Source: Siphonodentalium dalli (taxonomy: Eukaryota > Mollusca > Scaphopoda > Gadilida > Siphonodentaliidae). From it: DNA of 64,000 nt. The notes under the pieces were generated by a model. That model was not told the origin of the DNA, ran no database searches, and saw nothing but the letters and a program-made list of their open reading frames with translations. This document shows, one piece after another, positions 1 through 64,000 of the stretch. The translations under genes and the position numbers were made by a program. The number at the start of each line of letters is the position of its first letter. Positions within the stretch are counted from its first letter, which is position 1. The stretch is taken from NCBI GenBank assembly GCA_032622095.1, contig CP136064.1, positions 186,001 to 250,000 on the forward strand, in the 5' to 3' direction.

Positions 1-775
1 GAGAAACATGCGCCAAATTGAAAATATCCAACAGTACTCCACCATGGAACCAGTCTATAGCAGATACCCCTTAAAGTTGGTGACTGTGTTACTTATGTTC
101 CTTTAAGTTGAGATACATCTGTTTCTTTAAACATACATTTGCATTCCAACATGAAGATATTTATTTTCTGTAGTCATTGTAAATGACAACCCGATTCGGA
201 TATGGCCAGATTTGACATGGCGCGGTATGGAGAAACATGCGCCAAATAGAAAATATCCAACCGTACTCCACCATGGAACCAGTCTATAGCAGATACCCCT
301 TAAAGTTGGTGACTGTGTTACTTATGTCCCTTTAAGTTGAGATACATCTGTTCCTTTAAACATACATTTGCATTCCAACATGAAGATATTTATTTTCTGT
401 AGTCATTGTAAATGACAACCCGATTCGGATATGGCCAGATTTGACATGGCGCGGTATGGAGAAACATGCGCCAAATAGAAAATATCCAACCGTACTCCAC
501 CATGGAACCAGTCTAAATCAGACACCTCTTTAAGTTGGTGACTGTGTTACTTATGTTCCTTTAAGTTGAGATACATCTGTTCCTTTAAACATACATTTGC
601 ATTCCAACATGAAGATATTTATTTTCTGCAGTCATTGTAAATGACAACCCGATTCGGATATGGCCAGATTTGACATGGCGCGGTATGGAGAAACATGCGC
701 AAAATTGAAAATATCCAACCGTACTCCACCATGTAACCAGTCTATAGCAGATACCCCTTAAAGTTGGTGACGGTG

Positions 776-1419
776 TTACTTATGTCCCTTTAAGTTGAGA
801 TACATCTGTTCCTTTAAACATACATTTGCATTCCAACATGAAGATATAAATTTTCTGCTGTCATTGTAAATGACAACCCGATTCGGATATGGCCAGATTT
901 GACATGGCGCGGTATGGAGAAACATGCGCCAAATTGAAAATATCCAACCGTACTCCACCATGGAACCAGTCTATAGCAGATACCCCTTAAAGTTGGTGAC
1001 TGTGTTACTTATGTCCCTTTAAGTTGAGATACATCTGTTCCTTTAAACATACATTTGCATTCCACCATGAAGATATATATTTTCTGCAGTCATTGTAAAT
1101 GACAACCCGATTCGGATATGGCCAGATTTGACATGGCGCGGTATGGAGAAACATGCGCCAAATTGAAAATATCCAACCGTACTCCACCATGGAACCAGTC
1201 TATAGCAGATACCCCTTAAAGTTGGTGACTGTGTTACTTATGTCCCTTTAAGTTGAGATACATCTGTTCCCTTAAACATACATTTGCATTCCAACATGAA
1301 GATACATATTTTCTGCAGTCAATGTAAATGACAACCCGATTCGGATATGGCCAGATTTGACATGGCGCGGTATGGAGAAACATGCGCCAAATTGAAAATA
1401 TCCAACCGTACTCCACCAT
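776..1419 (-). repeat. Three-monomer motif repeated 8.7 kb downstream
   Basis: Three consecutive monomers here carry a distinctive set: GATATAAATTTTCTG (near 843), then a standard copy, then TTCCCTTAAAC with GATACATATTTTCTG (near 1268-1312). The same set in the same order lies at 9477-10120, offset 8701 bp, which is 38 monomers minus the 1-bp deletion near 5350. The two places are therefore paralogous copies of a larger unit. Confidence 0.8.
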
Positions 1420-4210
1420 GGAACCAGTCTATAGCAGATACCCCTTTAAGTTGGTGACTGTGTTACTTATGTCCCTTTAAGTTGAGATACATCTGTTCCT
1501 TTAAACATACATTTGCTTTCCAACATGAAGATATTTATTTTCTGTAGTTATTGTAAATGACAACCCGATTCGGATATGGCCAGATTTGACATGGCGCGGT
1601 ATGGAAAAACATGCGCCAAATTGAAAATATCCAACCGTACTCCACCATGGAACCAGTCTATAGCAGATACCCCTTAAAGTTGGTGACTGTGTTACTTATG
1701 TCCCTTTAAGTTGAGATACATCTGTTCCTTTAAACATACATTTGCATTCCAACATGAAGATATTTATTTTCTGTAGTCATTGTAAATGACAACCCGAATC
1801 GGATATGGCCAGATTTGACATGGCGCGGTATGGAGAAACATGCGCCAAATAGAAAATATCCAACCGTACTCCACCATGGAACCAGTCTATAGCAGATACC
1901 CCTTAAAGTTGGTGACTGTGTTACTTATGTCCCTTTAAGTTGAGATACATCTGTTACTTTAAACATACATTTGCATTCCAACATGAAGATATTTATTTTC
2001 TGTAGTCATTGTAAATGACAACCCGATTCGGATATGGCCAGATTTGACATGGCGCGGTATGGAGAAACATGCGCCAAATAGAAAATATCCAACCGTACTC
2101 CACCATGGAACCAGTCTAAATCAGACATCTCTTTAAGTTGGTGACTGTGTTACTTATGTTCCTTTAAGTTGAGATACATCTGTTCCTTTAAACATACATT
2201 TGCATTCCAACATGAAGATATTTGTTTTCTGCAGTCATTGTAAATGACAACCCGATTCGGATATGGCCAGATTTGACATGGCGCGGTATGGAGAAACATG
2301 CGCAAAATTGAAAATATCCAACCGTACTCCACCATGTAACCAGTCTATAGCAGATACCCCTTAAAGTTGGTGACTGTGTTACTTATGTCCCTTTAAGTTG
2401 AGATACATCTGTTCCTTTAAACATACATTTGCATTCCAACATGAAGATATATATTTTCTGCAGTCATTGTAAATGACAACCCGATTCGGATATGGCCAGA
2501 TTTGACATGGCGCGGTATGGAGAAACATGCGCAAAATTGAAAATATCCAACCGTACTCCACCATGTAACCAGTCTATAGCAGATACCCCTTAAAGTTGGT
2601 GACGGTGTTACTTATGTCCCTTTAAGTTGAGATACATCTGTTCCTTTAAACATACATTTGCATTCCAACATGAAGATATATATTTTCTGCAGTCATTGTA
2701 AATGACAACCCGATTCGGATATGGCCAGATTTGACATGGCGCGGTATGGAGAAACATGCGCCAAATTGAAAATATCCAACCGTACTCCACCATGGAACCA
2801 GTCTATAGCAGATACCCCTTAAAGTTGGTGACTGTGTTACTTATGTCCCTTTAAGTTGAGATACATCTGTTCCTTTAAACATACATTTGCATTCCACCAT
2901 GAAGATATATATTTTCTGCAGTCATTGTAAATGACAACCCGATTCGGATAGGGCCAGATTTGACATGACGCGGTATGGAGAAACATGCGCCAAATTGAAA
3001 ATATCCAACCGTACTCCACCATGGAACCAGTCTATAGCAGATACCCCTTTAAATTGGTGACTGTGTTACTTATGTCCCTTTAAGTTGAGATACATCTGTT
3101 CCTTTAAACATACATTTGCATTCCACCATGAAGATATATATTTTCTGCAGTCATTGTAAATGACAACCCGATTCGGATATGGCCAGATTTGACATGGCGC
3201 GGTATGGAGAAAAATGCGCCAAATTGAAAATATCCAACCGTACTCCACCATGGAACCAGTCTATAGCAGATACCCCTTTAAGTTGGTGACTGTGTTACTT
3301 ATGTCCCTTTAAGTTGAGATACATCTGTTCCTTTAAACATACATTTGCATTCCAACATGAAGATATTTATTTTCTGTAGTCATTGTAAATGACAACCCGA
3401 TTCGGATATGGCCAGATTTGACATGGCGCGGTATGGAAAAACATGCGCCAAATTGAAAATATCCAACAGTACTCCACCATGGAACCAGTCTATAGCAGAT
3501 ACCCCTTAAAGTTGGTGACTGTGTTACTTATGTCCCTTTAAGTTGAGATACATCTGTTCCTTTAAACATACATTTGCATTCCAACATGAAGATATTTATT
3601 TTCTGTAGTCATTGTAAATGACAACCCGATTCGGATATGGCCAGATTTGACATGGCGCGGTAGGGAGAAACATGCGCCAAATTGAAAATATCCAACCGTA
3701 CTCCACCATGGAACCAGTCTATAGCAGATACCCCTTAAAGTTGGTGACTGTGTTACTTATGTCCCTTTAAGTTGAGATACATCTGTTCCTCTAAACATAC
3801 ATTTGCATTCCAACATGAAGATATTTATTTTCTGTAGTCATTGTAAATGACAACCCGATTCGGATATGGTTAGATTTGACATGGCGCGGTATGGAGAAAC
3901 ATGCGCCAAGTAGAAAATATCCAACCGTACTCCACCATGGAACCAGTCTAAATCAGACACCTCTTTAAGTTGGTGACTGTGTTACTTATGTCCCTTTAAG
4001 TTGAGATACATCTGTTCCTTTAAACATACATTTGCATTCCAACATGAAGATATTTATTTTCTGCAGTCATTGTAAATGACAACCCGATTCGGATATGGCC
4101 AGATTTGACATGGCGCGGTATGGAGAAACATGCGCAAAATTGAAAATATCCAACCGTACTCCACCATGTAACCAGTCTATAGCAGATACCCCTTCAAGTT
4201 GGTGACGGTG

Positions 4211-6957
4211 TTACTTATGTCCCTTTAAGTTGAGATACATCTGTTCCTTTAAACATTCATTTGCATTCCAACATGAAGATATATATTTTCTGCAGTCATT
4301 GTAAATGACAACCCGATTCGGATATGGCCAGATTTGACATGGCGCGGTATGGAGAAACATGCGCCAAATTGAAAATATCCAACCGTACTCCACCATGGAA
4401 CCAGTCTATAGCAGATACCCCTTAAAGTTGGTGACTGTGTTACTTATGTCCCTTTAAGTTGAGATACATCTGTTCCTTTAAACATACATTTGCATTCCAC
4501 CATAAAGATATATATTTTCTGCAGTCATTGTAAATGACAACCCGATTCGGATAGGGCCAGATTTGACATGGCGCGGTATGGAGAAACATGCGCCAAATTG
4601 AAAATATCCAACCGTACTCCACCATGGAACCAGTCTATAGCAGATACCCCTTTAAGTTGGTGACTGTGTTACTTATGTCCCTTTAAGTTGAGATACATCT
4701 GTTCCTCTAAACATACATTTGCATTCCACCATGAAGATATATATTTTCTGCAGTCATTGTAAATGACAACCCGATTCGGATATGGCCAGATTTGACATGG
4801 CGCGGTATGGAGAAACATGCGCCAAATTGAAAATATCCAACCGTACTCCACCATGGAACCAGTCTATAGCAGATACCCCTTTAAGTGGGTGACTGTGTTA
4901 CTTATGTCCCTTTAAGTTGAGATACATCTGTTCCTTTAAACATACATTTGCTTTCCAACATGAAGATATTTATTTTCTGTAGTCATTGTAAATGACAACC
5001 CGATTCGGATATGGCCAGATTTGACATTGCGCGGTAGGGAGAAACATGCGCCAAATTGAAAATATCCAACAGTACTCCACCATGGAACCAGTCTATAGCA
5101 GATACCCCTTAAAGTTGGTGACTGTGTTACTTATGTCCCTTTAAGTTGAGATACATCTGTTTCTTTAAACATACATTTGCATTCCAACATGAAGATATTT
5201 ATTTTCTGTAGTCATTGTAAATGACAACCCGATTCGGATATGGCCAGATTTGACATGACGCGGTAGGGAGAAACATGCGCCAAATTGAAAATATCCAACA
5301 GTACTCCACCATGGAACCAGTCTATAGCAGATACCCCTTAAAGTTGGTGACGTGTTACTTATGTCCCTTTAAGTTGAGATACATCTGTTCCTTTAAACAT
5401 ACATTTGCATTCCAACATGAAGATATTTATTTTCTGTAGTCATTGTAAATGACAACCCGATTCGGATATGGCCAGATTTGACATGGCGCGGTATGGAGAA
5501 ACATGAGCCAAATAGAAAATATCCAACCGTACTCCACCATGGAACCAGTCTATAGCAGATACCCCTTAAAGTTGGTGACTGTGTTACTTATGTCCCTTTA
5601 AGTTGATATACATCTGTTCCTCTAAACATACATTTGCATTCCAAAATGAAGATATTTATTTTCTGTAGTCATTGTAAATGACAACCCGATTCGGATAGGG
5701 CCAGATTTGACATGGCGCGGTATGGAGAAACATGCGCCAAGTAGAAAATATCCAACCGTACTCCACCATGGAACCAGTCTAAATCAGACACCTCTTTAAG
5801 TTGGTGACTGTGTTACTTATGTCCCTTTAAGTTGAGATACATCTGTTCCTTTAAACATACATTTGCATTCCAACATGAAGATATTTATTTTCTGCAGTCA
5901 TTGTAAATGACAACCCGATTCGGATATGGCCAGATTTGACATGGCGCGGTATGGAGAAACATGCGCAAAATTGAAAATATCCAACCGTACTCCACCATGT
6001 AACCAGTCTATAGCAGATACCCCTTCAAGTTGGTGACGGTGTTACTTATGTCCCTTTAAGTTGAGATACATCTGTTCCTTTAAACATTCATTTGCATTCC
6101 AACATGAAGATATATATTTTCTGCAGTCATTGTAAATGACAACCCGATTCGGATATGGCCAGATTTGACATGGCGCGGTATGGAGAAACATGCGCCAAAT
6201 TGAAAATATCCAACCGTACTCCACCATGGAACCAGTCTATAGCAGATACCCCTTAAAGTTGGTGACTGTGTTACTTATGTCCCTTTAAGTTGAGATACAT
6301 CTGTTCCTTTAAACATACATTTGCATTCCACCATGAAGATATATATTTTCTGCAGTCATTGTAAATGACAACCCGATTCGGATAGGGCCAGATTTGACAT
6401 GGCGCGGTATGGAGAAACATGCGCCAAATTGAAATTATCCAACCGTACTCCACCATGGAACCAGTCTATAGCAGATACCCCTTTAAGTTGGTGACTGTGT
6501 TACTTATGTCCCTTTAAGTTGAGATACATCTGTTCCTCTAAACATACATTTGCATTCCACCATGAAGATATATATTTTCTGCAGTCATTGTAAATGACAA
6601 CCCGATTCGGATATGGCCAGATTTGACATGGCGCGGTATGGAGAAACATGCGCCAAATTGAAAATATCCAACCGTACTCCACCATGGAACCAGTCTATAG
6701 CAGATACCCCTTTAAGTGGGTGACTGTGTTACTTATGTCCCTTTAAGTTGAGATACATCTGTTCCTTTAAACATACATTTGCTTTCCAACATGAAGATAT
6801 TTATTTTCTGTAGTCATTGTAAATGACAACCCGATTCGGATATGGCCAGATTTGACATTGCGCGGTAGGGAGAAACATGCGCCAAATAGAAAATATCCAA
6901 CCGTACTCCACCATGGAACCAGTCTATAGCAGATACCCCTTAAAGTTGGTGACTGTG
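4211..6957 (-). repeat. 8-monomer higher-order repeat, 1831 bp, first locus
   Basis: An eight-monomer unit with a fixed order of markers. These are AAACATTCATTTGC (near 4251), CTCTAAACATAC (near 4706), AAGTGGGTGAC (4884), the 1-bp deletion GACGTGTTAC (near 5350), GTTGATATAC (near 5603) and a TAAATCAGACACCTC monomer (near 5779). The series starts again at 6042, and AAGTGGGTGAC recurs at 6715. The period is 1831 rather than 1832 bp because of the inherited deletion. Related copies begin at 20469 and 28253. Confidence 0.85.
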
Positions 6958-7415
6958 TTACTTATGTCCCTTTAAGTTGAGATACATCTGTTCCTTTAAA
7001 CATACATTTGCATTCCAACATGAAGATATATATTTTCTGCAGTCATTGTAAATGACAACCCGATTCGGATATGGCCAGATTTGACATGGCGCGGTATGGA
7101 GAAACATGCGCCAAATTGAAAATATCCAACCGTACTCCACCATGGAACCAGTCTATAGCAGATACCCCTTTAAGTTGGTGACTGTGTTACTTATGTCCCT
7201 TTAAGTTGAGATACATCTGTTCCTTTAAACATACATTTGCTTTCCAACATGAAGATATTTATTTTCTGTAGTCATTGTAAATGACAACCCGATTCGGATA
7301 TGGCCAGATTTGACATGGCGCGGTATGGAAAAACATGCGCCAAATTGAAAATATCCAACCGTACTACACCATGGAACCAGTCTATAGCAGATACCCCTTA
7401 AAGTTGGTGACTGTG

Positions 7416-9247
7416 TTACTTATGTCCCTTTAAGTTGAGATACATCTGTTCCTTTAAGCATACATTTGCATTCCAACATGAAGATATTTATTTTCTGTAG
7501 TCATTGTAAATGACAACCCGATTCGGATATGGCCAGATTTGACATGGCGCGGTAGGGAGAAACATGCGCCAAATTGAAAATATCCAACAGTACTCCACCA
7601 TGGAACCAGTCTATAGCAGATACCCCTTAAAGTTGGTGACTGTGTTACTTATGTTCCTTTAAGTTGAGATACATCTGTTTCTTTAAACATACATTTGCAT
7701 TCCAACATGAAGATATTTATTTTCTGTAGTCATTGTAAATGACAACCCGATTCGGATATGGCCAGATTTGACATGGCGCGGTATGGAGAAACATGCGCCA
7801 AATAGAAAATATCCAACCGTACTCCACCATGGAACCAGTCTATAGCAGATACCCCTTAAAGTTGGTGACTGTGTTACTTATGTCCCTTTAAGTTGAGATA
7901 CATCTGTTCCTTTAAACATACATTTGCATTCCAACATGAAGATATTTATTTTCTGTAGTCATTGTAAATGACAACCCGATTCGGATATGGCCAGATTTGA
8001 CATGGCGCGGTATGGAGAAACATGCGCCAAATAGAAAATATCCAACCGTACTCCACCATGGAACCAGTCTAAATCAGACACCTCTTTAAGTTGGTGACTG
8101 TGTTACTTATGTTCCTTTAAGTTGAGATACATCTGTTCCTTTAAACATACATTTGCATTCCAACATGAAGATATTTATTTTCTGCAGTCATTGTAAATGA
8201 CAACCCGATACGGATATGGCCAGATTTGACATGGCGCGGTATGGAGAAACATGCGCAAAATTGAAAATATCCAACCGTACTCCACCATGTAACCAGTCTA
8301 TAGCAGATACCCCTTAAAGTTGGTGACTGTGTTACTTATGTCACTTTAAGTTGAGATACATCTGTTCCTTTAAGCATACATTTGCATTCCAACATGAAGA
8401 TATTTATTTTCTGTAGTCATTGTAAATGACAACCCGATTCGGATATGGCCAGATTTGACATGGCGCGGTAGGGAGAAACATGCGCCAAATTGAAAATATC
8501 CAACAGTACTCCACCATGGAACCAGTCTATAGCAGATACCCCTTAAAGTTGGTGACTGTGTTACTTATGTTCCTTTAAGTTGAGATACATCTGTTTCTTT
8601 AAACATACATTTGCATTCCAACATGAAGATATTTATTTTCTGTAGTCATTGTAAATGACAACCCGATTCGGATATGGCCAGATTTGACATGGCGCGGTAT
8701 GGAGAAACATGCGCCAAATAGAAAATATCCAACCGTACTCCACCATGGAACCAGTCTATAGCAGATACCCCTTAAAGTTGGTGACTGTGTTACTTATGTC
8801 CCTTTAAGTTGAGATACATCTGTTCCTTTAAACATACATTTGCATTCCAACATGAAGATATTTATTTTCTGTAGTCATTGTAAATGACAACCCGATTCGT
8901 ATATGGCCAGATTTGACATGGCGCGGTATGGAGAAACATGCGCCAAATAGAAAATATCCAACCGTACTCCACCATGGAACCAGTCTAAATCAGACACCTC
9001 TTTAAGTTGGTGACTGTGTTACTTATGTTCCTTTAAGTTGAGATACATCTGTTCCTTTAAACATACATTTGCATTCCAACATGAAGATATTTATTTTCTG
9101 CAGTCATTGTAAATGACAACCCGATTCGGATATGGCCAGATTTGACATGGCGCGGTATGGAGAAACATGCGCAAAATTGAAAATATCCAACCGTACTCCA
9201 CCATGTAACCAGTCTATAGCAGATACCCCTTAAAGTTGGTGACTGTG
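7416..9247 (-). repeat. 4-monomer tandem duplication, 916 bp
   Basis: Monomers 7416-8331 and 8332-9247 are consecutive copies of one four-monomer unit. The rare variant TTTAAGCATAC occurs at G 7458 and again at G 8374, exactly 916 bp apart. It is followed each time by the TAGGGAG monomer, the CTGTTTCTTTAAAC monomer and the TAAATCAGACACCTC monomer. The copies differ by only a few substitutions, for example GATACGG near 8207 and CGTATATGG near 8897. Confidence 0.85.
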
Positions 9248-9705
9248 TTACTTATGTCCCTTTAAGTTGAGATACATCTGTTCCTTTAAACATACATTTG
9301 CATTCCAACATGAAGATATATATTTTCTGCAGTCATTGTAAATGACAACCCGATTCGGATATGGCCAGATTTGACATGGCGCGGTATGGAGAAACATGCG
9401 CAAAATTGAAAATATCCAACCGTACTCCACCATGTAACCAGTCTATAGCAGATACCCCTTAAAGTTGGTGACGGTGTTACTTATGTCCCTTTAAGTTGAG
9501 ATACATCTGTTCCTTTAAACATACATTTGCATTCCAACATGAAGATATAAATTTTCTGCAGTCATTGTAAATGACAACCCGATTCGGATATGGCCAGATT
9601 TGACATGGCGCGGTATGGAGAAACATGCGCCAAATTGAAAATATCCAACCGTACTCCACCATGGAACCAGTCTATAGCAGATACCCCTTAAAGTTGGTGA
9701 CTGTG

Positions 9706-9891
9706 TTACTTATGTCCCTTTAAGTTGAGATACATCTGTTCCTTTAAACATACATTTGCATTCCACCATGAAGATATATATTTTCTGCAGTCATTGTAAA
9801 TGACAACCCGATTCGGATATGGCCAGATTTGACATGGCGCGGTATGGAGAAACATGCGCCAAATTGAAAATATCCAACCGTACTCCACCAT
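9706..9891 (-). other. Representative 61-codon satellite open frame, probably non-coding
   Basis: One example of a frame that recurs once per monomer. It runs from ATG in CCATGG, on the minus strand in blocks 1, 3 and 4, to TAA in CTTATG. The product would begin MVEYGWIFSI and end NLKGHK. It is open in roughly 126 of about 265 monomers. In the rest it is closed, usually because AAATATATA reads AAATAAATA (a TAA stop), and occasionally by a TAG (near 18697) or a frameshift (near 52878). Replacement differences such as W/L, P/S, C/W/F and K/E are common. I see no signal peptide, known domain or coding-type conservation. I read it as a chance frame of the satellite whose presence marks a monomer subfamily. 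It resembles no family I recognise. Confidence 0.75.
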
Positions 9892-11308
9892 GGAACCAGT
9901 CTATAGCAGATACCCCTTAAAGTTGGTGACTGTGTTACTTATGTCCCTTTAAGTTGAGATACATCTGTTCCCTTAAACATACATTTGCATTCCAACATGA
10001 AGATACATATTTTCTGCAGTCATTGTAAATGACAACCCGATTCGGATATGGCCAGATTTGACATGGCGCGGTATGGAGAAACATGCGCCAAATTGAAAAT
10101 ATCCAACCGTACTCCACCATGGAACCAGTCTATAGCAGATACCCCTTTAAGTTGGTGACTGTGTTACTTATGTCCCTTTAAGTTGAGATACATCTGTTCC
10201 TTTAAACATACATTTGCTTTCCAACATGAAGATATTTATTTTCTGTAGTCATTGTAAATGACAACCCGATTCGGATATGGCCAGATTTGACATGGCGCGG
10301 TATGGAAAAACATGCGCCAAATTGAAAATATCCAACCGTACTCCACCATGGAACCAGTCTATAGCAGATACCCCTTAAAGTTGGTGACTGTGTTACTTAT
10401 GTCCCTTTAAGTTGAGATACATCTGTTCCTTTAAACATACATTTGCATTCCAACATGAAGATATTTATTTTCTGTAGTCATTGTAAATGACAACCCGATT
10501 CGGATATGGCCAGATTTGACATGGCGTGGTAGGGAGAAACATGCGCCAAATTGAAAATATCCAACAGTACTCCACCATGGAACCAGTCTATAGCAGATAC
10601 CCCTTAAAGTTGGTGACTGTGTTACTTATGTTCCTTTAAGTTGAGATACATCTGTTTCTTTAAACATACATTTGCATTCCAACATGAAGATATTTATTTT
10701 CTGTAGTCATTGTAAATGACATCCCGAATCGGATATGGCCAGATTTGACATGGCGCGGTATGGAGAAACATGCGCCAAATAGAAAATATCCAACCGTACT
10801 CCACCATGGAACCAGTCTATAGCAGATACCCCTTAAAGTTGGTGACTGTGTTACTTATGTCCCTTTAAGTTGAGATACATCTGTTCCTTTAAACATACAT
10901 TTGCATTCCAACATGAAGATATTTATTTTCTGTAGTCATTGTAAATGACAACCCGATTCGGATATGGCCAGATTTGACATGGCGCGGTATGGAGAAACAT
11001 GCGCCAAATAGAAAATATCCAACCGTACTCCACCATGGAACCAGTCTAAATCAGACACCTCTTTAAGTTGATGACTGTGTTACTTATGTTCCTTTAAGTT
11101 GAGATACATCTGTTCCTTTAAACATACATTTGCATTCCAACATGAAGATATTTATTTTCTGTAGTCATTGTAAATGACAACCCGATTCGGATATGGCCAG
11201 ATTTGATATGGCGCGGTATGGAGAAACATGCGCAAAATTTAAAATATCCAACCGTACTCCACCATGTAACCAGTCTATAGCAGATACCCCTTAAAGTTGG
11301 TGACTGTG

Positions 11309-14300
11309 TTACTTATGTCCCTTTAAGTTGAGATACATCTGTTCCTTTAAACATACATTTGCATTCCAACATGAAGATATATATTTTCTGCAGTCATTGT
11401 AAATGACAACCCGATTCGGATATGGCCAGATTTGACATGGCGCGGTATGGAGAAACATGCGCAAAATTGAAAATATCCAACCGTACTCCACCATGTAACC
11501 AGTCTATAGCAGATACCCCTTAAAGTTGGTGACGGTGTTACTTATGTCCCTTTAAGTTGAGATACATCTGTTCCTTTAAACATACATTTGCATTCCAACA
11601 TGAAGATATATATTTTCTGCAGTCATTGTAAATGACAACCCGATTCGGATATGGCCAGATTTGACATGGCGCGGTATGGAGAAACATGCGCCAAATTGAA
11701 AATATCCAACCGTACTCCACCATGGAACCAGTCTATAGCAGATACCCCTTAAAGTTGGTGACTGTGTTACTTATGTCCCTTTAAGTTGAGATACATCTGT
11801 TCCTTTAAACATACATTTGCATTCCACCATGAAGATATATATTTTCTGCAGTCATTGTAAATGACAACCCGATTCGGATATGGCCAGATTTGACATGGCG
11901 CGGTATGGAGAAACATGCGCAAAATTGAAAATATCCAACCGTACTCCACCATGTAACCAGTCTATAGCAGATACCCCTTAAAGTTGGTGACTGTGTTACT
12001 TATGTCCCTTTAAGTTGAGATACATCTGTTCCTTTAAACATACATTTGCATTCCAACATGAAGATATATATTTTCTGCAGTCATTGTAAATGACAACCCG
12101 ATTCGGATATGGCCAGATTTGACATGGCGCGGTATGGAGAAACATGCGCAAAATTGAAAATATCCAACCGTACTCCACCATGTAACCAGTCTATAGCAGA
12201 TACCCCTTAAAGTTGGTGACGGTGTTACTTATGTCCCTTTAAGTTGAGATACATCTGTTCCTTTAAACATACATTTGCATTCCAAAATGAAGATATATAT
12301 TTTCTGCAGTCATTGTAAATGACAACCCGATTCGGATATGGCCAGATTTGACATGGCGCGGTATGGAGAAACATGCGCCAAATTGAAAATATCCAACCGT
12401 ACTCCACCATGGAACCAGTCTATAGCAGATACCCTTTAAAGATGGTGACTGTGTTACTTATGTCCCTTTAAGTTGAGATACATCTGTTCCTTTAAACATA
12501 CATTTGCATTCCAACATGAAGATATATATTTTCTGCAGTCATTGTAAATGACAACCCGATTCGGATATGGCCAGATTTGACATGGCGCGGTATGGAGAAA
12601 CATGCGCCAAATTGAAAATATCCAACCGTACTCCACCATGGAACCAGTCTATAGCAGATACCCCTTAAAGTTGGTGACTGTGTTACTTATGTCCCTTTAA
12701 GTTGAGATACATCTGTTCCTTTAAACATACATTTGCATTCCACCATGAAGATATATATTTTCTGCAGTCATTGTAAATGACAACCCGATTCGGATAGGGC
12801 CAGATTTGACATGACGCGGTATGGAGAAACATGCGCCAAATTGAAAATATCCAACCGTACTCCACCATGGAACCAGTCTATAGCAGATACCCCTTTAAAT
12901 TGGTGACTGTGTTACTTATGTCCCTTTAAGTTGAGATACATCTGTTCCTTTAAACATACATTTGCATTCCACCATGAAGATATATATTTTCTGCAGTCAT
13001 TGTAAATGACAACCCGATTCGGATATGGCCAGATTTGACATGGCGCGGTATGGAGAAACATGCGCAAAATTGAAAATATCCAACCGTACTCCACCATGTA
13101 ACCAGTCTATAGCAGATACCCCTTAAAGTTGGTGACTGTGTTACTTATGTCCCTTTAAGTTGAGATACATCTGTTCCTTTAAACATACATTTGCATTCCA
13201 ACATGAAGATATATATTTTCTGCAGTCATTGTAAATGACAACCCGATTCGGATATGGCCAGATTTGACATGGCGCGGTATGGAGAAACATGCGCAAAATT
13301 GAAAATATCCAACCGTACTCCACCATGTAACCAGTCTATAGCAGATACCCCTTAAAGTTGGTGACGGTGTTACTTATGTCCCTTTAAGTTGAGATACATC
13401 TGTTCCTTTAAACATACATTTGCATTCCAACATGAAGATATATATTTTCTGCAGTCATTGTAAATGACAACCCGATTCGGATATGGCCAGATTTGACATG
13501 GCGCGGTATGGAGAAACATGCGCCAAATTGAAAATATCCAACCGTACTCCACCATGGAACCAGTCTATAGCAGATACCCCTTAAAGTTGGTGACTGTGTT
13601 ACTTATGTCCCTTTAAGTTGAGATACATCTGTTCCTTTAAACATACATTTGCATTCCACCATGAAGATATATATTTTCTGCAGTCATTGTAAATGACAAC
13701 CCGATTCGGATATGGCCAGATTTGACATGGCGCGGTATGGAGAAACATGCGCAAAATTGAAAATATCCAACCGTACTCCACCATGTAACCAGTCTATAGC
13801 AGATACCCCTTAAAGTTGGTGACTGTGTTACTTATGTCCCTTTAAGTTGAGATACATCTGTTCCTTTAAACATACATTTGCATTCCAACATGAAGATATA
13901 TATTTTCTGCAGTCATTGTAAATGACAACCCGATTCGGATATGGCCAGATTTGACATGGCGCGGTATGGAGAAACATGCGCAAAATTGAAAATATCCAAC
14001 CGTACTCCACCATGTAACCAGTCTATAGCAGATACCCCTTAAAGTTGGTGACGGTGTTACTTATGTCCCTTTAAGTTGAGATACATCTGTTCCTTTAAAC
14101 ATACATTTGCATTCCAAAATGAAGATATATATTTTCTGCAGTCATTGTAAATGACAACCCGATTCGGATATGGCCAGATTTGACATGGCGCGGTATGGAG
14201 AAACATGCGCCAAATTGAAAATATCCAACCGTACTCCACCATGGAACCAGTCTATAGCAGATACCCTTTAAAGATGGTGACTGTGTTACTTATGTCCCTT

Positions 14301-14972
14301 TAAGTTGAGAAACATCTGTTCCTTTAAACATACATTTGCATTCCAACATGAAGATATATATTTTCTGCAGTCATTGTAAATGACAACCCGATTCGGATAT
14401 GGCCAGATTTGACATGGCGCGGTATGGAGAAACATGCGCCAAATTGAAAATATCCAACCGTACTCCACCATGGAACCAGTCTATAGCAGATACCCCTTAA
14501 AGTTGGTGACTGTGTTACTTATGTCCCTTTAAGTTGAGATACATCTGTTCCTTTAAACATACATTTGCATTCCACCATGAAGATATATATTTTCTGCAGT
14601 CATTGTAAATGACAACCCGATTCGGATAGGGCCAGATTTGACATGACGCGGTATGGAGAAACATGCGCCAAATTGAAAATATCCAACCGTACTCCACCAT
14701 GGAATCAGTCTATAGCAGATACCCCTTTAAATTGGTGACTGTGTTACTTATGTCCCTTTAAGTTGAGATACATCTGTTCCTTTAAACATACATTTGCATT
14801 CCACCATGAAGATATATATTTTCTGCAGTCATTGTAAATGACAACCCGATTCGGATATGGCCAGATTTGACATGGCGTGGTAGGGAGAAACATGCGCCAA
14901 ATTGAAAATATCCAACAGTACTCCACCATGGAACCAGTCTATAGCAGATACCCCTTAAAGTTGGTGACTGTG
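11309..14972 (-). repeat. 8-monomer higher-order repeat, 1832 bp, two tandem copies
   Basis: Copy 1 is 11309-13140 and copy 2 is 13141-14972. All eight monomers recur in order, with their GCGCAAAATTG, CCAAAATGAAG, CAACATGAAG, and GATAGGGCC plus GACATGACGCGG types. The singular variant CCCTTTAAAGATGG occurs at G 12441 and G 14273, 1832 bp apart, and again at G 18395. The copies look nearly identical; one difference is GAGAAACATC at 14309. The unit carries no insertion or gene. Confidence 0.88.
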
Positions 14973-15430
14973 TTACTTATGTTCCTTTAAGTTGAGATAC
15001 ATCTGTTTCTTTAAACATACATTTGCATTCCAACATGAAGATATTTATTTTCTGTAGTCATTGTAAATGACAACCCGAATCGGATATGGCCAGATTTGAC
15101 ATGGCGCGGTATGGAGAAACATGCGCCAAATAGAAAATATCCAACCGTACTCCACCATGGAACCAGTCTATAGCAGATACCCCTTAAAGTTGGTGACTGT
15201 GTTACTTATGTCCCTTTAAGTTGAGATACATCTGTTCCTTTAAACATACATTTGCATTCCAACATGAAGATATTTATTTTCTGTAGTCATTGTAAATGAC
15301 AACCCGATTCGGATATGGCCAGATTTGACATGGCGCGGTATGGAGAAACATGCGCCAAATAGAAAATATCCAACCGTACTCCACCATGGAACCAGTCTAA
15401 ATCAGACACCTCTTTAAGTTGGTGACTGTG

Positions 15431-18400
15431 TTACTTATGTTCCTTTAAGTTGAGATACATCTGTTCCTTTAAACATACATTTGCATTCCAACATGAAGAT
15501 ATTTGTTTTCTGCAGTCATTGTAAATGACAACCCGATTCGGATATGGCCAGATTTGACATGGCGCGGTATGGAGAAACATGCGCAAAATTGAAAATATCC
15601 AACCGTACTCCACCATGTAACCAGTCTATAGCAGATACCCCTTAAAGTTGGTGACTGTGTTACTTATGTCCCTTTAAGTTGAGATACATCTGTTCCTTTA
15701 AACATACATTTGCATTCCAACATGAAGATATATATTTTCTGCAGTCATTGTAAATGACAACCCGATTCGGATATGGCCAGATTTGACATGGCGCGGTATG
15801 GAGAAACATGCGCAAAATTGAAAATATCCAACCGTACTCCACCATGTAACCAGTCTATAGCAGATACCCCTTAAAGTTGGTGACGGTGTTACTTATGTCC
15901 CTTTAAGTTGAGATACATCTGTTCCTTTAAACATACATTTGCATTCCAACATGAAGATATATATTTTCTGCAGTCATTGTAAATGACAACCCGATTCGGA
16001 TATGGCCAGATTTGACATGGCGCGGTATGGAGAAACATGCGCCAAATTGAAAATATCCAACCGTACTCCACCATGGAACCAGTCTATAGCAGATACCCCT
16101 TAAAGTTGGTGACTGTGTTACTTATGTCCCTTTAAGTTGAGATACATCTGTTCCTTTAAACATACATTTGCATTCCACCATGAAGATATATATTTTCTGC
16201 AGTCATTGTAAATGACAACCCGATTCGGATATGGCCAGATTTGACATGGCGCGGTATGGAGAAACATGCGCAAAATTGAAAATATCCAACCGTACTCCAC
16301 CATGTAACCAGTCTATAGCAGATACCCCTTAAAGTTGGTGACTGTGTTACTTATGTCCCTTTAAGTTGAGATACATCTGTTCCTTTAAACATACATTTGC
16401 ATTCCAACATGAAGATATATATTTTCTGCAGTCATTGTAAATGACAACCCGATTCGGATATGGCCAGATTTGACATGGCGCGGTATGGAGAAACATGCGC
16501 AAAATTGAAAATATCCAACCGTACTCCACCATGTAACCAGTCTATAGCAGATACCCCTTAAAGTTGGTGACGGTGTTACTTATGTCCCTTTAAGTTGAGA
16601 TACATCTGTTCCTTTAAACATACATTTGCATTCCAAAATGAAGATATATATTTTCTGCAGTCATTGTAAATGACAACCCGATTCGGATATGGCCAGATTT
16701 GACATGGCGCGGTATGGAGAAACATGCGCCAAATAGAAAATATCCAACCGTACTCCACCATGGAACCAGTCTATAGCAGATACCCCTTAAAGTTGGTGAC
16801 TGTGTTACTTATGTCCCTTTAAGTTGAGATACATCTGTTCCTTTAAACATACATTTGCATTCCAACATGAAGATATTTATTTTCTGTAGTCATTGTAAAT
16901 GACAACCCGATTCGGATATGGCCAGATTTGACATGGCGCGGTATGGAGAAACATGCGCCAAATAGAAAATATCCAACCGTACTCCACCATGGAACCAGTC
17001 TAAATCAGACACCTCTTTAAGTTGGTGACTGTGTTACTTATGTTCCTTTAAGTTGAGATACATCTGTTCCTTTAAACATACATTTGCATTCCAACATGAA
17101 GATATTTGTTTTCTGCAGTCATTGTAAATGACAACCCGATTCGGATATGGCCAGATTTGACATGGCGCGGTATGGAGAAACATGCGCAAAATTGAAAATA
17201 TCCAACCGTACTCCACCATGTAACCAGTCTATAGCAGATACCCCTTAAAGTTGGTGACTGTGTTACTTATGTCCCTTTAAGTTGAGATACATCTGTTCCT
17301 TTAAACATACATTTGCATTCCAACATGAAGATATATATTTTCTGCAGTCATTGTAAATGACAACCCGATTCGGATATGGCCAGATTTGACATGGCGCGGT
17401 ATGGAGAAACATGCGCAAAATTGAAAATATCCAACCGTACTCCACCATGTAACCAGTCTATAGCAGATACCCCTTAAAGTTGGTGACGGTGTTACTTATG
17501 TCCCTTTAAGTTGAGATACATCTGTTCCTTTAAACATACATTTGCATTCCAACATGAAGATATATATTTTCTGCAGTCATTGTAAATGACAACCCGATTC
17601 GGATATGGCCAGATTTGACATGGCGCGGTATGGAGAAACATGCGCCAAATTGAAAATATCCAACCGTACTCCACCATGGAACCAGTCTATAGCAGATACC
17701 CCTTAAAGTTGGTGACTGTGTTACTTATGTCCCTTTAAGTTGAGATACATCTGTTCCTTTAAACATACATTTGCATTCCACCATGAAGATATATATTTTC
17801 TGCAGTCATTGTAAATGACAACCCGATTCGGATATGGCCAGATTTGACATGGCGCGGTATGGAGAAACATGCGCAAAATTGAAAATATCCAACCGTACTC
17901 CACCATGTAACCAGTCTATAGCAGATACCCCTTAAAGTTGGTGACTGTGTTACTTATGTCCCTTTAAGTTGAGATACATCTGTTCCTTTAAACATACATT
18001 TGCATTCCAACATGAAGATATATATTTTCTGCAGTCATTGTAAATGACAACCCGATTCGGATATGGCCAGATTTGACATGGCGCGGTATGGAGAAACATG
18101 CGCAAAATTGAAAATATCCAACCGTACTCCACCATGTAACCAGTCTATAGCAGATACCCCTTAAAGTTGGTGACGGTGTTACTTATGTCCCTTTAAGTTG
18201 AGATACATCTGTTCCTTTAAACATACATTTGCATTCCAAAATGAAGATATATATTTTCTGCAGTCATTGTAAATGACAACCCGATTCGGATATGGCCAGA
18301 TTTGACATGGCGCGGTATGGAGAAACATGCGCCAAATTGAAAATATCCAACCGTACTCCACCATGGAACCAGTCTATAGCAGATACCCTTTAAAGATGGT

Positions 18401-18636
18401 GACTGTGTTACTTATGTCCCTTTAAGTTGAGATACATCTGTTCCTTTAAACATACATTTGCATTCCAACATGAAGATATATATTTTCTGCAGTCATTGTA
18501 AATGACAACCCGATTCGGATATGGCCAGATTTGACATGGCGCGGTATGGAGAAACATGCGCCAAATTGAAAATATCCAACCGTACTCCACCATGGAACCA
18601 GTCTATAGCAGATACCCCTTAAAGTTGGTGACTGTG
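15431..18636 (-). repeat. 7-monomer higher-order repeat, 1603 bp, two tandem copies
   Basis: Copies 15431-17033 and 17034-18636 both open with a TTTGTTTTCTGCAG monomer followed by the same series of GCGCAAAATTG and CCAAAATGAAG monomers. TTTGTTTTCTGCAG is a variant in which the usual TAA stop of the closed subfamily has become CAA. The unit is clearly related to the 8-monomer unit just upstream but is one monomer shorter in spacing, as expected from unequal exchange in a different register. Confidence 0.82.
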
Positions 18637-19006
18637 TTACTTATGTCCCTTTAAGTTGAGATACATCTGTTCCTTTAAACATACATTTGCATTCTACCAT
18701 GAAGATATATATTTTCTGCAGTCATTGTAAATGACAACCCGATTCGGATAGGGCCAGATTTGACATGACGCGGTATGGAGAAACATGCGCCAAATTGAAA
18801 ATATCCAACCGTACTCCACCATGGAACCAGTCTATAGCAGATACCCCTTTAAATTGGTGACTGTGTTACTTATGTCCCTTTAAGTTGAGATACATCTGTT
18901 CCTTTAAACATACATTTGCATTCCACCATGAAGATATATATTTTCTGCAGTCATTGTAAATGACAACCCGATTCGGATATGGCCAGATTTGACATGGCGC
19001 GGTATG

Positions 19007-20380
19007 GAGAAAAATGCGCCAAATTGAAAATATCCAACAGTACTCCACCATGGAACCAGTCTATAGCAGATACCCCTTAAAGTTGGTGACTGTGTTACTT
19101 ATGTCCCTTTAAGTTGAGATACATCTGTTCCTTTAAACATACATTTGCATTCCAACATGAAGATATTTATTTTCTGTAGTCATTGTAAATGACAACCCGA
19201 TTCGGATATGGCCAGATTTGACATGGCGCGGTAGGGAGAAACATGCGCCCAATTGAAAATATCCAACCGTACTCCACCATGGAACCAGTCTATAGCAGAT
19301 ACCCCTTAAAGTTGGTGACTGTGTTACTTATGTCCCTTTAAGTTGAGATACATCTGTTCCTCTAAACATACATTTGCATTCCAACATGAAGATATTTATT
19401 TTCTGTAGTCATTGTAAATGACAACCCGATTCGGATATGGTTAGATTTGACATGGCGCGGTATGGAGAAACATGCGCCAAGTAGAAAATATCCAACCGTA
19501 CTCCACCATGGAACCAGTCTAAATCAGACACCTCTTTAAGTTGGTGACTGTGTTACTTATGTCCCTTTAAGTTGAGATACATCTGTTCCTTTAAACATAC
19601 ATTTGCATTCCAACATGAAGATATTTATTTTCTGCAGTCATTGTAAATGACAACCCGATTCGGATATGGCCAGATTTGACATGGCGCGGTATGGAGAAAA
19701 ATGCGCCAAATTGAAAATATCCAACAGTACTCCACCATGGAACCAGTCTATAGCAGATACCCCTTAAAGTTGGTGACTGTGTTACTTATGTCCCTTTAAG
19801 TTGAGATACATCTGTTCCTTTAAACATACATTTGCATTCCAACATGAAGATATTTATTTTCTGTAGTCATTGTAAATGACAACCCGATTCGGATATGGCC
19901 AGATTTGACATGGCGCGGTAGGGAGAAACATGCGCCCAATTGAAAATATCCAACCGTACTCCACCATGGAACCAGTCTATAGCAGATACCCCTTAAAGTT
20001 GGTGACTGTGTTACTTATGTCCCTTTAAGTTGAGATACATCTGTTCCTCTAAACATACATTTGCATTCCAACATGAAGATATTTATTTTCTGTAGTCATT
20101 GTAAATGACAACCCGATTCGGATATGGTTAGATTTGACATGGCGCGGTATGGAGAAACATGCGCCAAGTAGAAAATATCCAACCGTACTCCACCATGGAA
20201 CCAGTCTAAATCAGACACCTCTTTAAGTTGGTGACTGTGTTACTTATGTCCCTTTAAGTTGAGATACATCTGTTCCTTTAAACATACATTTGCATTCCAA
20301 CATGAAGATATTTATTTTCTGCAGTCATTGTAAATGACAACCCGATTCGGATATGGCCAGATTTGACATGGCGCGGTATG
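19007..20380 (-). repeat. 3-monomer tandem duplication, 687 bp
   Basis: The segment starting at GAGAAAAATGCGCC (19007) starts again at 19694, 687 bp later, with all markers repeated in order. These are TAGGGAGAAACATGCGCCC, CTCTAAACATAC, the unusual ATATGGTTAGATTTG, and the TAAATCAGACACCTC monomer. I saw no difference between the two copies at these markers, so the duplication is probably recent. Confidence 0.87.
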
Positions 20381-20468
20381 GAGAAACATGCGCAAAATTG
20401 AAAATATCCAACCGTACTCCACCATGTAACCAGTCTATAGCAGATACCCCTTCAAGTTGGTGACGGTG

Positions 20469-23400
20469 TTACTTATGTCCCTTTAAGTTGAGATACATCT
20501 GTTCCTTTAAACATTCATTTGCATTCCAACATGAAGATATATATTTTCTGCAGTCATTGTAAATGACAACCCGATTCGGATATGGCCAGATTTGACATGG
20601 CGCGGTATGGAGAAACATGCGCCAAATTGAAAATATCCAACCGTACTCCACCATGGAACCAGTCTATAGCAGATACCCCTTAAAGTTGGTGACTGTGTTA
20701 CTTATGTCCCTTTAAGTTGAGATACATCTGTTCCTTTAAACATACATTTGCATTCCACCATAAAGATATATATTTTCTGCAGTCATTGTAAATGACAACC
20801 CGATTCGGATAGGGCCAGATTTGACATGGCGCGGTATGGAGAAACATGCGCCAAATTGAAAATATCCAACCGTACTCCACCATGGAACCAGTCTATAGCA
20901 GATACCCCTTTAAGTTGGTGACTGTGTTACTTATGTCCCTTTAAGTTGAGATACATCTGTTCCTCTAAACATACATTTGCATTCCACCATGAAGATATAT
21001 ATTTTCTGCAGTCATTGTAAATGACAACCCGATTCGGATATGGCCAGATTTGACATGGCGCGGTATGGAGAAACATGCGCCAAATTGAAAATATCCAACC
21101 GTACTCCACCATGGAACCAGTCTATAGCAGATACCCCTTTAAGTGGGTGACTGTGTTACTTATGTCCCTTTAAGTTGAGATACATCTGTTCCTTTAAACA
21201 TACATTTGCTTTCCAACATGAAGATATTTATTTTCTGTAGTCATTGTAAATGACAACCCGATTCGGATATGGCCAGATTTGACATTGCGCGGTAGGGAGA
21301 AACATGCGCCAAATTGAAAATATCCAACAGTACTCCACCATGGAACCAGTCTATAGCAGATACCCCTTAAAGTTGGTGACTGTGTTACTTATGTCCCTTT
21401 AAGTTGAGATACATCTGTTTCTTTAAACATACATTTGCATTCCAACATGAAGATATTTATTTTCTGTAGTCATTGTAAATGACAACCCGATTCGGATATG
21501 GCCAGATTTGACATGACGCGGTAGGGAGAAACATGCGCCAAATTGAAAATATCCAACAGTACTCCACCATGGAACCAGTCTATAGCAGATACCCCTTAAA
21601 GTTGGTGACGTGTTACTTATGTCCCTTTAAGTTGAGATACATCTGTTCCTTTAAACATACATTTGCATTCCAACATGAAGATATTTATTTTCTGTAGTCA
21701 TTGTAAATGACAACCCGATTCGGATATGGCCAGATTTGACATGGCGCGGTATGGAGAAACATGCGCCAAATAGAAAATATCCAACCGTACTCCACCATGG
21801 AACCAGTCTATAGCAGATACCCCTTAAAGTTGGTGACTGTGTTACTTATGTCCCTTTAAGTTGATATACATCTGTTCCTCTAAACATACATTTGCATTCC
21901 AAAATGAAGATATTTATTTTCTGTAGTCATTGTAAATGACAACCCGATTCGGATAGGGCCAGATTTGACATGGCGCGGTATGGAGAAACATGCGCCAAGT
22001 AGAAAATATCCAACCGTACTCCACCATGGAACCAGTCTAAATCAGACACCTCTTTAAGTTGGTGACTGTGTTACTTATGTCCCTTTAAGTTGAGATACAT
22101 CTGTTCCTTTAAACATACATTTGCATTCCAACATGAAGATATTTATTTTCTGCAGTCATTGTAAATGACAACCCGATTCGGATATGGCCAGATTTGACAT
22201 GGCGCGGTAGGGAGAAACATGCGCCCAATTGAAAATATCCAACCGTACTCCACCATGGAACCAGTCTATAGCAGATACCCCTTAAAGTTGGTGACTGTGT
22301 TACTTATGTCCCTTTAAGTTGAGATACATCTGTTCCTCTAAACATACATTTGCATTCCAACATGAAGATATTTATTTTCTGTAGTCATTGTAAATGACAA
22401 CCCGATTCGGATATGGTTAGATTTGACATGGCGCGGTATGGAGAAACATGCGCCAAGTAGAAAATATCCAACCGTACTCCACCATGGAACCAGTCTAAAT
22501 CAGACACCTCTTTAAGTTGGTGACTGTGTTACTTATGTCCCTTTAAGTTGAGATACATCTGTTCCTTTAAACATACATTTGCATTCCAACATGAAGATAT
22601 TTATTTTCTGCAGTCATTGTAAATGACAACCCGATTCGGATATGGCCAGATTTGACATGGCGCGGTATGGAGAAACATGCGCAAAATTGAAAATATCCAA
22701 CCGTACTCCACCATGTAACCAGTCTATAGCAGATACCCCTTCAAGTTGGTGACGGTGTTACTTATGTCCCTTTAAGTTGAGATACATCTGTTCCTTTAAA
22801 CATTCATTTGCATTCCAACATGAAGATATATATTTTCTGCAGTCATTGTAAATGACAACCCGATTCGGATATGGCCAGATTTGACATGGCGCGGTATGGA
22901 GAAACATGCGCCAAATTGAAAATATCCAACCGTACTCCACCATGGAACCAGTCTATAGCAGATACCCCTTAAAGTTGGTGACTGTGTTACTTATGTCCCT
23001 TTAAGTTGAGATACATCTGTTCCTTTAAACATACATTTGCATTCCACCATAAAGATATATATTTTCTGCAGTCATTGTAAATGACAACCCGATTCGGATA
23101 GGGCCAGATTTGACATGGCGCGGTATGGAGAAACATGCGCCAAATTGAAAATATCCAACCGTACTCCACCATGGAACCAGTCTATAGCAGATACCCCTTT
23201 AAGTTGGTGACTGTGTTACTTATGTCCCTTTAAGTTGAGATACATCTGTTCCTCTAAACATACATTTGCATTCCACCATGAAGATATATATTTTCTGCAG
23301 TCATTGTAAATGACAACCCGATTCGGATATGGCCAGATTTGACATGGCGCGGTATGGAGAAACATGCGCCAAATTGAAAATATCCAACCGTACTCCACCA

Positions 23401-25690
23401 TGGAACCAGTCTATAGCAGATACCCCTTTAAGTGGGTGACTGTGTTACTTATGTCCCTTTAAGTTGAGATACATCTGTTCCTTTAAACATACATTTGCAT
23501 TCCACCATGAAGATATATATTTTCTGCAGTCATTGTAAATGACAACCCGATTCGGATATGGCCAGATTTGACATGGCGCGGTATGGAGAAACATGCGCCA
23601 AATTGAAAATATCCAACCGTACTCCACCATGGAACCAGCCTATAGCAGATACCCCTTAAAGTTGGTGACTGTGTTACTTATGTCCCTTTAAGTTGAGATA
23701 CATCTGTTCCTTTAAACATACATTTGCATTCCAACATGAAGATATATATTTTCTGCAGTCATTGTAAATGACAACCCGATTCAGATATGGCCAGATTTGA
23801 CATGGCGCGGTATGGAGAAACATGCGCCAAATTGAAAATATCCAACCGTACTCCACCATGGAACCAGTCTATAGCAGATACCCCTTAAAGTTGGTGACTG
23901 TGTTACTTATGTCCCTTTAAGTTGATATACATCTGTTCCTCTAAACATACATTTGCATTCCAAAATGAAGATATTTATTTTCTGTAGTCATTGTAAATGA
24001 CAACCCGATTCGGATAGGGCCAGATTTGACATGGCGCGGTATGGAGAAACATGCGCCAAGTAGAAAATATCCAACCGTACTCCACCATGGAACCAGTCTA
24101 AACCAGACACCTCTTTAAGTTGGTGACTGTGTTACTTATGTCCCTTTAAGTTGAGATACATCTGTTCCTTTAAACATACATTTGCATTCCAACATGAAGA
24201 TATTTATTTTCTGCAGTCATTGTAAATGACAACCCGATTCGGATATGGCCAGATTTGACATGGCGCGGTATGGAGAAACATGCGCAAAATTGAAAATATC
24301 CAACCGTACTCCACCATGTAACCAGTCTATAGCAGATACCCCTTCAAGTTGGTGACGGTGTTACTTATGTCCCTTTAAGTTGAGATACATCTGTTCCTTT
24401 AAACATTCATTTGCATTCCAACATGAAGATATATATTTTCTGCAGTCATTGTAAATGACAACCCGATTCGGATATGGCCAGATTTGACATGGCGCGGTAT
24501 GGAGAAACATGCGCCAAATTGAAAATATCCAACCGTACTCCACCATGGAACCAGTCTATAGCAGATACCCCTTTAAGTGGGTGACTGTGTTACTTATGTC
24601 CCTTTAAGTTGAGATACATCTGTTCCTTTAAACATACATTTGCTTTCCAACATGAAGATATTTATTTTCTGTAGTCATTGTAAATGACAACCCGATTCGG
24701 ATATGGCCAGATTTGACATTGCGCGGTAGGGAGAAACATGCGCCAAATTGAAAATATCCAACAGTACTCCACCATGGAACCAGTCTATAGCAGATACCCC
24801 TTAAAGTTGGTGACTGTGTTACTTATGTCCCTTTAAGTTGAGATACATCTGTTTCTTTAAACATACATTTGCATTCCAACATGAAGATATTTATTTTCTG
24901 TAGTCATTGTAAATCACAACCCGATTCGGATATGGCCAGATTTGACATGACGCGGTAGGGAGAAACATGCGCCAAATTGAAAATATCCAACAGTACTCCA
25001 CCATGGAACCAGTCTATAGCAGATACCCCTTAAAGTTGGTGACGTGTTACTTATGTCCCTTTAAGTTGAGATACATCTGTTCCTTTAAACATACATTTGC
25101 ATTCCAACATGAAGATATTTATTTTCTGTAGTCATTGTAAATGACAACCCGATTCGGATATGGCCAGATTTGACATGGCGCGGTATGGAGAAACATGCGC
25201 CAAATAGAAAATATCCAACCGTACTCCACCATGGAACCAGTCTATAGCAGATACCCCTTAAAGTTGGTGACTGTGTTACTTATGTCCCTTTAAGTTGATA
25301 TACATCTGTTCCTCTAAACATACATTTGCATTCCAAAATGAAGATATTTATTTTCTGTAGTCATTGTAAATGACAACCCGATTCGGATATGGCCAGATTT
25401 GACATGGCGCGGTATGGAGAAACATGCGCCAAGTAGAAAATATCCAACCGTACTCCACCATGGAACCAGTCTAAATCAGACACCTCTTTAAGTTGGTGAC
25501 TGTGTTACTTATGTCCCTTTAAGTTGAGATACATCTGTTCCTTTAAACATACATTTGCATTCCACAATGAAGATATATATTTTCTGCAGTCATTGTAAAT
25601 GACAACCCGATTCGGATATGGCCAGATTTGACATGGCGCGGTATGGAGAAACATGCGCCAAATTGAAAATATCCAACCGTACTCCACCAT
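20469..25690 (-). repeat. 1831-bp-type higher-order repeat, second locus (rearranged)
   Basis: The marker series of the 4.2-7.0 kb unit returns here. AAACATTCATTTGC monomers begin at 20469, 22758 and 24361. AAGTGGGTGAC recurs at 21142, 23431 and 24577, and GACGTGTTAC near 21608 and 25041. Spacings are irregular (2289 bp, 1603 bp), so the unit has been cut and rejoined. Monomers 23445-23859 carry CCAGCCTATAGC and GATTCAGATATGG, which reappear 8241 bp downstream. Confidence 0.75.
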
Positions 25691-25733
25691 GGAACCAGTC
25701 TATAGCAGATACCCCTTTAAATTGGTGACTGTG

Positions 25734-27522
25734 TTACTTATGTCCCTTTAAGTTGAGATACATCTGTTCCTTTAAACATACATTTGCATTCCACCATGAA
25801 GATATATATTTTCTGCAGTCATTGTAAATGACAACCCGATTCGGATATGGCCAGATTTGACATGGCGTGGTAGGGAGAAACATGCGCCAAATTGAAAATA
25901 TCCAACAGTACTCCACCATGGAACCAGTCTATAGCAGATACCCCTTAAAGTTGGTGACTGTGTTACTTATGTTCCTTTAAGTTGAGATACATCTGTTTCT
26001 TTAAACATACATTTGCATTCCAACATGAAGATATTTATTTTCTGTAGTCATTGTAAATGACAACCCGAATCGGATATGGCCAGATTTGACATGGCGCGGT
26101 ATGGAGAAACATGCGCCAAATAGAAAATATCCAACCGTACTCCACCATGGAACCAGTCTATAGCAGATACCCCTTAAAGTTGGTGACTGTGTTACTTATG
26201 TCCCTTTAAGTTGAGATACATCTGTTCCTTTAAACATACATTTGCATTCCAACATGAAGATATTTATTTTCTGTAGTCATTGTAAATGACAACCCGATTC
26301 GGATATGGCCAGATTTGACATGGCGCGGTATGGAGAAACATGCGCCAAATAGAAAATATCCAACCGTACTCCACCATGGAACCAGTCTAAATCAGACACC
26401 TCTTTAAGTTGGTGACTGTGTTACTTATGTTCCTTTAAGTTGAGATACATCTGTTCCTTTAAACATACATTTGCATTCCAACATGAAGATATTTGTTTTC
26501 TGCAGTCATTGTAAATGACAACCCGATTCGGATATGGCCAGATTTGACATGGCGCGGTATGGAGAAACATGCGCAAAATTGAAAATATCCAACCGTACTC
26601 CACCATGTAACCAGTCTATAGCAGATAGCCCTTAAAGTTGGTGACTGTGTTACTTATGTCCCTTTAAGTTGAGATACATCTGTTCCTTTAAACATACATT
26701 TGCATTCCACCATGAAGATATATATTTTCTGCAGTCATTGTAAATGACAACCCGATTCGGATATGGCCAGATTTGACATGGCGCGGTATGGAGAAACATG
26801 CGCAAAATTGAAAATATCAAACCGTACTCCACCATGTAACCAGTCTATAGCAGATACCCCTTAAAGTTGGTGACTGTGTTACTTATGTCCCTTTAAGTTG
26901 AGATACATCTGTTCCTTTAAACATACATTTGCATTCCAACATGAAGATATATATTTTCTGCAGTCATTGTAAATGACAACCCGATTCGGATATGGCCAGA
27001 TTTGACATGGCGCGGTATGGAGAAACATGCGCAAAATTGAAAATATCCAACCGTACTCCACCATGTAACCAGTCTACAGCAGATACCCCTTAAAGTTGGT
27101 GACGGTGTTACTTATGTCCCTTTAAGTTGAGATACATCTGTTCCTTTAAACATACATTTGCATTCCACCATGAAGATATATATTTTCTGCAGTCATTGTA
27201 AATGACAACCCGATTCGGATAGGGCCAGATTTGACATGACGCGGTATGGAGAAACATGCGCCAAATTGAAAATATCCAACCGTACTCCACCATGGAACCA
27301 GTCTATAGCAGATACCCCTTTAAATTGGTGACTGTGTTACTTATGTCCCTTTAAGTTGAGATACATCTGTTCCTTTAAACATACATTTGCATTCCACCAT
27401 GAAGATATATATTTTCTGCAGTCATTGTAAATGACAACCCGATTCGGATATGGCCAGATTTGACATGGCGCGGTATGGAGAAAAATGCGCCAAATTGAAA
27501 ATATCCAACAGTACTCCACCAT
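25734..27522 (-). repeat. Return of the 14.7-kb monomer series
   Basis: The variant CATGGCGTGGTAGGG at 25861-25875 copies that at 14871-14885, 10,990 bp upstream, and an earlier one at 10520. It is followed as before by the CTGTTTCTTTAAAC, TAAATCAGACACCTC and TTTGTTTTCTGCAG monomers (26421 here, 15431 upstream). The series ends in the GAGAAAAATGCGCC monomer at 27337, matching 18866. Confidence 0.75.
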
Positions 27523-28252
27523 GGAACCAGTCTATAGCAGATACCCCTTAAAGTTGGTGACTGTGTTACTTATGTCCCTTTAAGTTGAGATACATCTGTT
27601 CCTTTAAACATACATTTGCATTCCAACATGAAGATATTTATTTTCTGTAGTCATTGTAAATGACAACCCGATTCGGATATGGCCAGATTTGACATGGCGC
27701 GGTAGGGAGAAACATGCGCCCAATTGAAAATATCCAACCGTACTCCACCATGGAACCAGTCTATAGCAGATACCCCTTAAAGTTGGTGACTGTGTTACTT
27801 ATGTCCCTTTAAGTTGAGATACATCTGTTCCTCTAAACATACATTTGCATTCCAACATGAAGATATTTATTTTCTGTAGTCATTGTAAATGACAACCCGA
27901 TTCGGATATGGTTAGATTTGACATGGCGCGGTATGGAGAAACATGCGCCAAGTAGAAAATATCCAACCGTACTCCACCATGGAACCAGTCTAAATCAGAC
28001 ACCTCTTTAAGTTGGTGACTGTGTTACTTATGTCCCTTTAAGTTGAGATACATCTGTTCCTTTAAACATACATTTGCATTCCAACATGAAGATATTTATT
28101 TTCTGCAGTCATTGTAAATGACAACCCGATTCGGATATGGCCAGATTTGACATGGCGCGGTATGGAGAAACATGCGCAAAATTGAAAATATCCAACCGTA
28201 CTCCACCATGTAACCAGTCTATAGCAGATACCCCTTCAAGTTGGTGACGGTG

Positions 28253-31200
28253 TTACTTATGTCCCTTTAAGTTGAGATACATCTGTTCCTTTAAACATTC
28301 ATTTGCATTCCAACATGAAGATATATATTTTCTGCAGTCATTGTAAATGACAACCCGATTCGGATATGGCCAGATTTGACATGGCGCGGTATGGAGAAAC
28401 ATGCGCCAAATTGAAAATATCCAACCGTACTCCACCATGGAACCAGTCTATAGCAGATACCCCTTAAAGTTGGTGACTGTGTTACTAATGTCCCTTTAAG
28501 TTGAGATACATCTGTTCCTTTAAACATACATTTGCATTCCACCATAAAGATATATATTTTCTGCAGTCATTGTAAATGACAACCCGATTCGGATAGGGCC
28601 AGATTTGACATGGCGCGGTATGGAGAAACATGCGCCAAATTGAAAATATCCAACCGTACTCCACCATGGAACCAGTCTATAGCAGATACCCCTTTAAGTT
28701 GGTGACTGTGTTACTTATGTCCCTTTAAGTTGAGATACATCTGTTCCTCTAAACATACATTTGCATTCCACCATGAAGATATATATTTTCTGCAGTCATT
28801 GTAAATGACAACCCGATTCGGATATGGCCAGATTTGACATGGCGCGGTATGGAGAAACATGCGCCAAATTGAAAATATCCAACCGTACTCCACCATGGAA
28901 CCAGTCTATAGCAGATACCCCTTTAAGTGGGTGACTGTGTTACTTATGTCCCTTTAAGTTGAGATACATCTGTTCCTTTAAACATACATTTGCTTTCCAA
29001 CATGAAGATATTTATTTTCTGTAGTCATTGTAAATGACAACCCGATTCGGATATGGCCAGATTTGACATTGCGCGGTAGGGAGAAACATGCGCCAAATTG
29101 AAAATATCCAACAGTACTCCACCATGGAACCAGTCTATAGCAGATACCCCTTAAAGTTGGTGACTGTGTTACTTATGTCCCTTTAAGTTGAGATACATCT
29201 GTTTCTTTAAACATACATTTGCATTCCAACATGAAGATATTTATTTTCTGTAGTCATTGTAAATGACAACCCGATTCGGATATGGCCAGATTTGACATGA
29301 CGCGGTAGGGAGAAACATGCGCCAAATTGAAAATATCCAACAGTACTCCACCATGGAACCAGTCTATAGCAGATACCCCTTAAAGTTGGTGACGTGTTAC
29401 TTATGTCCCTTTAAGTTGAGATACATCTGTTCCTTTAAACATACATTTGCATTCCAACATGAAGATATTTATTTTCTGTAGTCATTGTAAATGACAACCC
29501 GATTCGGATATGGCCAGATTTGACATGGCGCGGTATGGAGAAACATGCGCCAAATAGAAAATATCCAACCGTACTCCACCATGGAACCAGTCTATAGCAG
29601 ATACCCCTTAAAGTTGGTGACTGTGTTACTTATGTCCCTTTAAGTTGATATACATCTGTTCCTCTAAACATACATTTGCATTCCAAAATGAAGATATTTA
29701 TTTTCTGTAGTCATTGTAAATGACAACCCGATTCGGATAGGGCCAGATTTGACATGGCGCGGTATGGAGAAACATGCGCCAAGTAGAAAATATCCAACCG
29801 TACTCCACCATGGAACCAGTCTAAATCAGACACCTATTTAAGTTGGTCACTGTGTTACTTATGTCCCTTTAAGTTGTGATACATCTGTTCCTTTAAACAT
29901 ACATTTGCATTCCAACATGAAGATATTTATTTTCTGCAGTCATTGTAAATGACAACCCGATTCGGATATGGCCAGATTTGACATGGCGCGGTATGGAGAA
30001 ACATGCGCAAAATTGAAAATATCCAACCGTACTCCACCATGTAACCAGTCTATAGCAGATACCCCTTCAAGTTGGTGACGGTGTTACTTATGTCCCTTTA
30101 AGTTGAGATACATCTGTTCCTTTAAACATTCATTTGCATTCCAACATGAAGATATATATTTTCTGCAGTCATTGTAAATGACAACCCGATTCGGATATGG
30201 CCAGATTTGACATGGCGCGGTATGGAGAAACATGCGCCAAATTGAAAATATCCAACCGTACTCCACCATGGAACCAGTCTATAGCAGATACCCCTTAAAG
30301 TTGGTGACTGTGTTACTTATGTCCCTTTAAGTTGAGATACATCTGTTCCCTTAAACATACATTTGCATTCCACCATGAAGATATATATTTTCTGCAGTCA
30401 TTGTAAATGACAACCCGATTCGGATAGGGCCAGATTTGACATGGCGCGGTATGGAGAAAAATGCGCCAAATTGAAATTATCCAACCGTACTCCACCATGG
30501 AACCAGTCTATAGCAGATACCCCTTTAAGTTGGTGACTGTGTTACTTATGTCCCTTTAAGTTGAGATACATCTGTTCCTCTAAACATACATTTGCATTCC
30601 ACCATGAAGATATATATTTTCTGCAGTCATTGTAAATGACAACCCGATTCGGATATGGCCAGATTTGACATGGCGCGGTATGGAGAAACATGCGCCAAAT
30701 TGAAAATATCCAACCGTACTCCACCATGGAACCAGTCTATAGCAGATACCCCTTTAAGTGGGTGACTGTGTTACTTATGTCCCTTTAAGTTGAGATACAT
30801 CTGTTCCTTTAAACATACATTTGCTTTCCAACATGAAGATATTTATTTTCTGTAGTCATTGTAAATGACAACCCGATTCGGATATGGCCAGATTTGACAT
30901 TGCGCGGTAGGGAGAAACATGCGCCAAATTGAAAATATCCAACAGTACTCCACCATGGAACCAGTCTATAGCAGATACCCCTTAAAGTTGGTGACTGTGT
31001 TACTTATGTCCCTTTAAGTTGAGATACATCTGTTTCTTTAAACATACATTTGCATTCCAACATGAAGATATTTATTTTCTGTAGTCATTGTAAATGACAA
31101 CCCGATTCGGATATGGCCAGATTTGACATGACGCGGTAGGGAGAAACATGCGCCAAATTGAAAATATCCAACAGTACTCCACCATGGAACCAGTCTATAG

Positions 31201-32100
31201 CAGATACCCCTTAAAGTTGGTGACGTGTTACTTATGTCCCTTTAAGTTGAGATACATCTGTTCCTTTAAACATACATTTGCATTCCAACATGAAGATATT
31301 TATTTTCTGTAGTCATTGTAAATGACAACCCGATTCGGATATGGCCAGATTTGACATGGCGCGGTATGGAGAAACATGCGCCAAATAGAAAATATCCAAC
31401 CGTACTCCACCATGGAACCAGTCTATAGCAGATACCCCTTAAAGTTGGTGACTGTGTTACTTATGTCCCTTTAAGTTGATATACATCTGTTCCTCTAAAC
31501 ATACATTTGCATTCCAAAATGAAGATATTTATTTTCTGTAGTCATTGTAAATGACAACCCGATTCGGATATGGCCAGATTTGACATGGCGCGGTATGGAG
31601 AAACATGCGCCAAGTAGAAAATATCCAACCGTACTCCACCATGGAACCAGTCTAAATCAGACACCTCTTTAAGTTGGTGACTGTGTTACTTATGTCCCTT
31701 TAAGTTGAGATACATCTGTTCCTTTAAACATACATTTGCATTCCACCATGAAGATATATATTTTCTGCAGTCATTGTAAATGACAACCCGATTCGGATAT
31801 GGCCAGATTTGACATGGCGCGGTATGGAGAAACATGCGCCAAATTGAAAATATCCAACCGTACTCCACCATGGAACCAGCCTATAGCAGATACCCCTTAA
31901 AGTTGGTGACTGTGTTACTTATGTCCCTTTAAGTTGAGATACATCTGTTCCTTTAAACATACATTTGCATTCCAACATGAAGATATATATTTTCTGCAGT
32001 CATTGTAAATGACAACCCGATTCAGATATGGCCAGATTTGACATGGCGCGGTATGGAGAAACATGCGCCAAATTGAAAATATCCAACCGTACTCCACCAT
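28253..32100 (-). repeat. 8-monomer higher-order repeat, 1831 bp, third locus
   Basis: Two consecutive copies of the 1831-bp unit start at 28253 and 30084. AAGTGGGTGAC lies at 28926 and 30757 and GACGTGTTAC at 29391 and 31222; both pairs are exactly 1831 bp apart. The array then passes into the CCAGCCTATAGC and GATTCAGATATGG monomers (31878 and 32021) also seen at 23.6-23.8 kb. A single-monomer variant GTTACTAATG near 28483 removes the usual stop of the satellite frame. Confidence 0.85.
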
Positions 32101-35100
32101 GGAACCAGTCTATAGCAGATACCCCTTAAAGTTGGTGACTGTGTTACTTATGTCCCTTTAAGTTGATATACATCTGTTCCTCTAAACATACATTTGCATT
32201 CCAACATGAAGATATTTATTTTCTGTAGTCATTGTAAATGACAACCCGATTCGGATATGGCCAGATTTGACATGGCGCGGTAGGGAGAAACATGCGCCAA
32301 ATTGAAAATATCCAACAGTACTCCACCATGGAACCAGTCTATAGCAGATACCCCATAAAGTTGGTGACTGTGTTACTTATGTCCCTTTAAGTTGAGATAC
32401 ATCTGTTTCTTTAAACATACATTTGCATTCCAACATGAAGATATTTATTTTCTGTAGTCATTGTAAATGACAACCCGATTCGGATATGGCCAGATTTGAC
32501 ATGACGCGGTAGGGAGAAACATGCGCCAAATTGAAAATATCCAACAGTACTCCACCATGGAACCAGTCTATAGCAGATACGCCTTAAAGTTGGTGACGGT
32601 GTTACTTATGTCCCTTTAAGTTGAGATACATCTGTTCCTTTAAACATACATTTGCATTCCACCATGAAGATATATATTTTCTGCAGTCATTGTAAATGAC
32701 AACCCGATTCGGATATGGCCAGATTTGACATGGCGCGGTATGGAGAAACATGCGCCAAATTGAAAATATCCAACAGTACTCCACCATGGAACCAGTCTAT
32801 AGCAGATACCCCTTAAAGTTGGTGACTGTGTTACTTATGTCCCTTTAAGTTGAGATACATCTGTTCCTTTAAACATACATTTGCATTCCACCATGAAGAT
32901 ATATATTTTCTGCAGTCATTGTAAATGACAACCCGATTCGGATATGGCCAGATTTGACATGGCGCGGTATGGAGAAACATGCGCAAAATTGAAAATATCC
33001 AACCGTACTCCACCATGTAACCAGTCTATAGCAGATACCCCTTCAAGTTGGTGACGGTGTTACTTATGTCCCTTTAAGTTGAGATACATCTGTTCCTTTA
33101 AACATTCATTTGCATTCCACCATGAAGTTATATATTTTCTGCAGTCATTGTAAATGACAACCCGATTCGGATATGGCCAGATTTGACATGGCGCGGTATG
33201 GAGAAACATGCGCCAAATTGAAAATATCCAACCGTACTCCACCATGTAACCAGTCTATAGCAGATACCCCTTAAAGTTGGTGACGGTGTTACTTATGTCC
33301 CTTTAAGTTGAGATACATCTGTTCCTTTAAACATACATTTGCATTCCAACATGAAGATATATATTTTCTGCAGTCATTGTAAATGACAACCCGATTCGGA
33401 TATGGCCAGATTTGACATGGCGCGGTATGGAGAAACATGCGCCAAATTGAAAATATCCAACCGTACTCCACCATGGAACCAGTCTATAGCAGATACCCCT
33501 TAAAGTTGGTGACTGTGTTACTTATGTCCCTTTAAGTTGAGATACATCTGTTCCTTTAAACATACATTTGCATTCCAACATGAAGATATTTATTTTCTGT
33601 AGTCATTGTAAATGACAACCCGATTCGGATATGGCCAGATTTGACATGGCTCGGTAGGGAGAAACATGCGCCAAATTGAAAATATCCAACAGTACTCCAC
33701 CATGGAACCAGTCTATAGCAGATACCCCTTAAAGTTGGTGACTGTGTTACTTATGTCTCTTTAAGTTGAGATACATCTGTTCCTTTAAACATACATTTGC
33801 ATTCCAACATGAAGATATTTATTTTCTGTAGTCATTGTAAATGACAACCCGATTCGGATATGGCCAGATTTGACATGGCGCGGTATGGAGAAACATGCGC
33901 CAAATAGAAAATATCCAACCGTACTCCACCATGGAACCAGTCTAAATCAGACACCTCTTTAAGTTGGTGACTGTGTTACTTATGTTCCTTTAAGTTGAGA
34001 TACATCTGTTCCTTTAAACATACATTTGCATTCCAACATGAAGATATTTATTTTCTGTAGTCATTGTAAATGACAACCCGATTCGGATATGGCCAGATTT
34101 GACATGGCGCGGTATGGAGAAACATGCGCAAAATTGAAAATATCCAACCGTACTCCACCATGTAACCAGTCTATAGCAGATACCCCTTAAAGTTGGTGAC
34201 GGTGCTAATTATGTCCCTTTAAGTTGAGATACATCTGTTCCTTTAAACATACATTTGCATTCCAACATGAAGATATTTATTTTCTGCAGTCATTGTAAAT
34301 GACAACCCGATTCGGATATGGCCAGATTTGACATGGCGCGGTATGGAGAAACATGCGCCAAATTGAAAATATCCAACCGTACTCCACCATGGAACCAGTC
34401 TATAGCAGATACCCCTTAAAGTTGGTGACTGTGTTACTTATGTCCCTTTAAGATGAGATACATCTGTTCCTTTAAACATACATTTGCATTCCAACATGAA
34501 GATATATATTTTCTGTAGTCATTGTAAATGACAACCCGATTCGGATATGGCCAGATTTGACATGGCGCGGTATGGAGAAACATGCGCCAAATTGAAAATA
34601 TCCAACCGTACTCCACCATGGAACCAGTCTATAGCAGATACCCCTTAAAGTTGGTGACTGTGTTACTTATGTCCCTTTAAGTTGAGATATATCTGTTCCT
34701 TTAAACATACATTTGCATTCCAACATGAAGATATATATTTTCTGCAGTCATTGTAAATGACAACCCGATTCGGATATGGCCAGATTTGACATGGCGTGGT
34801 ATGGAGAAACAAGCGCCAAATTGAAAATATCCAACCGTACTCCACCATGGAACCAGTCTATAGCAGATACCCCTTAAAGTTGGTGACTGTGTTACTTATG
34901 TCCCTTTAAGTTGAGATACATCTGTTTCTTTAAACATACATTTGCATTCCACCATGAAGATATATATTTTCTGCAGTCATTGTAAATGACAACCCGATTC
35001 GGATAGGGCCAGATTTGACATGACGCGGTATGGAGAAACATGCGCCAAATTGAAAATATCCAACCGTACTCCACCATGGAACCAGTCTATATCAGACACC

Positions 35101-35344
35101 CCTTTAAGTTGTTGACTGTGTTACTTATGTCCCTTTAAGTTGAGATACATCTGTTCCTTTAAACATACATTTGCATTCCACCATGAAGATATATATTTTC
35201 TGCAGTCATTGTAAATGACAACCCGATTCGGATATGGCCAGATTTGACATGGCGCGGTATGGAGAAACATGCGCCAAATTGAAAATATCCAACCGTACTC
35301 CACCATGGAACCAGTCTATAGCAGATACCCCTTTAAGTTGGTGA

Positions 35345-35802
35345 CTGTGTTGCTTATGTCCCTTTAAGTTGAGAAACATCTGTTCCTTTAAACATACATT
35401 TGCATTCCAACATGAAGATATTTAATTTCTGTAGTCATTGTAAATGACAACCCGATTCGGATATGGCCAGATTTGACATGGCGCGGTATGGAGAAACATG
35501 CGCCAAATAGAAAATATCCAACCGTACTCCACCATGGAACCAGTCTATAGCAGATACCCCTTTAAGTTGGTGACTGTGTTGCTTATGTCCCTTTAAGTTG
35601 AGAAACATCTGTTCCTTTAAACATACATTTGCATTCCAACATGAAGATATTTAATTTCTGTAGTCATTGTAAATGACAACCCGATTCGGATATGGCCAGA
35701 TTTGACATGGCGCGGTATGGAGAAACATGCGCCAAATAGAAAATATCCAACCGTACTCCACCATGGAACCAGTCTATAGCAGATACCCCTTAAAGTTGGT
35801 GA
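35345..35802 (-). repeat. Single-monomer duplication
   Basis: Monomers 35345-35573 and 35574-35802 share three rare variants: GTTGCTTATG, GAGAAACATCTG and TTTAATTTCTG. They look identical by eye. The mirrored location in block 5 (about 58080-58200) has only one such monomer. One copy was therefore gained here, or lost there, after the inverted duplication. Confidence 0.85.
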
Positions 35803-36433
35803 CTGTGTTACTTATGTCCCTTTAAGTTGAGATACATCTGTTCCTCTAAACATACATTTGCATTCCAACATGAAGATATTTATTTTCTGTAGTCATTGTA
35901 AATGACAACCCGATTCGGATATGGCCAGATTTGACATGGCGCGGTATGGAGAAACATGCGCCAAGTAGAAAATATCCAACCGTACTCCACCATGGAACCA
36001 GTCTAAATCAGACACCTCTTTAAGTTGGTGACTGTGTTACTTATGTCCCTTTAAGTTGAGATACATCTGTTCCTTTAAACATACATTTGCATTCCAACAT
36101 GAAGATATTTATTTTCTGCAGTCATTGTAAATGACAACCCGATTCGGATATGGCCAGATTTGACATGGCGCGGTATGGAGAAACATGCGCCAAATTGAAA
36201 ATATCCAACCGTACTCCACCATGGAACCAGTCTATAGCAGATACCCCTTAAAGTTGGTGACTGTGTTACTTATGTCCCTTTAAGTTGAGATACATCTGTT
36301 CCTTTAAACATACATTTGCATTCCACCATGAAGATATATATTTTCTGCAGTCATTGTAAATGACAACCCGATTCGGATAGGGCCAGATTTGACATGGCGC
36401 GGTATGGAGAAACATGCGCCAAATTGAAAATAT

Positions 36434-36509
36434 CCAACCGTACTCCACCATGGAACCAGTCTATAGCAGATACCCCTTTAAGTTGGTGACTGTGTTACTT
36501 ATTGGTTGG
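36434..36509. other. Inversion junction J1 (minus to plus)
   Basis: Minus-oriented satellite runs through TGTGTTACTTAT, ending at 36502. One unassigned T follows at 36503, then plus-oriented satellite starts at GGTTGGATATT (36504). The two directions do not meet symmetrically. CCAACC (36434-36439) and GGTTGG (36504-36509) are the innermost paired bases, leaving a 64-nt single-copy loop between long inverted arms. The loop geometry fits a fold-back or template-switch origin. A chance open frame (36414-36605, plus) spans the join. Confidence 0.93.
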
Positions 36510-37000
36510 ATATTTTCAATTTTGCGCATGTTTCTCCATACCGCGCCATGTCAAATCTGGCCATATCCGAATCGGGTTGTCATTTACAATGACTACAGAA
36601 AATAAATATCTTCATGTTGGAATGCAAATGTATGTTTAAAGGAACAGATGTATCTCAACTTAAAGGAACATAAGTAACACAGTCGCCAACTTAAAGAGGT
36701 GTCTGATTTAGACTGGTTCCATGGTGGAGTACGGTTGGATATTTTCTATTTGGCGCATGTTTCTCCATACCGCGCCATGTCAAATCTGGCCATATCCGAA
36801 TCGGGTTGTCATTTACAATGACTACAGAAAATAAATATCTTCATGTTGGAATGCAAATGTATGTTTAAAGGAACAGATGTATCTCAACTTAAAGGGACAT
36901 AAGTAACACAGTCACCAACTTTAAGGGGTATCTGCTATAGACTGGTTCCATGGTGGAGTACTGTTGGATATTTTCAATTTGGCGCATGTTTCTCCCTACC

Positions 37001-40000
37001 GAGCCATGTCAAATCTGGCCATATCCGAATCGGGTTGTCATTTACAATGACTACAGAAAATAAATATCTTCATGTTGGAATGCAAATGTATGTTTAAAGG
37101 AACAGATGTATCTCAACTTAAAGGGACATAAGTAACACAGTCACCAACTTTAAGGGGTATCTGCTATAGACTGGTTCCATGGTGGAGTACGGTTGGATAT
37201 TTTCAATTTGGCGCATGTTTCTCCATACCGCGCCATGTCAAATCTGGCCATATCCGAATCGGGTTGTCATTTACAATGACTGCAGAAAATATATATCTTC
37301 ATGTTGGAATGCAAATGTATGTTTAAAGGAACAGATGTATCTCAACTTAAAGGAACATAAGTAACACCGTCACCAACTTTAAGGGGTATCTGCTATAGAC
37401 TGGTTACATGGTGGAGTACGGTTGGATATTTTCAATTTGGCGCATGTTTCTCCATACCGCGCCATGTCAAATCTGGCCATATCCGAATCGGGTTGTCATT
37501 TACAATGACTGCAGAAAATATATATCTTCATGGTGGAATGCAAATGAATGTTTAAAGGAACAGATGTATCTCAACTTAAAGGGACATAAGTAACACCGTC
37601 ACCAACTTGAAGGGGTATCTGCTATAGACTGGTTACATGGTGGAGTACGGTTGGATATTTTCAATTTTGCGCATGTTTCTCCATACCGCGCCATGTCAAA
37701 TCTGGCCATATCCGAATCTGGTTGTCATTTACAATGACTGCAGAAAATAAATATCTTCATGTTGGAATGCAAATGTATGTTTAAAGGAACAGATGTATCT
37801 CAACTTAAAGGACATAAGTAACACAGTCACCAACTTAAAGAGGTGTCTGATTTAGAATGGTTCCATGGTGGAGTACGGTTGGATATTTTCTACTTGGCGC
37901 ATGTTTCTCCATACCGCGCCATGTCAAATCTGGCCATATCCGAATCGGGTTGTCATTTACAATGACTGCAGAAAATATATATCTTCATGGTGGAATGCAA
38001 ATGTATGTTTAAAGGAACAGATGTATCTCAACTTAAAGGGACATAAGTAACACAGTCACCAACTTTAAGGGGTATCTGCTATAGACTGGTTCCATGGTGG
38101 AGTACTGTTGGATATTTTCAATTTGGCGCATGTTTCTCCATACCGCGCCATGTCAAATCTGGCCATATCCGAATCGGGTTGTCATTTACAATGACTGCAG
38201 AAAATATATATCTTCATGGTGGAATGCAAATGTATGTTTAAAGGAACAGATGTATCTCAACTTAAAGGGACATAAGTAACACCGTCACCAACTTTAAGGC
38301 GTATCTGCTATAGACTGGTTCCATGGTGGAGTACTGTTGGATATTTTCAATTTGGCGCATGTTTCTCCCTACCGCGTCATGTCAAATCTGGCCATATCCG
38401 AATCGGGTTGTCATTTACAATGACTACAGAAAATAAATATCTTCATGTTGGAATGCAAATGTATGTTTAAAGAAACAGATGTATCTCAACTTAAAGGGAC
38501 ATAAGTAACACAGTCACCAACTTTAAGGGGTATCTGCTATAGACTGGTTCCATGGTGGAGTACTGTTGGATATTTTCAATTTGGCGCATGTTTCTCCCTA
38601 CCGCGCCATGTCAAATCTGGCCATATCCGAATCGGGTTGTCATTTACAATGACTACAGAAAATAAATATCTTCATGTTGGAAAGCAAATGTATCTTTAAA
38701 GGAACAGATGTATCTCAACTTAAAGGGACATAAGTAACACAGTCACCAACTTAAAGGGGTATCTGCTATAGACTGGTTCCATGGTGGAGTACGGTTGGAT
38801 ATTTTCAATTTGGCGTATGTTTCTCCATACCGCGCCATGTCAAATCTGGCCATATCCAAATCGGGTTGTCATTTACAATGACTGCAGAAAATATATATCT
38901 TCATGGTGGAATGCAAATGTATGTTTAAAGGAACAGATGTATCTCAACTTAAAGGGACATAAGTAACACAGTCACCAACTTAAAGGGGTGTCTGATATAG
39001 ACTGGTTCCATGGTGGAGTACGGTTGGATATTTTCAATTTGGCGCATGTTTCTCCATACCGCGTCATGTCAAATCTGGCCCTATCCGAATCGGGTTGTCA
39101 TTTACAATGACTGCAGAAAATATATATCTTCATGGTGGAATGCAAATGTATGTTTAAAGAAACAGATGTATCTCAACTTAAAGGGACATAAGTAACACAG
39201 TCACCAACTTTAAGGGGTATCTGCTATAGACTGGTTCCATGGTGGAGTACGGTTGGATATTTTCAATTTGGCGCTTGTTTCTCCATACCACGCCATGTCA
39301 AATCTGGCCATATCCGAATCGGGTTGTCATTTACAATGACTGCAGAAAATATATATCTTCATGTTGGAATGCAAATGTATGTTTAAAGGAACAGATGTAT
39401 CTCAACTTAAAGGGACATAAGTAACACAGTCACCAACTTTAAGGGGTATCTGCTATAGACTGGTTCCATGGTGGAGTACGGTTGGATATTTTCAATTTGG
39501 CGCATGTTTCTCCATACCGCGCCATGTCAAATCTGGCCATATCCGAATCGGGTTGTCATTTACAATGACTGCAGAAAATATATATCTTCATGTTGGAATG
39601 CAAATGTATGTTTAAAGGAACAGATGTATCTCAACTTAAAGGGACATAAGTAACACCGTCACCAACTTTAAGGGGTATCTGCTATAGACTGGTTACATGG
39701 TGGAGTACGGTTGGATATTTTCAATTTTGCGCATGTTTCTCCATACCGCGCCATGTCAAATCTGGCCATATCCGAATCGGGTTGTCATTTACAATGACTA
39801 CAGAAAATAAATATCTTCATGTTGGAATGCAAATGTATGTTTAAAGGAACAGATGTATCTCAACTTAAAGGAACATAAGTAACACAGTCACCAACTTAAA
39901 GAGGTGTCTGATTTAGACTGGTTCCATGGTGGAGTACGGTTGGATATTTTCTATTTGGCGCATGTTTCTCCATACCGCGCCATGTCAAATCTGGCCATAT

Positions 40001-42672
40001 CCGAATCGGGTTGTCATTTACAATGACTACAGAAAATAAATATCTTCATGTTGGAATGCAAATGTATGTTTAAAGGAACAGATGTATCTCAACTTAAAGG
40101 GACATAAGTAACACAGTCACCAACTTTAAGGGGTATCTGCTATAGACTGGTTCCATGGTGGAGTACGGTTGGATATTTTCTATTTGGCCGTGTTTCTCCA
40201 TACCGCGCCATGTCAAATCTTGCCATATCCGAATCGGGTTGTCATTTACAATGACAACAGAAAATAAATATCTTCATGTTGGAATGCAAATGTATGTTTA
40301 AAGAAACAGATGTATCTCAACTTAAAGGGACATAAGTAACACAGTCACCAACTTTAAGGGGTATCTGCAATAGACTGGTTCCATGGTGGAGTACTGTTGG
40401 ATATTTTCAATTTGGCGCATGTTTCTCCCTACCGCGCCATGTCAAATCAGGCCATATCCGAATCGGGTTGTCATTTACAATGACTACAGAAAATAAATAT
40501 CTTCATGTTGGAATGCAAATGTATGTTTAAAGGAACAGATGTATCTCATCTTAAAGGGACATAAGTAACACAGTCACCAACTTTAAGGGGTATCTGCTAT
40601 AGACTGGTTCCATGGTGGAGTACGGTTGGATATTTTCAATTTGGCGCATGTTTCTCCATACCGCGCCATGTCAAATCTGGCTATACCCGTAATCGGGTTG
40701 TCATTTACAATGACTGCAGAAAATATATATCTTCATGTTGGAATGCAAATGTATGTTTAAAGGAACAGATGTATCTCAACTTAAAGGGACATAATTAACA
40801 CCGTCACCAACTTTAAGGGGTATCTGCTATAGACTGGTTACATGGTGGAGTACGGTTGGATATTTTCAATTTTGCGCATGTTTCTCCATACCGCGCCATG
40901 TCAAATCTGGCCATATCCGAATCGGGTTGTCATTTACAATGACTACAGAAAATAAATATCTTCATGTTGGAATGCAAATGTATGTTTAAAGGAACAGATG
41001 TATCTCAACTTAAAGGGACATAAGTAACACAGTCACCAACTTTAAGGGGTATCTGCTATAGACTGGTTCCATGGTGGAGTACGGTTGGATATTTTCTATT
41101 TGGCGCATGTTTCTCCATACCGCGCCATGTCAAATCTGGCCATATCCGAATCGGGTTGTCATTTACAATGACTACAGAAAATAAATATCTTCATGTTGGA
41201 ATGCAAATGTATGTTTAAAGGAACAGATGTATCTCAACTTAAAGGGACATAAGTAACACAGTCACCAACTTTAAGGGGTATCTGCTATAGACTGGTTCCA
41301 TGGTGGAGTACTGTTGGATATTTTCAATTTGGCGCATGTTTCTCCCTACCGAGCCATGTCAAATCTGGCCATATCCGAATCGGGTTGTCATTTACAATGA
41401 CTACAGAAAATAAATATCTTCATGTTGGAATGCAAATGTATGTTTAAAGGAACAGATGTATCTCAACTTAAAGGGACATAAGTAACACAGTCACCAACTT
41501 TAAGGGGTATCTGCTATAGACTGGTTCCATGGTGGAGTACGGTTGGATATTTTCAATTTGGCGCATGTTTCTCCATACCGCGCCATGTCAAATCTGGCCA
41601 TATCCGAATCGGGTTGTCATTTACAATGACTGCAGAAAATATATATCTTCATGTTGGAATGCAAATGTATGTTTAAAGGAACAGATGTATCTCAACTTAA
41701 AGGGACATAAGTAACACCGTCACCAACTTTAAGGGGTATCTGCTATAGACTGGTTACATGGTGGAGTACGGTTGGATATTTTCAATTTGGCGCATGTTTC
41801 TCCATACCGCGCCATGTCAAATCTGGCCATATCCGAATCGGGTTGTCATTTACAATGACTGCAGAAAATATATATCTTCATGGTGGAATGCAAATGAATG
41901 TTTAAAGGAACAGATGTATCTCAACTTAAAGGGACATAAGTAACACCGTCACCAACTTGAAGGGGTATCTGCTATAGACTGGTTACATGGTGGAGTACGG
42001 TTGGATATTTTCAATTTTGCGCATGTTTCTCCATACCGCGCCATGTCAAATCTGGCCATATCCGAATCGGGTTGTCATTTACAATGACTGCAGAAAATAA
42101 ATATCTTCATGTTGGAATGCAAATGTATGTTTAAAGGAACAGATGTATCTCAACTTAAAGGACATAAGTAACACAGTCACCAACTTAAAGAGGTGTCTGA
42201 TTTAGAATGGTTCCATGGTGGAGTACGGTTGGATATTTTCTACTTGGCGCATGTTTCTCCATACCGCGCCATGTCAAATCTGGCCATATCCGAATCGGGT
42301 TGTCATTTACAATGACTGCAGAAAATATATATCTTCATGGTGGAATGCAAATGTATGTTTAAAGGAACAGATGTATCTCAACTTAAAGGGACATAAGTAA
42401 CACAGTCACCAACTTTAAGGGGTATCTGCTATAGACTGGTTCCATGGTGGAGTACTGTTGGATATTTTCAATTTGGCGCATGTTTCTCCATACAGCGCCA
42501 TGTCAAATCTGGCCATATCCGAATCGGGTTGTCATTTACAATGACTGCAGAAAATATATATCTTCATGGTGGAATGCAAATGTATGTTTAAAGGAACAGA
42601 TGTATCTCAACTTAAAGGGACATAAGTAACACCGTCACCAACTTTAAGGCGTATCTGCTATAGACTGGTTCC
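37001..42672 (+). repeat. Duplicated segment pair, offset 4350 bp
   Basis: About 37001-38322 is repeated at about 41351-42672. Shared marks are CCCTACCGAGCC, AAATGAATG (near 37540 and 41890), the 1-bp deletion AAAGGACATAAG (near 37808 and 42158), TTTAGAATGG (near 37853 and 42203) and AAGGCGTATC (near 38297 and 42647). The G at 36685 is not shared, so the duplicated part starts after it. The offset is 19 monomers minus 1 bp. After 42672 the second copy skips ahead to the monomer type of 39239, then hits J2. Confidence 0.82.
37270..37272 (+). other. Empty site matching the 3.3-kb insertion
   Basis: The uninterrupted CATTTACAATG here is the inverted paralogue of the point where non-satellite DNA splits a monomer at 53146/56493. 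To one side, 36504-37272 matches 56493-57261. To the other, 37273 onward matches 53143 backward. A continuous copy thus pairs with both flanks of the insertion and shows the pre-insertion state as TGTAAATGAC. Confidence 0.88.
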
Positions 42673-42860
42673 ATGGTGGAGTACGGTTGGATATTTTCAA
42701 TTTGGCGCTTGTTTCTCCATACCACGCCATGTCAAATCTGGCCATATCCGAATCGGGTTGTCATTTACAATGACTGCAGAAAATATATATCTTCATGTTG
42801 GAATGCAAATGTATGTTTAAAGGAACAGATGTATCTCAACTTAAAGGGACATAAGTAACA

Positions 42861-42975
42861 CAGTCACCAACTTTAAGGGGTATCTGCTATAGACAGGTTC
42901 CATGGTGGAGTACGGTTGGATATTTTCAATTTTGCGCATGTTTCTCCATACCGCGCCACTTAAAGTTGGTGACTG
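42861..42975. other. Inversion junction J2 (plus to minus)
   Basis: Plus-oriented satellite ends at CCGCGCCA (42958) and minus-oriented satellite starts at CTTAAAGTTGG (42959), with no extra base. CAGTCACCAACTTTAAG (42861-42877) pairs with the start of the minus arm, leaving an 81-nt asymmetric loop. The monomer types facing each other differ (AAGCGCC/GCGTGG type on the left, GATAGGGCC plus GACATGACGCGG type on the right). The arms were therefore joined out of register and are not a fresh perfect palindrome. Confidence 0.93.
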
Positions 42976-45900
42976 TGTTACTTATGTCCCTTTAAGTTGA
43001 GATACATCTGTTTCTTTAAACATACATTTGCATTCCACCATGAAGATATATATTTTCTGCAGTCATTGTAAATGACAACCCGATTCGGATAGGGCCAGAT
43101 TTGACATGACGCGGTATGGAGAAACATGCGCCAAATTGAAAATATCCAACCGTACTCCACCATGGAACCAGTCTATATCAGACACCCCTTTAAGTTGGTG
43201 ACTGTGTTACTTATGTCCCTTTAAGTTGAGATACATCTGTTCCTTTAAACATACATTTGCATTCCACCATGAAGATATATATTTTCTGCAGTCATTGTAA
43301 ATGACAACCCGATTCGGATATGGCCAGATTTGACATGGCGCGGTATGGAGAAACATGCGCCAAATTGAAAATATCCAACCGTACTCCACCATGGAACCAG
43401 TCTATAGCAGATACCCCTTTAAGTTGGTGACTGTGTTGCTTATGTCCCTTTAAGTTGAGAAACATCTGTTCCTTTAAACATACATTTGCATTCCAACATG
43501 AAGATATTTATTTTCTGTAGTCATTGTAAATGACAACCCGATTCGGATATGGCCAGATTTGACATGGCGCGTTATGGAGAAACATGCGCCAAATTGAAAA
43601 TATCCAACCGTACTCCACCATGGAACCAGTCTATAGCAGATACCCCTTAAAGTTGGTGACTGTGTTACTTATGTCCCTTTAAGTTGAGATACATCTGTTC
43701 CTTTAAACATACATTTGCATTCCAACATGAAGATATTTATTTTCTGTAGTCATTGTAAATGACAACCCGATTCGGATATGGCCAGATTTGACATGGCGCG
43801 GTATGGAGAAACATGCGCCAAATTGAAAATATCCAACAGTACTCCACCATGGAACCAGTCTATAGCAGATACCCCTTAAAGTTGGTGACTGTGTTACTTA
43901 TGTCCCTTTAAGTTGAGATACATCTGTTCCTTTAAACATACATTTGCAGTCCAACATGAAGATATTTAATTTCTGTAGTCATTGTAAATGACAACCCGAT
44001 TCGGATATGGCCAGATTTGACATGGCGCGGTATGGAGAAACATGCGCCAAATAGAAAATATCCAACCGTACTCCACCATGGAACCAGTCTATAGCAGATA
44101 CCCCTTAAAGTTGGTGACTGTGTTACTTATGTCCCTTTAAGTTGAGATACATCTGTTCCTCTAAACATACATTTGCATTCCAACATGAAGATATTTATTT
44201 TCTGTAGTCATTGTAAATGACAACCCGATTCGGATATGGCCAGATTTGACATGGCGCGGTATGGAGAAACATGCGCCAAGTAGAAAATATCCAACCGTAC
44301 TCCACCATGGAACCAGTCTAAATCAGACACCTCTTTAAGTTGGTGACTGTGTTACTTATGTCCCTTTAAGTTGAGATACATCTGTTCCTTTAAACATACA
44401 TTTGCATTCCAACATGAAGATATTTATTTTCTGCAGTCATTGTAAATGACAACCCGATTCGGATATGGCCAGATTTGACATGGCGCGGTATGGAGAAACA
44501 TGCGCCAAATTGAAAATATCCAACCGTACTCCACCATGGAACCAGTCTATAGCAGATACCCCTTAAAGTTGGTGACTGTGTTACTTATGTCCCTTTAAGT
44601 TGAGATACATCTGTTCCTTTAAACATACATTTGCATTCCACCATGAAGATATATATTTTCTGCAGTCATTGTAAATGACAACCCGATTCGGATAGGGCCA
44701 GATTTGACATGGCGCGGTATGGAGAAACATGCGCCAAATTGAAAATATCCAACCGTACTCCACCATGGAACCAGTCTATAGCAGATACCCCTTTAAGTTG
44801 GTGACTGTGTTACTTATGTCCCTTTAAGTTGAGATACATCTGTTCCTTTAAACATACATTTGCATTCCACCATGAAGATATATATTTTCTGCAGTCATTG
44901 TAAATAACAACCCGATTCGGATATGGCCAGATTTGACATGGCGCGGTATGGAGAAACATGCGCCAAATTGAAAATATCCAACCGTACTCCACCATGGAAC
45001 CAGTCTATAGCAGATACCCCTTTAAGTTGGTGACTGTGTTACTTATGTCCCTTTAAGTTGAGATACATCTGTTCCTTTAAAGATACATTTGCTTTCCAAC
45101 ATGAAGATATTTATTTTCTGTAGTCATTGTAAATGACAACCCGATTCGGATATGGCCAGATTTGACATGGCGCGGTATGGAGAAACATGCGCCAAATTGA
45201 AAATATCCAACAGTACTCCACCATGGAACCAGTCTATAGCAGATACCCCTTAAAGTTGGTGACTGTGTTACTTATGTCCCTTTAAGTTGAGATACATCTG
45301 TTTCTTTAAACATACATTTGCATTCCAACATGAAGATATTTATTTTCTGTAGTCATTGTAAATGAGAACCCGATTCGGATATGGCCAGATTTGACATGAC
45401 GCGGTAGGGAGAAACATGCGCCAAATTGAAAATATCCAACAGTACTCCACCATGGAACCAGTCTATAGCAGATACGCCTTAAAGTTGGTGACGGTGTTAC
45501 TTATGTCCCTTTAAGTTGAGATACATCTGTTCCTTTAAACATACATTTGCATTCCACCATGAAGATATATATTTTCTGCAGTCATTGTAAATGACAACCC
45601 GATTCGGATATGGCCAGATTTGACATGGCGCGGTATGGAGAAACATGCGCCAAGTAGAAAATATCCAACCGTACTCCACCATGGAACCAGTCTAAATCAG
45701 ACACCTCTTTAAGTTGGTGACTGTGTTACTTATGTCCCTTTAAGTTGAGATACATCTGTTCCTTTAAACATACATTTGCATTCCAACATGAAGATATTTA
45801 TTTTCTGCAGTCATTGTAAATGACAACCCGATTCGGATATGGCCAGATTTGACATGGCGCGGTATGGAGAAACATGCGCCAAATTGAAAATATCCAACCG

Positions 45901-48900
45901 TACTCCACCATGGAACCAGTCTATAGCAGATACCCCTTAAAGTTGGTGACTGTGTTACTTATGTCCCTTTAAGTTGAGATACATCTGTTCCTTTAAACAT
46001 ACATTTGCATTCCACCATGAAGATATATATTTTCTGCAGTCATTGTAAATGACAACCCGATTCGGATAGGGCCAGATTTGACATGGCGCGGTATGGAGAA
46101 ACATGCGCCAAATTGAAAATATCCAACCGTACTCCACCATGGAACCAGTCTATAGCAGATACCCCTTTAAGTTGGTGACTGTGTTACTTATGTCCCTTTA
46201 AGTTGAGATACATCTGTTCCTTTAAACATACATTTGCATTCCACCATGAAGATATATATTTTCTGCAGTCATTGTAAATGACAACCCGATTCGGATATGG
46301 CCAGATTTGACATGGCGCGGTATGGAGAAACATGCGCCAAATTGAAAATATCCAACCGTACTCCACCATGGAACCAGTCTATAGCAGATACCCCTTTAAG
46401 TTGGTGACTGTGTTACTTATGTCCCTTTAAGTTGAGATACATCTGTTCCTTTAAAGATACATTTGCTTTCCAACATGAAGATATTTATTTTCTGTAGTCA
46501 TTGTAAATGACAACCCGATTCGGATATGGCCAGATTTGACATGGCGCGGTAGGGAGAAACATGCGCCAAATTGAAAATATCCAACAGTACTCCACCATGG
46601 AACCAGTCTATAGCAGATACCCCTTAAAGTTGGTGACTGTGTTACTTATGTCCCTTTAAGTTGAGATACATCTGTTTCTTTAAACATACATTTGCATTCC
46701 AACATGAAGATATTTATTTTCTGTAGTCATTGTAAATGACAACCCGATTCGGATATGGCCAGATTTGACATGACGCGGTAGGGAGAAACATGCGCCAAAT
46801 TGAAAATATCCAACAGTACTCCACCATGGAACCAGTCTATAGCAGATACGCCTTAAAGTTGGTGACGGTGTTACTTATGTCCCTTTAAGTTGAGATACAT
46901 CTGTTCCTTTAAACATACATTTGCATTCCACCATGATGATATATATTTTCTGCAGTCATTGTAAATGACAACCCGATTCGGATATGGCCAGATTTGACAT
47001 GGCGCGGTATGGAGAAACATGCGCAAAATTGAAAATATCCAACCGTACTCCACCATGTAACCAGTCTATAGCAGATACCCCTTCAAGTTGGTGACGGTGT
47101 TACTTATGTCCCTTTAAGTTGAGATACATCTGTTCCTTTAAACATTCATTTGCATTCCACCATGAAGATATATATTTTCTGCAGTCATTGTAAATGACAA
47201 CCCGATTCGGATATGGCCAGATTTGACATGGCGCGGTATGGAGAAACATGCGCCAAATTGAAAATATCCAACCGTACTCCACCATGTAACCAGTCTATAG
47301 CAGATACCCCTTAAAGTTGGTGACGGTGTTACTTATGTCCCTTTAAGTTGAGATACATCTGTTCCTTTAAACATACATTTGCATTCCAACATGAAGATAT
47401 ATATTTTCTGCAGTCATTGTAAATGACAACCCGATTCGGATATGGCCAGATTTGACATGGCGCGGTATGGAGAAACATGCGCCAAATTGAAAATATCCAA
47501 CCGTACTCCACCATGGAACCAGTCTATAGCAGATACCCCTTAAAGTTGGTGACGGTGTTACTTATGTCCCTTTAAGTTGAGATACATCTGTTCCTTTAAA
47601 CATACATTTGCATTCCAACATGAAGATATTTATTTTCTGTAGTCATTGTAAATGACAACCCGATTCGGATATGGCCAGATTTGACATGGCGCGGTATGGA
47701 GAAACATGCGCCAAATTGAAAATATCCAACCGTACTCCACCATGGAACCAGTCTATAGCAGATACCCCTTAAAGTTGGTGACTGTGTTACTTATGTCCCT
47801 TTAAGTTGAGATACATCTGTTCCTTTAAACATACATTTGCATTCCAACATGAAGATATTTATTTTCTGTAGTCATTGTAAATGACAACCCGATTCGGATA
47901 TGGCCAGATTTGACATGGCTCGGTAGGGAGAAACATGCGCCAAATTGAAAATATCCAACAGTACTCCACCATGGAACCAGTCTATAGCAGATACCCCTTA
48001 AAGTTGGTGACTGTGTTACTTATGTCCCTTTAAGTTGAGATACATCTGTTCCTTTAAACATACATTTGCATTCCAACATGAAGATATTTATTTTCTGTAG
48101 TCATTGTAAATGACAACCCGATTCGGATATGGCCAGATTTGACATGGCGCGGTATGGAGAAACATGCGCCAAATAGAAAATATCCAACCGTACTCCACCA
48201 TGGAACCAGTCTAAATCAGACACCTCTTTAAGTTGGTGACTGTGTTACTTATGTTCCTTTAAGTTGAGATACATCTGTTCCTTTAAACATACATTTGCAT
48301 TCCAACATGAAGATATTTATTTTCTGTAGTCATTGTAAATGACAACCCGATTCGGATATGGCCAGATTTGACATGGCGCGGTATGGAGAAACATGCGCAA
48401 AATTGAAAATATCCAACCGTACTCCACCATGTAACCAGTCTATAGCAGATACCCCTTAAAGTTGGTGACGGTGTTAATTATGTCCCTTTAAGTTGAGATA
48501 CATCTGTTCCTTTAAACATACATTTGCATTCCAACATGAAGATATATATTTTCTGCAGTCATTGTAAATGACAACCCGATTCGGATATGGCCAGATTTGA
48601 CATGGCGCGGTATGGAGAAACATGCGCCAAATTGAAAATATCCAACCGTACTCCACCATGGAACCAGTCTATAGCAGATACCCCTTAAAGTTGGTGACTG
48701 TGTTACTTATGTCCCTTTAAGATGAGATACATCTGTTCCTTTAAACATACATTTGCATTCCAACATGAAGATATTTATTTTCTGTAGTCATTGTAAATGA
48801 CAACCCGATTCGGATATGGCCAGATTTGACATGGCGCGGTATGGAGAAACATGCGCCAAATTGAAAATATCCAACAGTACTCCACCATGGAACCAGTCTA

Positions 48901-51900
48901 TTGCAGATACCCCTTAAAGTTGGTGACTGTGTTACTTATGTCCCTTTAAGTTGAGATACATCTGTTTCTTTAAACATACATTTGCATTCCAACATGAAGA
49001 TATTTATTTTCTGTAGTCATTGTAAATGACAACCCGATTCGGATATGGCAAGATTTGACATGGCGCGGTATGGAGAAACACGGCCAAATAGAAAATATCC
49101 AACCGTACTCCACCATGGAACCAGTCTATAGCAGATACCCCTTAAAGTTGGTGACTGTGTTACTTATGTCCCTTTAAGTTGAGATACATCTGTTCCTTTA
49201 AACATACATTTGCATTCCAACATGAAGATATTTATTTTCTGTAGTCATTGTAAATGACAACCCGATTCGGATATGGCCAGATTTGACATGGCGCGGTATG
49301 GAGAAACATGCGCCAAATAGAAAATATCCAACCGTACTCCACCATGGAACCAGTCTAAATCAGACACCTCTTTAAGTTGGTGACTGTGTTACTTATGTTC
49401 CTTTAAGTTGAGATACATCTGTTCCTTTAAACATACATTTGCATTCCAACATGAAGATATTTATTTTCTGTAGTCATTGTAATTGACAACCCGATTTGGA
49501 TATGGCCAGATTTGACATGGCGCGGTATGGAGAAACATGCGCAAAATTGAAAATATCCAACCGTACTCCACCATGTAACCAGTCTATAGCAGATATCCCT
49601 TAAAGTTGGTGACGGTGTTACTTATGTCCCTTTAAGTTGAGATACATCTGTTCCTTTAAACATACATTTGCATTCCAACATGAAGATATATATTTTCTGC
49701 AGTCATTGTAAATGACAACCCGATTCGGATATGGCCAGATTTGACATGGCGCGGTATGGAGAAACATGCGCCAAATTGAAAATATCCAACCGTACTCCAC
49801 CATGGAACCAGTCTATAGCAGATACCCCTTAAAGTTGGTGACTGTGTTACTTATGTCCCTTTAAGTTGAGATACATCTGTTCCTTTAAACATACATTTGC
49901 ATTCCAACATGAAGATATATATTTTCTGCAGTCATTGTAAATGACAACCCGATTCGGATATGGCCAGATTTGACATGGCGTGGTATGGAGAAACAAGCGC
50001 CAAATTGAAAATATCCAACCGTACTCCACCATGGAACCAGTCTATAGCAGATACCCCTTAAAGTTGGTGACTGTGTTACTTATGTCCCTTTAAGTTGAGA
50101 TACATCTGTTTCTTTAAACATACATTTGCATTCCACCATGAAGATATATATTTTCTGCAGTCATTGTAAATGACAACCCGATTCGGATAGGGCCAGATTT
50201 GACATGACGCGGTATGGAGAAACATGCGCCAAATTGAAAATATCCAACCGTACTCCACCATGGAACCAGTCTATATCAGACACCCCTTTAAGTTGGTGAC
50301 TGTGTTACTTATGTCCCTTTAAGTTGAGATACATCTGTTCCTTTAAACATACATTTGCATTCCACCATGAAGATATATATTTTCTGCAGTCATTGTAAAT
50401 GACAACCCGATTTGGATATGGCCAGATTTGACATGGCGCGGTATGGAGAAACATGCGCCAAATTGAAAATATCCAACCGTACTCCACCATGGAACCAGTC
50501 TATAGCAGATACCCCTTTAAGTTGGTGACTGTGTTGCTTATGTCCCTTTAAGTTGAGAAACATCTGTTCCTTTAAACATACATTTGCATTCCAACATGAA
50601 GATATTTAATTTCTGTAGTCATTGTAAATGACAACCCGATTCGGATATGGCCAGATTTGACATGGCGCGGTATGGAGAAACATGCGCCAAATAGAAAATA
50701 TCCAACCGTACTCCACCATGGAACCAGTCTATAGCAGATACCCCTTAAAGTTGGTGACTGTGTTACTTATGTCCCTTTAAGTTGAGATACATCTGTTCCT
50801 CTAAACATACATTTGCATTCCAACATGAAGATATTTATTTTCTGTAGTCATTGTAAATGACAACCCGATTCGGATATGGCCAGATTTGACATGGCGCGGT
50901 ATGGAGAAACATGCGCCAAGTAGAAAATATCCAACCGTACTCCACCATGGAACCAGTCTAAATCAGACACCTCTTTAAGTTGGTGACTGTGTTACTTATG
51001 TCCCTTTAAGTTGAGATACATCTGTTCCTTTAAACATACATTTGCATTCCAACATGAAGATATTTATTTTCTGCAGTCATTGTAAATGACAACCCGATTC
51101 GGATATGGCCAGATTTGACATGGCGCGGTATGGAGAAACATGCGCCAAATTGAAAATATCCAACCGAAATCCACCATGGAACCAGTCTATAGCAGATACC
51201 CCTTAAAGTTGGTGACTGTGTTACTTATGTCCCTTTAAGTTGAGATACATCTGTTCCTTTAAACATACATTTGCATTCCACCATGAAGATATATATTTTC
51301 TGCAGTCATTGTAAATGACAACCCGATTCGGATAGGGCCAGATTTGACATGGCGCGGTATGGAGAAACATGCGCCAAATTGAAAATATCCAACCGTACTC
51401 CACCATGGAACCAGTCTATAGCAGATACCCCTTTAAGTTGGTGACTGTGTTACTTATGTCCCTTTAAGTTGAGATACATCTGTTCCTTTAAACATACATT
51501 TGCATTCCACCATGAAGATATATATTTTCTGCAGTCATTGTAAATGACAACCCGATTCGGATATGGCCAGATTTGACATGGCGCGGTATGGAGAAACATG
51601 CGCCAAATTGAAAATATCCAACCGTACTCCACCATGGAACCAGTCTATAGCAGATACCCCTTTAAGTTGGTGACTGTGTTACTTATGTCCCTTTAAGTTG
51701 AGATACATCTGTTCCTTTAAAGATACATTTGCTTTCCAACATGAAGATATTTATTTTCTGTAGTCATTGTAAATGACAACCCGATTCGGATATGGCCAGA
51801 TTTGACATGGCGCGGTAGGGAGAAACATGCGCCAAATTGAAAATATCCAACAGTACTCCACCATGGAACCAGTCTATAGCAGATACCCCTTAAAGTTGGT

Positions 51901-53146
51901 GACTGTGTTACTTATGTCCCTTTAAGTTGAGATACATCTGTTTCTTTAAACATACATTTGCATTCCAACATGAAGATATTTATTTTCTGTAGTCATTGTA
52001 AATGACAACCCGATTCGGATATGGCCAGATTTGACATGACGCGGGTAGGGAGAAACATGCGCCAAATTGAAAATATCCAACAGTACTCCACCATGGAACC
52101 AGTCTATAGCAGATACGCCTTAAAGTTGGTGACGGTGTTACTTATGTCCCTTTAAGTTGAGATACATCTGTTCCTTTAAACATACATTTGCATTCCACCA
52201 TGAAGATATATATTTTCTGCAGTCATTGTAAATGACAACCCGATTCGGATATGGCCAGATTTGACATGGCGCGGTATGGAGAAACATGCGCCAAATTGAA
52301 AATATCCAACAGTACTCCACCATGGAACCAGTCTATAGCAGATACCCCTTAAAGTTGGTGACTGTGTTACTTATGTCCCTTTAAGTTGAGATACATCTGT
52401 TCCTTTAAACATACATTTGCATTCCACCATGAAGATATATATTTTCTGCAGTCATTGTAAATGACAACCCGATTCGGATATGGCCAGATTTGACATGGCG
52501 CGGTATGGAGAAACATGCGCCAAGTAGAAAATATCCAACCGTACTCCACCATGGAACCATTCTAAATCAGACACCTCTTTAAGTTGGTGACTGTGTTACT
52601 TATGTCCTTTAAGTTGAGATACATCTGTTCCTTTAAACATACATTTGCATTCCAACATGAAGATATTTATTTTCTGCAGTCATTGTAAATGACAACCCGA
52701 TTCGGATATGGCCAGATTTGACATGGCGCGGTATGGAGAAACATGCGCAAAATTGAAAATATCCAACCGTACTCCACCATGTAACCAGTCTATAGCAGAT
52801 ACCCCTTCAAGTTGGTGACGGTGTTACTTATGTCCCTTTAAGTTGAGATACATCTGTTCCTTTAAACATACATTTGCTTCCACCATGAAGATATATATTT
52901 TCTGCAGTCATTGTAAATGACAACCCGATTCGGATATGGCCAGATTTGACATGGCGCGGTATGGAGAAACATGCGCCAAATTGAAAATATCCAACCGTAC
53001 TCCACCATGTAACCAGTCTATAGCAGATACCCCTTAAAGTTGGTGACGGTGTTACTTATGTCCCTTTAAGTTGAGATACATCTGTTCCTTTAAACATACA
53101 TTTGCATTCCAACATGAAGATATATATTTTCTGCAGTCATTGTAAA
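42959..53146 (-). repeat. Satellite array, block 3 (minus orientation)
   Basis: About 44 monomers of the 229-bp satellite. The block starts abruptly at J2 and stops in the middle of a monomer at TCATTGTAAA, where non-satellite DNA begins. It contains a six-monomer (1374-bp) repeat at about 44344-47091. Its distal half, about 47.1-53.1 kb, is the inverted counterpart of block 2. Local marks include an extra G near 52044 (GCGGGTAGGG), a 1-bp deletion near 52878 (TTTGCTTCCACC) and a two-base-shortened ACACGGCCAAAT monomer at 49080. That last variant also occurs in plus orientation near 40187, 59634 and 62610. Confidence 0.97.
44344..47091 (-). repeat. 6-monomer tandem duplication, 1374 bp
   Basis: TTTAAAGATACATTTGCTTTCC occurs with its AGATAC at 45081 and 46455, and GATACGCC near 45473 and 46847, both 1374 bp apart. 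Two adjacent GCATTCCACC monomers precede each (44581/44810 and 45955/46184). A related series occurs a third time near 51221-52137. Confidence 0.8.
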
Positions 53147-53216
53147 CAAGAAAACTAAGATGCATGCATCAGGTCGGCCGTGAACTATCTACCATAGAAT
53201 TGTTGTAGCTATCGAT

Positions 53217-53609
53217 TATACATTTTGAAACACCTGTCTGTATGTATGTATGTATGTATGTATGTGTGTATGCGTGAATGCATGTGTGTATGTGTTATAG
53301 ACTCTAACACTGCTCGAATTTGGTATTTAACGTGTCAACTTGACCTCGCTCATAGGCATGTTTCTGGACCTTGACCGATCCGACTAAAAATTTGTGTGTA
53401 GGACTACTTCGATCCCGGGAGCAATATGGACGGGTCCAATTTCACGTGGGACCATGTTCTCGAACGTGCTGATATAGGCATGTTTCTGGACCAATTGAAC
53501 AATAGTTTGGCCAGACGCTGTATATACTGGGTACTGTCCAGATGGATGCGATCACAAAAAAAATCCCTAACTAGCCCGAACGAAGTCGAGTACATCAGCT
53601 AGTTTAATA
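53217..53609 (+). repeat. Short interspersed repeat, copy 1
   Basis: The copy begins TATACATTTTGAAACACCTG, followed by a TGTA-rich microsatellite. It ends with a CGAACGAAGTCGAG tail (53577-53590), then ATCAGCTAGTTTAATAT. Between these lie GGGAGCAATATGGACGGGTC and two copies of ATAGGCATGTTTCTGGACC (53352-53370 and 53474-53492). The layout is microsatellite head, core, and CGRACGAAGT...AGCTA tail before AT-rich DNA. It resembles widespread short non-autonomous repeats of invertebrate genomes. I recall such tails from RTE-like or Helitron-like families but cannot assign one. Confidence 0.6.
53235..53295 (+). repeat. TGTA/TGTG microsatellite
   Basis: Six or so TGTA units are followed by interrupted TGTG/TGCG/TGAA units to about 53295. 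It sits at the head of the interspersed repeat copy, where copy 2 has TGTC units (53626-53643). Confidence 0.9.
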
Positions 53610-54114
53610 TATATTTTGGACATTTGTCTGTCTGTTTGTCTGTTAGCTATGGCCGGGAAAACTGCCGGACAGATTTGACGAAATTTGATACCTAGGGGAA
53701 ATTATTTCCAGGGAGTATTTTGGACGGGTCAAATCTTGATCCCGACCTGACTTTGACATTCAAAAAGATCAATTCAAGGTCAAATCTGGTAAAACGGAAG
53801 TATTTTAACGAAATTTGATACCTACTGTTACTTTTGTCCCAGGAGTGTTTCGGGTGGGTCAAATCATGACCCTGACCTGATCTTGACATTCAAAATTGTC
53901 AATTCAAGGTCAAATCGGGTATAAAGCCGGGCGGATTTCGACGGGTACTTTTGTCGTGACTTTTGTCCAGGGAGTGTTTTGGACGGGTCAAATCGTGACC
54001 CCGACATGACCTTCACCTTTAAAATAGTCAATTCAAGGTTAAATCGCGCATTTCTCCGAAAATCAGAGGGGAACATCCCGGACGAAGTGGGGTCCACGAG
54101 CTACTATTATATAT
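53610..54114 (+). repeat. Short interspersed repeat, copy 2, with ~130-bp internal repeats
   Basis: The copy starts TATATTTTGGACATTTGTC, then a TGTC-type microsatellite, then ACAGATTTGACGAAATTTG (53669-53687). It ends with CCGGACGAAGTGGGGTCC (54078-54095) and AGCTACTATTATATA. Inside, a unit holding GGGAGTGTTTTGGACGGGTC, CTGACCTTGACATTCAAAA and GTCAATTCAAGGTCAAATC occurs three times; GGGTCAAATC lies at 53726, 53856 and 53985, a spacing of about 130 bp. Minus-strand frames through it (53692-53889, 53864-54097) only restate this repeat and are not genes. Copy 2 follows copy 1 head to tail. Confidence 0.65.
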
Positions 54115-54120
54115 TTCTAG

Positions 54121-54139
54121 ATTTAGTTACAAACTAAAT
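54121..54139. other. Perfect 8-bp hairpin
   Basis: ATTTAGTT (54121-54128) and AACTAAAT (54132-54139) flank a 3-nt ACA loop, just after the tail of interspersed repeat copy 2. No poly-T follows and the host is eukaryotic, so it is not called a terminator. It may be a boundary feature of a repeat or chance in AT-rich DNA. Confidence 0.6.
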
Positions 54140-54284
54140 ACATGTATATTGTACAAAGAAATGTTTGACAAATATATCTGTATCAATATTACCATACGGG
54201 TCATTAAAATAGATACGACGAAACAAATTTTGAAGGGTGCATGTATCAGGTAAATTTTTATATTTCAAATGATGACAGGAATGC

Positions 54285-54562
54285 AGAAAGTTGAAGTACC
54301 TACGTAATACTGGCTATCCGCATGAAGAGATATACATGTATATAAAAACCAGATGAGGGATATGTCTGTACAGTTGCTAAACAATTCAGTCATGCAAAAG
54401 AGGATCAAAGAGTAAGATACCAAATTGCTGCCTGTGGTAATGTTTTTTAACGAAATTCGGGAAAATTAGATTACTCTCACCCTGGTTATCCAGAAGATAA
54501 TTGTGGAATCTGATGACGATCGGACAAGGGTGTCGTCTGTAGGATCAACCAAATTATTTAGC
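54285..54562 (+). repeat. Divergent repeat Z, copy 1
   Basis: This aligns loosely, by eye, with 55340-55545. Shared order is GTAATACTGGCTATCCGCATGA versus GTAATACTAGATATCGACATGA as short blocks, then GGTAATGTTTTTTAACGAAATT versus GACCATTTTTTCCTATGAAATT, ACTCTCA versus GCTCTCA, TGATGACGATCGGA versus GGTGATGATCGGAT, and a final TTTAG. The level of identity suggests an old interspersed family. No coding content was recognised. Confidence 0.45.
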
Positions 54563-54582
54563 CATAAAAATAGTAAAATTGA

Positions 54583-54843
54583 AGATCACCGCTGGCAGTG
54601 ATGTCTTCACAAGGACAGTTTGAGAACAAAATATGGCTCACATCTAGCGGTGACCCAAAATATCCACATAAGAAAAAGTTCTCCAATAAAAGCTGGCTGC
54701 AGGGTGCGCCAATTGATTCAAATTCGAAATTTAGCAGGGTGTACTGCTTGTGGCCATGTTTTCCCCGCAAATTTGATAGACTGATGGACAAAACCACTGA
54801 ATCCGTTGAATCAATATACATGTATACATGGATTAATTTATAA
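54583..54843 (+). pseudogene. Possible decayed transposase zinc-finger fragment (weak)
   Basis: An open frame runs from after the TGA at 54580-54582 to a TAA at 54841-54843. An ATG lies at 54601. Residues read ...KKFSNKSWLQGAP... followed about 15 residues later by VYCLWPCF. An SW-L/P-aromatic-C-x-C-F layout recalls the TTF-type zinc finger at the start of some hAT/ZMYM-like transposases, but the cysteine spacing is off by one and nothing downstream supports it. The frame overlaps an equally long antisense one (54558-54857), so chance is a serious alternative. It would be a remnant at best. Confidence 0.15.
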
Positions 54844-55339
54844 GCATTGTTATACACAGTACTGGTATATAAAGGTACTGAAAATAACTATATTACTAGT
54901 ATACACAAAATAAACCATATATCATGGCTATGGGTTCTAATATCCGAACATGACAGCTGAGAACTTGGTGTGAATTAAAGAGTGGTGGTTTCTCAAGCAT
55001 ATCTAACCCTCCACGTTAGATACATGCCATTAAATGTCATAAGTATAATCTAGCTTGAGGACAGAAGTGATCCATAAAACCCCCCTTAATTCAACCAGGT
55101 CCTCGCGCGATGTATGATCGATCACATGATGATCTAGGGGGATTAGAATTGATGTATAAAAACAGCACTGCATGTAAATATAAAATAAAATAGTGCTACA
55201 TCTTATTACAGATTATTGCCATATATAATCAGTGATTATACAGACAGTCTGACAAAATAAAGTTTCAGTGACACTCTATCCGAAGAGGGGAATAATTTCA
55301 TCTGTTACAGTCAATGGAGCAATTATGAATCTGGAAAGG
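54844..55339. other. AT-rich non-satellite stretch without a recognised gene
   Basis: I see no open frame of note, no tRNA-like cloverleaf and no repeat shared with the rest of the window. It contains ATGATCGATCACATGATGATC (about 55111-55131), a locally self-complementary run, and AATAAA hexamers (for example near 55187 and 55256). These are uninformative without transcript data. Confidence 0.6.
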
Positions 55340-55545
55340 TGAAATTTCTAAGTAATACTAGATATCGACATGACGCGATAAAATATAACGTAAATGCAAT
55401 ATGGCCGCTGGCGACCATTTTTTCCTATGAAATTAAAAAAAAAAAAATAGCTCTCATCTGATAGATCAATATCAAGATAAATATGAAGTTTGGTGATGAT
55501 CGGATGAGTGAAGTGGACTGTGGTCTGTGCTAAACGGTTTAGTAT
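55340..55545 (+). repeat. Divergent repeat Z, copy 2
   Basis: Second copy of the element at 54285-54562, in the same orientation, shorter and interrupted by a 13-base A run at 55435-55447. It ends in AAACGGTTTAG just before a 65-bp direct repeat begins. Confidence 0.45.
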
Positions 55546-55777
55546 GTATTGAGTTTGATATCTTTTGTTAACAGTTTATAAATCATGTATGTCTCATGTT
55601 TGTTATTTTAATTTATGTGTTTATTATCATTAAATAAAGTTGCATTCCTTAAAAAGATTCTTACCTCAATGTTTTTATGTTCACTTTATAAACTCCACTG
55701 AGTCATCTTTGTCATGTATTGAATTTGATATCTTTTGTTAACAGTTTATAAATTATGTATGTCTCGTGTTCGTTATT
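55543..55777 (+). repeat. 65-bp direct repeat, offset 170 bp
   Basis: Copies at 55543-55607 and 55713-55777 share TTTGATATCTTTTGTTAACAG and TTTATAAAT-ATGTATGTCTC as short identical runs, with about five or six substitutions. Between them lies an ATTAAATAAAG hexamer context (about 55631). The pair could be a tandemly duplicated repeat end or a former 3' region. No coding sequence is attached. Confidence 0.75.
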
Positions 55778-56477
55778 ATATTATATACACTTTATAGTGT
55801 GTTTTCAGAACGAAAAAAAATTGAATAAAATCAACAAATTTGTAAATTTAAAAACAATTCAAACGTTGTTGTATTCCATGTCCCAGCCCGGACATATACA
55901 CCAAATTTCAATAATATTCATTGAGAAACAACGGACCAAACGCTATATAACACCCGTATACATCTTTTATTCCGAATCGGACTCGGGTACATGTTATAGT
56001 AGGTACCGAATTGACACACGTCGACTGGGCGAGTTGGCCATGGGGCGATTAGGCCGATTCCGGCACATTCTATAATTTACCGTATGTATCCGTTTACGCG
56101 TAGTTTACTTTAGAAAGTTCCGCAATTAATACCGTAAATAGAGCGACCTTATTTGACAGAGAATGCCTCTGTTATTGATTATCAAGTTGCTGTACATTAA
56201 AAACGACAAATTCACATGCTCGTTCAAGCGCAGTAGTCTATTTTCCCCATGTTAAAGGACATCCACAAATACTAAATAACGCTAACCTACTGCGCCGAAT
56301 GTTTGACACGACAACTGTTAACATATTTGGGCTGAATTCATCTAACGCGGTATTATTCCTCAAAATAAACAACAAAACCATCGTTACTTGGAAATGTAGT
56401 TTGGGCTAACATTTACATAAATCCTCCAGATCAATTATCCGACACACACGTCAGATGAAAAAGTCACATGAAGTAAC
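55778..56477. other. Non-satellite stretch, no gene recognised
   Basis: A plus-strand frame at 55755-56075 (106 codons) begins inside the direct repeat, is low in complexity and looks like nothing known, so I do not call it. Positions 56026-56040 and 56041-56056 hold two adjacent similar units, TGGGCGAGTTGGCCA and TGGGGCGATTAGGCCG. This style of short repeat is familiar from mollusc DNA. The rest shows nothing I can identify. Confidence 0.55.
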
Positions 56478-56492
56478 CGGCCAAATTGGCCG
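56478..56492. other. 15-nt palindrome at the right edge of the insertion
   Basis: CGGCCAA and TTGGCCG are perfect 7-bp arms around one A, ending exactly where satellite sequence resumes. A terminal hairpin is a feature of some rolling-circle (Helitron/Helentron) elements, but the expected short 3' tail after the hairpin is absent. This is therefore only suggestive. Confidence 0.6.
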
Positions 56493-57261
56493 AAATGACA
56501 ACCCGATTCGGATATGGCCAGATTTGACATGGCGCGGTATGGAGAAACATGCGCCAAATTGAAAATATCCAACCGTACTCCACCATGGAACCAGTCTATA
56601 GCAGATACCCCTTAAAGTTGGTGACTGTGTTACTTATGTCCCTTTAAGTTGAGATACATCTGTTCCTTTAAACATACATTTGCATTCCAACATGAAGATA
56701 TTTATTTTCTGTAGTCATTGTAAATGACAACCCGATTCGGATATGGCCAGATTTGACATGGCTCGGTAGGGAGAAACATGCGCCAAATTGAAAATATCCA
56801 ACAGTACTCCACCATGGAACCAGTCTATAGCAGATACCCCTTAAAGTTGGTGACTGTGTTACTTATGTCCCTTTAAGTTGAGATACATCTGTTCCTTTAA
56901 ACATACATTTGCATTCCAACATGAAGATATTTATTTTCTGTAGTCATTGTAAATGACAACCCGATTCGGATATGGCCAGATTTGACATGGCGCGGTATGG
57001 AGAAACATGCGCCAAATAGAAAATATCCAACCGTACTCCACCATGGAACCAGTCTAAATCAGACACCTCTTTAAGTTGGCGACTGTGTTACTTATGTTCC
57101 TTTAAGTTGAGATACATCTGTTCCTTTAAACATACATTTGCATTCCAACATGAAGATATTTATTTTCTGTAGTCATTGTAAATGACAACCCGATTCGGAT
57201 ATGGCCAGATTTGACATGGCGCGGTATGGAGAAACATGCGCAAAATTGAAAATATCCAACC
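56493..57261 (-). repeat. Satellite array, block 4 (minus orientation, short)
   Basis: This is 769 bp, about 3.4 monomers, resuming at AAATGACAACCC in exactly the phase where block 3 stopped. It matches the reverse complement of 36504-37272 under the rule that paired positions sum to 93765. The private variants GGCTCGG (56760-56766, partner near 37001) and the C at 57080 (partner G at 36685) are both shared. It ends at J3. Confidence 0.97.
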
Positions 57262-57331
57262 AATAAGTAACACAGTCACCAACTTAAAGGGGTATCTGCT
57301 ATAGACTGGTTCCATGGTGGAGTACGGTTGG
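57256..57331. other. Inversion junction J3, reverse-complement copy of J1
   Basis: Minus-oriented satellite ends at CCAACC (57261). One A (57262) is unassigned, then plus-oriented ATAAGTAACACAG starts. This is the exact reverse complement of J1, including the extra base and the 64-nt loop (57262-57325). Paired positions with J1 sum to 93765 across several hundred bases on both sides. The same spurious 63-codon frame spans it (57160-57351, minus). Confidence 0.93.
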
Positions 57332-60300
57332 ATATTTTCAATTTGGCGCATGTTTCTCCATACCGCGCCATGTCAAATCTGGCCCTATCCGAATCGGGTT
57401 GTCATTTACAATGACTGCAGAAAATATATATCTTCATGGTGGAATGCAAATGTATGTTTAAAGGAACAGATGTATCTCAACTTAAAGGGACATAAGTAAC
57501 ACAGTCACCAACTTTAAGGGGTATCTGCTATAGACTGGTTCCATGGTGGAGTACGGTTGGATATTTTCAATTTGGCGCATGTTTCTCCATACCGCGCCAT
57601 GTCAAATCTGGCCATATCCGAATCGGGTTGTCATTTACAATGACTGCAGAAAATAAATATCTTCATGTTGGAATGCAAATGTATGTTTAAAGGAACAGAT
57701 GTATCTCAACTTAAAGGGACATAAGTAACACAGTCACCAACTTAAAGAGGTGTCTGATTTAGACTGGTTCCATGGTGGAGTACGGTTGGATATTTTCTAC
57801 TTGGCGCATGTTTCTCCATACCGCGCCATGTCAAATCTGGCCATATCCGAATCGGGTTGTCATTTACAATGACTACAGAAAATAAATATCTTCATGTTGG
57901 AATGCAAATGTATGTTTAGAGGAACAGATGTATCTCAACTTAAAGGGACATAAGTAACACAGTCACCAACTTTAAGGGGTATCTGCTATAGACTGGTTCC
58001 ATGGTGGAGTACGGTTGGATATTTTCTATTTGGCGCATGTTTCTCCATACCGCGCCATGTCAAATCTGGCCATATCCGAATCGGGTTGTCATTTACAATG
58101 ACTACAGAAATTAAATATCTTCATGTTGGAATGCAAATGTATGTTTAAAGGAACAGATGTTTCTCAACTTAAAGGGACATAAGCAACACAGTCACCAACT
58201 TAAAGGGGTATCTGCTATAGACTGGTTCCATGGTGGAGTACGGTTGGATATTTTCAATTTGGCGCATGTTTCTCCATACCGCGCCATGTCAAATCTGGCC
58301 ATATCCGAATCGGGTTGTCATTTACAATGACTGCAGAAAATATTTATCTTCATGGTGGAATGCAAATGTATGTTTAAAGGAACAGATGTATCTCAACTTA
58401 AAGGGACATAAGTAACACAGTCACCAACTTAAAGGGGTGTCTGATATAGACTGGTTCCATGGTGGAGTACGGTTGGATATTTTCAATTTGGCGCATGTTT
58501 CTCCATACCGCGTCATGTCAAATCTGGCCCTATCCGAATCGGGTTGTCATTTACAATGACTGCAGAAAATATATATCTTCATGGTGGAATGCAAATGTAT
58601 GTTTAAAGAAACAGATGTATCTCAACTTAAAGGGACATAAGTAACACAGTCACCAACTTTAAGGGGTATCTGCTATAGACTGGTTCCATGGTGGAGTACG
58701 GTTGGATATTTTCAATTTGGCGCTTGTTTCTCCATACCACGCCATGTCAAATCTGGCCATATCCGAATCGGGTTGTCATTTACAATGACTGCAGAAAATA
58801 TATATCTTCATGTTGGAATGCAAATGTATGTTTAAAGGAACAGATGTATCTCAACTTAAAGGGACATAAGGTACACAGTCACCAACTTTAAGGGGTATCT
58901 GCTATAGACTGGTTCCATGGTGGAGTACGGTTGGATATTTTCAATTTGGCGCATGTTTCTCCATACCGCGCCATGTCAAATCTGGCCATATCCGAATCGG
59001 GTTGTCATTTACAATGACTGCAGAAAATATATATCTTCATGTTGGAATGCAAATGTATGTTTAAAGGAACATATGTATCTCAACTTAAAGGGACATAAGT
59101 AACACCGTCACCAACTTTAAGGGGTATCTGCTATAGACTGGTTACATGGTGGAGTACGGTTGGATATTTTCAATTTTGCGCATGTTTCTCCATACCGCGC
59201 CATGTCAAATCTGGCCATATCCGAATCGGGTTGTCATTTACAATGACTACAGAAAATAAATATCTTCATGTTGGAATGCAAATGTATGTTTAAAGGAACA
59301 GATGTATCTCAACTTAAAGGAACATAAGTAACACAGTCACCAACTTAAAGAGGTTTCTGATTTAGACTGGTTCCATGGTGGAGTACGGTTGGATATTTTC
59401 TATTTGGCGCATGTTTCTCCATACCGCGCCATGTCAAATCTGGCCATATCCGAATCGGGTTGTCATTTACAATGACTACAGAAAATAAATATCTTCATGT
59501 TGGAATGCAAATGTATGTTTAAAGGAACAGATGTATCTCAACTTAAAGGGACATAAGTAACACAGTCACCAACTTTAAGGGGTATCTGCTATAGACTGGT
59601 TCCATGGTGGAGTACGATTGGATATTTTCTATTTGGCCGTGTTTCTCCATACCGCGCCATGTCAAATCTTGCCATATCCGAATCGGGTTGTCATTTACAA
59701 TGACTACAGAAAATAAATATCTTCATGTTGGAATGCAAATGTATGTTTAAAGAAACAGATGTATCTCAACTTAAAGGGACATAAGTAACACAGTCACCAA
59801 CTTTAAGGGGTATCTGCAATAGACTGGTTCCATGGTGGAGTACTGTTGGATATTTTCAATTTGGCGCATGTTTCTCCCTACCGCGCCATGTCAAATCTGG
59901 CCATATCCGAATCGGGTTGTCATTTACAATGACTACAGAAAATAAATATCTTCATGTTGGAATGCAAATGTATGTTTAAAGGAACAGATGTATCTCATCT
60001 TAAAGGGACATAAGTAACACAGTCACCAACTTTAAGGGGTATCTGCTATAGACTGGTTCCATGGTGGAGTACGGTTGGATATTTTCAATTTGGCGCATGT
60101 TTCTCCATACCGCGCCATGTCAAATCTGGCCATATCCGAATCGGGTTGTCATTTACAATGACTGCAGAAAATATATATCTTCATGTTGGAATGCAAATGT
60201 ATGTTTAAAGGAACAGATGTATCTCAACTTAAAGGGACATAATTAACACCGTCACCAACTTTAAGGGGTATCTGCTATAGACTGGTTACATGGTGGAGTA

Positions 60301-63300
60301 CGGTTGGATATTTTCAATTTTGCGCATGTTTCTCCATACCGCGCCATGTCAAATTTGGCCATATCCGAATCGGGTTGTCATTTACAATGACTACAGAAAA
60401 TAAATATCTTCATGTTGGAATGCAAATGTATGTTTAAAGGAACAGATGTATCTCAACTTAAAGGAACATAAGTAACACAGTCACCAACTTAAAGAGGTGT
60501 CTGATTTAGACTGGTTCCATGGTGGAGTACGGTTGGATATTTTCTATTTGGCGCATGTTTCTCCATACCGCGCCATGTCAAATCTGGCCATATCCGAATC
60601 GGGTTGTCATTTACAATGACTACAGAAAATAAATATCTTCATGTTGGAATGCAAATGTATGTTTAAAGGAACAGATGTATCTCAACTTAAAGGGACATAA
60701 GTAACACAGTCACCAACTTTAAGGGGTATCTGCTATAGACTGGTTCCATGGTGGAGTACTGTTGGATATTTTCAATTTGGCGCATGTTTCTCCCTACCGA
60801 GCCATGTCAAATCTGGCCATATCCGAATCGGGTTGTCATTTACAATGACTACAGAAAATAAATATCTTCATGTTGGAATGCAAATGTATGTTTAAAGGAA
60901 CAGATGTATCTCAACTTAAAGGGACATAAGTAACACAGTCACCAACTTTAAGGGGTATCTGCTATAGACTGGTTCCATGGTGGAGTACGGTTGGATATTT
61001 TCAATTTGGCGCATGTTTCTCCATACCGCGCCATGTCAAATCTGGCCATATCCGAATCGGGTTGTCATTTACAATGACTGCAGAAAATATATATCTTCAT
61101 GTTGGAATACAAATGTATGTTTAAAGGAACAGATGTATCTCAACTTAAAGGGACATAAGTAACACCGTCACCAACTTTAAGGGGTATCTGCTATAGACTG
61201 GTTACATGGTGGAGTACGGTTGGATATTTTCAATTTGGCGCATGTTTCTCCATACCGCGCCATGTCAAATCTGGCCATATCCGAATCGGGTTGTCATTTA
61301 CAATGACTGCAGAAAATATTTATCTTCATGGTGGAATGCAAATGTATGTTTAAAGGAACAGATGTATCTCAACTTAAAGGGACATAAGTAACACAGTCAC
61401 CAACTTAAAGGGGTGTCTGATATAGACTGGTTCCATGGTGGAGTACGGTTGGATATTTTCAATTTGGCGCATGTTTCTCCATACCGCGTCATGTCAAATC
61501 TGGCCCTATCCGAATCGGGTTGTCATTTACAATGACTGCAGAAAATATATATCTTCATGGTGGAATGCAAATGTATGTTTAAAGAAACAGATGTATCTCA
61601 ACTTAAAGGGACATAAGTAACACAGTCACCAACTTTAAGGGGTATCTGCTATAGACTGGTTCCATGGTGGAGTACGGTTGGATATTTTCAATTTGGCGCT
61701 TGTTTCTCCATACCACGCCATGTCAAATCTGGCCATATCCGAATCGGGTTGTCATTTACAATGACTGCAGAAAATATATATCTTCATGTTGGAATGCAAA
61801 TGTATGTTTAAAGGAACAGATGTATCTCAACTTAAAGGGACATAAGGTACACAGTCACCAACTTTAAGGGGTATCTGCTATAGACTGGTTCCATGGTGGA
61901 GTACGGTTGGATATTTTCAATTTGGCGCATGTTTCTCCATACCGCGCCATGTCAAATCTGGCCATATCCGAATCGGGTTGTCATTTACAATGACTGCAGA
62001 AAATATATATCTTCATGTTGGAATGCAAATGTATGTTTAAAGGAACATATGTATCTCAACTTAAAGGGACATAAGTAACACCGTCACCAACTTTAAGGGG
62101 TATCTGCTATAGACTGGTTACATGGTGGAGTACGGTTGGATATTTTCAATTTTGCGCATGTTTCTCCATACCGCGCCATGTCAAATCTGGCCATATCCGA
62201 ATCGGGTTGTCATTTACAATGACTACAGAAAATAAATATCTTCATGTTGGAATGCAAATGTATGTTTAAAGGAACAGATGTATCTCAACTTAAAGGAACA
62301 TAAGTAACACAGTCACCAACTTAAAGAGGTTTCTGATTTAGACTGGTTCCATGGTGGAGTACGGTTGGATATTTTCTATTTGGCGCATGTTTCTCCATAC
62401 CGCGCCATGTCAAATCTGGCCATATCCGAATCGGGTTGTCATTTACAATGACTACAGAAAATAAATATCTTCATGTTGGAATGCAAATGTATGTTTAAAG
62501 GAACAGATGTATCTCAACTTAAAGGGACATAAGTAACACAGTCACCAACTTTAAGGGGTATCTGCTATAGACTGGTTCCATGGTGGAGTACGATTGGATA
62601 TTTTCTATTTGGCCGTGTTTCTCCATACCGCGCCATGTCAAATCTTGCCATATCCGAATCGGGTTGTCATTTACAATGACTACAGAAAATAAATATCTTC
62701 ATGTTGGAATGCAAATGTATGTTTAAAGAAACAGATGTATCTCAACTTAAAGGGACATAAGTAACACAGTCACCAACTTTAAGGGGTATCTGCAATAGAC
62801 TGGTTCCATGGTGGAGTACTGTTGGATATTTTCAATTTGGCGCATGTTTCTCCCTACCGCGCCATGTCAAATCTGGCCATATCCGAATCGGGTTGTCATT
62901 TACAATGACTACAGAAAATAAATATCTTCATGTTGGAATGCAAATGTATGTTTAAAGGAACAGATGTATCTCATCTTAAAGGGACATAAGTAACACAGTC
63001 ACCAACTTTAAGGGGTATCTGCTATAGACTGGTTCCATGGTGGAGTACGGTTGGATATTTTCAATTTGGCGCATGTTTCTCCATACCGCGCCATGTCAAA
63101 TCTGGCCATATCCGAATCGGGTTGTCATTTACAATGACTGCAGAAAATATATATCTTCATGTTGGAATGCAAATGTATGTTTAAAGGAACAGATGTATCT
63201 CAACTTAAAGGGACATAATTAACACCGTCACCAACTTTAAGGGGTATCTGCTATAGACTGGTTACATGGTGGAGTACGGTTGGATATTTTCAATTTTGCG

Positions 63301-64000
63301 CATGTTTCTCCATACCGCGCCATGTCAAATTTGGCCATATCCGAATCGGGTTGTCATTTACAATGACTACAGAAAATAAATATCTTCATGTTGGAATGCA
63401 AATGTATGTTTAAAGGAACAGATGTATCTCAACTTAAAGGAACATAAGTAACACAGTCACCAACTTAAAGAGGTGTCTGATTTAGACTGGTTCCATGGTG
63501 GAGTACGGTTGGATATTTTCTATTTGGCGCATGTTTCTCCATACCGCGCCATGTCAAATCTGGCCATATCCGAATCGGGTTGTCATTTACAATGACTACA
63601 GAAAATAAATATCTTCATGTTGGAATGCAAATGTATGTTTAAAGGAACAGATGTATCTCAACTTAAAGGGACATAAGTAACACAGTCACCAACTTTAAGG
63701 GGTATCTGCTATAGACTGGTTCCATGGTGGAGTACTGTTGGATATTTTCAATTTGGCGCATGTTTCTCCCTACCGAGCCATGTCAAATCTGGCCATATCC
63801 GAATCGGGTTGTCATTTACAATGACTACAGAAAATAAATATCTTCATGTTGGAATGCAAATGTATGTTTAAAGGAACAGATGTATCTCAACTTAAAGGGA
63901 CATAAGTAACACAGTCACCAACTTTAAGGGGTATCTGCTATAGACTGGTTCCATGGTGGAGTACGGTTGGATATTTTCAATTTGGCGCATGTTTCTCCAT
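57263..64000 (+). repeat. Satellite array, block 5 (plus orientation)
   Basis: About 29 monomers running off the end of the window. The first part (57263 to about 58210) mirrors 35555-36502 of block 1 base for base at every diagnostic variant checked: CCCTATCC at 57385, GTTTAGAGGAAC near 57919, AAATTAAATATC near 58109 and AAGCAACAC near 58183. From 58230 the block is organised as a 13-monomer higher-order repeat of 2976 bp, present almost twice. Confidence 0.97.
58230..64000 (+). repeat. 13-monomer higher-order repeat, 2976 bp, nearly two copies
   Basis: Copy 1 is 58230-61205. Copy 2 starts at 61206 and leaves the window after about 2795 bp. Private marks recur exactly 2976 bp apart: CATAAGGTACACAG (G 58871 and 61847), GGAACATATG (near 59068 and 62044), GAGTACGATTGG (near 59612 and 62588), CATAATTAACACC (near 60239 and 63215) and AAATTTGGCC (near 60353 and 63329). 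The period is 13 monomers minus 1 bp net. The copy 2 start is joined to a different preceding monomer (GTTACATGG instead of GTTCCATGG), marking the exchange point near 61206. Confidence 0.9.

Follow-up and report, generated by a model that had tools for sequence, protein, structure and literature searches.

A junction present twice in mirror image within inverted satellite DNA of Siphonodentalium dalli

The window analyzed here is a stretch of 64,000 bp from Siphonodentalium dalli (C4:186001–250000), located on a chromosome-scale contig (C4) of an assembly that comprises 2.23 Gb in 9 contigs. Apart from one insert, it consists of a 229-bp satellite. The satellite array lies near one end of C4: satellite is already present at base 1 of the contig, and the listed satellite matches extend to C4:612256 at least. 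All comparisons are based on the sequence of C4:1–260000, which includes the window, plus 4 kb and short loci elsewhere. Among the 1,097 monomers of C4:1–260000, the mean pairwise difference is 7.52 positions (3.28%), which is used as the background level throughout, and no telomere-type repeats of the forms TTTAGGG, TTAGGG, or TTAGG were found in this region. A literature search for a satellite with this monomer length gave one paper, on Spodoptera frugiperda (PMC9026859). Coordinates without a contig name refer to the window.

Orientation switches J1, J2, and J3 delimit four arms, P1 to P4, which form a left copy (P1 and P2 around J1) and a right copy (P3 and P4 around J3). Their positions, together with those of the insert and of a tandem duplication, are given in Table 1.

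Table 1. Features of the inverted satellite locus, in window coordinates
Feature	Position	Strand	Description
P1, left arm of left copy	32356..36502	+	Inverted copy of P4
Left half, exact ungapped mirror	35510..37272	.	Exact inverted match
J1	36503	+ to - switch	Consensus 96 -> 33, one extra T, no microhomology
P2, right arm of left copy	36504..42684	-	Inverted copy of P3
Final 274 bp before J2	42685..42958	-	Background vs P4, 12 mismatches in 42685–42948
J2	42958..42959	- to + switch	Consensus 218 -> 70, blunt, joins the halves
P3, left arm of right copy	42959..57261	+	Mirror of P2, fold-back partner of P4, holds the element
J3 spacer (fold-back loop)	51458..57261	+	2,455 bp, element left out
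Dispersed element	53147..56492	.	3,346 bp, AAA at either edge; lies in P3, missing in P2
Right half, exact ungapped mirror	56493..58255	.	Exact inverted match
J3	57262	-	Mirror image of J1, same extra base
P4, right arm of right copy	57263..64000	-	Reaches ~68575 in window numbering (C4:254575), beyond the window
Tandem duplication unit 1	58229..61204	-	2,976 bp in P4, exact; unit 2 from 61205

J3 is the exact reverse complement of J1, with paired positions summing to 93765, and both contain the same non-satellite base (T36503 and A57262, respectively). A 32-base junction word occurs once in forward and once in reverse orientation in the 2.23-Gb genome, with 0 occurrences for the control, and the alignment is exact through J1 and J3, so that the two regions do not differ at the breakpoint. 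The initial annotation had also described an asymmetric 64-nt loop at both junctions. An offset of 64 nt is indeed shared by the two, but it is a mere phase offset modulo the monomer: in a tight 64-nt fold-back at J1, the arms differ at 5–12 positions per 229 bp in 13 steps, which corresponds to the background, and J1 hence forms no 64-nt hairpin. Similarly, three pairs of variants that had been named as private to this pair of sites (G36685/C57080, the CGAGCC variant at 37002/56763, and G36380/C57385) are present as described, but not private to it. In 260 kb and on both strands, the 13-base context of G36380 has 55 copies, the 12-base context of G36685 has 4, and the CGAGCC variant has 7.

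Around the junctions, the ungapped exact mirror extends over 1,763 bp. C4:1–260000 holds 230 exact inverted matches with a length of 450 bp or more; this one is the longest, and the runner-up measures 1,090 bp. Its right-hand limit at 56493 is the edge of the inserted element; when the element and one AAA are removed, the exact mirror continues to position 37353, for a total of 1,844 bp, and shows one substitution (37354/53062) up to 37538. Without gaps, the alignment of 34400–37272 with its mirror partner that had been suggested initially holds from 35510 onward and is at background to the left of this position, where the mirror resumes once whole-monomer shifts are allowed in a monomer-by-monomer comparison. 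We therefore rejected the ungapped mirror as the full extent of the similarity, as it loses track at the first whole-monomer indel.

Local alignment of monomers revealed a mirror chain of 39 monomer pairs that connects 32.3–41.8 kb with 47.5–65.4 kb. The chain runs from 32285/65142 to 41574/47470, is interrupted by gaps of 1 and then 17 monomers in the right-hand sequence, 1 in the left-hand sequence, and finally 5 in the right-hand sequence, and includes 38 differences in 8,931 bp (0.43% vs 3.28% in the background). Its score of 84 compares with maxima of 26.1 among 40 and 38.8 among 200 random inverted comparisons of mirror-chain size, blocks starting past 20000 being excluded from the former set and cases with both sides past window position 28000 from the latter. 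Within the chain, P1 and P4 form 17 monomer pairs with 14 differences (0.36%), and P2 and P3 form 22 pairs with 24 differences (0.48%). The outer end of P1 has 0 mismatches vs P4 over 32356–32984 and is at background further left. The tail of P2 (41700–42684) has 2 mismatches vs P4 and is best tracked on P4 up to its end, because P3 lacks two monomers there; P2 in turn lacks five monomers that P3 carries at the arm start. Outside the 1.8-kb exact stretch, differences between the halves comprise scattered substitutions, indels of 1 bp, entire monomers, and the 3.35-kb element. Owing to this element and to gains and losses of monomers, they are unequal in length and meet at J2 (~43.0 kb), which does not agree with a palindrome of 20.8 kb that has its center of symmetry at 46,882. 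Taken together, the unique junction word and the extended low-difference mirror support a single origin: J1 and J3 stem from one junction, which was copied as part of a larger inverted duplication.

J3 also has palindromic arms of its own. Its arms at 43348–51133 and 57359–68346 align over 33 monomer pairs, in which 1.06 positions per 229 bp differ on average (score 64.8), and the right arm has 6 mismatches vs the + sequence ending at 51457 in the 1,638 bp from the breakpoint. The arms are thus in register at an offset and separated by an unpaired spacer, which fits a fold-back inverted duplication, and, with these arms in addition to the larger mirror, the locus is a palindrome within a palindrome, as had been proposed from the initial inspection. 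Two other fold-back partners were rejected, one ending at 51228, with 55 mismatches in 1,638 bp, and one ending at 44817, which is exact for 868 bp (43950–44817), falls to background thereafter, and has 29 mismatches in 1,638 bp. Near the breakpoint, the 44817 partner outperforms that ending at 51457, which has mismatches at offsets 288 and 290. At the breakpoint shared by J1 and J3, there is no homology and one inserted base. The best score for the own arms of J1 in any register is 17.0 (7 pairs, in a different register), and P1 vs outer P2 scores 14.0, both of which are inside the null. As P1 is short and P2 starts without the five monomers mentioned above, the arms of J1 say little either way, and the evidence for a fold-back comes from J3.

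The J2 junction that joins the halves is found once in the whole genome. Next to it, ~3.6 kb of P3 have no collinear counterpart in P2. At the outer end of the left copy (32356), the orientation does not switch; with J2 being blunt, the left copy would thus have an in-orientation boundary on one side and a non-homologous join on the other, an arrangement proposed for DUP-TRP/INV-DUP events (PMC4352052). P1 ends at the P4 position 65299 and P2 at 65108, only 191 bp apart, a coincidence that was noticed post hoc and would occur by chance in roughly 1 of 20 cases by rough arithmetic (2 × 191 over the 8.1-kb arm 43348–51457). Should it not be due to chance, the left copy, itself a palindrome, might represent a folded hairpin with both strands ending together that underwent replication and was then integrated into the array. 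We regard this as distinctly unlikely; if it were true, hairpin-capped intermediates would offer satellite arrays a route to acquire inversions and to increase their number.

The insert in P3 is a dispersed element that sits inside one interrupted monomer. Among its 42 listed matches (the one in the window included; scoring covered 40 of the 3,807 candidates from a first look), 37 cover the full 3,346 bases, and they are spread over all 9 contigs. The corresponding site in P2 carries no insert, and the element would most simply have entered P3 after the copying. In P4, a direct exact match of 3,091 bp (58229–61319/61205–64295) marks a tandem duplication of 13 monomers, which is most simply taken to be later than the mirror.

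Orientation switches are not restricted to this locus. C4:1–260000 contains 9 of them, belonging to 7 distinct kinds that differ from one another in phase. One further switch, Ja, also occurs as a pair (C4:150171/181966). Its two sites are 31.8 kb from each other, do not differ in orientation, and lie within ~0.5 kb of identical sequence; a long direct chain linking them was looked for and not found. Outside this region, a third duplicated junction (C4:477446/502329) is likewise direct, with 1,975 identities in 1,983 aligned bases. Overlaps of 3–5 bp, which may be off by one base because they were measured against the consensus, are present at 5 of the 7 distinct switches vs 6% expected by chance on the consensus (binomial 1.4e-5). 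J1 and J2 are the switches without such an overlap. The arms of the other 6 switch positions score 7.0–19.4, which is not above the larger-block nulls (n = 40 and n = 200), so that no fold-back is demonstrable at these positions.

The initial annotation had held that the fold-back formed first and was then copied in inverted form. This stands as a matter of logic rather than of dating: as J1 equals J3 in sequence, the junction predates its own copy. The accompanying claim that variants record the order of events is not supported. In 10 four-way comparisons of monomers, one informative site groups P1 with P4 and P2 with P3, none groups P1 with P2 and P3 with P4, and one groups P1 with P3 and P2 with P4, which is a star-like pattern. 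For these quartets, the partners of some monomers (47241 or 47470, 61022 or 63998) were picked manually, 1 of 11 rows was left out (its monomer is absent from P2), and the sites did not include insertions with respect to the consensus. Private changes number 7 in P1, 9 in P2, 0 in P3, and 5 in P4, and in quartet distances P1 is closer to P3 (8) than to P4 (13). Differences between arms are alike, with 0.46% for P3–P4, 0.64% for P1–P3, and 0.57% for P2–P4 next to the P1–P4 and P2–P3 values given above. From these values and the informative sites, it follows that fold-back and copying were inseparably close or constituted one compound event.

With respect to the direction of copying, P3 and P4 remain similar past the end of the mirror, over 12 pairs with a score of 17.4, which is equaled by 50 of 2,000 random blocks (mean 8.1, maximum 48.0, with the present locus kept in). 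The outer flank of P1 scores 5.0 there, equaled by 1,653 of the 2,000 blocks. As the P3–P4 homology outlasts the mirror, the P1 flank does not, and P3 is free of private changes, the sequence comparison weakly points to the right copy as the source.

We consider it probable that a fold-back at J3 was followed by inverted copying through this junction, and that the product was closed by blunt end joining at J2. According to this proposal, the + array would have run to 57261 and then resumed as an inverted copy of itself from 51457 leftward; this step would have added one base, involved no microhomology, and left a spacer of 2.46 kb (in today's lengths, with the element taken out). Subsequently, ~10 kb around J3 would have been copied leftward in inverted form, possibly by template-switching replication, such that P4 gave rise to P1, J3 to J1, and P3 to P2. 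The left end of the copy would have been joined to the + array in the same orientation, without a switch, and its right end sealed by the blunt non-homologous join J2. Later events may have included gains and losses of arm monomers (the steps of 1, 17, 1, and 5 in the chain), the duplication of 13 monomers in P4, and the entry of the dispersed element into P3. Against the proposal, the sister relationships of P1 with P4 and of P2 with P3 are not supported by substitutions (sites 1:0:1 in 10 quartets), with P1 being closer to P3 than to P4. The arms of J1 inside the null, the five monomers lacking in P2, the initially better match of J3 with the partner ending at 44817, the ~3.6 kb of P3 beside J2 that P2 does not mirror, and the weakness of the direction comparison likewise count against it.

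An opposite direction of copying would make the left copy the source: after J1 had formed, a second fold-back at J2 would have copied P2–J1–P1 into P3–J3–P4, so that the strand would have folded back twice, in the manner of breakage-fusion-bridge or snap-back replication. The mirror spans J1 and J3, and J2 lies between the halves, where the axis of a second fold-back belongs. A simple fold-back, however, leaves unmatched sequence on one side only, and P3 has ~3.6 kb of it beside J2. Furthermore, the arms of J1 itself are inside the null, and both the P3–P4 homology beyond the mirror (50 of 2,000) and the lack of private changes in P3 favor the right copy, which leaves this history rather unlikely. 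We judge it very unlikely that the locus is an assembly artifact created by walking a palindromic unitig twice in opposite directions. Satellite arrays are hard to assemble, C4 begins inside this one with the three telomere-type repeats not found in its first 260 kb, and the sequence around the junction is exactly identical; yet a unitig walked twice should, we infer, show no differences for a read length or more, and here the exact stretch is only 1.8 kb, beyond which the halves differ in all the ways listed above, from substitutions and 1-bp indels to whole monomers and the 3.35-kb element.

Gene conversion of ~2 kb could have carried the junction into a pre-existing orientation switch, as might be suggested by the exact ungapped tract of 1.76–1.84 kb, which is nearly centered on J1, and by the Ja pair, whose exact sharing spans just ~0.5 kb. 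A conversion of 2 kb would leave background sequence beyond the tract, where instead the 39-pair chain continues at 0.43%, and we hold this explanation to be highly improbable. The chance that two independent inversions produced identical breakpoints is practically negligible, in agreement with the initial annotation: switches are frequent, with 9 in 260 kb, but the 7 distinct ones differ in phase, whereas J1 and J3 agree in both phases and in the extra base and match exactly over 1.8 kb.

Satellites blur their own history because one unit is almost the same as the next. In such DNA, a unique junction serves as a natural barcode: it reports what stretch was copied and in what orientation, and to what extent later monomer turnover has blurred the copy. 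The J1/J3 barcode marks inverted copying, and the pairs C4:150171/181966 and C4:477446/502329 mark direct copying. In this way, growth of an array by segment copying becomes testable, one junction at a time.

Several known systems resemble this locus in part, as judged from excerpts of the papers cited. In human fold-back inverted duplications (Hermetz et al, 2014; PMC3907307), 21 junctions had spacers of 766–70,466 bp (median 3,428 bp), and 5 of the 21 carried inserted sequence. The present locus shares with them an inverted copy that adjoins the original and an uncopied spacer (here 2,455 bp), and one base is inserted at its junction; those cases, however, are large duplications beside terminal deletions in human patients, whereas here the setting is an interstitial satellite and the junction was copied again. 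Satellite macro-dyad symmetries of Tribolium madens, whose inversion sites were confirmed on raw HiFi reads, likewise consist of kilobase-sized inverted satellite subarrays with a recurring inversion site (PMC13081366), comparable to the 9 switches in C4:1–260000. There, however, two types of near-identical sites number 2,044 and 3,486, as opposed to two sites on one contig here, and amplification of one inversion site to many copies was not observed in this genome, in which the junction words of J1/J3, Ja, and J2 have 2, 2, and 1 copies, respectively. DUP-TRP/INV-DUP rearrangements (PMC4352052) combine one homology-driven junction (Jct1) with one that is microhomology-mediated, blunt, or end-joined (Jct2), to which J2 would correspond; in contrast to their homologous junction between inverted low-copy repeats, the copied segment here holds an older junction. 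The hairpin model of ODIRA (PMC10766183) similarly generates inverted units via template switches, with chromosome re-entry by homologous recombination, but proposes an origin-dependent switch at short inverted repeats, whereas J1 and J2 are without microhomology. In the excerpts of the mouse T2T paper (PMC12597820), we found nothing bearing on satellite switches, and a nested, mirrored satellite junction was not found in the literature searched, which is no proof of its absence in print. Measured against these systems, the locus looks like a small, well-marked case of the known fold-back and inverted-subarray kinds rather than a new kind of copying accident.

Two further orientation switches, points at which the monomers of the 229-bp satellite flip strand, are present twice on contig C4 in direct orientation (see table). 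The copies of one of them, Ja and Ja', lie 31.8 kb apart and have about 0.5 kb of exact sequence in common. The other, the third duplicated switch, has copies spaced 24.9 kb apart, which differ by 8 mismatches over 1,983 aligned bases.

Coordinates of switches, repeats and other features on contig C4
Feature	Window	C4
Duplicated switch Ja, Ja'	-35829, -4034	150171, 181966
Loci holding the third duplicated switch		476501-478500, 501401-503400
Exact tandem duplication	58229-64295	
Long exact direct repeats		28000-65000
Dispersed 3.35-kb element	53147-56492	
Stretch without recognised satellite monomers		110267-112675
Satellite near the opposite contig end		296297784-296300991

Direct repetition within the array also occurs without any differences. 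The tandem duplication, whose unit of 2,976 bp corresponds to 13 monomers less one base, shows 0 differences over 3,091 bp, and is either very recent or an effect of assembly. Closer to the start of the contig, the long exact direct repeats, which extend to as much as 8,851 bp and are offset by 2,519 bp (11 monomers), form a young higher-order structure.

The dispersed element carries a short inverted repeat, CCGGCCAAATTGGCCG, at its end, and the longest of its listed ORFs encodes 106 aa. Six copies were fetched, and AAA stands to the right of all four whose ends were located, including the window copy; this triplet may therefore be part of the element, rather than a target duplication. Elsewhere, a second stretch of approximately 2.4 kb inside the array lacks recognised monomers. 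The satellite matches listed include sequence near the opposite end of this 299-Mb contig, and all of them are on C4, though other contigs may also carry the satellite.
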